A stretch of DNA of 64,000 nt from Synaphobranchus kaupii (lineage: Eukaryota > Chordata > Actinopteri > Anguilliformes > Synaphobranchidae), in the NCBI GenBank assembly GCA_029718625.1, contig CM056385.1, positions 28,117,960 through 28,181,959 of the forward strand, read 5' to 3'. Positions 1 through 64,000 of this stretch are shown here, piece after piece. Below the pieces are notes generated by a model. That model ran no database searches. It saw nothing but the letters and a program-made list of their open reading frames with translations, and was not told where the DNA came from. A program made the position numbers and the translations under genes. Every line of letters starts with the position of its first letter. Within the stretch, counting starts at the first letter, position 1.

Positions 1-219
1 ATTGGTTGACTGCATCAAGACTGAGTAGCTGATGAACCACAGAGAAATATAGCAGCAGCACTTGTGACTTCTTAAATTATGCTCTCAATGTAATAAATTC
101 CTAGCACCGATTTAAATAGCAACAGAATAGGAATCGGTTGACTGCATCAGCTGAAACCTAACAGTGAATAGCAGGTTCAGGCGTACTGTAATGTGCTGCC
201 AGTATCTCGTACTGCACCT

Positions 220-306
220 CTCATTCCTTCATAATTGCAGGACTTGTCGTCAAAGCCACATGGGCTCAGGCGATAGGACCGTGAAATTTGTAATCATCAG
301 GATGAG
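220..306 (-). ncRNA. SNORD96: C/D-box snoRNA, SNORD96 (U96)-like, array copy 1
   Basis: Minus-strand features in order: a terminal stem (CTCATCC pairs with GGAATGAG, one bulged base), box C CTGATGA (canonical RUGAUGA, first base C), box D' CTGA, a C'-like TTGACGA, then guide GTCCTGCAATT and box D. Box D reads ATGA instead of CTGA. The guide is complementary to 5.8S rRNA AATTGCAGGAC, and the fifth base upstream of D falls on the G known as Gm75, the SNORD96 target. Human SNORD96A lies in a RACK1 intron and has nearly the same 3' end. It would guide 2'-O-methylation of 5.8S rRNA with fibrillarin in the nucleolus. Expression is not known. Confidence 0.8.
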
Positions 307-529
307 TTCTCTTAATGATCAACTCCTCTCAAATTTACAGACACAATGCCAGCAACAGACTTGGCACTTTGCACTGCAGGTAGGCGGTGTCCCTGGCCAG
401 ACGTGACATGCAATGACGAAGTATAGATTTTGGAATTTTCCAGCCTTATCTGGTCCGTTGGCACGGACGCACAAAAAACAGGCGACCAAGCTTGTGTATG
501 TGTGTGCGCACGCGGGCGTGGCCTCCTAC

Positions 530-623
530 CTTGACCATCTTCTCCCACCCGCAGGAGACGATGATGGGGTTGCTGCTGTTCAGAGAAACGCACGCAGGAC
601 ACCCACTCAGTGTGGCTCTCGTC
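530..623 (-). pseudogene. rack1: rack1 exon 4, array copy 1 (2-bp deletion)
   Basis: The 94-bp block is flanked on the minus strand by acceptor TGTCCCGCAG and donor GTAGGAGG. It encodes DESHTEWVSCVRFS and then, after a shift of frame, NSSNPIIVSCGWEKMVK. This is the WD40 blade of RACK1 whose exon is 96 bp in intact genes; two bases are missing after the VRFS codons, where the proline codon should stand. Splice sites look usable, but any transcript is out of frame. RACK1 is the 40S-bound seven-blade WD scaffold. Confidence 0.88.
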
Positions 624-1755
624 CTGCGGGACACAGGGAAGTGCGATGAAGGTTAACTTAGTTCACCGTTTCCCCACAACCCTGCCCCTCTCACAACCAT
701 AGATTTGTCCATTTCACTCAGTTGCTCTTAAATGGTGGGTTGTGTGAGAGGTTGAGGTTGATTGTGAGAATGTTAAATGTGGCTGGGGAAAAAAAAAAAA
801 GTATACTTCAAATTACACACAAAGCTGTTCCCCCTGGTCAAATGAATCACTGCACTAGTTACCTGCACTGTGCTAGTTAGTGTGCAGTCATTTTGACACG
901 CTAAAACATTTAAAATCCAAGTATGCTTGGCTACATATTAATTAGGGGTGGGTCACAGAATGGTCCTCCATTCAGTAAGTAGGACATGGGCGGCGACTGT
1001 TTGGAAACCACTGGTTTAACGAAATCCTGAAAAGTTTAACTCACCCCACTGAACCTGAAAGCTCAAGACCGAATCAGAATCAGAGCCCCATCTACTATGT
1101 CCTGTGTACTAGCATACTGCTTAGTGACATGCAGTATGCAAAACATATACTCCATAATTTTATCAGAGAAAACCCAAAAATAAGTATATCATCCGGGGAT
1201 TTTAAGTACACTAAATATTTAGAACATTTTGCCTTTGTTAACTTTCTCATCCAGTGTACTCAACAAGCATACTCTGTAGTATGTAAGGGCGCTGATTCGG
1301 ACATGGCCAGGGTGTCATGGACCATGTGCAGCAGAAATACTGGATTTGATCCCAGCTGAGGTTTTGATAATTGACTGAACTAGCTAATATGTAGACATCA
1401 ATGCATTGGGCAAGCACGTCACAACCAATTTCAACTGCCTTTTACACCCATTTGCCTGAACAGCTTTTATTAGCAAATTTGAGCACACCAACTTCTGAAA
1501 TTAAGCTCCAAATTTTTAAACCGTAACAGAAATAGAAATGGGTTGACTGCATCAAGACTGAGTAGCTGATCAACCAGAGAAATATAGCAGCAGTACTTGT
1601 AACTTCTTAAATTATTCTCTAAATGTAATAAATTCCTCGCACCTATTTAAATAGCAACAGAAATAGGAATCGGTTGACTGCATCAGCTCAAACCTAACAG
1701 TGAACAGCAGGTTCAGGCGTACTGTAATGTGCTGCCAGTATCTCGTACTGCACCT

Positions 1756-1842
1756 CTCATTCCTTCATAATTGCAGGACTTGTCGTCAAAGCCACATGGG
1801 CTCAGGCGATAGGACCGTGAAATTTGTAATCATCAGGATGAG
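1756..1842 (-). ncRNA. SNORD96: SNORD96-like C/D snoRNA, array copy 2
   Basis: Same boxes, guide and terminal stem as copy 1; no difference seen within the core. Confidence 0.78.
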
Positions 1843-2065
1843 TTCTCTTAATGATCAACTCCTCTCAAATTTACAGACACAATGCCAGCAACAGACTTGG
1901 CACTTTGCACTGCAGGTAGGCGGTGTCCCTGGCCAGACGTGACATGCAATGACGAAGTATAGATTTTGGAATTTTCCTGCCTTATCTGGTCCGTTGGCAC
2001 GGACGCACAAAAAACAGGCGACCAAGCTTGTGTATGTGTGTGCGCACGCGGGCGTGGCCTCCTAC

Positions 2066-2159
2066 CTTGACCATCTTCTCCCACCCGCAGGAGACGATGA
2101 TGGGGTTGCTGCTGTTCAGAGAAACGCACGCAGGACACCCACTCAGTGTGGCTCTCGTC
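2066..2159 (-). pseudogene. rack1: rack1 exon 4, array copy 2
   Basis: Same 94-bp exon with the shared 2-bp deletion and intact AG/GT borders. Confidence 0.87.
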
Positions 2160-3291
2160 CTGCGGGACACAGGGAAGTGCGATGAAGGTTAACTTAGTTC
2201 ACCGTTTCCCCACAACCCTGCCCCTCTCACAACCATAGATTTGTCCATTTCACTCAGTTGCTCTTAAATGGTGGGTTGTGTGAGAGGTTGAGGTTGATTG
2301 TGAGAATGTTAAATGTGGCTGGGGAAAAAAAAAAAAGTATACTTCAAATTACACACAAAGCTGTTCCCCCTGGTCAAATGAATCACTGCACTAGTTACCT
2401 GCACTGTGCTAGTTAGTGTGCAGTCATTTTGACACGCTAAAACATTTAAAATCCAAGTATGCTTGGCTACATATTAATTAGGGGTGGGTCACAGAATGGT
2501 CCTCCATTCAGTAAGTAGGACATGGGCGGCGACTGTTTGGAAACCACTGGTTTAACGAAATCCTGAAAAGTTTAACTCACCCCACTGAACCTGAAAGCTC
2601 AAGACCGAATCAGAATCAGAGCCCCATCTACTATGTCCTGTGTACTAGCATACTGCTTAGTGACATGCAGTATGCAAAACATATACTCCATAATTTTATC
2701 AGAGAAAACCCAAAAATAAGTATATCATCCGGGGATTTTAAGTACACTAAATATTTAGAACATTTTGCCTTTGTTAACTTTCTCATCCAGTGTACTCAAC
2801 AAGCATACTCTGTAGTATGTAAGGGCGCTGATTCGGACATGGCCAGGGTGTCATGGACCATGTGCAGCAGAAATACTGGATTTGATCCCAGCTGAGGTTT
2901 TGATAATTGACTGAACTAGCTAATATGTAGACATCAATGCATTGGGCAAGCACATCACAACCAATTTCAACTGCCTTTTACACCCATTTGCCTGAACAGC
3001 TTTTATTAGCAAATTTGAGCACACCAACTTCTGAAATTAAGCTCCAAATTTTTAAACCGTAACAGAAATAGAAATGGGTTGACTGCATCAAGACTGAGTA
3101 GCTGATCAACCAGAGAAATATAGCAGCAGTACTTGTAACTTCTTAAATTATTCTCTAAATGTAATAAATTCCTCGCACCTATTTAAATAGCAACAGAAAT
3201 AGGAATCGGTTGACTGCATCAGCTCAAACCTAACAGTGAACAGCAGGTTCAGGCGTACTGTAATGTGCTGCCAGTATCTCGTACTGCACCT

Positions 3292-3378
3292 CTCATTCCT
3301 TCATAATTGCAGGACTTGTCGTCAAAGCCACATGGGCTCAGGCGATAGGACCGTGAAATTTGTAATCATCAGGATGAG
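3292..3378 (-). ncRNA. SNORD96: SNORD96-like C/D snoRNA, array copy 3
   Basis: Core identical to copy 1, with intact guide to 5.8S rRNA and box D ATGA. Confidence 0.78.
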
Positions 3379-3601
3379 TTCTCTTAATGATCAACTCCTC
3401 TCAAATTTACAGACACAATGCCAGCAACAGACTTGGCACTTTGCACTGCAGGTAGGCGGTGTCCCTGGCCAGACGTGACATGCAATGACGAAGTATAGAT
3501 TTTGGAATTTTCCTGCCTTATCTGGTCCGTTGGCACGGACGCACAAAAAACAGGCGACCAAGCTTGTGTATGTGTGTGCGCACGCGGGCGTGGCCTCCTA
3601 C

Positions 3602-3695
3602 CTTGACCATCTTCTCCCACCCGCAGGAGACGATGATGGGGTTGCTGCTGTTCAGAGAAACGCACGCGGGACACCCACTCAGTGTGGCTCTCGTC
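3602..3695 (-). pseudogene. rack1: rack1 exon 4, array copy 3
   Basis: Same shared deletion. One private change (plus-strand CACGCGGGAC instead of CACGCAGGAC) replaces the cysteine of WVSCVRFS with arginine. Confidence 0.87.
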
Positions 3696-4827
3696 CTGCG
3701 GGACACAGGGAAGTGCGATGAAGGTTAACTTAGTTCACCGTTTCCCCACAACCCTGCCCCTCTCACAACCATAGATTTGTCCATTTCACTCAGTTGCTCT
3801 TAAATGGTGGGTTGTGTGAGAGGTTGAGGTTGATTGTGAGAATGTTAAATGTGGCTGGGGAAAAAAAAAAAAGTATACTTCAAATTACACACAAAGCTGT
3901 TCCCCCTGGTCAAATGAATCACTGCACTAGTTACCTGCACTGTGCTAGTTAGTGTGCAGTCATTTTGACACGCTAAAACATTTAAAATCCAAGTATGCTT
4001 GGCTACATATTAATTAGGGGTGGGTCACAGAATGGTCCTCCATTCAGTAAGTAGGACATGGGCGGCGACTGTTTGGAAACCACTGGTTTAACGAAATCCT
4101 GAAAAGTTTAACTCACCCCACTGAAACTGAAAGCTCAAGACCGAATCAGAATCAGAGCCCCATCTACTATGTCCTGTGTACTAGCATACTGCTTAGTGAC
4201 ATGCAGTATGCAAAACATATACTCCATAATTTTATCAGAGAAAACCCAAAAATAAGTATATCATCCGGGGATTTTAAGTACACTAAATATTTAGAACATT
4301 TTGCCTTTGTTAACTTTCTCATCCAGTGTACTCAACAAGCATACTCTGTAGTATGTAAGGGCGCTGATTCAGACATGGCCAGGGTGTCATGGACCATGTG
4401 CAGCAGAAATACTGGATTTGATCCCAGCTGAAGTTTTGATAATTGACTGAACTAGCTAATATGTAGACAGAAATGCATTGGGCAAGCACGTCACAACCAA
4501 ATTAAACTGCCTTTTACACCCATTTGCCTGAACAGCTTTTATTAGCAAATTTGAGCACACCAACTTCTGAAATTAAGCTCCAAATTTTTAAACCGTAACA
4601 GAAATAGAAATGGGTTGACTGCATCAAGACTGAGTATCTGATCAACCAGAGAAATATAGCAGCAGTACTTGTAACTTCTTAAATTATTCTCTAACTGTAA
4701 TAAATTCCTCGCACCTATTTAAATAGCAACAGAAATAGGAATCGGTTGACTGCATCAGCTCAAACCTAACAGTGAACAGCAGGTTCAGGCGTACTGTAAT
4801 GTGCTGCCAGTATCTCGTACTGCACCT

Positions 4828-4914
4828 CTCATTCCTTCATAATTGCAGGACTTGTCGTCAAAGCCACATGGGCTCAGGCGATAGGACCGTGAAATTTGTA
4901 ATCATCAGGATGAG
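4828..4914 (-). ncRNA. SNORD96: SNORD96-like C/D snoRNA, array copy 4
   Basis: Core identical to copy 1. Confidence 0.78.
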
Positions 4915-5137
4915 TTCTCTTAATGATCAACTCCTCTCAAATTTACAGACACAATGCCAGCAACAGACTTGGCACTTTGCACTGCAGGTAGGCAGTGTCC
5001 CTGGCCAGACGTGACATGCAATGACGAAGTATAGATTTTGGAATTTTCCTGCCTTATCTGGTCCGTTGGCACGGACGCACAAAAAACAGGCGACCAAGCT
5101 TGTGTATGTGTGTGCGCACGCGGGCGTGGCCTCCTAC

Positions 5138-5231
5138 CTTGACCATCTTCTCCCACCCGCAGGAGACGATGATGGGGTTGCTGCTGTTCAGAGAAACGCA
5201 CGCAGGACACCCACTCAGTGTGGCTCTCGTC
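5138..5231 (-). pseudogene. rack1: rack1 exon 4, array copy 4
   Basis: Same exon, same deletion, borders intact. Confidence 0.87.
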
Positions 5232-6364
5232 CTGCGGGACACAGGGAAGTGCGATGAAGGTTAACTTAGTTCACCGTTTCCCCACAACCCTGCCCCTCTC
5301 ACAACCATAGATTTGTCCATTTCACTCAGTTGCTCTTAAATGGTGGGTTGTGTGAGAGGTTGAGGTTGATTGTGAGAATGTTAAATGTGGCTGGGGGAAA
5401 AAAAAAAAAGTATACTTCAAATTACACACAAAGCTGTTCCCCCTGGTCAAATGAATCACTGCACTAGTTACCTGCACTGTGCTAGTTAGTGTGCAGTCAT
5501 TTTGACACGCTAAAACATTTAAAATCCAAGTATGCTTGGCTACATATTAATTAGGGGTGGGTCACAGAATGGTCCTCCATTCAGTAAGTAGGACATGGGC
5601 GGCGACTGTTTGGAAACCACTGGTTTAACGAAATCCTGAAAAGTTTAACTCACCCCACTGAACCTGAAAGCTCAAGACCGAATCAGAATCAGAGCCCCAT
5701 CTACTATGTCCTGTGTACTAGCATACTGCTTAGTGACATGCAGTATGCAAAACATATACTCCATAATTTTATCAGAGAAAACCCAAAAATAAGTATATCA
5801 TCCGGGGATTTTAAGTACACTAAATATTTAGAACATTTTGCCTTTGTTAACTTTCTCATCCAGTGTACTCAACAAGCATACTCTGTAGTATGTAAGGGCG
5901 CTGATTCGGACATGGCCAGGGTGTCATGGACCATGTGCAGCAGAAATACTGGATTTGATCCCAGCTGAGGTTTTGATAATTGACTGAACTAGCTAATATG
6001 TAGACAGAAATGCATTGGGCAAGCACGTCACAACCAAATTAAACTGCCTTTTACACCCATTTGCCTGAACAGCTTTTATTAGCAAATTTGAGCACACCAA
6101 CTTCTGAAATTAAGCTCCAAATTTTTAAACCGTAACAGAAATAGAAATGGGTTGACTGCATCAAGACTGAGTATCTGATCAACCAGAGAAATATAGCAGC
6201 AGTACTTGTAACTTCTTAAATTATTCTCTAACTGTAATAAATTCCTCGCACCTATTTAAATAGCAACAGAAATAGGAATCGGTTGACTGCATCAGCTCAA
6301 ACCTAACAGTGAACAGCAGGTTCAGGCGTACTGTAATGTGCTGCCAGTATCTCGTACTGCACCT

Positions 6365-6451
6365 CTCATTCCTTCATAATTGCAGGACTTGTCGTCAAAG
6401 CCACATGGGCTCAGGCGATAGGACCGTGAAATTTGTAATCATCAGGATGAG
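6365..6451 (-). ncRNA. SNORD96: SNORD96-like C/D snoRNA, array copy 5
   Basis: Core identical to copy 1. Confidence 0.78.
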
Positions 6452-6674
6452 TTCTCTTAATGATCAACTCCTCTCAAATTTACAGACACAATGCCAGCAA
6501 CAGACTTGGCACTTTGCACTGCAGGTAGGCAGTGTCCCTGGCCAGACGTGACATGCAATGACGAAGTATAGATTTTGGAATTTTCCTGCCTTATCTGGTC
6601 CGTTGGCACGGACGCACAAAAAACAGGCGACCAAGCTTGTGTATGTGTGTGCGCACGCGGGCATGGCCTCCTAC

Positions 6675-6768
6675 CTTGACCATCTTCTCCCACCCGCAGG
6701 AGACGATGATGGGGTTGCTGCTGTTCAGAGAAACGCACGCAGGACACCCACTCAGTGTGGCTCTCGTC
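6675..6768 (-). pseudogene. rack1: rack1 exon 4, array copy 5
   Basis: Same exon and deletion. The downstream intron has a private G to A change near 6663 that leaves the donor intact. Confidence 0.87.
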
Positions 6769-7901
6769 CTGCGGGACACAGGGAAGTGCGATGAAGGTTA
6801 ACTTAGTTCACCGTTTCCCCACAACCCTGCCCCTCTCACAACCATAGATTTGTCCATTTCACTCAGTTGCTCTTAAATGGTGGGTTGTGTGAGAGGTTGA
6901 GGTTGATTGTGAGAATGTTAAATGTGGCTGGGGGAAAAAAAAAAAAGTATACTTCAAATTACACACAAAGCTGTTCCCCCTGGTCAAATGAATCACTGCA
7001 CTAGTTACCTGCACTGTGCTAGTTAGTGTGCAGTCATTTTGACACGCTAAAACATTTAAAATCCAAGTATGCTTGGCTACATATTAATTAGGGGTGGGTC
7101 ACAGAATGGTCCTCCATTCAGTAAGTAGGACATGGGCGGCGACTGTTTGGAAACCACTGGTTTAACGAAATCCTGAAAAGTTTAACTCACCCCACTGAAC
7201 CTGAAAGCTCAAGACCGAATCAGAATCAGAGCCCCATCTACTATGTCCTGTGTACTAGCATACTGCTTAGTGACATGCAGTATGCAAAACATATACTCCA
7301 TAATTTTATCAGAGAAAACCCAAAAATAAGTATATCATCCGGGGATTTTAAGTACACTAAATATTTAGAACATTTTGCCTTTGTTAACTTTCTCATCCAG
7401 TGTACTCAACAAGCATACTCTGTAGTATGTAAGGGCGCTGATTCGGACATGGCCAGGGTGTCATGGACCATGTGCAGCAGAAATACTGGATTTGATCCCA
7501 GCTGAGGTTTTGATAATTGACTGAACTAGCTAATATGTAGACATCAATGCATTGGGCAAGCACGTCACAACCAATTTCAACTGCCTTTTACACCCATTTG
7601 CCTGAACAGCTTTTATTAGCAAATTTGAGCACACCAACTTCTGAAATTAAGCTCCAAATTTTTAAACCGTAACAGAAATAGAAATGGGTTGACTGCATCA
7701 AGACTGAGTAGCTGATCAACCAGAGAAATATAGCAGCAGTACTTGTAACTTCTTAAATTATTCTCTAAATGTAATAAATTCCTCGCACCTATTTAAATAG
7801 CAACAGAAATAGGAATCGGTTGACTGCATCAGCTCAAACCTAACAGTGAACAGCAGGTTCAGGCGTACTGTAATGTGCTGCCAGTATCTCGTACTGCACC
7901 T

Positions 7902-7988
7902 CTCATTCCTTCATAATTGTAGGACTTGTCGTCAAAGCCACATGGGCTCAGGCGATAGGACCGTGAAATTTGTAATCATCAGGATGAG
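7902..7988 (-). ncRNA. SNORD96: SNORD96-like C/D snoRNA, array copy 6 (guide mutated)
   Basis: As copy 1 except for one change at plus-strand position 7920 (C to T), which turns the guide TCCTGCAATT into TCCTACAATT. The mismatch falls next to the base that selects the methylated G of 5.8S rRNA, so this copy should guide less well or another target. Boxes and stem are unchanged. Confidence 0.72.
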
Positions 7989-8211
7989 TTCTCTTAATGA
8001 TCAACTCCTCTCAAATTTACAGACACAATGCCAGCAACAGACTTGGCACTTTGCACTGCAGGTAGGCGGTGTCCCTGGCCAGACGTGACATGCAATGACG
8101 AAGTATAGATTTTGGAATTTTCCTGCCTTATCTGGTCCGTTGGCACGGACGCACAAAAAACAGGCGACCAAGCTTGTGTATGTGTGTGCGCACGCGGGCG
8201 TGGCCTCCTAC

Positions 8212-8305
8212 CTTGACCATCTTCTCCCACCCGCAGGAGACGATGATGGGGTTGCTGCTGTTCAGAGAAACGCACGCAGGACACCCACTCAGTGTGGCTC
8301 TCGTC
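8212..8305 (-). pseudogene. rack1: rack1 exon 4, array copy 6
   Basis: Same exon, same deletion, borders intact. Confidence 0.87.
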
Positions 8306-9438
8306 CTGCGGGACACAGGGAAGTGCGATGAAGGTTAACTTAGTTCACCGTTTCCCCACAACCCTGCCCCTCTCACAACCATAGATTTGTCCATTTCACT
8401 CAGTTGCTCTTAAATGGTGGGTTGTGTGAGAGGTTGAGGTTGATTGTGAGAATGTTAAATGTGGCTGGGGAAAAAAAAAAAAAGTATACTTCAAATTACA
8501 CACAAAGCTGTTCCCCCTGGTCAAATGAATCACTGCACTAGTTACCTGCACTGTGCTAGTTAGTGTGCAGTCATTTTGACACGCTAAAACATTTAAAATC
8601 CAAGTATGCTTGGCTACATATTAATTAGGGGTGGGTCACAGAATGGTCCTCCATTCAGTAAGTAGGACATGGGCGGCGACTGTTTGGAAACCACTGGTTT
8701 AACGAAATCCTGAAAAGTTTAACTCACCCCACTGAAACTGAAAGCTCAAGACCGAATCAGAATCAGAGCCCCATCTACTATGTCCTGTGTACTAGCATAC
8801 TGCTTAGTGACATGCAGTATGCAAAACATATACTCCATAATTTTATCAGAGAAAACCCAAAAATAAGTATATCATCCGGGGATTTTAAGTACACTAAATA
8901 TTTAGAACATTTTGCCTTTGTTAACTTTCTCATCCAGTGTACTCAACAAGCATACTCTGTAGTATGTAAGGGCGCTGATTCAGACATGGCCAGGGTGTCA
9001 TGGACCATGTGCAGCAGAAATACTGGATTTGATCCCAGCTGAAGTTTTGATAATTGACTGAACTAGCTAATATGTAGACAGAAATGCATTGGGCAAGCAC
9101 GTCACAACCAAATTAAACTGCCTTTTACACCCATTTGCCTGAACAGCTTTTATTAGCAAATTTGAGCACACCAACTTCTGAAATTAAGCTCCAAATTTTT
9201 AAACCGTAACAGAAATAGAAATGGGTTGACTGCATCAAGACTGAGTATCTGATCAACCAGAGAAATATAGCAGCAGTACTTGTAACTTCTTAAATTATTC
9301 TCTAACTGTAATAAATTCCTCGCACCTATTTAAATAGCAACAGAAATAGGAATCGGTTGACTGCATCAGCTCAAACCTAACAGTGAACAGCAGGTTCAGG
9401 CGTACTGTAATGTGCTGCCAGTATCTCGTACTGCACCT

Positions 9439-9525
9439 CTCATTCCTTCATAATTGCAGGACTTGTCGTCAAAGCCACATGGGCTCAGGCGATAGGACCG
9501 TGAAATTTGTAATCATCAGGATGAG
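9439..9525 (-). ncRNA. SNORD96: SNORD96-like C/D snoRNA, array copy 7
   Basis: Core identical to copy 1. Confidence 0.78.
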
Positions 9526-9748
9526 TTCTCTTAATGATCAACTCCTCTCAAATTTACAGACACAATGCCAGCAACAGACTTGGCACTTTGCACTGCAGGT
9601 AGGCGGTGTCCCTGGCCAGACGTGACATGCAATGACGAAGTATAGATTTTGGAATTTTCCTGCCTTATCTGGTCCGTTGGCACGGACGCACAAAAAACAG
9701 GCGACCAAGCTTGTGTATGTGTGTGCGCACGCGGGCGTGGCCTCCTAC

Positions 9749-9842
9749 CTTGACCATCTTCTCCCACCCGCAGGAGACGATGATGGGGTTGCTGCTGTTC
9801 AGAGAAACGCACGCAGGACACCCACTCAGTGTGGCTCTCGTC
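9749..9842 (-). pseudogene. rack1: rack1 exon 4, array copy 7
   Basis: Same exon, same deletion, borders intact. Confidence 0.87.
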
Positions 9843-10975
9843 CTGCGGGACACAGGGAAGTGCGATGAAGGTTAACTTAGTTCACCGTTTCCCCACAACC
9901 CTGCCCCTCTCACAACCATAGATTTGTCCATTTCACTCAGTTGCTCTTAAATGGTGGGTTGTGTGAGAGGTTGAGGTTGATTGTGAGAATGTTAAATGTG
10001 GCTGGGGGAAAAAAAAAAAAGTATACTTCAAATTACACACAAAGCTGTTCCCCCTGGTCAAATGAATCACTGCACTAGTTACCTGCACTGTGCTAGTTAG
10101 TGTGCAGTCATTTTGACACGCTAAAACATTTAAAATCCAAGTATGCTTGGCTACATATTAATTAGGGGTGGGTCACAGAATGGTCCTCCATTCAGTAAGT
10201 AGGACATGGGCGGCGACTGTTTGGAAACCACTGGTTTAACGAAATCCTGAAAAGTTTAACTCACCCCACTGAACCTGAAAGCTCAAGACCGAATCAGAAT
10301 CAGAGCCCCATCTACTATGTCCTGTGTACTAGCATACTGCTTAGTGACATGCAGTATGCAAAACATATACTCCATAATTTTATCAGAGAAAACCCAAAAA
10401 TAAGTATATCATCCGGGGATTTTAAGTACACTAAATATTTAGAACATTTTGCCTTTGTTAACTTTCTCATCCAGTGTACTCAACAAGCATACTCTGTAGT
10501 ATGTAAGGGCGCTGATTCGGACATGGCCAGGGTGTCATGGACCATGTGCAGCAGAAATACTGGATTTGATCCCAGCTGAGGTTTTGATAATTGACTGAAC
10601 TAGCTAATATGTAGACAGAAATGCATTGGGCAAGCACGTCACAACCAAATTAAACTGCCTTTTACACCCATTTGCCTGAACAGCTTTTATTAGCAAATTT
10701 GAGCACACCAACTTCTGAAATTAAGCTCCAAATTTTTAAACCGTAACAGAAATAGAAATGGGTTGACTGCATCAAGACTGAGTATCTGATCAACCAGAGA
10801 AATATAGCAGCAGTACTTGTAACTTCTTAAATTATTCTCTAACTGTAATAAATTCCTCGCACCTATTTAAATAGCAACAGAAATAGGAATCGGTTGACTG
10901 CATCAGCTCAAACCTAACAGTGAACAGCAGGTTCAGGCGTACTGTAATGTGCTGCCAGTATCTCGTACTGCACCT

Positions 10976-11062
10976 CTCATTCCTTCATAATTGCAGGACT
11001 TGTCGTCAAAGCCACATGGGCTCAGGCGATAGGACCGTGAAATTTGTAATCATCAGGATGAG
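10976..11062 (-). ncRNA. SNORD96: SNORD96-like C/D snoRNA, array copy 8
   Basis: Core identical to copy 1. Confidence 0.78.
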
Positions 11063-11285
11063 TTCTCTTAATGATCAACTCCTCTCAAATTTACAGACAC
11101 AATGCCAGCAACAGACTTGGCACTTTGCACTGCAGGTAGGCGGTGTCCCTGGCCAGACGTGACATGCAATGACGAAGTATAGATTTTGGAATTTTCCTGC
11201 CTTATCTGGTCCGTTGGCACGGACGCACAAAAAACAGGCGACCAAGCTTGTGTATGTGTGTGCGCACGCGGGCGTGGCCTCCTAC

Positions 11286-11379
11286 CTTGACCATCTTCTC
11301 CCACCCGCAGGAGACGATGATGGGGTTGCTGCTGTTCAGAGAAACGCACGCAGGACACCCACTCAGTGTGGCTCTCGTC
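11286..11379 (-). pseudogene. rack1: rack1 exon 4, array copy 8
   Basis: Same exon, same deletion, borders intact. Confidence 0.87.
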
Positions 11380-12509
11380 CTGCGGGACACAGGGAAGTGC
11401 GATGAAGGTTAACTTAGTTCACCGTTTCCCCACAACCCTGCCCCTCTCACAACCATAGATTTGTCCATTTCACTCAGTTGCTCTTAAATGGTGGGTTGTG
11501 TGAGAGGTTGAGGTTGATTGTGAGAATGTTAAATGTGGCTGGGGAAAAAAAAAAAAGTATACTTCAAATTACACACAAAGCTGTTCCCCCTGGTCAAATG
11601 AATCACTGCACTAGTTACCTGCACTGTGCTAGTTAGTGTGCAGTCATTTTGACACGCTAAAACATTTAAAATCCAAGTATGCTTGGCTACATATTAATTA
11701 GGGGTGGGTCACAGAATGGTCCTCCATTCAGTAAGTAGGACATGGGCGGCGACTGTTTGGAAACCACTGGTTTAACGAAATCCTGAAAAGTTTAACTCAC
11801 CCCACTGAAACTGAAAGCTCAAGACCGAATCAGAATCAGAGCCCCATCTACTATGTCCTGTGTACTAGCATACTGCTTAGTGACATGCAGTATGCAAAAC
11901 ATATACTCCATAATTTTATCAGAGAAAACCCAAAAATAAGTATATCATCCGGGGATTTTAAGTACACTAAATATTTAGAACATTTTGCCTTTGTTAACTT
12001 TCTCATCCAGTGTACTCAACAAGCATACTCTGTAGTATGTAAGGGCGCTGATTCAGACATGGCCAGGGTGTCATGGACCATGTGCAGCAGAAATACTGGA
12101 TTTGATCCCAGCTGAAGTTTTGATAATTGACAACTAGCTAATATGTAGACAGAAATGCATTGGGCAAGCACGTCACAACCAAATTAAACTGCCTTTTACA
12201 CCCATTTGCCTGAACAGCTTTTATTAGCAAATTTGAGCACACCAACTTCTGAAATTAAGCTCCAAATTTTTAAACCGTAACAGAAATAGAAATGGGTTGA
12301 CTGCATCAAGACTGAGTATCTGATCAACCAGAGAAATATAGCAGCAGTACTTGTAACTTCTTAAATTATTCTCTAACTGTAATAAATTCCTCGCACCTAT
12401 TTAAATAGCAACAGAAATAGGAATCGGTTGACTGCATCAGCTCAAACCTAACAGTGAACAGCAGGTTCAGGCGTACTGTAATGTGCTGCCAGTATCTCGT
12501 ACTGCACCT

Positions 12510-12596
12510 CTCATTCCTTCATAATTGCAGGACTTGTCGTCAAAGCCACATGGGCTCAGGCGATAGGACCGTGAAATTTGTAATCATCAGGATGAG
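12510..12596 (-). ncRNA. SNORD96: SNORD96-like C/D snoRNA, array copy 9
   Basis: Core identical to copy 1. Confidence 0.78.
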
Positions 12597-12819
12597 TTCT
12601 CTTAATGATCAACTCCTCTCAAATTTACAGACACAATGCCAGCAACAGACTTGGCACTTTGCACTGCAGGTAGGCAGTGTCCCTGGCCAGACGTGACATG
12701 CAATGACGAAGTATAGATTTTGGAATTTTCCTGCCTTATCTGGTCCGTTGGCACGGACGCACAAAAAACAGGCGACCAAGCTTGTGTATGTGTGTGCGCA
12801 CGCGGGCGTGGCCTCCTAC

Positions 12820-12913
12820 CTTGACCATCTTCTCCCACCCGCAGGAGACGATGATGGGGTTGCTGCTGTTCAGAGAAACGCACGCAGGACACCCACTCAG
12901 TGTGGCTCTCGTC
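12820..12913 (-). pseudogene. rack1: rack1 exon 4, array copy 9
   Basis: Same exon, same deletion, borders intact. Confidence 0.87.
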
Positions 12914-14046
12914 CTGCGGGACACAGGGAAGTGCGATGAAGGTTAACTTAGTTCACCGTTTCCCCACAACCCTGCCCCTCTCACAACCATAGATTTGTCC
13001 ATTTCACTCAGTTGCTCTTAAATGGTGGGTTGTGTGAGAGGTTGAGGTTGATTGTGAGAATGTTAAATGTGGCTGGGGGAAAAAAAAAAAAGTATACTTC
13101 AAATTACACACAAAGCTGTTCCCCCTGGTCAAATGAATCACTGCACTAGTTACCTGCACTGTGCTAGTTAGTGTGCAGTCATTTTGACACGCTAAAACAT
13201 TTAAAATCCAAGTATGCTTGGCTACATATTAATTAGGGGTGGGTCACAGAATGGTCCTCCATTCAGTAAGTAGGACATGGGCGGCGACTGTTTGGAAACC
13301 ACTGGTTTAACGAAATCCTGAAAAGTTTAACTCACCCCACTGAAACTGAAAGCTCAAGACCGAATCAGAATCAGAGCCCCATCTACTATGTCCTGTGTAC
13401 TAGCATACTGCTTAGTGACATGCAGTATGCAAAACATATACTCCATAATTTTATCAGAGAAAACCCAAAAATAAGTATATCATCCGGGGATTTTAAGTAC
13501 ACTAAATATTTAGAACATTTTGCCTTTGTTAACTTTCTCATCCAGTGTACTCAACAAGCATACTCTGTAGTATGTAAGGGCGCTGATTCAGACATGGCCA
13601 GGGTGTCATGGACCATGTGCAGCAGAAATACTGGATTTGATCCCAGCTGAAGTTTTGATAATTGACTGAACTAGCTAATATGTAGACAGAAATGCATTGG
13701 GCAAGCACGTCACAACCAAATTAAACTGCCTTTTACACCCATTTGCCTGAACAGCTTTTATTAGCAAATTTGAGCACACCAACTTCTGAAATTAAGCTCC
13801 AAATTTTTAAACCGTAACAGAAATAGAAATGGGTTGACTGCATCAAGACTGAGTATCTGATCAACCAGAGAAATATAGCAGCAGTACTTGTAACTTCTTA
13901 AATTATTCTCTAACTGTAATAAATTCCTCACACCTATTTAAATAGCAACAGAAATAGGAACTGGTTGACTGCATCAGCTCAAACCTAACAGTGAACAGCA
14001 GGTTCAGGCGTACTGTAATGTGCTGCCAGTATCTCGTACTGCACCT

Positions 14047-14133
14047 CTCATTCCTTCATAATTGCAGGACTTGTCGTCAAAGCCACATGGGCTCAGGCGA
14101 TAGGACCGTGAAATTTGTAATCATCAGGATGAG
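14047..14133 (-). ncRNA. SNORD96: SNORD96-like C/D snoRNA, array copy 10
   Basis: Core identical to copy 1. Confidence 0.78.
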
Positions 14134-14356
14134 TTCTCTTAATGATCAACTCCTCTCAAATTTACAGACACAATGCCAGCAACAGACTTGGCACTTTGCA
14201 CTGCAGGTAGGCGGTGTCCCTGGCCAGACGTGACATGCAATGACGAAGTATAGATTTTGGAATTTTCCTGCCTTATCTGGTCCGTTGGCACGGACGCACA
14301 AAAAACAGGCGACCAAGCTTGTGTATGTGTGTGCGCACGCGGGCGTGGCCTCCTAC

Positions 14357-14450
14357 CTTGACCATCTTCTCCCACCCGCAGGAGACGATGATGGGGTTGC
14401 TGCTGTTCAGAGAAACGCACGCAGGACACCCACTCAGTGTGGCTCTCGTC
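14357..14450 (-). pseudogene. rack1: rack1 exon 4, array copy 10 (closest to exon 3)
   Basis: Same exon with the shared deletion. It is the first exon 4 met after exon 3 when reading the minus strand, about 1.4 kb downstream of it. Confidence 0.87.
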
Positions 14451-15582
14451 CTGCGGGACACAGGGAAGTGCGATGAAGGTTAACTTAGTTCACCGTTTCC
14501 CCACAACCCTGCCCCTCTCACAACCATAGATTTGTCCATTTCACTCAGTTGCTCTTAAATGGTGGGTTGTGTGAGAGGTTGAGGTTGATTGTGAGAATGT
14601 TAAATGTGGCTGGGGAAAAAAAAAAAAGTATACTTCAAATTACACACAAAGCTGTTCCCCCTGGTCAAATGAATCACTGCACTAGTTACCTGCACTGTGC
14701 TAGTTAGTGTGCAGTCATTTTGACACGCTAAAACATTTAAAATCCAAGTATGCTTGGCTACATATTAATTAGGGGTGGGTCACAGAATGGTCCTCCATTC
14801 AGTAAGTAGGACATGGGCGGCGACTGTTTGGAAACCACTGGTTTAACGAAATCCTGAAAAGTTTAACTCACCCCACTGAAACTGAAAGCTCAAGACCGAA
14901 TCAGAATCAGAGCCCCATCTACTATGTCCTGTGTACTAGCATACTGCTTAGTGACATGCAGTATGCAAAACATATACTCCATAATTTTATCAGAGAAAAC
15001 CCAAAAATAAGTATATCATCCGGGGATTTTAAGTACACTAAATATTTAGAACATTTTGCCTTTGTTAACTTTCTCATCCAGTGTACTCAACAAGCATACT
15101 CTGTAGTATGTAAGGGCGCTGATTCAGACATGGCCAGGGTGTCATGGACCATGTGCAGCAGAAATACTGGATTTGATCCCAGCTGAAGTTTTGATAATTG
15201 ACTGAACTAGCTAATATGTAGACAGAAATGCATTGGGCAAGCACGTCACAACCAAATTAAACTGCCTTTTACACCCATTTGCCTGAACAGCTTTTATTAG
15301 CAAATTTGAGCACACCAACTTCTGAAATTAAGCTCCAAATTTTTAAACCGTAACAGAAATAGAAATGGGTTGACTGCATCAAGACTGAGTATCTGATCAA
15401 CCAGAGAAATATAGCAGCAGTACTTGTAACTTCTTAAATTATTCTCTAACTGTAATAAATTCCTCACACCTATTTAAATAGCAACAGAAATAGGAACTGG
15501 TTGACTGCATCAGCTCAAACCTAACAGTGAACAGCAGGTTCAGGCGTACTGTAATGTGCTGCCAGTATCTCGTACTTCACCT

Positions 15583-15669
15583 CTCATTCCTTCATAATTG
15601 CAGGACTTGTCGTCAAAGCCACATGGGCTCAGGCGATAGGACCGTGAACTTTGTAATCATCAGGATGAG
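15583..15669 (-). ncRNA. SNORD96: SNORD96-like C/D snoRNA, proximal copy in intron 3
   Basis: This is the copy nearest rack1 exon 3 and probably the founder. Guide and boxes match the array copies. One base between box C and D' differs (AAAGTTCAC against AAATTTCAC in the array, minus strand). Its stem is a little longer because the 5' flank reads CCTCATCC, pairing with GGAATGAGAGG. Upstream sequence here differs from the array, which marks the array boundary. Confidence 0.8.
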
Positions 15670-15858
15670 GTCAGTCTCCTAATCATCTTAATGAGGGCAT
15701 CGCCACACAAATACATAGATGCGCTGTCAGCAATTTAGACAAGGACAGACGGCACGGGACAAAGCTCACCTTTCACTCTGTTCCACTGTATTCTACCTTT
15801 ATAGTTATATACACACAAAACACAATGCAATGTAATAGAAATCTGACAGGGGACTCAC

Positions 15859-16175
15859 CTAGATGGTGTACTTGCAAACCCCCAGGGTGTTCCAGAGCTT
15901 TACGGTCTTGCCCCGGGAGCGACACAATCTGCCGGTTATCGGCAGAGAAGGCCACGCTCAGGAGTTCCTTGGTGTGACCGACAAATCGCCGGGTTGTGTT
16001 GCCTCTGATGAGTGAGACCAGAGATGGGGCTTGTCTACGCCACCCTCCTACCCGGACAGGGCGAACTGCCCGTCGGAGGAGAAGACCACGTCACTCACAA
16101 AGTGCTCGTGCCCTTGCAGCGACCGCTGAGAGATGCCGTAGTCACGAGTCAGCTTCCACATGATTCCGGTCCTAT
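15859..16175 (-). pseudogene. rack1: rack1 exons 2-3, fused and frameshifted
   Basis: After acceptor CTCCAG the minus strand reads [31 protein letters not shown] and [10 protein letters not shown], then after a garbled ~48-bp stretch [20 protein letters not shown] and NRQIVS, then in another frame [16 protein letters not shown]. These are RACK1 WD40 blades 1-3 in order. Lesions: three residues (ETN-like) are missing after LTRD; the SWDGTLRLWDLTTG segment is corrupted; two bases are missing after NRQIVS; and the final glutamine codon is TAG directly before donor GTGAGT. No proper intron separates the two exons here. I conclude this is a decayed paralogue; the intact rack1 should be elsewhere. 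Confidence 0.88.
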
Positions 16176-17032
16176 CTGGAGTGGCAGGAGACAAACGCAG
16201 GTGCATAACTGCAAGTGAGCTGAATTCAGAGAAAATGCGAAACAAGAAAGGACAGCCAATGGAAAGAGCACTACACGGGTGGCCATTCAGTACATTACCC
16301 AAAACTGCAGTGTGACAGAAAAGGTGTCAGAACCTTAATTGTAATCAGCTAGCAATTTATGGCAATCAAAGAAACTGAGAATTATGACAGCAGGTCAGAC
16401 AAAAAAAGAAACGTGCATTTACCTGCATGGTGTAGGCTACAACAGTATTTGTGTTCAGCATTAAACATTCACCAGTTGATTGATAACATTACTATTCTGC
16501 AATATTAATTTTATCCCGACAATCGTAATAAGCCTTATTACGATCAACACTCTTATCGAAGACTCGCTCCAAGATTGAAAAGTCGATCTCGGAATCTTCA
16601 GCGAACGTTACTAGGGCCTACATTACAATGCTGATTATAATACAGCAAAGTGACCCAAGCAGCGCAAAGCACGTCATTTTCAAATACCACGACTTGAAGT
16701 GCCGACTAGGCTACTGTGGCACTTGAACACGCGTTTTTATAGCTTTTACGGTCTATGGTTTGTGGTCGTGCTTGGATTGATAACCGGTTGGTTTGCTAGC
16801 GAAGTTAGCCAGAAAACTGAACCGTTGATGACGGTTACATTGACGTTACATTTTTACAAACTATAGAGTCATGTGTTTGCCTACGCTAACATCGGTTAAC
16901 ACGCTGTAGCGGCAACGTTGCATTGAACTGCAGAAACAGTAGATTTTAATTTGTAGAACGGACTTCTCCAGCCAGTAACAACGTGGCAGTAATGGCTCGT
17001 ATCCGGCGCCGTTATGGCGGCAGCTCGGTTAC

Positions 17033-17113
17033 CTCTGGACGCAGACAGGATCATATCGGGAACCTGCGGAGTGGCGATCTGGGTAACCCAACCCTCACGG
17101 TCATCTGTTCCAT
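17033..17113 (-). pseudogene. rack1: rack1 exon 1, with start codon and ~22-bp deletion
   Basis: ATG at 17113-17111 is followed by codons for MEQMTVR, then by WVTQIATPQVPDMILSASR and a splice donor GGTAAC. The family start is [22 protein letters not shown]. The GTLKGHN block is lost with a change of frame, so the initiator frame does not reach the WVTQIA frame. One further threonine codon is missing. The exon ends one base into a codon, as the intact gene does. A 0.86-kb intron (16176-17032), in which I see no second snoRNA, separates it from exon 2. Confidence 0.85.
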
Positions 17114-17575
17114 AATTTTGGAGAAGGTAAACCGTGCCTTTCGGGGATGATGGAGTCGGATTTAGGCAGGAGGCCTCGCTCGCCTGGCTTCTCTTCTTAA
17201 GCTTTCCGGCAGACTTAACGCTTGTGAGCGTATTGCTACCTTCCACCGCTCCAGCTGCACTGCTGCAGGCGTGGAGTGCCCACAGACTTCTTATATACTT
17301 CTGATGTGGGAGCGCCGCAGTTATATAAAACGCATGCGCAGTTTAGAGAAAGACAATTTTAGACCAAGGCCGTGACCGAATACGACCCCTTAACCCCTTT
17401 GAATGCGCATATTTGAGTCCAAAAGCTTTTGAGTGGGCGACCTTTCCTCACAAATGGGGACACGAAAAATACCAGGATGAAACCCTTATTTCCTGGGTTT
17501 TCTTGAGGGAATTCAGGAGCACACTCATCCGCAGAACTGTGCACTCATCCGACAATTTCAGTAAGTAACCCGGAA
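17114..17575 (-). promoter_or_regulatory. Probable former rack1 5' UTR and promoter
   Basis: On the minus strand a TATATAAG box (17290-17297) lies about 180 bp upstream of the ATG, and a second TTATATAA lies at about 17316-17324. I do not see a clear pyrimidine start tract of the kind expected for a TOP-type ribosomal gene. Beyond about 17340 there is no recognisable feature until the hAT-like element. Confidence 0.35.
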
Positions 17576-18283
17576 GTAAAAACTAGTGATGTGTCGTTCA
17601 TGAACGATCCGATTCTTTTGAACGGCTCTTTGGTAGGAACGAAGGGAACCGAGTCTCGTAGGCTATCTGAGCCGTTATTTTTTGCCAAGTTTTCCCTAGA
17701 CTCGAGTGTTTCCCATCAAAAATATTTCATAAAACGCGACCATGTTTTTGGTATATTATATTTTATATTAGAGTACATTTCCATAGCCTATAAGATTTTA
17801 GTCACGTTAACTGTCGCTGTTAAAAAATACAGAGCGAAGTTCACAAACTCCGTTGGTAGGTTTAAATACATTTCCCATGCACCCCTACTGGGGGATGACG
17901 TTGTCGAATGTGTTGTTTTGATACTTGTGTTGCTTTCGTCTCTCTATCGCTCAACTTCCACAACCTTGCATAATATATCGACAGGAAGTCTTACGTCTTG
18001 TAAAGTGAGTGGGAAAATATTATACATTAGGCTATATAGCCTATATTACATTGTGGAATAAAATCCAGGTCTGAAAATGAATCAACCAGAATGTGTCTGA
18101 ATATTAGTGGTATAAACAATAAGTACATAATCCTTGCAGGCATTGGGCAGGGTGTAACGGCAGGGAGATTGAGGGAGTGCCCCTCATCTTCCACCCAGGT
18201 ATTCTCACAGACAAAGGCATGAGAGGGAATGATGAGGCCTAAAACAATATATGAGGACTGTATTTAATTATACAGAATGTATT

Positions 18284-18329
18284 GTGTGTGTATGTGTGTG
18301 TGATGTATATGTATGTATGTGTATATGTA

Positions 18330-18416
<87 letters not shown>

Positions 18417-18440
18417 ATGAATGTGTGTGTGTGTATGTAT
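18284..18440. repeat. Compound (TG)n-(TA)n-(TG)n microsatellite
   Basis: About 70 bp of pure TA repeat is flanked by TGTGTATG-rich arms. The open frames across it (YIYI-type) are artefacts. Confidence 0.95.
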
Positions 18441-19188
18441 GGACATCACTGCAGACCACTGTATGTCCAGAGTAAAGGCCCTGATCAGAGCTTATGTAAA
18501 CGTGATAGTTTGTGCTAGGCATCACCTTGACCGGCGTGTGACACGCTTACATAAAGATGGTATTCGTGAAGGGGGGTTTGGGCCAGTTGCAAAACAAGTC
18601 TAAACCAGAATTAATACACACACATCAGTATACTCACACATAGGCTTCTCGCCATCAAAGGCACACAGGCACCACATACGTATGAGCGCATCGGAATAAG
18701 GGGCCCAGCCACATTTTTAATTGGTATTGTAAGGATCTGAGTGAGAGAAAATTCCCATATCCTACCAGAGAGATCCGGCGAGCTTATCAAGCTGAAGCGT
18801 CAAAAACACATATATTCACGCAGTTGTGCTCAAAATACGGTCTTCAGTCTCCTAGCCTGGGCCCATCCTAATCTAGCTCGTGTCAAAATGAGATATAGTC
18901 ACAAGTATGCGCTCATCTTCGGACAAAGGACCATTCAGATGCAATTATAGGTATTTTTCTGCTTCATAATAGAAGGATATGAACACACACACATAGGAAA
19001 AATGAACACACACACTTCTTTAAGTTTGAGTTTCTGACTGCAGAACTCTCAAGGCTAAGAGGACCAGCTTGAGGTTTTGTCTGGAATGTTCAAGGACGAG
19101 AGGAAAAAGGTTAACGAGTGTATGCGAACATTCGAGAATTATATTAGAGAAAATGTTGGCTTGTATTTCTTAAACATATTCACACGTA

Positions 19189-20450
19189 CATTTACATTTA
19201 CATTTTAGACATTTGGCAGACGCTCTTATCCAGAGCGACGTACATTAGTGCATTTTCCAACCTGAAACAAGTGCGTTAAAACCACCCTAAAAGGTAAATA
19301 CGAATTCAAACACAGGCGCAGTCAGTATGATTTATTTATTTTATTTTTTATTTTATTTTTTTGGGGGGGGGGGGGGGGGGGGGACCACACGATATCAATC
19401 ATTGGCATGCACAACAGTAAGCCAATAAGTAACCTTACAAGTAATAAACTAGAAGCTTGAAACACTTAAACAAGGATTTATAAAACACAATCAAGGGAGG
19501 TCACAAGGAGGTAGGGAGGGGTGGAGAGAGGTGCAGCTTAAAGAGGTGAGTCTTCAATCTGTGCTTGAAGGCGGTCAGACTTTCTGTTGTTCTGACCTCC
19601 ACGGGGAGCTCATTCCACCACCGTGGGGCCAGGACAGACCGGGTGCTAGTATGAAGTGGGGGGGGGTACCAGTCGTCCTGAGGAGGCGGAACGCAGGGAT
19701 CTGGTAGGTGTGTAGGGTCTGATGAGCTTTTGGAGGTATAGAGGGGCTGATCCTCGGACTGCCTGGAAGGCGAGCACCAATGTTTTGAATTTGATGCGAG
19801 CCATCACAGGTAGCCAGTGGAGGTCAATGAGCAGGGGGGTGACATGGGAGTGTCGGGGGAGGTTGAAGACCAGACGGGCTGCTGCGTTCTGGATGAGCTG
19901 AAGGGGTCTGATGGCCGATGCTGGCAGGCCAGCCAGGAGAGAGTGGCAGTAGTCTAGGCGGGACAGCACCATCGCTTGGACCAGGAGCTGGGTTGAGTGG
20001 GTGGTGAGGAAAGGGCGGATTCTCCTGATGTTGTACAGGAAGAACCTGCACGCCCGGGTTACCACTGCGATGTTCTCGGAGAGGGACAGCCTGTTGTCCA
20101 TCACCACTCCGAGGTTCCTGGCACAGGGCGTTGGGGTCAGTGGAATGTCCCCTAGGGAAATGGAGAGATTGAGAGGGGGAGAGGTTAGAGCAGGAATCTG
20201 GAAGAAGTCTGCGAAGTCGTCTGCAGTGAACGAGGATTGAGGAGCAGGAGGGGATTTGCTGAGGAGGGAGGAGAAGATGGAGAACAATTGACGGGGGTTA
20301 GAACTGTATTTGTGAATTTTAGTGTGATAGTACGTTACCTTAGCAGCGGTGACTGCTGTAGAGAACGCTGCTAGGAGAGACTGGTAGGAGGAGAGGTCTG
20401 ATGCATCTCTGGATTTCCTCCACATCCTCTCTGCTGCGCGAAGACCGGCC
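19189..20450 (-). mobile_element. L2-type LINE derivative lacking the RT core
   Basis: The minus-strand frame 20425-19646 (259 codons) starts in the region before the reverse transcriptase (YHTKIHKYSSNPRQLFSIFS and ADDFADFF) and jumps to the RT C-terminal part (TPCARNLGVVMDNRLS, RLDYCHSLLAGLPASAIRPL, NAAARLVFNLP, LHWLPVMARIKFK). The palm with the YADD motif is absent at that junction. The frame then breaks, and WWNELPVEVR-like and KTHLF-like 3' residues follow. The 3' end shows a poly-C/poly-G run (19363-19383) and the tail GAGCGTCTGCCAAATG with ATGTAA repeats. It lies inside the hAT-like element. Confidence 0.8.
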
Positions 20451-21231
20451 TGTACACAAAGGTCTGTGGAAATAAAACTTATAGTTTGTCTCGAGTGTGT
20501 CAGATTGATGGGAGTAATAAGTATTAAATTATATCTGTGAGGGCAACAGAGCTATTCAGTGTGTCTTCACAGTAATCGACGGCCTGATGTTCTTTTCACA
20601 AATTTATTATTGATGCCACTGTGGGCTGTATGTAAATGTGACAACTACAAACGCAACACAAGTATTATAAATATTATATCTTGAGAACACTGTTAGATAA
20701 ATATTTAAAGGTAAATGGTGTATGATAAGTATATTATAACAAAGGTTTTCAAAATTGGTGGATGAAAATTAACTACAATAGTATCTGGTCCACAGTGGGT
20801 CTTTTCAATTTCATTTTACTGTTCACGTAGGCAGTAGAAATATTTCCCTAAAACTAATGTTAAGGAACTCATTAAGTGCTTTCTGGCAGTGAAGGAGAAA
20901 ACTAGTGTTTCGTACAATTACAATTGTGTAAAGTAACCAGTGCTTTCTAGATTTGTGTAAAAGTATTGAAATTACATTGATTAAAGGGGAAATGTGGTGA
21001 GCTGTACTGTAAAACTATGTTGCTAGTAAAGGAATTCTGTAGGAAGTATCTAATTGTACAATTACATTACACATTCTAGATATATTTGTTTGTTCCATAA
21101 CCTGAAACTCAGCTGTTATTTGTATCACACAAACTGTTGTTAATGCTTGCTAATATTGTGTTCCATATTTTGCATGTTAAAAGTAAGGAGAAATTAACCA
21201 CAATCAACCGTCTCTGTATAATATGTGTCAC

Positions 21232-21466
21232 ATACATTACATTACATTATAGGCATTTAGCAGACGCTCTTATCCAGGGCGACTTACACAACTTTTTTAG
21301 CATTTTTTTAAAACATATTATCCATTTATACAGCTGGATATATACTGAAGCGATTCAGGTTAAGTACCTTGCTCAAGGGTACAACGGCAGTGTCCTACCT
21401 GGGAATCGAACCTGCAACCTTTCGGTTACAAGGCCAGTTCCTTAACCATTATACTACACTGCCGCC
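21232..21466 (-). mobile_element. tRNA-derived SINE with L2-like tail (V-SINE-like)
   Basis: On the minus strand the head GGCAGTGTAGTATAATGG contains A-box-like TGGTTAAGGAACTGG and B box GGTTCGATTCC. A conserved centre with CCTTGAGCAAGGTACTTAACC-type sequence follows, then the tail GAGCGTCTGCTAAATG and ATGTA repeats shared with L2. This fits the V-SINE group, mobilised by L2; the exact family is not certain. Confidence 0.75.
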
Positions 21467-22491
21467 CGTTCCCTTAAAAGAGCCATACATGTAGTTCATG
21501 TATGGGTTCTGAGTGTATTCATTTCTGTTACTGTAATGTGTTATATGGTTCAATTTAGTAAATCAGTGTAATGATCATTTATTGAACTAGAATGGTCACA
21601 ACATGGCCAGGCCATATTCTATATAATTAAATCATAGCATTATATTTAATTGCAGTATAAATAAATGCCAGATGTAATGCTTACTTAAATCCAGTAGATG
21701 TCAATGTTGTACCATAAAAGAAAAAGGACATGGGGAGGCCCCAGGTATTGGATTTCAGAAGAATGGGCGTGTATAGTTGGGTGTGGCAGATTTACGCCCC
21801 TAGAGGATTGAGATAAGGACAGGTTAAAAGGCCTGGTTTTTGGGAAAAAGGGGGGGTTTTTTCTTTTTATGAAGGCATAATTGTATGTTTGGTTTGCGCA
21901 AACCAGCCCGGGTTTACCTGTATGTAAATTTTTTAACCTAGCAATAAACTCAATTGCATCAGACTCTTGGAGACTCTTGAAGACTTTGTTAATTTTTGAA
22001 GATGAATTCACCAGTGTGGTAGGAAACACCACAGACTTTGCGACCCGAGTTAGGGTCGTAAATCTTATACGACAACATTTAATCAATTTCTAATCCATTT
22101 CTAATTATTATTATATTCTAATTTAAGTGCGTGTGTGTGTGGGGGCAGTAGAAAACCGTAATGAAGTGAACGTAAATATGAACAAAAAAAAAAAGATATG
22201 TAGGTAGAGTATCATATATGTTCACGTGTTATTTATGTCTTCTGCTAATGGGCAGATGTTTACAGTCCTCTGCCAGACATTTGGCGACGAGTATGTGCAT
22301 TATTAGATTTAGTAGGCTAGTGTAATCCTGCCATTCGTAGTCGTAAAGTGCCCCCCTCTCACACATGCATGCATGCACACATACACGCAAAAAGAACGAA
22401 GAGCCTTTCTTTTGAATGGCTCTCGGAAACGAACGGAGCCATAAGATCCGGTTCCCTTAAAAGAGCCATAATTCCCATCACTAGTAAAAAC

Positions 22492-24789
22492 GTAGAAGAC
22501 AAATGGCCCAGGGTGCGTCCCAATCGAGGGGCCAAGACGGCTTTCGTTTTGAAGCTCACTTCCTGGTGCCGTTGCTCACTAGCGCCACTGCGGTTGGCTC
22601 CAGTATAGGTCTTTCACCATGTAAGTCAATGACAGCAATGTGGTCAAAATACAAAATAAAAAAAATAATAATTGCAATAGGTGCCTTTCCTTCATCTAAT
22701 GCCTCTGCATGTGCTGATTTTTAAAAATATTGTGTCGTTTGGACAGAGTATTAACATTTGTTCAGGACCAATCAGAGGGACAGGTTGAGTCCTGGGATCA
22801 CTGGCATAGATAGGTTCTATATGGTTCTCACTGCCCTCACTCGGAGGGGCGGGATCAGAAGGGGGAGACAACAATCACTGGTCTAAAACGGACCTATTTT
22901 TATAGCCTACAGTCTATGCTTGGGACAGGGAGACACGCTGTATTTTTGAGTGGAAGTCGATGGAGAACATCCCTTAGTAGCCTACCGTGAACAAGCTGTT
23001 GTTTTGTGGACGCAGTTCGTAGCATAATAAATTGAGTGCCTTACCCGCTCATCTTCAACATGTTTGTCATCACATATTCATTTTGGTTATGATGTGTCTA
23101 CTACGAAAAAAAATACTGTTTCGTAAGATGAGACTGAATGTTGCAGCTACACTACAGGCCCAGTGTCTCGGAGCAAGCAGCCAAACTGTGGGTTAAGTAT
23201 CTCAAATCAATTGCTCCATACCTGTACAACCTTATGAATTTAGATATTAATTTAGCTATTCCACCCCCTCCCGTACGCAATCGCCGTACTCTCCCTGTCA
23301 TGAACGTTACCATTGCTTAGCAATGCTGGGTTAGCTAGCTAGCAATCTAACAATATCTCACGGCAAGTCATTTTAACATTTAACTAGCAAGCTAACGATA
23401 GCTTATGACAAGCCATTTTAATTTAACAGTTATTCGACTTCCTTAAAGTCATCCTTGCTGGCTGGCCATATAAGTTGGCTAGCTACCGTGATTGCCTAGC
23501 TAATGTTACTAACGTTAGCCAGCTGCTCTAGCTAGAACTCTAACCGGACATTTCTACACCTGGATCATTTTTTTTTTAAATTACGAAAAATGTAGGAATA
23601 GAGCCAAAGTGTTAGCGGTATGTTTGTACTGACTCAATACGGGGATATTTAAAATAAAAGCAATAATTTATCAGAAAAGAATACGGAGTCTGTGTTTGTA
23701 AATGTTTGCAATGTTTGTGATTAGGTTACAGGATGCAGATGCAAGTTAATGCCAGCTGCGATGTAGCTAATGAGCTACTGTGAACCCACTAACTAACAAT
23801 CCCCACTTTATCTGGAACAGTTTTCAGAACGGGGTTTCATGCTGCGGCAAACCATGACAGACTGCTCTGCCACAGTCCAGTTAATTAGCGGTTAGCCAAA
23901 AAGACGGTGGTGGTTTGCTCATTTAAGTCTATGGGATCAGCTTGCTACCATTCTAGCGGCGCTAGGGACATTTATAATAAAAGTAGTCTAATAAAATAAC
24001 ATAGGTGATTAATTGACCGTCAATATAGTTGATGGCAATAGCGTTACCCTGTTAGTCCATGTATGGTGGTGATGCATTGCGTCTAGCTTGGCGACCGAGC
24101 TCAGCAGGTATGCTATCTAGCTAATCAAATTAGCTGATGTTAGCTGAATATAAATTGAAGATAACTGAATGAACGTTAATTATGTGACGAATACCACACA
24201 TTCAATGCGAATAAATGACACAGTAAAATCAAGGATGAAAATTAAATGTTATATTATAAAACATTAGCAACTTAAGGAAGTTTACCGCAAGTTTGTTTTG
24301 CAAAATGGTGGGTTTGGTCAGGTCATGGGCTTTATAGTTCTGTGGCTTCTCCACCCCAAACTGTCAATCATACTGTGCCCGGGCCATATGCGGTTGACCC
24401 TGCTCCAAGCCAAGGTCACTTTGGCTCCACGGAGCAGGCACAGTTTGTACAAACGGGCGGCGAAAAAGACTTCCGAGCTTCAAATCAGTTTGGCTTTCCT
24501 TTGTCCGTCACAGTGGCTTTGTCCATATTTTTATACAGTCTATGGTCCCAATATTTGAAAAAATGCACCCTCCCTTCCTCCACGACGACCTCCTCTACTC
24601 CGACCCCGGAAACGGATCTTTGTGTTTTAATCTAATGTCGCTGATTACATCTTAATTACGTATTAATGGTTACATATTAATTAATGTCTCGACGCAAACC
24701 GCAACGTCAGGTACATTGTATACTGTACATGCAAATACTTGTACTCGAAACATTCAGACAGTTTTGCATACTTCCGGGTAGGAGAGGAG
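22492..24789. other. Intergenic, repeat-derived, no gene seen
   Basis: No coding signal. The stretch is rich in GCTAGC and ACGTTAGC words common in fish DNA. Phrases such as GCCACTGCGGTTGGCTCC near 22590 and TTTTTATACAGTCTATGG near 24530 look like ends of non-autonomous DNA transposons, but I could not pair inverted ends. Confidence 0.5.
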
Positions 24790-25923
24790 TGTGCATAAGG
24801 TTTTTTCGATAGCCTGCGGTTAAAAAACGAAGATAAATGTCACCATGTTAACTGAATTTGAACCTTATTCTTCGTCCTTCATATTTTTTAAATTACAGTG
24901 ACAAGGTTTCCATACTCTCAGCTTATTAAAACCCCAATGATTTCACCTGTTATTCCATAACTGAACAAAACGATTTTAAAGAGAACTAAGTGTCTAATTA
25001 GAAACGAAAACAAATTTGCAGCATGCTACACAATTAATTCACAGTTAATTTTCATGCCATTCTCTGCATGTGCGCTTTAACTTCATGCAGGTGCAGGTCT
25101 GTTTCCCCTGGTGTAAATCACACTTTTTACAGTCTTCCTGAGAAAGTGGATTGTTTTAAAGCATTACGCTACCAGTAAAACAGGTTGGTCACATTTCCAT
25201 AAGCAGGGCATTATAAAACAAGGGAAAATATGCGTGAAACTATGGGTTGCCAACCTGACAGCTTTATTGTATTTCGTGTCATCATTAAGGTAAAATAACG
25301 GTATTTATGTTATTAATCAATATTAGAATGCAGGTAATGAACTTCAGATGAAGCTTGAACTTTGAGAACTCCATGAGAACATCTGCATGGAATTGATGTT
25401 TGACAATGCTTCATTGCATAATCAAACGAAATTAGTTAAACAAGCAGGCTAATTTGGCGTTTTCTAAGGTGAGACGGAAGCCATTGGTAACTTATTCTCA
25501 GCTGTTGCAGGTGCGTTTAACAAAATTTAACCACATATATTTTGTAAAATAACAGCACTGTCGGGAATTACCGGGAACTCATAATGGTTAGTCTGAATAA
25601 TATTGATCATACTATTGATCCATATAGCCTATTCCTTGATCGCACTAAACATGTCTATTTCGCCATCATATAAGCAATCCGCCAAGGTGGAAAAGCAGGC
25701 TTTTAAAGGGAATGGGATATGATATTTTGATTGGTTTATTGCATGTCATGCCCAAGACACACCTATAATTAATGAAGAGACTAGGTTCAACCCATTTGCA
25801 TGTTGCGCTGTGCTTAGCGCTAAAAAAAACACAGCAAAGTAGCGAATGTGGACTTGGACACGCTCTAAATGCACTTTACGCCATGCGTTTAGACAAAGCG
25901 CTAAGATCGCCAAGATAGAGCCC
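24790..25923 (+). mobile_element. DNA transposon with GGGCTCTATCTTGG end, copy 1 (truncated)
   Basis: It shares about 1.1 kb of near-identical sequence with 42760-43879 (plus) and, reversed, with 51768-52790 and 55600-56000. The right end is CCAAGATAGAGCCC; the left part is missing. No transposase seen. Confidence 0.75.
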
Positions 25924-26544
25924 TTTGAGCGTAAATGCATGTAGGTACAAGAGCGGTTTGTATTACAAACTACTCTCTTTATTTTTGTTAATTCTATCTT
26001 CATTCATAATCTACACTTTGTAACCGTCGTCCTATGTTGATTGATTGATGTTCTCAATAAAATAAAAATAAAAAAACTACTTCCTCACTAGTTTGGAAAG
26101 AGTTTTAGGGGATTTCTTTCACACACTGCTTGAAAAGTGAGGGGACAGGGCACATAGTAGACAGGGGTCTGAGCCATATCGTGGGAGAACTCTCCGTCTG
26201 CCCCGAGTTGCTGCCAAGGAAAAAAACAAGCCGTGCATGTGCGGAGACAGACAGGCAGACAGGGAGAGGTTCATATTCTATGGGGAGGATCTTTTGCTTG
26301 TAGATAATTGCCCTGATTGGTAGCTACATAGCTAGCCCTGATTGGTTGGTTTTTGTAAGACCGGGGTGAGATTTTTTGACAGCCTAATAGAGAGCCCAGG
26401 ACAATCATGGAAAGCAGATTTTTTCACAGAACACTTGATATAATGATAGCTGCTGGAATGTAATGGGTAAATTTAATCATGTCGCCGAAATTATAGCAAA
26501 ATAATCTTTCCTACTGCAGCTTTAAAGATCATCCTTTTATTTCA

Positions 26545-27060
26545 TTACATTACATTACATTCATTTAGCAGACGCTTTTATCCAAAGCGACGTACAATAA
26601 GTGCATATAGAGACATCATCAAGATCACTACAGAACAGACAAGACAAAGCACATCCTTCCCATAATGTAGCAGCTATCCCTAGTGATGAACGTTGACTGT
26701 AGTTCATAGTAAGCTGTGGGTAAATCAGCAATACTACACTTCTATTCTAAATACTATTATAAACTATAATAAATAGAAAGGAAAACACAGGGAACTAGTA
26801 AACACAGGGAACTGATATTCCTAGGTTAGAATATCAGTCAAGGTGGAGTCTGAAGAGGTGTGTCTTCAGGCCTCGACGGAATGCAGGCAGGGTTGGAGTA
26901 GAACGTAGGGGAATGGGAAGTTCATTCCACCACTGAGGAGCTAAGGTGGAAAAACTCCGCAGTCGGGACGATTTCAACAGTTCAACAATTTCAACAGTTA
27001 ACGGGTCAGAATTACTGCCCACTGATGTTGAACAAAGATGTGAGAAAACAAAATGATGAG
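26545..27060 (-). mobile_element. L2-type LINE 3' fragment
   Basis: Minus-strand residues STLAPQWWNELPIPLRSTPTL and FRRGLKTHLFRLHLD are the end of an L2 ORF2. They are followed by the tail GCTTTGGATAAAAGCGTCTG and ATGTA repeats at the low-coordinate end. Confidence 0.75.
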
Positions 27061-27079
27061 TTCCCGTCCGGTTGTCGAA

Positions 27080-27260
27080 CCAGGGATCAGTTTTTACAAA
27101 AGATTTATCATAATATGCTTCATGGTTTAATCCTGGCCTAAACCCCCACAGAGCAAGCCAGAGGCACTAATGGCAAGGAAACATTCCCTGGAAGACATGT
27201 AGAAAGAAACCTTGAAAGGAACTTAGTGGGGATGAAGGGGGGTCAATCCTCCTCTGGCCA
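27080..27260 (-). mobile_element. LINE 3' untranslated fragment
   Basis: On the minus strand it reads AAGGTTTCTTTC, then TTTCCTTGCCATTAGTGCC, then TGTGGGGGTTTAGG. This is the same non-LTR 3' end as at 40610-40862. Confidence 0.5.
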
Positions 27261-27521
27261 GTTCTGGATGTAGTTTTACAGGTGGCGGTCCAGGGGTGGT
27301 GTGGCAGGTTGGAGAGGTGGACATACAGGGGACAGACAGGAGGCTTTGGGGTGACTCAGGAAAGGGGGCTGTTGCCTCATTGGTAAAAGTGGGAAACAAA
27401 GAAAAGAGAGTTAGGAGCTATGGTGAGAAAACAAACTTACAGAGTAGAGTGGGCAACATATTACTCTTGCCACTAGCTTACGTGTGCAGATCGTCAGAAA
27501 CGTCTGTAACTTGATTATATA

Positions 27522-28227
27522 CAGTGCCCTCCACTATTATTGGCACCCCTGGTAAAGACGAGTAAAAATGGTTATTAAAAAAAGCACAGTTTGGTGAATT
27601 AGCTTAAAGGGGACATGAAGCACTCGGTAAAGTGGCTCTGGTTCGTTCGCTTTTTACCTTAAATGAGATATGACCGTTTGTTCAAATCTTAAATATTACA
27701 TTAAATTACAGTCATTTAGCAGACGCTTTTATTCAAAGAGACATACAATAAGTGCATACAGAAACCTCATCGGAGTGACCCATATTTGCTGGAAAAAGAA
27801 GTTACAATTCGCTTTTTTCCACTAGGGCGCAGCCATCTTGGACCAACTGCGGTCATGACGTCACCAGGTTGGTTGGTCTCGGCTGTTCAATGTATTATTA
27901 TGGTAGAATAGCTGACTTTCAGTGAGCTCAATGATGTATCGTGAGGAAAAAATAAAACAAAGAACACACAGACGGTCTTTTTGTATTGCCCCGAGATGCT
28001 CAAATGAGTATTACCAAACAAAACTTAATTTAAACTTAATTTCCACAAACTGCTTCTGACCATACGAATGCTGTAGCCTGACGAGCTGCAGGATTATTTT
28101 ATTTTTTTTCCATTGGATTTTTCTCATTTTTTTAATGTGACAATAACCTAATTCACCAAGCGGTGAATTTTTTATAACCATTTTTACTCATCTTTACCAG
28201 GGGTGCCAATAATAGTGGAGGGCACTG
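27522..28227. mobile_element. Tc1/mariner-like non-autonomous element
   Basis: Terminal inverted repeats begin CAGTGCCCTCCACTATTATT and mirror at the right end. They are flanked by TA on both sides, the Tc1/mariner target duplication. The 706-bp interior has no transposase and includes an L2/SINE tail piece at about 27690-27775. Confidence 0.88.
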
Positions 28228-28948
28228 TATTCCCATTGGTCATTCCTTGGGCATAGCAAGACATATCTGTGCTTGTACTGAACCATTAAATTAAGCTTTA
28301 TAATTTACTATGATATTTTGGCTAACATTAAATTTGTAATTCAAGTCCGCTTTCATGATAAAGACAAATACTGCAGAAGGAAATATACTGCTCATACATG
28401 TGTTCTTTATTATTCCAAATAGAGCATTGGTTTAATTTACAAAAACAAAGGAAACAGTTACATAACCAAAATATATTGAAATGCAACAAACAATTAAACT
28501 GATTGAAGAAAAGAAAATACTATTCCGATAGAAACACTTAGTAAATCTTTTTTGACAACACAAGGGTCAAGAAAACAGAGAGAGAGAGAGAATAATCCGA
28601 AGACCCAAGGCAATACACTAAAGAAAAGAAAGTGCATACATCATAGTTCATACAGTACTCAGAGAATGTTCTGTGATGGTTGACATAATTATATTTACTC
28701 ACTTATTTCTGGCTTGCATTGCAGTAAATTCAACTTTGAGTCAAATTCATTACACATTTGTAAATTACCCCTTAGTGTAAAGTTGAAAAGTGAAAATGGA
28801 CCCCGTGAACAATAGAAGAATCGTAAGCAGAAGAAGAGAATAAACGAGGAAGATGACACTGGGGGTGGGAGAAGTCTACACTGTATTGCACTCCTTTTTT
28901 GATTTAATTTAATCTAATGGCATAAATAACAGTATTCACTCTGTCTCT

Positions 28949-28996
<48 letters not shown>

Positions 28997-29019
28997 CTAA
29001 CTGATAAAATGTAGCTACA
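28228..29019. other. Intergenic, no gene seen
   Basis: AT-rich sequence with a (TC)n run at 28951-28992 and a short GA run near 28578. A minus-strand AATAAAG at about 28409 could end a long col23a1 3' UTR; this is speculation. Confidence 0.4.
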
Positions 29020-29467
29020 GCAGGGGCCTCATTTATAATAAAAAAATGTACTTGGACGTCATCTTTAACTGTCATGTAAGCACATTTGGACGTAAGCATT
29101 ATTTATAAAATTGGCTGCGCTTGTTTAAAATAGCGTGCGTATGTCGTACATACCTTCTGTCTATAAATCTCTAGTGAAGTTGAAATTGAACACATAAGAA
29201 TGAGCCCTGTAATTGTGCCCTGGGGCTAACTGGTCACATACATTACATTGAATAGAATGGCTTTGGGGAATTTTATAGCGCCTCATCGTCTTGGGCAAAA
29301 AAGTCAGTCCGGTCCCGGAACACTCTCCCTGCAAAATGCAAGGATTGCCACAACCTCCAATAAAGCTAGCACAACCATGTTGAGTGTTAATTGTTTGCTT
29401 ACAGTAGACTATTTATAGGATACATTTGCCTGTCTTTAATGAGAAACACTTTGTGAATCATAAATTA

Positions 29468-29556
29468 TGACATGTAGAAACTTAAATTGGGGCATGGTGA
29501 ATGCGAGATTCATTATCTCCCATTCACCATGCCCAAATTTCAGTTTCTACATGTCA
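29468..29556. repeat. Short perfect-like hairpin (36-nt arms, 17-nt loop)
   Basis: TGACATGTAGAAAC at the left pairs with GTTTCTACATGTCA at the right, continuing to CATGGTGAATG/CATTCACCATG. Only about three mismatches occur in 36 pairs. It lies within the hAT-like element, so it may be a transposon palindrome rather than a microRNA. Confidence 0.85.
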
Positions 29557-29834
29557 CAGAATAATGGTATATAATGTAAGGAAGACTTAATTAAAATTCA
29601 ATAATATGACTATCAGTTTCTTTCAAATTTTGAATTAAACTAATTTTGTAAGCTGATAACAACACTGATAATCTTATTTAGGGCCACTTCACTTCCCATG
29701 AATTACAATAATCAACTATGCACCGCACACGCGTGCACACAGTAGCCTACACCGTGAGCGTTCACGTGCGGCTCTCAAGCCTGCAATACTTCGGCATAAC
29801 CAGCAGGTAATGTGCGCACTTCAAGTGAAGACCT

Positions 29835-30319
29835 GGGCTGCATTCAAATACGAAATGTATCCTTTCTTCTTGTCGTTCCCTTCCCTTGCTTCAAGGGGGG
29901 AATCCCCAAAATGCCAAGATGAAATATGGCAGCCACACGAAGTTTGATTCGGATACAATTTAAGAAAGGGGAGGGAGTAATTATATTCCCTCACTCCCTG
30001 GTTTATCCTCCCTTCCACCAAGGGTATAAAATGCAAGCTTCCAGCAAGAAGGGAATCCCACAATGCAATGCTCCACATGGAAAAAGTGGGCAGTCACCAC
30101 AGAACTATGTGGCAGTCACATTTCAACTCTATGGTGTTGCACTTCCGAAATGTTGCGAGGGCGGTTCGGTTCCGTTTTTGTTTGTTTCCTGTCAATCTTC
30201 CCTTGCAGAGCACCTTTTAAGTTTGCTTGCTGCACATAGCAAATTGCGTCACAAGATAGATCCCTCAAGGGAAGACAGCAAGGGAAGGGAGTGTGTTAAA
30301 TTGGATTTGAATGCAGCCC
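29835..30319. mobile_element. Nested MITE with GGGCTGCATTCAAAT ends
   Basis: GGGCTGCATTCAAAT at the left and ATTTGAATGCAGCCC at the right are exact inverted repeats. The interior repeats motifs of CCCTTCCCTTGC and its complement. No coding capacity. Confidence 0.75.
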
Positions 30320-30459
30320 TGACGTTGAGCTGCAACCATTTCCACTGTCAATCGAGTCACGTCGAAATTTTATAAATCACTACTTTGTCGTGATTTTCTA
30401 CGTACGCCACGGGTGAGATCAAATTTGATCTAAAGTGCTTTTTATAAGTGAGGCCCCTG

Positions 30460-32613
30460 GTGTGGTCTATCTTTTTGACCACAGTGCTATATCATATCTG
30501 TGAAGGTGTCTGTGGCAGTAATATTGTAAAGGTCACTATATATTTGACAGGTTGATCACTCATAAGTGACCATTTATGGTCTCGCTCTGTAAAATTCAGA
30601 CTCGTCCGTTCAACAGTGGCTGGCCACCTTGCCACTTGCTGCTGTGAATGAAAAATTACATAAACAGAATGTTCTGCAACAGTACGCAGTTTTTAAGAAA
30701 ATAAAAGCACTATGTCCTTCAAAAAGATGAAAAATAGCATAATAATGGCAATGAAGTAAACAATATACACACGGACTACAGATTGTACATAGTACTGATA
30801 CATCTGACTTATCAGTAAATATGAAAACAGTTTTTCATCGTTGTTAACCCAAGTTAACAATCCTTCTCTTTCTCAACACGAACACCGTCACAAATATGGC
30901 GTGCGGCATAAGAAATGGCTTCACTTGAGCAGTGCCAGAAATGTACATAGTGGATTGTACTTTAGAAGCACTGAATGACTATTCATAAACATGCTTGAGT
31001 TGAACCTAATCATTTCATGCTTTCACCAGTCAGCTTCCATCATAGTGCAACTTCTAAGCAAATTTTAAACAATTTTAAATGTTGGTGGAGCTCTGATTTT
31101 AACTTGAACAAATATGTTTTCATGTAATGTTTTTTATGACCATGACAGGGCTTACATATTATAACCCACAAAAAGGGATTCAAAAGTAACTCAACATGTT
31201 GCACATCCCTCCATATGTTGACCCCTCCATATGCCCTGATAAAATAACATAACTATAACATAACTATGCCCTAATGTAACTACATCTACATAACTTTGAC
31301 CTTCCATTAAACACGTTTTACAGTTTAACATATGAAATAAAAATTTCTTGTCCATATTTAAGAAAGTATTAAAACAGTTGGTGACATTACAACATGAAAG
31401 ACCTTCAAACTAATTTTGTGAGCACTGCACTTTGAATGATCATGACTAAGCATTTAATAAAGTTGACCAGTCCTGTGTATCCCCCTCCACGCACACACAC
31501 ACAATTGAACATATTGAATTAAGCTCAACAGTTTAACGTGTCAAACAGAATGAAAAAGAGCAATGTAGCAATGTACACAAAAAAGATAAACACTTCTTTA
31601 GCAGTCAATGCAATGCTCTGTTCATAATCCTTATTTGCCATTTTGTTTGAGTTTGTTCCAGTTGAACAGTTGATAAAATCAGTTGATTTCTCCGGTCGGT
31701 CTACGACATTCCAGTCCAGCTGAAGGCTGATGTATCTGCATTTTCCAAAGTACTGCGGTGTAGCGAGTGGTGGGATGCCACGCCCCCTCACCCTCCTACA
31801 CATTCAGTTACAGTCCCAGTAAAAGCACTGACAGTGGGTCACAGGTCAATCCCTCCTCCTCAGACTCCTCCCCTAGTAAGGCTGAGGGAGGCCCACCGTC
31901 GCATTGTTTTGTCTTTTCAAAGCAAAATGGGATGCAAGAGGTGACAGGCAATACCGATGGGCCCTCTACACATTCCACCGGCTCCACCACAAGCCCCCCG
32001 CACCGTGCGGACTTCCCCCGGGTCTGACACAAGCCCCCCTCGCCGCGGATAATTCCCCGGGTCTGACACACTGGCCGGGCTGTTACCTGGGGTGTGGGCC
32101 CAGTCTTCCTCTCTGGACTATAGCAGCAACCTCACAACAAGATCAGCGTCCTCTCCTCCTCTTTTTACCTTCCTCCTCCTTCATTCTGTCCTTATTTGTG
32201 CATGTGGTTTTGACCATCCCGCATCCTGTGTTTTCAGCATTACAGACTTACCCCCCCCCCCCCCCCCCCCTCCTCCCCTTCACTAATGACAGGCAAACAA
32301 TATTATGTCCACTATAAAAAGAAAGGCTCAATATATTAGATTAAAAAATAGCTTCCGTACAAAAAAATGGAATTGGATGCGAAAAAAAAGCATTTCATTT
32401 AAAAATGTACCACATGGATATGTACAGGTGCCATGCTTCCTTCTGCTCATCACTATAAGAAAAAAAGAAAATTTGAGTTTAGAGTCCTGCATTTTCACAA
32501 ATAATGCCTACAAAGTACTCTCAAGTCTCTCAATGCACATTTCTTTTGTAAGTATTTATTTGTAAGTTAAAGGACAAATGTGGTTTTGAATTATAGCGTA
32601 CTCTTTTACTGAC
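30460..32613. other. Downstream flank / possible 3' UTR of col23a1
   Basis: No exon or RNA gene seen. It contains a C20 homopolymer (32251-32270) and a GC-richer stretch near 32000 with CCCCGGGTCTGACACA occurring twice. An AATAAA on the minus strand at about 32552-32557 is a candidate poly(A) signal just after the collagen stop region. Confidence 0.4.
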
Positions 32614-32652
32614 CTTGTGCCAACAGCCTGGTATTGGTAACCCATCTCGACC
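32614..32652 (-). CDS. col23a1: col23a1 terminal coding exon (GRDGLPIPGCWHK)
   Basis: After acceptor ATCACCAG it encodes 13 residues ending GCWHK, where related collagens stop. Here no stop follows: the next bases are GTCAGTAAAAG, which look like a splice donor or, if read through, add 27 codons to a TGA at 32530. The cysteines are thought to help trimer formation in this family. Confidence 0.85.
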
Positions 32653-35600
32653 CTGGTGATTTTTTTTTTTTTTAAAAGCAGGGGTAAGGGGTAAGTACGT
32701 TTTGCAATTATTCTTGCATTTGTTTTTTTTGTTTTTTCTGGAAAATTTCAAATAAAGTTGAATGTCTTCTCATTCACACAAATTAAATGAGAAATGGTGC
32801 TCAATGGGTAAACCGGTGCAATAAAATGAATAAATACAGTGAGTATGCAGTGCAATAAAATACACAAATATATAGCACTGTTCATGCAAGAATCCCAGCT
32901 TTACAATGCCATTAATACTGAAAGAAATCTACTAATAGTCCAAAGAGGAATAGGCAGTGTAAGAACAATCCCAGCATCTTTTCTTTGGATGTTTTCGGTT
33001 AGATGTGTAGATGTGACACAGGAAGTGGGGTACTACATTTCCTGTCCAAAGGAGACACAGGAAGTGGAGTACCACTGTGAGGTCACCCACCACAGGGCAG
33101 GGCTGGTCCAGTCCGGGTGGCCCCTGTTCCCCTTTCTGTCCTTTCAGTCCCTTCTTCCCCAATGCACCCCGGTCTCCCTGCAAATACCAAGGGCATAGGG
33201 ACGAAAATGGCATCATAGCGCCCTCCTCGGCCAAAAGTGTCACGTATGCCAGTGGTCCGCAATATGTTTTAACATTGAACACAAGTGTCATGTATGCCAG
33301 TGGTCCGCAATATGTTTTAACATTGAACACAAGTGTCATGTATGCCAGTGGTCCGCAATATGTTTTAACATTGAACACAAGTGTCATGTATGCCAGTGGT
33401 CCGCAATATGTTTTAACATTGAACACAAGTGTCATGTATGCCAGTGGTCCGCAATATGTTTTAACATTGAACACAAGTGTCATGTATGCCAGTGGTCCGC
33501 AATATGTTTTAACATTGAACACAAGTGTCATGTATGCCAGTGGTCCTCAATATGTTTTAACATTGAACACAAGTGTCATGTATGCCAGTGGTCCTCAATA
33601 TGTTTTAACATTGAACACAAGTGTCATGTATGCCAGTGGTCCGCAATATGTTTTAACATTGAACACAAGTGTCATGTATGCCAGTGGTCCTCAATATGTT
33701 TTAACATTGAACACAAGTGTCATGTATGCCAGTGGTCCGCAATATGTTTTAACATTGAACACAAGTGTCATGTATGCCAGTGGTCCTCAATATGTTTTAA
33801 CATTGAACACAAGTGTCATGTATGCCAGTGGTCCTCAATATGTTTTAACATTGAACACAAGTATCATGTATGCCAGTGGTCCGCAATATGTTTTAACATT
33901 GAACACAAGTGTCATGTATGCCAGTGGTCCTCAATATGTTTTAACATTGAACACAAGTGTCATGTATGCCAGTGGTCCTCAATATGTTTTAACATTGAAC
34001 ACAAGTATCATGTATGCCAGTGGTCCGCAATATGTTTTAACATTGAACACAAGTGTCATGTATGCCAGTGGTCCTCAATATGTTTTAACATTGAACACAA
34101 GTGTCATGTATGCCAGTGGTCCGCAATATGTTTTAACATTGAACACAAGTGTCATGTATGCCAGTGGTCCTCAATATGTTTTAACATTGAACACAAGTGT
34201 CACGTATGCCAGTGGTCCGCAATATGTTTTAACATTGAACACAAGTGTCATGTATGCCAGTGGTCCTCAATATGTTTTAACATTGAACACAAGTGTCATG
34301 TATGCCAGTGGTCCTCAATATGTTTTAACATTGAACACAAGTGTCATGTATGCCAGTGGTCCGCAATATGTTTTAACATTGAACACAAGTGTCATGTATG
34401 CCAGTGGTCCTCAATATGTTTTAACATTGAACACAAGTGTCATGTATGCCAGTGGTCCTCAATATGTTTTAACATTGAACACAAGTGTCATGTATGCCAG
34501 TGGTCCTCAATATGTTTTAACATTGAACACAAGTGTCATGTATGCCAGTGGTCCTCAATATGTTTTAACATTGAACACAAGTGTCATGTATGCCAGTGGT
34601 CCTCAATATGTTTTAACATTGAACACAAGTGTCATGTATGCCAGTGGTCCGCAATATGTTTTAACATTGAACACAAGTGTCATGTATGCCAGTGGTCCTC
34701 AATATGTTTTAACATTGAACACAAGTGTCATGTATGCCAGTGGTCCTCAATATGTTTTAACATTGAACACAAGTGTCATGTATGCCAGTGGTCCTCAATA
34801 TGTTTTAACATTGAACACAAGTGTCATGTATGCCAGTGGTCCTCAATATGTTTTAACATTGAACACAAGTGTCATGTATGCCAGTGGTCCTCAATATGTT
34901 TTAACATTGAACACAAGTTGGCACAGTGACGCTTTACAGACTGAGAGGGGGAACCCTCATGCATTTACATACAGAAACCACATGTAAATGATCATTACGC
35001 TAGTCCCCTGCAGTTAGACATTTAGATGTAAATAGGTGCATAAGCATCAATGTGTGATCAGCTCTGGCACTGCACTATGAATTGTTTTCAAGCATTATGA
35101 CATCAGGACTTCTGCATCCCTACCTTATCCCCTTTGATCCCCTGGTCTCCCTTTTCTCCCATCAGCCCTGGAAAACCCTGCAGCAACAGAACAGGGAAGC
35201 TAGTGTACCTGCATGGCATTTTGGACATCAGAACACCAGGGCAGCAGCGGAGATTTGATCCACTAACCAGGTGGTCAACTCCAAATTCTTAACTTAGAAG
35301 TTCTGATTGTCATGGGTTGCACCTGTCGTTCCTTAGTTTGTTCGTTCTTTTCTTTTCGTCAGGGCAATCTATCGGATTTTCCGTGTTCCAAACCAGGGTT
35401 TCTTTTCTTTCCGGCACTTAGTGATTGCACCTGCTTTAGGTTTCCTGTCTCTATTTAAGCCCAGGATTTCCTTCTTTCGGTGCTTGGTTGTTATTTTGCT
35501 CATTCTGACACTAAGCCGGTAAGGTATAGGTAGGCACTCTAAGGAGACCTCTTTCCTCCATCGCCTTGCTTTGGAGTTATGAGGGACTTGCCTTCTTGTG

Positions 35601-37100
35601 CTTTAGACACACATAGGATACACGCTTTCCTTTGCATTTTCTGTCCCTCGCTCCAGTTACCTTTCTAGTCTCTCGGAGACGGCTTTATTTTCCGTTTCTC
35701 TCTACCTCTCTTTATTTCTTTGTTTTCTCTTTAATCGAGAGTGAGAGGTATTTTCCTTTTACTTTTATTTCTCGAGCTTACGAGCCTCGTTCGCCCGATT
35801 ATTTTCAGGTCGCTATTATTTATCCCTTTTTTCAGTCTCCTCTGTATTGCTCTCCGGTTTTGAGAGTAGGAACTGTTTTTCGTTCTCCGTTTTCTTCCCT
35901 ATTCGCGGATTTCTGTCTGCTCCACTGGTGTTCATATTTGGACACTTTAAGAATCCCTTTTGTCGCATCTGGTCCTCCGAACCATTCACCTCCCCCTTAC
36001 ACTGATTTGACTGAAGCCGAAGAGGCATCCCCAAGAACAATGCTGACAGCAATTGATCTATGTTTGGTCCTTAGGCCTTCCTCATCATTTACATTTATAT
36101 GTAGTAATATAACACTGGAAATTCTGGTTACCAACCAAAACCTGGAGTAAGGAGGTAAATGACAGAAGGAACACAGGAGCTAAGGAACACAGGAGCTGAC
36201 TATCTGGCTACAATAGAGAATCTCTGGCAGAGGTTATCAGGCATGTAAAGCATATGATCGGGTAAACGGTTGTGATATTAAATCTGTACTCACATCTAGG
36301 CCAGGCTCCCCAGGCTTTCCCTGTTGAAAAGCAATCAAACAATCACCTGATCATCCCCCAGTTTAATTGGCTAATAATTGTTCTCTCCCTCTCCACCTCA
36401 GCTGATGTGTGGTGAGCGTTCTGGTGCAAAATGGCTGCCACTGCATCACCCAGGTGGGTGCTACACATTGGTGGTGGTTGAGGGGAGTTTCCCCCTCATC
36501 ATTTTAAAGCGCTTTCAGTGTGAGAAAAATGCAATATACTGTTTTGCAATATTACTATTTTTATTATAATCAGTGACAGTTCCTTCAGAGAATGGCAGCA
36601 CTTTGACCCTGGGTTCCACTGCCCTGCTGGTTTCCACCCTATAAAGCCTTAACTGGACTATTAATGACAGCACACGTTATTCCACGTGTGCTCTGCACCT
36701 GTTTATTGAAATGTGGGCGCCTGGCACATTAAAAGTGTGGAGCTGCCTGTCCCTGCTGTAAAGGTTTCCTCAGTTCACTCACTGACCTTTTCACCTTTGG
36801 TCCCTGGGAGCCCATACAGTCCCGGTAGACCCTGTAAGCCCTGAAAATGGTGAGAGATATCGGGACCTCAGTGTTGGCCGCAGTGTCTGAATGAACGTGT
36901 GCATGTGTGTGCACATGTGGTTGTGTTAATGCAAGTGAGTCAGTGTGTATGCATGTTCATGCACATGGGAATGGTCTGTGTGTGGTGGGACTGTATGTGT
37001 GCCTGTGTATCTTTGCATGTGGCTGTGTGCGTACTTGCACATGTCCGCTTGTGTATGTTTGTATGGATGCGTGATCACTCTATGTGTGCTAATGCGTGTG

Positions 37101-37147
<47 letters not shown>

Positions 37148-40100
37148 TGTGTTTGTGTCTATGCATGTTAAAATGTGGAGATAATGCGGGATAAACTCAC
37201 TCTGACTCCAGGAAGGCCTCTTTCTCCTGTCTCTCCCTTCTCTCCCCGCAAACCCTCGCCAGGCTCACCCTGCACACACACATACACACACAGCACATCT
37301 CACCCTGCACACACAGCACACATCTCACCCTGCACACACAGCACACAGCACACCCTGCACACACAGCACACCACAGCACATCTCACACTCCAGGCTCACC
37401 CTGCACACACAGCACATCTCACACTCCAGGCTCACCCTGCACACACAGCACACATCTCACCCTGCACACACAGCACACCACAGCACATCTCACCGTGCAC
37501 ACACAGCACACACACACACAGCACATCTCACACTCCAGGCTCACCCTGCACACACAGCACACGACAGCACATTTCTGACATTTTAACTTCAAACCAAGGA
37601 TCTTCAGCAGCTTCCGTATCACTGCTGACGTGAAACCTCTGGGAATATCTCAAAACAATAGCAGCACAGCCCCCATGGTCTCTCTTATGCAGAATTAAAT
37701 CTCTAAGAACACAGACCAAACTCTCACACTCAGAAACTCCCCAAAACACACACAACAGAGCGTCTAACCAGAGAACCCAAAACCCCTACACAAAGAAAAA
37801 AGTTTTACCTTCGGGCCAGGCATCCCATAGTGTCCCTGGAACACAAATCAAGGGGTGCTTTAATTTGTTACCTTAAACGTGTTTTAGACATCTTAATTCT
37901 GTGAATGAAAAATCTCGTCTTGCAAGTATCTCATTGTGTACTCACTCAGCGGTCACTGAAAGCAACAGGATAATACAGACGCACTAAGAAATGAAGTGGG
38001 CTTGGGACATCACTCACTATAAGACCCTGTGGCCCCGGGGCCCCAGGAGGTCCTGGTGGTCCAGGCTGAGAAATCAACTGCACCTAAACAAGAACAATGA
38101 GCAGACGTTATACATTTTATATATAGATTTACAAACTATCAGAAACTAATAGAATAATTTTGGCTCATGAGTCCCTTTGGTTTAAGTGATCTTGAAAAAT
38201 GCAAAAAACGTTGAGCACATACAGTGAACAGGAATCTAATTTGTGGCATGTTAAATTTGGGTAGAGGGTAAATTAAGGGATAACCCCGTGGACCATATTT
38301 AAACAGTTGTATGCATTTTGTGCATTGTCACAGGGTGGATTGTTTAGTATTTTAATAAGATAAAATCAATGTTAATAGCTCTTGTATAGGTGCACTTTGC
38401 AGTGACACGCAGATCTTAGACTGACCAGATCATCCTCCAATCTGCAGTCTCCTTTTTCTCCTTTCTGCCCACTCACTCCCTGAGGCAACACAATAAAAAC
38501 AGAAAAATGGGTCATGGCTGCAACAGTTCCCCTTTACCACCACAGAGCATGAATCAGTTTGGCCTACGATACCTCTATCCCACAGTAGAGGTGGAACCAG
38601 CCGGGCTCATTAGAACATTTATGACCAGTGCAGCAGTTAAAAAAGAGTGAACAGCCTCTATAAAATAGTTGTCACACGCACAAACAAACTCTCTCACACA
38701 CACAAACCCATTCACAGTCTCTCACACACACACACACACACACACACCCATACTCACTGAGGGTCCTGCCAGGCCCATGTTGCCCTTTTCTCCCTCAAAC
38801 CCGGGCATTCCAGTCTCACCCCTCTCCCCCTTGGGGCCCTATGATAGGTGATGTTTCACAACCAAAAGATCACTAAACATTATTTAAACAATCACTGTGG
38901 GTAAATACTGCATGTCTCTTACTGTACTGAACCCCTAAGAAGCTACAGGTCGATATCTAAGTGTGGGGCTAGTGCTTGGCTTGCTCTAAGCACATTACAC
39001 AACTTTTCCTGAATACCAGTCTTCGTTGCGACTTTGTGCACAAGTAAAATTGATTAGAAATTCTGATGGAAAATTGGCTATTGACCATGTCTCACAATAA
39101 GACTCAATGACAATGAATTTATTAGCCTGATGCTGCTCTGTGAACTCATTTTAACTCAATCACCCTAGAAATGACGGCATATGTATATGCAACTATACAG
39201 GAAATAAAGAAAAGATATATCATAGTACGTAAAATAGAACTACTTCAGTCGTCACCTGTTCACCATCAATGCCGGCTAGTCCAGGCAAGCCCAGTTCGCC
39301 CTGTTGACAAAAAAGAAATCAAATATAATCAATAAAATTTAGACGAAATGCCAATCGCTGCAATCTTAAGATGAGGGCCTTCACAGATAGCACACTGAAA
39401 ATTAAATTAAATCCAAAGTGTATCTCTCCCACTTTGAAAGCATCTTGTGCATATGGCCAAACTACACTGAACTACAAATTATGCTCATCCCCAACACTAC
39501 TGTTTTTAAATAAAGCTAAAAGGAATTATGTACTGTTGGAATATGTTCTGTGTGCCCTGTATGTAAACTGTATATTGTATATAAATGTAAAACAGTATCT
39601 ATAAAGCTCCAGTGTCATGCATAACAGGTGCTAATGTTTATTTATAACATTGAACATTGTTCAGGATACAAAATAATGAAGTCATTTTTTTAAGTAATTA
39701 ACATATTTTGGATTGGATTTAAGGTGCTTGCTGTGGGGGTGTGTACCTTGGGACCTGGCTCTCCTGGGGATCCCGGGGGACCTGGAGGCCCCTGTGAACA
39801 AACAGATGACAAATAATGTGAGAAGTGAAGACTGACATAAGACACGTGGATTTCATCCATATAGTATTAGCCAGGGAGAATTTTACTTGGGTTCATTTCA
39901 CAATGAAGCAGTGGTTGTTTTTAGCAACCGCTTTTGCTTTGCTTAGTTTATTTATTTATTTTATTTGTTCTCGTGCCTCCAACATGTGTTTCGATGATCA
40001 CTGATCTGGGAGGCTTGCATTCTGTAATGAATGGTTATTCTGTACCAGGTGTTTTTACCAGCTCCACTTCTCACACTTAAAACCACATAGATTGTACATT

Positions 40101-43100
40101 TGGGACGCCTGGGGGTACAAAACCAGGGTCCAACCTAGGCTTCAATCCCATGACTGTAAGGTCCATAGTCTGAGCCAACTCAACGATATATATGTTCTAC
40201 AATATCACATTTTTTATATCCATTTTTTGTTTTTATTTGAAATTAAAATAATATGTGACCGTCCATGAATCTGGGAGAGTGCAGGAAGGCTTGTGCTGTT
40301 CTCCGAGGTTCTCTGAACCACCCGGCATTTCCTTTCACCCTGCAGTCCACAAGCACATAGTAACTCAGTAACTCAGAGCCAGTGAAATATACTTCACATG
40401 TAGCTGGCCGAGAGCAGACTGCAGGCACCCGGCTGAACAGTGAGATGCGGACCACCCTCCCTCCCCCCAAACAATTTGTCATCCTGCGTCACGGCTATAA
40501 GGCTCATCGACCCCCTCCCCACCTCCGCTACCTGCTGCCATCGCCGCTGGTTCCCCACCATCATTGCTGCTACATCTGGACTGTCATCTAGCTGCTGCTA
40601 ATTCTATTTAACATGAGCATTGGCTGATTTGACCATGCTGGTCATTAAGACCTAGACCCTGAGTCGACCAGAGGAGGATGGGTTCCCCCCTTGAGTCTGG
40701 TTCCTCCCAAGGTTTCTTCCTAGTTGCACCAGGGAGTTTTTCCTTGCCACTGTTGCCTTCAGCTTGCACTTGTGGGGGTTTAGGCTGTGTTTCTCTGTGA
40801 AGCATATTGTGACAACTGGTTGTGAAATGTGCTATATAAATAAATATTGATTTGATTTGATCACTTTTCTCCCGAAAATAGATCAGTGCTTTTTACTCAT
40901 CCCCATGTTGCTATATACTGACGTCAAAAAACTTTAATTTCTGCCACGCTACTCAACGGTGTATCGACCTCCATGACCGTCGTTGATTAGACGTCTAACT
41001 AACGTCTAAATGTTTGGTGGGCTAGGAGACACTATGATCCCTGTGGCTAGCAACAATCGGCACTGGCGCAGTCAGATTTCCACATGGCTTGGGCTGTGTC
41101 ACTGATACATACAGTACATGTAGGTTTGGGGCAGAGAGGGAGACATGTTGCCCCCAATATGTTCATCTAAATTAATTGCTAGACTAGCTAGTACACTTGT
41201 GAGATTTGACGACTGACTACGTGAGACTAGGTGGTCCAGCAGTGTGTCTCCCCCAAAGTTGAATTAAATTAATCATCCCCAGCCACATCAGGATCCTTGT
41301 TCCCCTAAACAGAGGACACTGTTCCCAGGGTTACAGTTTAAATAGCTCTTTTCCATTTATTTTTTTAAATTTTATTTAGTTTCTCAGTGTTGTGTGTATA
41401 AATAGATACCTCCTTTCTTGAATGATATTTTCAGTGTGGCAGTGCATGTGTCTGAAGAAAGTGCTTTGAAATAGTTTGAAATCCAAGAACTGTGTCTCAC
41501 TCACTGATCTGACAGCCGTGTATGGGTTTGCGGACATGATGGTTTTCAAACACAAATAATGAAACCATTTCCTTGTTTATTTCTTTCCTTGACCACTCGG
41601 TTCTTTTGGTATTATAGCAATGGAAAATGCATACAGGCGACTAGAGTCCATTTTCTATACCTCAAAAAATGCCAGCTTCAAAGCTAAAAGAAATTAATGT
41701 GATATTTCATTGTTGGGAAATACACCACACTGTATTACAAACTAAGATTGCAGCCTCATAGTCACTTCCAGGTAACAACAACTAATTTGAGTCAGTTTAC
41801 TTGTATAGTATTTCTGATGCATACTAAACTGGTTTCTTCAATTTGTCATGTAGAATCCAGATAGGAATGATTTTATCATTTATAGCCCCTAGCGCTCACG
41901 TCGGTTAAATAGCAAGTGATGGTGCGCCCATAGCAAGTGAACTGGGTGTGTTGGTCATAAGATGAGGAGTGGCCAGGATTATTTTTGGCGTATTGCTATC
42001 TTGAGCCAACAGAAAGCGCTTGCGCTAAAACCACCAAAAACCTGGTCTAAAGTCATATCACAGTTATTTACATGCTATTTTAACGGCGCATATAAGTGCG
42101 TCTACATAGGCGTGTGCATAACGCGCGTACACTATCCTGTCTGTTACACACGGGGGCACGCACAAGCATGATTAAAAATATCAAGATTACAATGTGAAAT
42201 ATTATTATTGTGTAGGCTATATCAAAAAATGCATAATAATAAAAGGGTCCATAGGTCAAAGACAACATACCTGTCCCTCAGCGGAGGGGAATGGTGAATT
42301 ATTGCTTTGAGCCCACTCCATCAACATCCAGGCGATGTGTGATGGTACGTTGTATAGACTGTAACGAGGTTACATGGATAGACTATTCACAATTGTCCTG
42401 GATCAAGCTATGACTTAGTCTATATTTGCCAGTAGTTCCTGTAATCTTCTGGGGGGACAATCTTCTGTTACGGAACAATGGGTATCCATTAAAAACTTTG
42501 CTGATAACACCTATATCAAGCCTAATGCGCGAATTGGCATTTACACCTAATACGTGAATTGTCATTCAATCTAAAACTTGCGCACTGCAATAGACGGACA
42601 TTTGAGTTCTGAAAAAGCACTTCAGATGTCATTACAATACTGCTCTCTAGGTCTACAGCCTGTAAGTAAATAGAATGGTTTTGACTGAAAAAAGTTCAAA
42701 ACCTTGTCCAGGGAATATTGCATTTATTGTTTTTCAAATAGCATAGGCGACAGCGGATTCGCTGTGCATAGGGTTTTTTTCTATAGCCTACGGTTAAAAA
42801 ACGGAGATAAATGTCACGTTAACTGAACTTGACGTCCTTCATATTTTTGTAAATTACAGTGACAAGGTTTCCATACTCTCAGCTTATTAAAACCCCGCAG
42901 ATTTCACCTGTTATTCCATAACTGAACAAAATTATTTTAAAGAGAACTAAGCGTCTAATTAGAAATGAAAACAAATTTGTAGCACATTACACAATTACTT
43001 CACAATTAATTTCAATGCCATTCTCTGCATGTGCGCTTTAACTTCATGCAAGAGCAGGTCTGTTTCCCCTGCTGTAAATCACACTTTTCACGGTCTTCCT

Positions 43101-46100
43101 GGGAAAGTGGATTGTTTTAAACCATTAATTAACGCTCCCAGTAAAACAGGTTGGTCACATTTCCATAAGCAGGACATTATAAAACAAGGGAAAATATGCG
43201 TGAACCTATGGGTTGCCAACCTGACAGCTGTATTGTATTTAGTGTCATCATTAAGGCAAAATAACAGTATTTATGTTATTAATCAATATTAGAATGCAGG
43301 TAATGAACTTCGGATGAAGCTTGAACTTTGAGAACTCCATGAGAACATCCTCATGGAATTGATATTTGACAATGCTTCATTGCATAATCAAACAAAATTT
43401 GTTAAACAAGCAGGCTAATTTGGCATTTCTAAGGTGAGACGGAAGCCATTGGTAGCTTATTCTCAGCTGTTGCAGATGCTTTTAATGAAATTTAACCGCA
43501 TATAATTAGTAAAATAACAGCACTGTCGGGAATTCCCGGGAACTCATAATGGTTAGTCCGAATAATATTGATCATAATATTGATCCATATAGCCTATTCC
43601 TTGATCACACTAAACACACACAAGCATGTCTGTTTCGCCATCATATAAGCAATCCGCCAAGATGGAAAAGCAGGCCTTTAAAGGGAATGGGATATGACAT
43701 TTTGATTAGTTTATTGCATGTCACGCCCAAGACACACCTATAATTAATGAAGATACTAGGTTCAGCCCATTTGCACGTTGCGCCGTGCTTAGCGTCTAAC
43801 TAGCAAAAGTGGACACGCCCTAAATGCACTTTACGTCATGCATTTAGGCAAAAACGCTAAGATCGCCAAGATAGAGCCCGTTGATATTTATCCCTTTATA
43901 CTGATGACAAGATAATAATTCCCACTTGAAAATGATGCAAAAGTGAGTTTTATATGCCAAAACAGTTGATTTGAAGTTAAATACAGGGTAGTGCACAATT
44001 TTTGCCATTTTGGATACATTTGGAGACACTAAGGGCCAACAGGGTACACTGCCTATATTTCACATCATCTTTGTAGTTCTGCATATCACCCTCATATTTT
44101 GCACACTTGTGGACACAGAGTTTATGATCCAGGAAATGTATAGTTTTTACTTGTTTCACATATGTAGCTCTCAGTATTTCATTGCAAACTAAAGAAAGTT
44201 GTTGCATTTTTCCAAAGTTTCTTTGCATTTGTGGCACTTTATTTTGAAATAAATTATGAAAATAAACTAATCTAATGAGTTGGTATTGTAAACTATCTTG
44301 TGTCATTTAAGCCATGTTCCAAGTCTCTGTGATGCTCGCACCTTGCGTTATAAAGCCTTAAATATAACACCCCCTAACTAGGCGAGAATTTACTAAATTT
44401 GGCATCTGCGTGAAGGGGTTAAAGTGCAGACCTAAATTAAGGACTCAGAGAGGAATTTGTTTACCTAAGGTGAGTATGTAGGCATTGGGCCACTTGTATA
44501 ACTCCTGCTTTCCATGAGGGCCAAACTTACCTGGAAGGCTTCATTGCCATGAAAGTCAATGAACTCAGTCAATCCTGCCATGCCTTTTTCTCCAGGCAAA
44601 CCCTACCAAGAACAAGAGAGAAAAAAACATTTGTGAACATTGCTGTTGTTTACATATTTTACCTCCATGGATTTTCCATGCATTCATCCCTCTCTACTCA
44701 TTCATCCCTCATCCTTATCTGTGCATTATCATAGTGGACTGCATATGTTCAGGTAAGTGTTATACATTAAAGTATGCCTGCTTTTTTGATTAGTCTATGA
44801 CTCCCCCCATTGTGTCCCTAATTTTTGGTGTAATTTTGTTGGACTGCATCTCCAGCAGCTCTAGAAACGTGCAGGGCTCCTGGTGTCGATGTTTAGTGAG
44901 TTACCAATCCCAGAATTCCAAGCAGGATTTTACCACATCCCCACCCTCACCCCACCATCTTACCACATCCCCACCCTCACTCCACCATCTAACCACATCC
45001 CCACCCTCACCCCACCATCTTATCACATCCCCACCCTCAACCCACCATCTTACCACATCCCCACCCTCACCCCACCATCTAACCACATCCCCACCCTCAC
45101 CCCACCATCTTATCACATCCCCACCCTCAACCCACCATCTTACCACATCCCCACCCTCACCCCACCATCTTATCACATCCCTACCCTCACCCCACCATCT
45201 TACCACATCCCCACCCTCACCCCACCATCTTATCACATCCCCACCCTCACCCCACCATCTTATCACATCCCCACCCTCACCCCACCATCTTACCACATCC
45301 CCACCCTCACCCCACAATCTTACCACATCCCCACCCTCACCCCACAATCTTACCACATCCCCACCCTCACCCCACAATCTTACCACATCCCCACTCTCAC
45401 CCCACAATCTTACCACATCCCCACCCTCACCCCACCATCTTATCACATCCCCACCCTCACCCCACCATCTTATCACATCCCCACCCTCACCCCACAATCT
45501 TACCACATCTCCTCTGGGTCCCGTGTCTCCCACTTCTCCTTTGTCTCCCTGAGTCGGAAAAGAACCAAGAAACAAACTCTTTTAACACATTAACCTGGGA
45601 TGCAACTGTCATGTTCCTGAATAAAAAGGTACGCGTGCACTCTACTAGTCCACCTTGAGTGTGGTGAAAAAATAAACAACCCCTAAAAAGAATAAATAAG
45701 CAACGTAATTTACAGAAATGCACTGTCATGTTCCCACATTTCCCTGTGCTGTGGTTCATGTGCAGCAAAAGATGAGTCACGTGAAACCACGTTGCACACA
45801 GGTAGACCTGACTGAGCATTTGAGTGAACACAAACTGTCCCATGGCGCACAGATGCAGAATTATGTAACCCTAAATGTTTTTTTAGTGCTAAAATTTGCC
45901 CAATTTGAATTGAGTTAACGTTTTTTCCATTGCCTTTGAGGGATACTGTGTGAAAATCTGATAAGGTGTGTGCTGCAAAGAACACCATCCCACCTCGAAT
46001 CAGACATGGTACCCCCATCGCATCTAATCCAACCCTGCCTTGTCATCCCTGCCCTACCCCACTCCTCACCTTCAGCCCTGGCATCCCATCCATCCCCCTC

Positions 46101-49022
46101 TCACCCTGATCACCAGCTGCACCCTGCTCCCCCTGTAGGCCACAAAGCAAACTTCTGTATCCACATGCAACCCCCAATTACAGCAGGAAAACACTATTAA
46201 AGACAACCAAACATGAACCAGCCCTTCAGATATAATTTTTATTACAAATATTCCATACAAATACAATGCAATGTGTTACAGGAGGTACGGTCCCAAAGAT
46301 AAACATATGGTATTTTTACTATCTCCAGAAGATAATACACCTAAATCATGAAGTGTGGAATGCCCCTGTTTTGTAAGATAGCACTTAAAGTTACCCCTAA
46401 TGGTGTACTTGGGAACAACTTTAGTTCTGTTTAATACAAAAAGTATGCGTAAATTTGTGATCTTGGTGACTTGACATTATATTTGCTTTTTCAAAATCAA
46501 TAATGTATAAATGTGCGGGTACTTTTCCTCATCAAGCAAGTTGGCATGTCCACACAATGTTCCTGTCTTAAATGCTATTGTTAAAAAAGTGTTTCCCTTG
46601 TCCCATGCTCCAAAAACCCATGCTTAGTTCAGTCTTTTCCCATGCCCAGACTTTTTGCTATCTATAGGATGTTCACGAGATTCTGGATGGTAAATCTTTT
46701 TTAAAGATTTAAAACATCACCACTGAAGAGAAGCCACAGAAAGGACACAGAGTTCCACATTCCCATAAAGACACACAGAGAGATATTAACATAAGTATTA
46801 ACACTGCTGGCAATAACATTTATGGTCACAAACTGACCTTTGACCCAGTGGGTCCCTGTGGTCCAGGAGCTCCCTGTTCCCCATCTTTCCCCTGTGGGGG
46901 AGAGCATCGAAGGGTCACATGGAAAAAACTTCCATTTTGGGAACCACTTTTGTTGGATGTGACTAAATTGTACTCATCAGTGAATATTAATGAACAAAAT
47001 GTGAAGAATGATTCCGAAGTTCTGAATTGCAACATGTTCCTTCCCGTTTGTGAACCCCCATTCAACCCTTTACAAAGCATATACAAACCCCAATTCCAAA
47101 AACAGTATGGGACAGTATGTAAAAGGCACATAAAAGCAGAAAGCAGTGATTTGTAAATTCTCTCTTTCATCTATTTAATTGAAAACAGTGCAAAGAAAAG
47201 ATATTTAATATTTTACCTTATCAACTTTATTGATTTTTGTAAATATACGCTAATTCCCAAATTTGATGCCGGCAAAACATTCCAAAAAAGTTGGCACGGG
47301 AGAAAAAAAGACTGAGAAGTTAAAAAAACACTTGTTTGGAACATTCCACAGGTAAACAGGTGATGCTGTCATGACTGATTATAAAAGGATATGAAAAGAC
47401 TCTTGATATCTTATTTTCAGGTACTCTTACAAGCGATACTATAACCTCTCTACATTTGAATGGATCTCTATGAGAATTGGGGGGTAGGACTAGATTAAGC
47501 TGTAAATTATGCGGGAATAGTATTGAACCCATGGTTTGCTAAATGGCTGTAAGTCATCAAGGGTTTGGGGTATCAAACAAGCCTCAAACCATCACTCTGC
47601 TGCCAGATATGCAGTAGATATGGACGGATCACTTTAAGGGTTGTTTCTCTTGACTCATTTTCCTATTGTACTCTATGGAAAAATAAGTCAGGAGAAACAA
47701 CCGTTAAAGTGATTCATCCATATCTACTGTATATCTGGCAGCAGAGGGATGGTTTAAGTCTTGTTTGATACCTAAGACCAGCTTATTTCTAAGCAAATAC
47801 ATGAAGTGAAAAACAATATAATGCTGGAAAGATGTTGAACAAGGTGATTACATTCCTCAATAAAGGGAAGGAAACTGCAAAGAAATATTTACTATTTAAA
47901 GAGTGTTTTTACTTTTAATCCTTAAAATCTGTCTGCATCATTGATTGCTGAATCAGTTAGATTAATACTGATTTTCTGTTTGTAACAGCTGCTACTGAGT
48001 TCTCACATACAATATACATGTACATGGTAAATTGCAGTGGACTTAGTGGTTTAAACTAGTGGACCACAGAACTTAATTCAAACTGGAACAGTTACCAGGT
48101 TAGGAGTATCTGTTACAATTATAATCCAGTTCCATGGTTTAGTAGATTAAACCTAAACCTTTAGCGTATTCTAAATACAGAGCAATCAAAGCAATACATC
48201 TTGAAAAAGATTGAACTGTCAGTCTTTTTAGAATGAAGGAATAGAGTTCCATCGACTGTATGGGTGGGAGTATCCTTTGGTTCTTTTGGGATTCCTCTGT
48301 TCTGGGATCTGCTGTCAGCACCAATCAAAAGACCAGAGCATGTTCAGCCAGGCTGCTCATTTGCATTAAAACTGATGGCAAACTGTATCGACTCATTGCA
48401 CATAACAAGGGCTTGTCGTAGGGCCAGACTGCTGGCTCAAACACGTGAGCAGTATAATTGTGTGCAGCAGCATGGCCTTGTTTCAGCCAGATTTCACATG
48501 CTGTTCAGATTTTCAGGCAGGAGAGAATTTTCTGTCTCTCTGTGAATCTGTGAATCTCTGCATCTGTGAATGAGACTTAAACAGGGTTGCCAGGCTTTTT
48601 TTGCCCCCCCAAATTTTTTAAAACGCAAAGGTTAAGTCACTTGAGGAGTCAATAATAGTATAATAATCATTTTAAATGGGGGGGGGGGGGGGGGGGGGGG
48701 GCTTGTACAGGACTCAATTGAAGGTTTTTGAGGATTATTTCAGGAAAATAAAATCCTATGCATCTGGCAACACTGGGCTGAAACTGCAAGGTGCCAAATG
48801 CAGGGTCATGAGCTCTAAGGTCATGACTTGGACTGGAAATGACATGTTACAGGTTCACTCTGGTGCACGGTGATGGTCCAGGGCCTCGCAGGCAATGTAT
48901 GGGCGTTGACAAGCACACTAAAGGCTTTTTTAGGCAGTTCCTTTTTTTGCCAGTTCAGTGAGATTTGTTTTACTGTGCAGTGAGATTGGTTTTACCTGTA
49001 TTCCAGGTGGGCCTCTTGGACC
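32614..49022 (-). CDS. col23a1: Collagen alpha-1(XXIII) chain, 3' part of gene (17 exons)
   Basis: Seventeen short minus-strand exons, each with AG acceptor and GT donor and each a multiple of 3 in phase 0, join into about 303 residues of Gly-X-Y collagen. The end reads KGQKGEQGPPGLDQPCPV then GRDGLPIPGCWHK, the C-terminal signature of membrane-associated MACIT collagens. Within that group GLDQPCPV and GCWHK fit COL23A1 better than COL13A1 (GCWNK) or COL25A1 (GCWQK), as I recall them. Two interruptions also match COL23A1 positions: TEFIDFHGNEAFQ (for VVIDYDGRILDALK) and DCRLEDDLVQLISQPG. The protein is a single-pass type II membrane trimer shed from the cell surface. The N-terminal half (cytosolic part, membrane segment, first collagen block) lies to the right, beyond the window or in the gap. 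Introns are repeat-filled. Confidence 0.87.
33091..33177 (-). CDS. col23a1: col23a1 penultimate exon
   Basis: 87 bp, 29 residues: GDRGALGKKGLKGQKGEQG then PPGLDQPCPV, donor GTGGGT. It ends the triple helix and starts the NC1 tail. Confidence 0.9.
33235..34918. repeat. 48-bp minisatellite, ~35 copies, in col23a1 intron
   Basis: The unit ACAAGTGTCATGTATGCCAG + TGGTCCGCAATATGTTTTAA + CATTGAAC is repeated with almost no variation (CCGC/CCTC, GTGTC/GTATC, CATG/CACG). As 48 is divisible by 3 and the unit lacks stops, both strands stay open: the plus strand reads TSVMYASGPQYVLTLN per unit. I treat the long open frame as a by-product. Confidence 0.97.
35124..35177 (-). CDS. col23a1: col23a1 exon GFPGLMGEKGDQGIKGDK
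   Basis: 54 bp, six Gly-X-Y triplets, donor GTAGGG, acceptor CTGCAG. Confidence 0.88.
35308..36001 (+). mobile_element. Solo LTR of a retrotransposon
   Basis: It starts TGTCATGGG and ends CCCTTACA (TG...CA) and is flanked by the exact 5-bp duplication CTGAT at 35303-35307 and 36002-36006. A TATTTAAG promoter-like box lies near 35452. There is no internal gag-pol, so it is a solo LTR, probably Ty3/gypsy-like, antisense to the collagen gene. Confidence 0.85.
36294..36320 (-). CDS. col23a1: col23a1 exon GKPGEPGLD
   Basis: 27 bp, three triplets, acceptor TTCAACAG, donor GTGAGT. Confidence 0.87.
36787..36840 (-). CDS. col23a1: col23a1 exon GLQGLPGLYGLPGTKGEK
   Basis: 54 bp, six triplets. GLxGLPGTKGEKG is close to the human chain at the same place. 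Confidence 0.89.
37103..37160. repeat. (TG)n microsatellite
   Basis: A GTGTGT run in the col23a1 intron, just downstream (minus strand) of the exon at 37201. Confidence 0.93.
37201..37269 (-). CDS. col23a1: col23a1 exon with one imperfect triplet
   Basis: 69 bp, 23 residues beginning GEPGEGLRGEKGETGERG. The second unit is GE only (one residue short), a one-residue interruption of the helix that keeps the frame. Its acceptor and first bases are copied in the adjacent minisatellite. Confidence 0.86.
37262..37560. repeat. Minisatellite copying a col23a1 3' splice site
   Basis: Variable 25-38-bp units on the plus strand combine CACCCTGCACACACAGCAC with ATCTCACACTCCAGG. Read on the minus strand, many units recreate GTGTGTGCAG followed by GGTGAG, that is, the acceptor and first codons of the exon ending at 37269. 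Full copies with GGTGAGCCTGG end near 37400, 37436 and 37545. Confidence 0.85.
37809..37835 (-). CDS. col23a1: col23a1 exon GHYGMPGPK
   Basis: 27 bp, acceptor TGTTCCAG, donor GTAAAA. Confidence 0.85.
38018..38083 (-). CDS. col23a1: col23a1 exon starting VQLISQPG
   Basis: 66 bp, 22 residues. The non-collagenous VQLISQ precedes PGPPGPPGAPGPQGLI. The acceptor TTGTTTAG is chosen because it continues the LEDDL block of the previous exon; an internal CTCAG would drop six residues. Confidence 0.83.
38426..38479 (-). CDS. col23a1: col23a1 exon GVSGQKGEKGDCRLEDDL
   Basis: 54 bp. It ends a helix block and opens the non-collagenous interruption. It holds a cysteine not expected from the human chain. 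Confidence 0.85.
38758..38838 (-). CDS. col23a1: col23a1 exon GPKGERGETG...
   Basis: 81 bp, nine unbroken triplets ending GNMGLAGPS, acceptor ATCATAG, donor GTGAGT. A CA microsatellite (38721-38748) lies about 10 bp past the donor. Confidence 0.88.
39256..39300 (-). CDS. col23a1: col23a1 exon GELGLPGLAGIDGEQ
   Basis: 45 bp, five triplets. GELGLPGxxGIDGE matches the COL23A1 helix after the VIDYDG interruption. Confidence 0.89.
39747..39791 (-). CDS. col23a1: col23a1 exon GPPGPPGSPGEPGPK
   Basis: 45 bp, five triplets, donor GTACAC. The upstream intron of 4.7 kb contains the 2-kb DNA transposon copy. Confidence 0.88.
40610..40862 (+). mobile_element. LINE 3' end fragment
   Basis: It contains GGTTCCTCCCAAGGTTTCTT, then GGGAGTTTTTCCTTGCCACT, then GTGCTATATAAATAAATA, and ends in (TTGAT)n. 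This is a frequent teleost non-LTR 3' end (Rex/CR1-L2 type; exact family not assigned). Confidence 0.6.
41884..43879 (+). mobile_element. DNA transposon with GGGCTCTATCTTGG end, copy 2
   Basis: The longest uninterrupted copy (~2 kb), in a col23a1 intron, ending CCAAGATAGAGCCC. The left end lacks the terminal ~80 bp seen in copy 3. No transposase frame; non-autonomous. Confidence 0.75.
44531..44602 (-). CDS. col23a1: col23a1 exon with TEFIDFHGNEAFQ interruption
   Basis: 72 bp, 24 residues: GLPGEKGMAGL then TEFIDFHGNEAFQ. The xxxIDYxGN motif is conserved in all three MACIT collagens and is the best single diagnostic here. Confidence 0.89.
44931..45503. repeat. 30-bp minisatellite copying a col23a1 5' splice site
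   Basis: About 19 units of TACCACATCCCCACCCTCAC + CCCACCATCT. On the minus strand each unit carries GATGTG followed by GTAAGA, GTTAGA or ATAAGA, copying the donor of the exon at 45504. The frame is open through the array in the collagen frame. Confidence 0.96.
45504..45548 (-). CDS. col23a1: col23a1 exon GDKGEVGDTGPRGDV
   Basis: 45 bp, five triplets. The donor GTG/GTAAGA is the first unit of the intronic 30-bp minisatellite. Confidence 0.86.
46070..46132 (-). CDS. col23a1: col23a1 exon GEQGAAGDQGERGMDG...
   Basis: 63 bp, seven triplets ending MPGLK, acceptor GCCTACAG, donor GTGAGG. Confidence 0.87.
46838..46891 (-). CDS. col23a1: col23a1 exon GKDGEQGAPGPQGPTGSK
   Basis: 54 bp, six triplets, acceptor CCCCACAG, donor GTCAGT. 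Confidence 0.88.
47086..47400. mobile_element. Teleost interspersed repeat with ACAAACCCC end
   Basis: It begins TATACAAACCCCAATTCC and contains CAGTGCAAAGAAAAGATATT, AAAGTTGGCACGGG and ACATTCCACAGGTAAACAGG. I recognise this as a common fish DNA-transposon fragment; the right end is unclear. Confidence 0.5.
47569..47772. repeat. Palindromic MITE, ~86-bp arms
   Basis: GGTATCAAACAAG at the left is mirrored by CTTGTTTGATACC at the right, and the arms match through CTGCTGCCAGATAT and GGTTGTTTCTC. About ten mismatches occur per arm, with a short loop. It lies in a col23a1 intron and would fold into a long hairpin if transcribed. Confidence 0.9.
47773..48995. other. col23a1 intron, no feature beyond a G24 run
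   Basis: A homopolymer of 24 G lies at 48678-48701 (minus-strand C24). No exon or recognisable repeat elsewhere. Confidence 0.55.
48996..49022 (-). CDS. col23a1: col23a1 exon GPRGPPGIQ (most 5' exon in window)
   Basis: 27 bp, three triplets, donor GTAAAA. The acceptor is TTTGTTCCCAAG. No further collagen exon is visible to the right. Confidence 0.8.
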
Positions 49023-49825
49023 CTTGGGAACAAAAAAGAGAAAACGTTTAAGGAAATACTGAAATCTAGTCACAAACAGTACTACCCTTAACTGAGTCGA
49101 CCTATTCATGTGTAAATTTAAAAAAATGTGTTAATTGATAGACAGTGTCTGGATCATATTCGCTTTGACAGAGAGATGATTTGTAGCAGCACAGCTTCTC
49201 CAAAATTATTGTTGAAATTAAGTTGAAGATGTCGCATATAGGCTATTGTGTTACACCACTGTAGGCTACATGACTTTATTAGGCAAATCTTTAAAAAAGA
49301 TTCAAATTTAAAAAAAGGTAAACTCAATAATATTGCGTGCAATCACTGTCCAACGATTATTTATTTTGATTGTGTGATGGGTATATCCAAGTCATCAATG
49401 GGAGCTATGATCATTTTATTAATGCGACGGATTAATACTGTACGTTCACTGTCTTCCCCATCACGCAAGAGCAACTACAAAGGATTTTACAAAGGCAAAT
49501 GCGGTTATTAAAGGCAATGTCGCTGACACGTTGAAAATGTATACCCCCACAAACATTTTTTTTGGTAGAAAGCTGGCAACCCAGGGGACAGGTACATTTT
49601 GAGAAACACACCCGCATAGCGCAGGTTAGAATACAACGCATCTCATCCCACGTTAAATCCGCGCAGGAGAGGCACTTAAGCGCATGACTTAAGTTGGCCA
49701 TCTCTCTGAATCCGGCCCATAAAGATTGAAATAGTATTTTTAAAGGAGTATTTGAAAATACGAGAAATACATTGGAGACAATATTACATTTTCTTTGTCC
49801 AAATAGAAGCATCTGTTTTGTGATG

Positions 49826-50325
49826 NNNNNNNNNNNNNNNNNNNNNNNNNNNNNNNNNNNNNNNNNNNNNNNNNNNNNNNNNNNNNNNNNNNNNNNNNNN
49901 NNNNNNNNNNNNNNNNNNNNNNNNNNNNNNNNNNNNNNNNNNNNNNNNNNNNNNNNNNNNNNNNNNNNNNNNNNNNNNNNNNNNNNNNNNNNNNNNNNNN
50001 NNNNNNNNNNNNNNNNNNNNNNNNNNNNNNNNNNNNNNNNNNNNNNNNNNNNNNNNNNNNNNNNNNNNNNNNNNNNNNNNNNNNNNNNNNNNNNNNNNNN
50101 NNNNNNNNNNNNNNNNNNNNNNNNNNNNNNNNNNNNNNNNNNNNNNNNNNNNNNNNNNNNNNNNNNNNNNNNNNNNNNNNNNNNNNNNNNNNNNNNNNNN
50201 NNNNNNNNNNNNNNNNNNNNNNNNNNNNNNNNNNNNNNNNNNNNNNNNNNNNNNNNNNNNNNNNNNNNNNNNNNNNNNNNNNNNNNNNNNNNNNNNNNNN
50301 NNNNNNNNNNNNNNNNNNNNNNNNN
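49826..50325. other. Assembly gap of 500 N
   Basis: Exactly 500 unknown bases, probably an arbitrary gap length. Open frames across it are meaningless. It hides at least the RT part of the LINE to its right. Confidence 0.99.
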
Positions 50326-51697
50326 TTGATGGAACTCTCCCATGAACATGGCCTCACTACCTTCTGCAGCATATAGCTGCGTGTAAAAATCCACTGCCGC
50401 CTCTCTCATCTCCCTGGGATCTGACGTAACACGGCCATCCGGAAGACAGAGACAATTCATACATTTCCTTTGCCACTCTTGTCTCTCCAAGTTAAAGAAA
50501 AACAAGCTTGGAGCATCCATCTCCCTCAAAAGGGAGAAACTAGCTCTTACAAGTGCCCCTTTTGTTCTTTCATTTAAAAAAGCGCCTAGATCTCTCCGCA
50601 GCTCCTGCAACTCATTATTCCACCCCACCTGATTTTGACCCACTATCTCCTCCTCCACTTCCCTAATCCTCCTCTCAATGTTCCCAATCACCCTCCTGTT
50701 TTCCCATGCTGAAAATTCTGCATGCTGTTGACAAAAGATCTTAATCTGAGTCTTCCCAATTTCACACCACTGCATAAGGGACTCAAAAACTCTCTTTTCC
50801 TGTCTCCACCTATCCCAAAAGTCTGCAAAGGCAGTACAAAAGGAGGCATCTTGTAATAGCTTTACATTGCATTTCCAGTATGCTGATTTCTGGGGACCTG
50901 GTACAAGTGTCACATGTGCCATAACAATATGGTGGTCAGAAAATACCACTGGAAAAATACCCACCTGTACCAATCTATTGCTATACTGCAGCGGAATATA
51001 CACCTGGTCCAGCCTGGCTGCACTGACTTGCTGCCTAACCACTCTCAACCATGTGTACCCTTTCTTTCTTGGATATTTTTTCCTCCAAGTATCTATAAAA
51101 TCAAACTGCACCAGTAGATCGCCCAAAACCCAAGCTGACCTTAAATGGGGTTCTTCCCCATTGCTATCAACATTGTGCAATTCCAATCACCCCCGATAAT
51201 CAAAAAGCTGTCTTGCGGAATTTGTAGCAGCTCCTGCTTTAACTGTGCAAAAAAGCCTTCCCGGGACTGACCATCATTTGGACATACACATTTATAAATA
51301 CAAATTTTTGTTGCTGCACACATGCCTGCACAATCAACAACCGGCCTTGGTACACTTCTTTTATTGAATTTACACTCACCGCAAGACAAGGGGAGAACAG
51401 CACCGCCACCCCTGCACTAAAGTTAGTACCATGGCTTAGCACATATTCCCCCTTCCACCAGATGCCCCAATCAACTTCATTGCTTTTGTCAGAGTGCGTC
51501 TCCTAAAGAAATAAAATATCAATTTTCTTCGGCTGTACTAACTTTGACAGAAGACCCCTTTTTAAATCGTCTCTGGCACCATTTATGTTAAGTGAGCCTA
51601 TTCGTAAAAGCTCCATCATAATAAGAAAAGGAAACAGACAACCAGGAACCCGTGAGAAAAACAGAAGAAGAAAGTGCATTATGCTAGACATGTTCAT
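50326..51697 (-). pseudogene. Tx1-clade LINE ORF2, endonuclease and linker, degraded
   Basis: The minus strand reads LRIGSLNINGARDDLKRGLL, then ETHSD (glutamate of the APE endonuclease), SAGVAVLFSP, IIGGDWN, DFIDTWRKKYP, WLRVV and FSDHHIVMAHV (the SDH motif). The pre-RT linker with FWDRWRQEKRVFESL follows. Breaks: a TAG before ETHSD and at least two frameshifts in the endonuclease. The reverse transcriptase would fall in the gap. Endonuclease plus this linker resembles the L1-related Tx1 group. Confidence 0.78.
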
Positions 51698-52082
51698 TTT
51701 CTAAAACAGTGTCTTCCGCACTACGGTCGCCCACTTCCTAAGTCTAAACCTCTTTTTAGGAGACAGGGGGCTCTATCTTGGCGATCTTGGCGCTTGGTCT
51801 AAGTGCATGGCGTAAAGTCCATTTAGGGCGTGTCCAAGTCCACTTTTGCTATTTTAACGGCGTGTTTTTTGGGTGCTAAGCACGGCGTAGTGTGCAAATG
51901 CGCTGAACCTAGTCTCTTCATTAATTATAGGTGTGTCTTGGGCGTGACATGCAATAAACAAATCAAAACGTCATATCCCATTCCCTTTAAAAGCCTGCTT
52001 TTCCACATTGGCGGATTGCTTATATGATGGCGAAACAGACATGCTCGTGCGTGCTTAGTGCGATCAAAGAATAGGCTAGGTC

Positions 52083-52355
52083 CTAATCTAGGACCTCATG
52101 GTATTAGTTCCCTGTGTTTTCCTGTCTGTTTGTTATAGTTTATAATATTTAGAATAGAAGTGTAGTATAGCTGATTTACCCACAGCTTACTGTGAACTAC
52201 ATTCAATGTTCATTACTAGGGATAGCTGCTACATTATGGGAAGGATGTGCTTTGTCTTGTCTGTTCTGTAGTGATTTTGATGATGTTTCTGTATGCACTT
52301 ATTGTATGTCGCTTTGGATAAAAGCGTCTGCTAAATGAATGTAATGTAATGTAAT
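52083..52355 (+). mobile_element. L2/SINE 3'-tail fragment
   Basis: It ends GCTTTGGATAAAAGCGTCTG then CTAAATGAATGTAATG repeats. It matches the reverse of about 26550-26830, including GGTTAG/CTAACC-side words and AATACTATTATAAACTATAA. Confidence 0.7.
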
Positions 52356-53944
52356 AGTAGCCTATGATAAATATTATTCGGACAAACCATTATGAGTTCC
52401 CGGTAATTCCAGACAGTGCTGTTATTTAAAAAAATATATGCGGTAAAATTTTGTTAAAGGCACCTGCAACAGCCGAGAATAAGCTACCATTGGCTTCCGT
52501 CTCACCTTAGAAAACGCCAAATTAGCCTGCTTGTTTAACGAATTTCGTTTGATTATGCAATGAAGCAATGAACTCATGTTCAAGCTTCATCCGAAGTTCA
52601 TTACCTGCATTCTAATTTTGATTAATAAAATAAATAACGTTATTTTGCCTTAATGATGACAATAAATACAATAAAGCTGTCAGGTTGGCAACCCATAGGT
52701 TCACGCATATTTTCCCTTGTTTTATAATGTCCTGCTTATGGAAATGTGACGAACCTGTTTTACTGGTAGCTTAATGCTAATACCAAGGGCAAAATATACC
52801 AATTCTCGCCTGTTTTTACTAGTGACCAACAAAGCTGTTTATCTCAAAAACTGTAAAGGCCACAAATATGGTTCATAGCTTTTATTAAAACAGAGAACTG
52901 CATTATTATGACTAAGCATTCATAATTCATAAACATATACTTTTTGCTACTTAATTACAACAATTTATGTACAGAAATTGTGAAAAAACTAAAAAACGGG
53001 TACCTACATTAAAATGTCTGATTTTTTACCTGATGAGCTACAAGAGCTATGGAGGAAATACTCCTCTTTGTGATTCCTCAATATGCTGCCTAACTCTGCT
53101 AAAAATATGGTTTCAATATCTCAAACCATTCAAATTCTACAGAGCTTTTTTCCAGGTGAACCATTTCGGTTACCAAAGTTGGCACAAATTGTGCAAAATG
53201 GCAAGGTTCCAGAAAAGTCTCAATATGATTTTTTTTTTAAAAGTTTTACAATGAAATTTGATAATTGGCAATAAAAATTCATTTTTAGATGTGTTTTTGG
53301 TGTGTTTCATATTACACAACTAACTAGCCTACCCGTGGTCCCCAAAAAGCTCTCCAAACCCATGTAGCAGCACAGTGAATCTTGTATTCCACCCATAGGC
53401 GGAAATCCCGGGGGGGACGGGGGGGACACGACCCCCCCATCCTGGGAAAAATATGATTTGTCCCCCCCAATATATCACTGTAAATATAACTATGTAATTT
53501 AAATAATATTACTAATACGAAATGAAAGAACTTGTTCTGATTATAGACACTTAATAGCGCGTTTTTAAGTTTCAAAAGATTGCGACCCCCTGTCCTTGGC
53601 CTCACAATGGTTTGATCCACAGTCTGTCGTTAGTGGCTGACCTTGAGTAAGTAGTTCAAACAAAGGATATTTTAGACATTTCTTTACTTCAAACACATTT
53701 ATAATTGTCACCAGTCTTCATTTTCGCTTTATTGAATTGCAGGTCACTCTTTATGTTAGCTAGCGGTTAGCTGACGTTTGCTAGCTAGCTACAGTAACAT
53801 CAACCTGTGTTTGCAGATGTTTGAATTAGAGTCAATGAGGTAAGCTAGCAATGCAATGTAGTGTTCCTTAGCTGGCAAGGTGACAGAGCATCCGTGTCTA
53901 CCATCTGAAATGCACTCAGTGCACGTAGCTAACGTGAAATTAAT

Positions 53945-54440
53945 CCAGTCAATCGCACCATAGCGATTTCGTTTTATGTTGGCAGGATTCACACACACAA
54001 TAGCTGAATTTGCAGAGCTAGCGAGCAAAACGATGGAGCAAACTAAAGCAAACATTAGCTAGCAAGCTAGCTAGCACCTATTCCATTTATGTGGCGTCGT
54101 CAAAGATGGAATCTTTCCTATCGTCAGTTTATTCCAGGATCAGCATGCAGCTGTAGTGCTTCGAAGTTCCTGTGATAAGGTTAGTGATAAACTGAACTCC
54201 AAACTGAACAGAACTACACTCTCTTCTACAATTGTCTTAAATATCTTATAATGGTCTCATTGCAAAAGCTAAATTGTCACGAGGGGACTTTGAAGCACCT
54301 GTGTGCCGATCTTGGAATAAACTGACGATAGCAAAGATTATAGCAAACACCACAGAAACGGAATTGGTGCTCACTAGCTCTGCAAATTCAGCTATTGTGG
54401 AAAGCCAGCCAATATAAAACGAAAACATAAACTATATTAA
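53945..54440. repeat. Long imperfect inverted repeat (foldback)
   Basis: Sequence around 53960-54180 (AATAGCTGAATTTGCAGAGC, then TATCGTCAGTTTATTCCA) recurs inverted at 54245-54430. The arms are ~200 bp and the centre is short. The left arm has ~45 extra bases with GCTAGC words. Confidence 0.8.
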
Positions 54441-55599
54441 AATTACAAAAGGTTGCAGCTTATGTTGTATAAATTGTGAACTCATACAGCTGTCAACCCT
54501 TGTCACTGCAATCCGTTTCACATTTGCTAGCTGACTAGCTAGCTACCTGGTAGATCGAAGCCCATTATAGAATGATAGAAGATAATAGATGATAGAACCC
54601 CATCTCCTACTGTAAATAACCTGCACACTGTATATGTGTGTGTGTAGCCAGCCAGCCAGGTAGAACATGGCAGAAAAAAGACGGACATCGGAGCATTTTT
54701 CAGTACACCAAAACGCAAAGTAAGAACGCTAGTAGCCTAATATCTCAAAGACTAGTTGATAAGATGTTACCTAAAGAATTATACTTTTCTAAACGGAATG
54801 TAGCTAGCTGCTACAAGCTAAAAACACTCTGCGCTATCGTGGTACGAACCTTACGCCTGGACACCTCCTCCTCTTACGTGCAATAGTATCTATGTCACAA
54901 CCTGACCCATTGTGTTGAATGAGGGCTTGTCTGAACGATAAGAGTCTTCACTATTGGCTGTAATATTTGACAGACAGTTTAAAAACCCAATGGAAAGCAA
55001 ATGACACTTGCAGTGGAGGCGGGTCGATGCAAGTTTTTCCCACTTCAGATAGGCCTATTGTGCTATCAGTCAAAGAAATACACCCAATTGACGACGGTTT
55101 TGCATATAACTGTGCAATAATGTACAAAACCACTTCGGCTAAAATATACTAAGCCACGGGATTGGTACTCCAGAAACTGGCTGAGTTTCACAACTCCAAA
55201 CTGAACACAGCCGAACTACTCATAATGAAGTGCAGAAAAGCACAAGTCGGTTTAAAATGTGAAACAAATCATGTACAGCCGTATGAAAGTTTTAAAGTAT
55301 TTTTTCTTGAAGTCTAAAGTTATAACGATTTTTCAAACCAAACTTTTGCAAAATACAATTAAGCAGAACAGTTTACCAGCATATTGTTTATGGTGTGACA
55401 TCAAGCTGCAATACTGTACATGTTTGCGAATTAGGTCATTGTTTCCAATGTAATTTACGAAGTTTTAACTTGACATTTTGGGCTTAAAACCACTTTCCCA
55501 GAAGGAATGGATATATCATAAGGATATTTAATCAAAATATTGAGGTGAGCAGTTTATTATATATTATTAAATTAATGAAATGTATAATTTAATAATTTC
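54441..55599. other. No gene seen
   Basis: Sequence between the foldback and the second half of the DNA transposon, with GCTAGC-type words near 54530. No coding or repeat signature recognised. Confidence 0.4.
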
Positions 55600-57177
55600 C
55601 ATAACGCCCGCGTTACCGCTAGGGGGCGTTTGGCAGCAAGAGTTTCCACTTTCCCGGGAAGACCGTAAAAAGTGTGATTTACAGCAGGGGAAACAGACCT
55701 GCTCATGTAAAGCGGACATGCAGATAATGGTATTAAAATTAATTGTGAATTAATTGTAACATGCTGCAAATTTGTTTTCGTTTCTAATTAGACGCTTAGT
55801 TCTCTTTAAAATCTTTTGTTCAGTTATGGAATAACAGGTGAAATCAGCGGGGTTTTAATAAGCTGTGGGTATGGAAACCTTGTCACTGTAATTTAAAAAA
55901 TATGAAGCTAAGGTTACAATTCAGTTAACATGGTGACATTTATCTCCGTTTTTTTAACCATAGGCTATCGAAAAAACCTTATGCACAGTGAATCTGCTGT
56001 AGCCCAGGCTATTTGAAAAACAATAAAAGCAATATTCACTGGACAAGGTTTTGAACTTTTTTCAGTCACAAACCATTCTATTTACTTACAGGCTGTATTC
56101 CTAGATAAACAGAGCTGTATTGTAATGACATCTGAAGCGTATTTTCAAAACTCAAATGTTCGCCTATTGCAGTGTGCGAGTTTTCCATTGAATGACAATT
56201 CACGCATTAGGTGTAAATGACAATTTGCGCATTAGGCTTGATATAGGTGTTATCAGCTCCTTTTTAATGGATAGCCATTGTCCCGTACCATCACACATCG
56301 CCTGGGTGTTGATGGAGTGGGCTGAGAGCAATGTAATGTGGCATCGTTTCCCTTCGCTGAGGGAAAGGTATGTGGACCTATGGAACCTTTTATTATTATG
56401 CATTTTTGATATAGCCTACACAATAATAATATTTCACATTGTGATCTAGATATTTTAGTCATGCTTGTGCGCGCCCCTGTGTGTAACAGACAGGAGGGTA
56501 CGCGCGTTGTGCACACGCCTTGTGCACACGCCTATGTAGACGCACTTATATGCACCGTTAAAATAACATGTAAACAACTGCGACATGCCTTTAGACAAGG
56601 TTTGTGGTGGTTCTAGCGCAAGCGCTTTCTGCTGGCTCAAGATAGCGATACGGCAAAAAGAATCCTGGCCACTCCTCATCTTAAGACCAACATGCCCAGT
56701 GCACTTGTAATGGGCGCAAGAATACATGGTAGTTAAAGGACGTGAACGCAAGGCGTTATAGTGAACCATGCGCCGGGTGTAAGATAGCAAAGACCGCCGC
56801 TTAGCACCGGGTGTAAGATAGGGCCCAGGGTGTGTAAATCGGCTTTTTTTGACAGTGAATTAACTTTTACCGATCGTAAAAACTTATTCCCATCTGGAAA
56901 ATAATCCGGCAGCAGACTAAAGGACAGACTTTCCTTTAGTTTCCACTAAAAAATGTATTATTTCTTTAGCCGTGTACATCGAGCCATCACCCATTTGACT
57001 CGCTGTTATTTCGGACACCGACGAAGAATCAGAAATTCCCCGGTCCTCTTCCTCCATCTCCCCCGCCTCCACGTCTCCCTCCCACCCCGCCTCACCCCTT
57101 TCCGTTTCCCCGACCTCGGCTCCTTCCCCCGGCGCCGCTGAAACTACAGTCCCTGGTTCTGTCCGCTTCTCAATTCC

Positions 57178-58052
57178 TCATTCTACCTGCTCTCCCCCTT
57201 CCAACACTGAAATGTCTTTCTTTTGAACACTCTTTTTCTTTACCGTATTTACATCTCCTTTCGCGCTTCTCTTCACTGACCTTCTAACTTTCCCCAATCC
57301 TGAACCAGTCGTTAAACTCGCTCCTGACTCCTTACTACTCACCCCTGCTGACGCTTTCTTCACCGCCTGTTCCTCTCCACCATTATTCGCCTCCGTAGTG
57401 GCTTCCCCATTACCCTTGTCCGCATCTTGTCTTGCTTCTTGTCTATCCTCACCGGTATCTCTCTCCCGTTTCTGTGTCTTATGCGGACACGCTAACCTTT
57501 TGTGTCCGATATCCCCACACTCGAAGCAGCGTAAACTGTCAGTTGATGCAAAAACTAGGCCAACATACAAACTTTCCCCATGTCTGCAGCGAAACGCCAC
57601 ATCAAGGGTCTGTTATTATATCAGTGTTATTTAAAAACATAAAAACCTAAAAGACAACACATGCTTCATTGAACTGCTTTTACAGCCCAATGGGATAATT
57701 TTTAATGAACTTGCGAATTTCCCGAACCTAGTCAATTCTCTCGTAATTGCGTCGTTCTTTATAAAGGGGGGCACGTTAGAAATTACGACTTTGGTCGCTG
57801 GTGCTGAAAGCGGGGTTATCGGCACAAAAAGTCCCTTCACCCAGATACCACTCTCTATACTCTTAGCAACTAAGTTTTCCTTCTTAAGAAAACTACCACT
57901 GCCTTATTCATTCTAGAAGCCGAATGTATCTGTTTACAGCCCACCTGTTCCCCGACTGCTAACAAAACGTCTTCTACCGATGCAGTGCTGTCCGGCACGC
58001 ACCTGAACCCATGCCGGAGAGACTGCACTTCTTCTTGCGCCTGGGAGGCCAT
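57178..58052 (-). pseudogene. Tx1-clade LINE ORF1 (CCHC zinc-knuckle protein), frameshifted
   Basis: The minus strand starts MASQAQEEVQSLRHGFRCVP and continues, after frame changes near 57870 and 57640, with KVVISNVPPFIKNDAITREL and FRCRHGESLYVGLVFAST. Next comes the knuckle CFECGDIGHKRLAC (C-x2-C-x4-H-x4-C), then a lysine/glutamate-rich tail. Nucleic-acid binding is the expected role. It belongs with the ORF2 remnant at 50326-51697; the upstream sequence to about 58420 is its 5' region. Confidence 0.75.
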
Positions 58053-59152
58053 CCTGGCCTACCCCTACCTCCCTACCTTCCCACCCCGCCAAAACCCCTA
58101 AAACCCACCACCAGTTTATAATCAGTGTATATACAATAGTCAATAAATAAATATATAATCAGCCCACTGTGGAAGTAAAGGAAGAAAGAAAAAAAGTGAA
58201 AAAACAAAGTGAGAAACAAAGGAAAAGCGCCAAAAAAGGCAGAGACAGGCAGAGAGCCCTCCACACATCCTCTCAGAGAGAGAGAGAGAGAGATGTGACA
58301 AGTATAAAGACCTCCCTGATCAAAAAAAATTAAGACTACTACTGGGGGAGAGAGTGGACTTGCGTCACAGTTTATTGCTGCCTGCCACAGTCTAAGGGGC
58401 AGTGAGTGATGGAACACAACCATTTACTGACATACACACAATATGAACACACATGCGCACGTAAAACACATAAATCCATGCATATCCAGTGCCGTCCACA
58501 ATTATTGACACCCCTGGTAAAGATGAGTAAAAAGCGTTTAAAAAAATTCACCTTTTGGTGAATTAGCTTAATCTCACAATGAAAAAATGAGAAAAATCCA
58601 ATCTTTAATTGAAGTAAATTTATTCTGAGAAAAAAAAATCCCTCACCAATAAATAATAATTTTTAACAAAACCACATGTCACAATTATTGGCACCCCTAA
58701 AAATTCTTCTGAACAAAATGTAACTGAAGCATTTTTTCAATGTAAAGTCGATGAGATTGTTCCTAATTCATACATCAACATGGGAAAGATAAGAGAACAT
58801 AAGAAAATAAAAAAATTCCCATGTCTACCGTTAAAAGCAACAGAAGAGAGAACCAAGGAAAGAGTGAAATAAAAGGATAGACGATCAGTCTATGGATCTA
58901 AACCTAAGCTCTCTAAACTAAGAAGGTTCCTGCATTTCTTTCAACACAAAAGAAATGCAGTCCTCCAGCTAACCGTTTACCTGGCTTGAAAGTATGACAC
59001 AAAAGCCCGGAACAACAAGCGAGCTGAGTTTAAGTAGCCCACTAAACACCTGAATCAAATGAGGGTAATGAGTCCCGGGCGGCGGAAAAACATGGCAGGA
59101 GCGCCGTCCCGTGGCTCAGAAAGAAAACATCGCAGAGTAGAGCAGGCCAGCC

Positions 59153-59671
59153 TGGTCTCATCCCAAGGCGTCATCAAGTGACACTTTGGCAGCAGCTTAC
59201 GGCGTCATACTTTGGACGCAGGAGGAGGCGTTTTCCGTCAGCATTTGACGCACTCGGTCGCGAATTTACGAATCCTACTATGGCAAAGGCTTTGCTCATG
59301 ATAACCAACCGCTCAGTCTGCGCCGTGTGCACATTGATTTTTATGAGTTTGTGATTCCCGTACCCCACCCCCAACCCCTAAACATAACCTCACAGGAGTT
59401 CACGTAAACCGGGCTCATGCCCAAACTGTTAAGATAGTGGGTGAGCCCGACCACAGGAGTTAATGTAACTCTCTACCGGATGAAGAAGAGAAAAAAAAGC
59501 ATAAAAAAGCATAATATTGAAGTGCCACAACCAAAGAAAAGTTATGTGGCCACAACTGTCAATATACGACGCAAAAGGCTATGTCAATATACGACGCAAA
59601 AGGTTACCTTTGGCGTCACATAGCGACGCTTGGGCAGAAGCGTCGCTATGTGACAAGTACGCGTGAGACCA
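59153..59671. mobile_element. MITE with TGGTCTCA ends
   Basis: TGGTCTCA at 59153 and TGAGACCA at 59664 are inverted. A near-perfect hairpin GTCACATAGCGACGCT / AGCGTCGCTATGTGAC lies at about 59615-59654. CGTCA/GACGC words are repeated throughout. No protein. Confidence 0.7.
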
Positions 59672-59699
59672 CATTGAGCAGGAAAGCTGCAAAACCATG

Positions 59700-59822
59700 A
59701 CAGAAGGCATGCCAGAAAAAAGCTTTTCCTGTCATTTCACCACAAACGTAAGTGTCTGGAGTGGAACCATATTCTATGGTAAGATGAAACGAAAATTGAG
59801 CTTTTCGGCAACCAACCCAGGT
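59700..59822 (+). pseudogene. Tc1-like transposase fragment (central)
   Basis: The plus strand reads HKRKCLEWNHILW, a stop codon, then DETKIELFGN. WSDETKIELFG is the conserved block around the second catalytic aspartate of Tc1 transposases. The fragment is interrupted at FGN by the CATTCC repeat region. Confidence 0.75.
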
Positions 59823-59825
59823 AAC

Positions 59826-61200
59826 GAGGAACGTTTGGGATCTTTAAAGAATGTTCCCTATACAGCCCTGTAATGTCATTGCAGAACATTACATTGGGAA
59901 CATTCTGGGGTGTATAAGGGAATGTTACTCCAAGATCACAAAAGAACATTCCAGGAACATCCCATAAATGTCACAGACATTGCAATGCATTCCCTGGATG
60001 TTGAAATGTTGAGTTCCCTTCAAGTCCTCAGAACATTCCTAAAACTTGAATGCGGAACGTCCCCTTCACATTCCATGAACATTCTATGTAACATTAAGGG
60101 AATGTTCTTGGAATGTTAGTAGAAACATTCCCTTTGGGTTTATCTAACACTTTAATTTAACGTCCCCTTACTGTGAGACCGGACTACATTGCTAACATTC
60201 CCCATACATTCTTGCCACGTCATTACAAAATGTTATTTTGTGAACATTCTGGGGTGTATAGGGGAATGTTGCTCCAAGATAACAGAATAACATTCCAGGA
60301 ACATCCCATAAATATCACAAATGTTGCAATGCGTTCCCTGGATGTCATAATATTGAGTTCCTTTCAAGTCCTCAGAACATTCCTAAAACATGATTGTCGA
60401 ACTTCCCCTTCACATTACAGGAACATTCTATGTAACATTAAGGGAGTGTTCTCGGAATGTTAGTCGAAACGTTCCTTTTGGGTTTCTCTAATGCTTGGAT
60501 TTAATGTTCCCTTACTGTGACACCGGAGTACATTGCTAGCATTCCCCAGACATTCTTGCCATTTCATTACAAAATGTTAGTTTGTGAACATTCCGGGGTG
60601 TATAGGAGAATGTTACTCCAAGATGACAAAATAACATTCCAGGAACATCCCATAAATGTCACAAACATTGCAATGTTTGTGGAACTTCCCCTTCACATTA
60701 CAGGAACATTCTATGTAACATTAAGGGAATGTTCTTGGAATGTTAGTAGAAACATTCCCTTTGGGTTTATCTAACACTTTAATTTAACGTCCCCTTACTG
60801 TGAGACCGGACTACATTGCTAACATTCCCCATACATTCTTGCCACGTCATTGCAAAACGTAACTTTGGGAACATTCTGGGGTGTATATATAGGGGAATGT
60901 TACTCCAAGATAACTAAAGAACATTCCAGGAACATCCCCCAAATGTTACAAATGTTGCAATGCGTTCCCTGTATGTCATAATGTTGTGTTCCTCTCAAGT
61001 CCTCAGAATATTTCTACAACTTGTTTGTGGAAATTCCCCTTCACATTACAGGACATTCTATGTAACATTAAGGGAATGTTCTCATAATGTTAGTAGAAAC
61101 GTTCATTTTTTCTCTAACGCTTGGATTTAATGTTCCCTTACTGTGAGACCGGAGTACATTGCTAACATTCCCCATACATTCTTGCCACGTCATTACAAAA
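59826..61200. repeat. ~345-bp tandem repeat rich in GGAATGTT/AACATTCC
   Basis: Four units begin near GGGAACATTCTGGGGTGTAT at about 59897, 60242, 60587 and 60868. The third unit has an internal deletion of about 60 bp. Each unit repeats AACATTCCAGGAACATCCCA and TAACATTAAGGGAATGTTCT. No coding function. Confidence 0.88.
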
Positions 61201-61384
61201 ATTATTCCTACAACTTGATTACGTTACTATTATTAGATCTTAGGCCTGTTCTTCTGCTGCTGAGTAGATGGTGATATGTAGTTCTATTTAAATATATTTT
61301 TTGTGGCATTTTGGCTTTATTTGACAGTAATCAATGAGAGACTAGAAAATCAGAGGGAAAGAGAGAATGGCCTTTGAGGTTTAT

Positions 61385-61464
61385 CTTGAGCTGGATTTGA
61401 ACCCTTGTTGTGGAAATCCAGAATTGCTGATGACATGCGATTTACCTGGTTGAGCTACTAGAGG
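61385..61464 (-). other. tRNA-like sequence (A and B boxes)
   Basis: The minus strand has TAGCTCAACCAGG (A box) and GGTTCAAATCC (B box) about 40 bp apart. The acceptor stem does not pair, so it is a tRNA-derived pseudogene or SINE head, not a working tRNA. Confidence 0.45.
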
Positions 61465-61591
61465 ACCGTGACCTCTGAGCGAAAAAAAGTTAAGGGCTAA
61501 AAAGCCTATTTCTACATCTATTTGTAGACCTCTTTCAAGAGTTCTTGTTTAGACCACGTTTCAACTAAATAAATAAACAAACACCACAGTA

Positions 61592-61660
61592 AGCAGGAAT
61601 CAAACTCACAACCCTCAAATCTGAAGACAAGGGCTTTTCCACTGAGCCATCAAGGCCACA
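61592..61660 (-). other. Second tRNA-like sequence
   Basis: The minus strand has TGGCTCAGTGG (A box) and a degenerate B box AGTTTGATTCC. Same orientation as the first and about 200 bp from it. No clear acceptor stem. Confidence 0.45.
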
Positions 61661-63329
61661 TGAGTTCCTGTGTGTTTTAGTCTTTTATGAATTATATCAC
61701 AAACGAGCATGGACAGGCAAGTTGTTAACTCTCATGTACAAGTCCACACACATGCGCATAGCAGAAATTCGTGCAACATTATTTTTGGGTAAAAACTCTG
61801 TCTGCCTAGGATAGAAACTTGTGCCATGTTGTTTGCCCAAGCTTCTTGTCGCAACAAATTGGCTAAATGTTTTAAACATTTTAAGTGATACACTTCATGC
61901 GGTGAAATTGCATCGACGTGTCGGCCGGATTTCGCTTGCCAAAGCAATGACATTTTGAGAAATGCTTCCACATTAATCCATATTGTTTGTCTTTGAATTT
62001 ACAACTGAATCACATATGAAAATTATAACATAAAATGTGCACATTTATATTGTAGATTTTAGCCAAAAATGGCCAAATGAGAGCTTGGATGGTTATTCCA
62101 TATTTCACCAACATTTTAATGTTTATAGGTTTGTGCTCAGTGGGTATATGCAGATGACACCACCATTGTAGTTCCGCCGACTTTTCAACACAAAAATGCT
62201 CACTGGGTAACAGAAAAAAACAATGATTATTTAGTCTTCAAATGCCTATTTTGTAATCACATAACCTCAAAATCACGCTTGGATTTTTTTCTCGGAAGGT
62301 CAGGCTAAACACGCTGTTATTGGCGTGTGTCAAAATAAATATTCATTATTTTACGTCTCTTTTATTTATTTCAATGGGTAACCTATTTATATCCACTCGC
62401 ATTTATTTCAAGGCGTAGGCCTGTTTATTTCAAGTCGTAGACCTATACATTTCAAGTCGGCATGAAAGGGGTATATGTTCAGCTATGATCATTGGTTGCT
62501 CAGTCCTTAAATATAAAAAACTAAATACCGCTCACTTATGCGTTGTTTTATAGGCTAATATAATACATATATAAGTCACATAAAGATCAGCGTATTTTGG
62601 TAGTGTATTGACAGATGCAGACTTCCCCTGAGAAAATATTCTGGGTGTATAACTCCCTTAATGCTGAACTAATTTTCGTGTTATAAACGTCAGAAATATC
62701 TGCATAACACAGGTAGGCTACGTTATTGCCAAATTTCCCAGAGCAGCTAGAATATTTGCAAAAGGCCTTTTAACGATTATAGCCTACAGGAGTTGTCAAA
62801 ATGTTGAGGTTTTTTGTTGTAAATTAATTTATAATTTCAGAGAAATATGAATAGGTTGCTATAATTGGGACGTCAACAACTACCACTAGGGGGGCACCGT
62901 GCATAGGGTAAGCGTCATTAACAAGGGTTAGCCTAATAATGAACGCACACCCACAGTTTCTTACTCCAGGACATTGCATTCTGCAGAAATATGACCCAGT
63001 TATAATTAGCCTACAAAATGAGCTGGAATTCTTGGAGCAAGTTGCAGTAGTCTATTCCTTTACAAGCTTTTTACACGTTTAGATACCTCCGCTTTTCTTA
63101 CCAACTGGTTGCCTACGTTTCAAACTAGGCTATGCAATTTTACTGGGGTTAACCTACTCGTAGCAGGGGGAAAATAGCTTCGTTATCCAGGAGATCAGCT
63201 TGACTGAGAATATAGTGTTATAGAATTAGATGTGCACCAAGTCATATAGCGAGGCTATATTGAACTGCGACGTGCTATAATGCAATAAAAATTAATATTA
63301 TTATTAAAATTTGGAGCTATAACCGCTCA
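61661..63329. other. No gene seen
   Basis: AT-rich sequence within the degenerate Tc1-like element. No repeat family or exon recognised. Confidence 0.4.
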
Positions 63330-63500
63330 GTTATCTAGAGGAGCGTGCACAAGAGAGGACCTAGGACTCTGGATGATCTGGAGAGATTCTGTAAAGAGGA
63401 ATGGTCTCAGATTCCTTGCTCTGTATTCTCCAACTTATTAGATGTTACAGGAGAAGACTCAGTGCTGTTTTATTGGCAAACGGAGGTTGTACAAAGTATT
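63330..63500 (+). pseudogene. Tc1-like transposase C-terminal fragment
   Basis: The plus strand reads HKRGPRTLDDLERFCKEEWS and QIPCSVFSNLL, then loses frame. This is the usual end of fish Tc1 transposase (VHKRGP, ERFCKEEW). Confidence 0.82.
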
Positions 63501-63767
63501 AAATGCAGGGGTGCCAATAATTGTGGCACACGTGGTTTTGCTAAAAATAATTATTTCTTGATGAGAGATTTGTTTTTCTCAGAATAAATGTACTTCAATT
63601 AAAGGTTGGATTTTTCTCATTTCTTTAGTGTGAGGTTAAGCTAATTCACCAAATGGTGATTTTTTTTTATAACCCTTTTTACTCATCTTTACCAGGGGTG
63701 CCAATAATTGTGGAGGGCACTGTATGCACACACAAACACACACACATACATACAAACCTGTTACTGC

Positions 63768-63823
<56 letters not shown>
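63768..63823. repeat. (CA)n microsatellite
   Basis: Pure CA run just right of the Tc1-like element. Confidence 0.97.
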
Positions 63824-63826
<3 letters not shown>

Positions 63827-63949
63827 GTTACTGTTTTACTGTATATATATTATCCAGATGTATTATCATTGTTATTTTGTATTTTTTCTCATGTTAACAT
63901 GTTCCTTTTTCTCCTCAACAAGCTTTAGCAATACAATTGTAAAATATTG

Positions 63950-64000
63950 TCCTGCCAATAAAGCATATTGAATTGAATTGAACTGAATTGAATTGAGAGA
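63950..64000 (+). mobile_element. LINE 3' tail with (GAATT)n
   Basis: AATAAAGCATATTGAATTGA and repeats to the window edge resemble the tandem tail of a teleost LINE; only the end is visible. Confidence 0.4.

Follow-up and report, generated by a model that had tools for sequence, protein, structure and literature searches.

Tandem SNORD96-like elements within a decayed rack1 duplicate in Synaphobranchus kaupii

Results

The window (the whole stretch of DNA that was analysed, 64,000 nucleotides) opens within a tandem array whose repeat unit is ~1,536 bp long, each unit carrying one 85-nt SNORD96-like element on the minus strand. Eleven copies of this element were found in the window, nine of them identical to the reference (copy 2) and two differing from it by one base, and since the array runs off the window start, this number is a lower bound. 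Units 1-10 share 98.5-99.9% pairwise identity, in agreement with an earlier note on this DNA that had described eleven units spaced at ~1.54 kb with little variation. The array and the rack1 remnants are laid out as follows:

1..15672, minus strand: tandem array, ten units of 1,534-1,537 bp and a partial eleventh (309 bp)
222..306, minus strand: SNORD96-like copy 1, no mismatches to the reference; box C CTGATGA, box D ATGA
1758..1842, minus strand: SNORD96-like copy 2, the reference; SNORD96 is its best Rfam score
3294..3378, minus strand: SNORD96-like copy 3
4830..4914, minus strand: SNORD96-like copy 4
6367..6451, minus strand: SNORD96-like copy 5
7904..7988, minus strand: SNORD96-like copy 6, one substitution in the guide (GTCCTACAATT)
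9441..9525, minus strand: SNORD96-like copy 7
10978..11062, minus strand: SNORD96-like copy 8
12512..12596, minus strand: SNORD96-like copy 9
14049..14133, minus strand: SNORD96-like copy 10
15585..15669, minus strand: SNORD96-like copy 11, in intron 3, adjoining single-copy exons; one mismatch to the reference
15670..15673: array edge; on the minus strand the repeat ends 0-3 bp upstream of SNORD96-like copy 11
2066..2159, minus strand: exon 4 copy, 94 nt, 2 nt short; acceptor (ending in cag) and donor (beginning with gtaggagg) kept
623, 2159, 3695, 5231, 6768, 8305, 9842, 11379, 12913, 14450: 5' ends of the ten exon 4 copies
15862..16185, minus strand: single-copy rack1 exon 2/3 remnant ending in the codon TAG, with a scrambled stretch and two in-frame stops
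17034..17093, minus strand: remnant of rack1 exon 1, corresponding to human residues 16-36 and lacking one codon

The host of the elements is a dead, intron-bearing (non-processed) duplicate of rack1, as had been proposed. Exon 4, with an expected length of 96 nt (from human RACK1 residues 144-175), measures 94 nt in all ten copies, and this loss, together with the stops in exons 2/3, leaves no open rack1 frame across exons 1-4. An AG acceptor and a GT donor are nevertheless present at every exon 4 copy. Exon 4 scored best against two RACK1 chains that we take to be those of frog and zebrafish, and the window also holds UnaL2 LINE tails, presumably of a type found in fish; these two observations are the basis for reading the copy and its genome as fish-like. 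The element itself sits in a rack1 intron, between exon remnants and on the strand that it shares with rack1.

In human, too, SNORD96 (RF00055) is carried in an intron of RACK1/GNB2L1. When 121 nt with copy 2 were scanned against 4,227 Rfam families, SNORD96 ranked first with 17.8 bits (E 0.41), ahead of snoZ7 with 15.8 bits and of seven others. The gathering score of the family is 43 bits, and at this score no SNORD96 match was found in the whole window; at E of at most 10, none was found in 1-3200 or in 14000-17600, the stretches scanned at that threshold. Thus the Rfam hit anticipated for the unit fell short of gathering, although SNORD96 was the top-scoring family. The last 23 nt of the element are identical at 21 positions to what we take to be the sequence of human SNORD96A. 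The guide, GTCCTGCAATT, is exact in ten of the eleven copies and places at D+5 what we take to be G75 of the 5.8S rRNA, upholding the earlier claim that it pairs with 5.8S at the SNORD96 target. Allowing up to one mismatch, the window has 13 sites for this 11-mer where 1.7 are expected; 11 of the sites belong to the array and 2 lie elsewhere. Given the best Rfam score, the match to SNORD96A and the fit of the guide, descent of the element from SNORD96, as previously suggested, appears well supported. We rejected the copies as canonical members of the family on account of their box D and their Rfam score.

A search for the pattern of box C, a gap, the guide and UGA additionally returned 7 viral and 12 prokaryote loci as candidate intact relatives. 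Comparison of the element with these loci by blastn (E of at most 1) gave only words of 12-18 nt, the longest lying around the guide that the pattern required, and tblastn with RACK1 found nothing in them at E of at most 1e-3, and so we took them to be chance matches.

The units had been described as snoRNA-shaped, which holds for the guide and for box D' (a clean CTGA, as read from the sequence), but not for the canonical C/D form. In all eleven copies box D is AUGA rather than the consensus CUGA, and box C is CUGAUGA as against RUGAUGA, with the core UGAUGA kept and a non-purine as its first base. AUGA might be the normal box D of the lineage. Box D was omitted from the earlier list of boxes. 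PMC5689011 describes strong conservation of the 4b:4n G:C pair among the kink-turns of human box C/D RNAs; that 4n corresponds to the base with which box D begins is our own mapping.

The terminal stem, too, was recovered only in part. The minimum free energy (MFE) fold of copy 2 has a stem of 7-8 bp with a bulged A, but in a slipped register without the 3-nt kink-turn bulge (the program ignores kink-turns). Read in the register of a kink-turn, stem I starts with the pairs U-A, A.G, C-G, U-A, C.A and A-U, so that four of these six innermost pairs form and the second and fifth are mismatches. Cofolding of the flanks (20+20 nt) gave -4.9 kcal/mol; of 500 random placements within the unit, 306 did as well or better. 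MFE folding of the element in three stretches was uninformative (z of -0.29, 0.00 and 0.00). According to PMC10234308, non-expressed snoRNAs are marked by degenerate boxes and unstable terminal stems, and the SnoBIRD rule, as given in PMC12309372, calls a low-confidence prediction a pseudogene if its C score is at least 2 and its D score at least 1. The element has a C score of 1 and a D score of 1, which places it outside this first pseudogene filter; our own approximation of the SnoBIRD terminal-stem score, 5 bp x -4.9 kcal/mol or roughly -24.5, lies right next to the cut-off of -25 for 'expressed'.

Copies 2-10 differ at 18 substitution columns. The element holds one of them, where 1.0 is expected, and exon 4 another, where 1.1 is expected. 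The element therefore varies as expected by chance, with no excess constraint visible in a test of little power. Between copies 1 and 2, 14 of the 16 differences fall within the first 170 bp of copy 1, a clustering that matches the edge effect expected for a homogenised array. The units are told apart by linked variants and by unit-specific indels, and each visible edge has private changes of its own.

Discussion

These data make it probable that the array is a tandemly duplicated segment of a rack1 pseudogene carrying decayed SNORD96 relics, and not a working amplified cluster. Judged from their sequence, the elements are most likely copies of a snoRNA pseudogene, from which stable snoRNA would arise in small amounts if at all. 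The broken exons 1-3, the loss in all ten copies of exon 4, the boxes, the low Rfam score, the stem and the lack of excess constraint all point to relics, a reading that is weakened by the guide (intact in 10/11), the clean box D', the splice sites (10/10), the position outside the SnoBIRD filter and a terminal-stem score beside the cut-off; it would be weakened further if AUGA were the lineage's normal box D.

The array most likely arose from a rack1 duplicate that lost its reading frame before amplification, its intron-3 SNORD96 passenger by then probably being without a canonical box D or a sound kink-turn stem; we infer both this order and a CUGA ancestor. A segment extending from 0-3 bp upstream of the element (intron 3), through exon 4 and ~220 nt into intron 4, would then have been copied head to tail, and unequal crossing over or gene conversion probably spread and homogenised the array to at least 10.2 units, as the 98.5-99.9% identity, the mosaic variants and the divergence at the low-coordinate edge suggest. 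Departures common to all copies are most simply older than the amplification; with the exon 4 lesion common to all ten, host decay before amplification, the order given in the earlier note, is thus the simplest course, though gene conversion may possibly have spread this lesion later. The amplified unit was said to be the intron with its snoRNA: it does include the snoRNA-bearing part of the intron, but also exon 4 and part of a second intron.

Alternatively, the array might be a working cluster, in which the dead gene acts as non-coding host, the exon 4 copies are spliced together or else skipped, and a SNORD96 variant is freed from every chimeric intron, raising the dosage of 5.8S G75 methylation in the manner of SNORD115/116. 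The AG and GT kept at every exon 4 copy would allow such a spliced host with one snoRNA per intron, and the guide, exact in all copies but one, the intact box D', the slipped stem of copy 2 and the near uniformity of the array are also in keeping with it. We nonetheless consider it unlikely, as all eleven copies share the AUGA box D and the non-purine start of box C, stem I is mismatched in the kink-turn register, the score is far under Rfam gathering and the element is without excess conservation. Moreover, the next acceptor is ~1.1 kb from the element, and so release of the snoRNA would depend on the terminal stem. That a rack1 duplicate turned non-coding host and amplified a SNORD96 variant with an AUGA box D to at least eleven intronic copies, dosing 5.8S G75 methylation from a pseudogene, we regard as quite unlikely. 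Retention or amplification for snoRNA dosage, as formerly put forward, finds no support in off-consensus boxes D and C in 11/11 copies and, by a weak test, in the lack of excess conservation.

In silico expansion of one or a few units during assembly would account for units up to 99.9% identical, but it is very unlikely in view of the linked variants, the unit-specific indels and the private changes at both visible edges, and there is no N within the array (the 500 N of the window start at 49,826); we rejected it as the main reading on the copy-specific variants. Selection on the segment for something other than the snoRNA, such as the repeated exon 4 or a regulatory or satellite role, would fit the uniformity of the whole unit rather than of the element alone, yet is extremely improbable, exon 4 being 2 nt short in every copy and varying as by chance.

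If the copies are dead, as the relic reading holds, the locus clearly illustrates how the segmental tandem duplication of a host pseudogene can take a snoRNA with it, and cautions against calling a snoRNA on an intact guide alone; were they alive, the locus would show that a pseudogene has turned snoRNA host and that an AUGA box D is tolerated. A multi-copy SNORD96 array was not described in the titles and abstract openings among the matches listed, subscription papers being mostly outside reach.

Comparison with known systems

The array resembles human SNORD96 in its location in a rack1 intron, in the same 11-nt guide to 5.8S and in 21 of the last 23 nt (compared with SNORD96A). Unlike human SNORD96, its element has AUGA as box D, CUGAUGA as box C, a mismatched stem in the kink-turn register and a score of 17.8 bits against the 43 of gathering, and it is present in at least eleven copies in a dead host.

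SNORD115 and SNORD116 (Snhg14), like similar multi-copy snoRNA hosts, are tandem exon-intron units of a host without an open frame, with one element per intron. The array shares with them the repeated exon-intron units, the kept splice dinucleotides, the host without an open frame and the single element per intron, whereas its elements have non-consensus boxes and its units are a pseudogene segment amplified almost without change.

Finally, in comparison with snoRNA pseudogenes, as characterized in PMC10234308 and PMC12309372, the array shows the same non-consensus boxes, weak terminal stem and copied locus, but differs in being tandem inside a host-gene pseudogene, in its intact guide and in lying outside the first SnoBIRD filter.

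The array and its rack1 host

The region at the window start is best read as part of a rack1 pseudogene, multiplied in tandem together with its decayed SNORD96 passenger, and we consider this interpretation likely. The host exons were located by tblastn with human RACK1 as the query, and the features concerned are as follows.

Features of the array and its rack1 host
1-15,672, minus strand: tandem array, its ten units (1,534-1,537 bp each) joined head to tail, with an incomplete eleventh (309 bp)
Exon 1 remnant, minus strand: human RACK1 residues 16-36, one codon missing (tblastn)
Exon 2/3 remnant, minus strand: human RACK1 residues 34-142, the matched frame broken by two stops and part of the sequence scrambled (tblastn)
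Exon 4 copies, minus strand: one in each of ten units (tblastn)

Units 1-10 are 98.5-99.9% identical to one another in pairwise comparison, and each unit holds the 85-nt SNORD96-like element once, identical to the reference copy (copy 2) in nine of the eleven copies and differing from it by one base in the other two. Copy 1, at the low-coordinate end, differs from copy 2 at 16 positions, and since 14 of these are clustered within its first 170 bp, the comparison suggests, without proving it, that the array ends close below the window start. Adjoining the element is a 40-bp direct repeat (1515-1554 and 1646-1685, 87.5% alike, the copies lying ~131 bp apart), which recurs at the unit period along the array.

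The tblastn matches to rack1 exons all lie on the minus strand and keep the order of the gene. Exon 4 is 94 nt long in all ten copies, 2 nt short of the expected 96, and TAG is the final codon of exon 3 as read from the sequence. Because the exons are still split by non-coding sequence with splice-site dinucleotides, this rack1 copy is a duplicated pseudogene and not a processed one. From the importance of the gene we infer that a second, intact rack1 probably exists.

Read as transcribed, exon 3 was originally followed by ~190 nt of intron 3 and then by the element, with a further ~1.1 kb separating the element from exon 4, and intron 4 coming last. The repeat starts 0-3 bp from the element, on its upstream side, and, as deduced from the structure of the unit, ends ~220 nt inside intron 4; each repeat therefore gives rise to a chimeric intron, in which the start of intron 4 is joined to the end of intron 3 and the element sits ~220 nt past the donor and ~1.1 kb ahead of the next acceptor. 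The AG acceptor and GT donor are present at all ten exon 4 copies.

Sequences flanking the array

On the minus strand, eleven runs of at least five Gly-X-Y triplets, of a kind typical for collagen exons, are found between 33106 and 46891, and so a collagen-like gene probably adjoins the array; the plus strand holds no Gly-X-Y run of six or more triplets. Between the collagen-like exons lies a 48-bp minisatellite (35 copies, 98% matches, 33235-34918) that is open through two forward frames, and a 30-bp C-rich minisatellite (19 copies, 44930-45509) adjoins a collagen-like exon. The window also contains a 344-bp tandem repeat of 2.3 copies (59894-60675), four UnaL2 LINE 3' tails scoring above the Rfam gathering threshold (19203, 21247 and 26555 on the minus strand, 52290 on the plus strand) and an assembly gap of 500 N from 49826, outside the array.

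Identity of the element

The earlier note described a SNORD96-like C/D array, a description that is upheld as to descent but not as to form. When a 121-nt stretch around copy 2 was scanned against 4,227 Rfam families, SNORD96 scored highest (17.8 bits, E 0.41), a score that would be weak by itself without the rack1 location, because eight further families also appeared at E<=10 (the runner-up, snoZ7, at 15.8 bits). The last 23 nt of the element match human SNORD96A at 21 positions, and G75 of 5.8S rRNA falls at D+5 of the guide, the 11-nt stretch complementary to that rRNA. SNORD96A itself is described as lying within GNB2L1 and as predicted to direct 5.8S Gm75 (PMC7812721). The element thus very probably descends from SNORD96, as judged from these matches and the rack1 location.

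By form, however, it fails as a SNORD96. Its score in copy 2 is far under the gathering threshold of 43 bits, and SNORD96 was missed by the wider Rfam scans, both of the whole window at gathering and of 1-3200 and 14000-17600 at E<=10. Box D reads AUGA and box C reads CUGAUGA in all eleven copies, and stem I, the terminal stem next to the C/D core, contains mismatches in the kink-turn register.

Conservation and predicted function

Variation was counted over 1,536 bp in copies 2-10, with copies 1 and 11 excluded owing to edge effects, and comprised 18 columns with substitutions and 3 with indels. The element contains one substitution column (1.0 expected) and exon 4 likewise one (1.1 expected), and so the substitution columns of these copies give no sign of constraint on the element, though the test is a weak one; the only element among these copies to carry a change is that of copy 6, where the guide is affected. 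That the array is instead a working amplified snoRNA host appears improbable.

Expression of snoRNAs has been linked to box conservation and the terminal stem (PMC10234308). By our own calculation approximating the features of SnoBIRD (PMC12309372), the element has a C score of 1, a D score of 1 and a stem score of about -24.5, where the cut-off is -25; it would be borderline by these figures, which speak against regarding it as certainly dead. A decayed passenger of the rack1 pseudogene remains our preferred reading.

The C-to-A change in box D would, by our own mapping, turn the 4b:4n pair into G.A; human box C/D kink-turns are reported to show strong conservation of a G:C pair at this position (PMC5689011). 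One-nucleotide deletions in C or D are described as abolishing guiding (PMC6770171). A single substitution, however, need not automatically be fatal, since in the same study replacement of the U-U pair had no effect on the full-length guide, although it reduced activity in one variant (PMC6770171).
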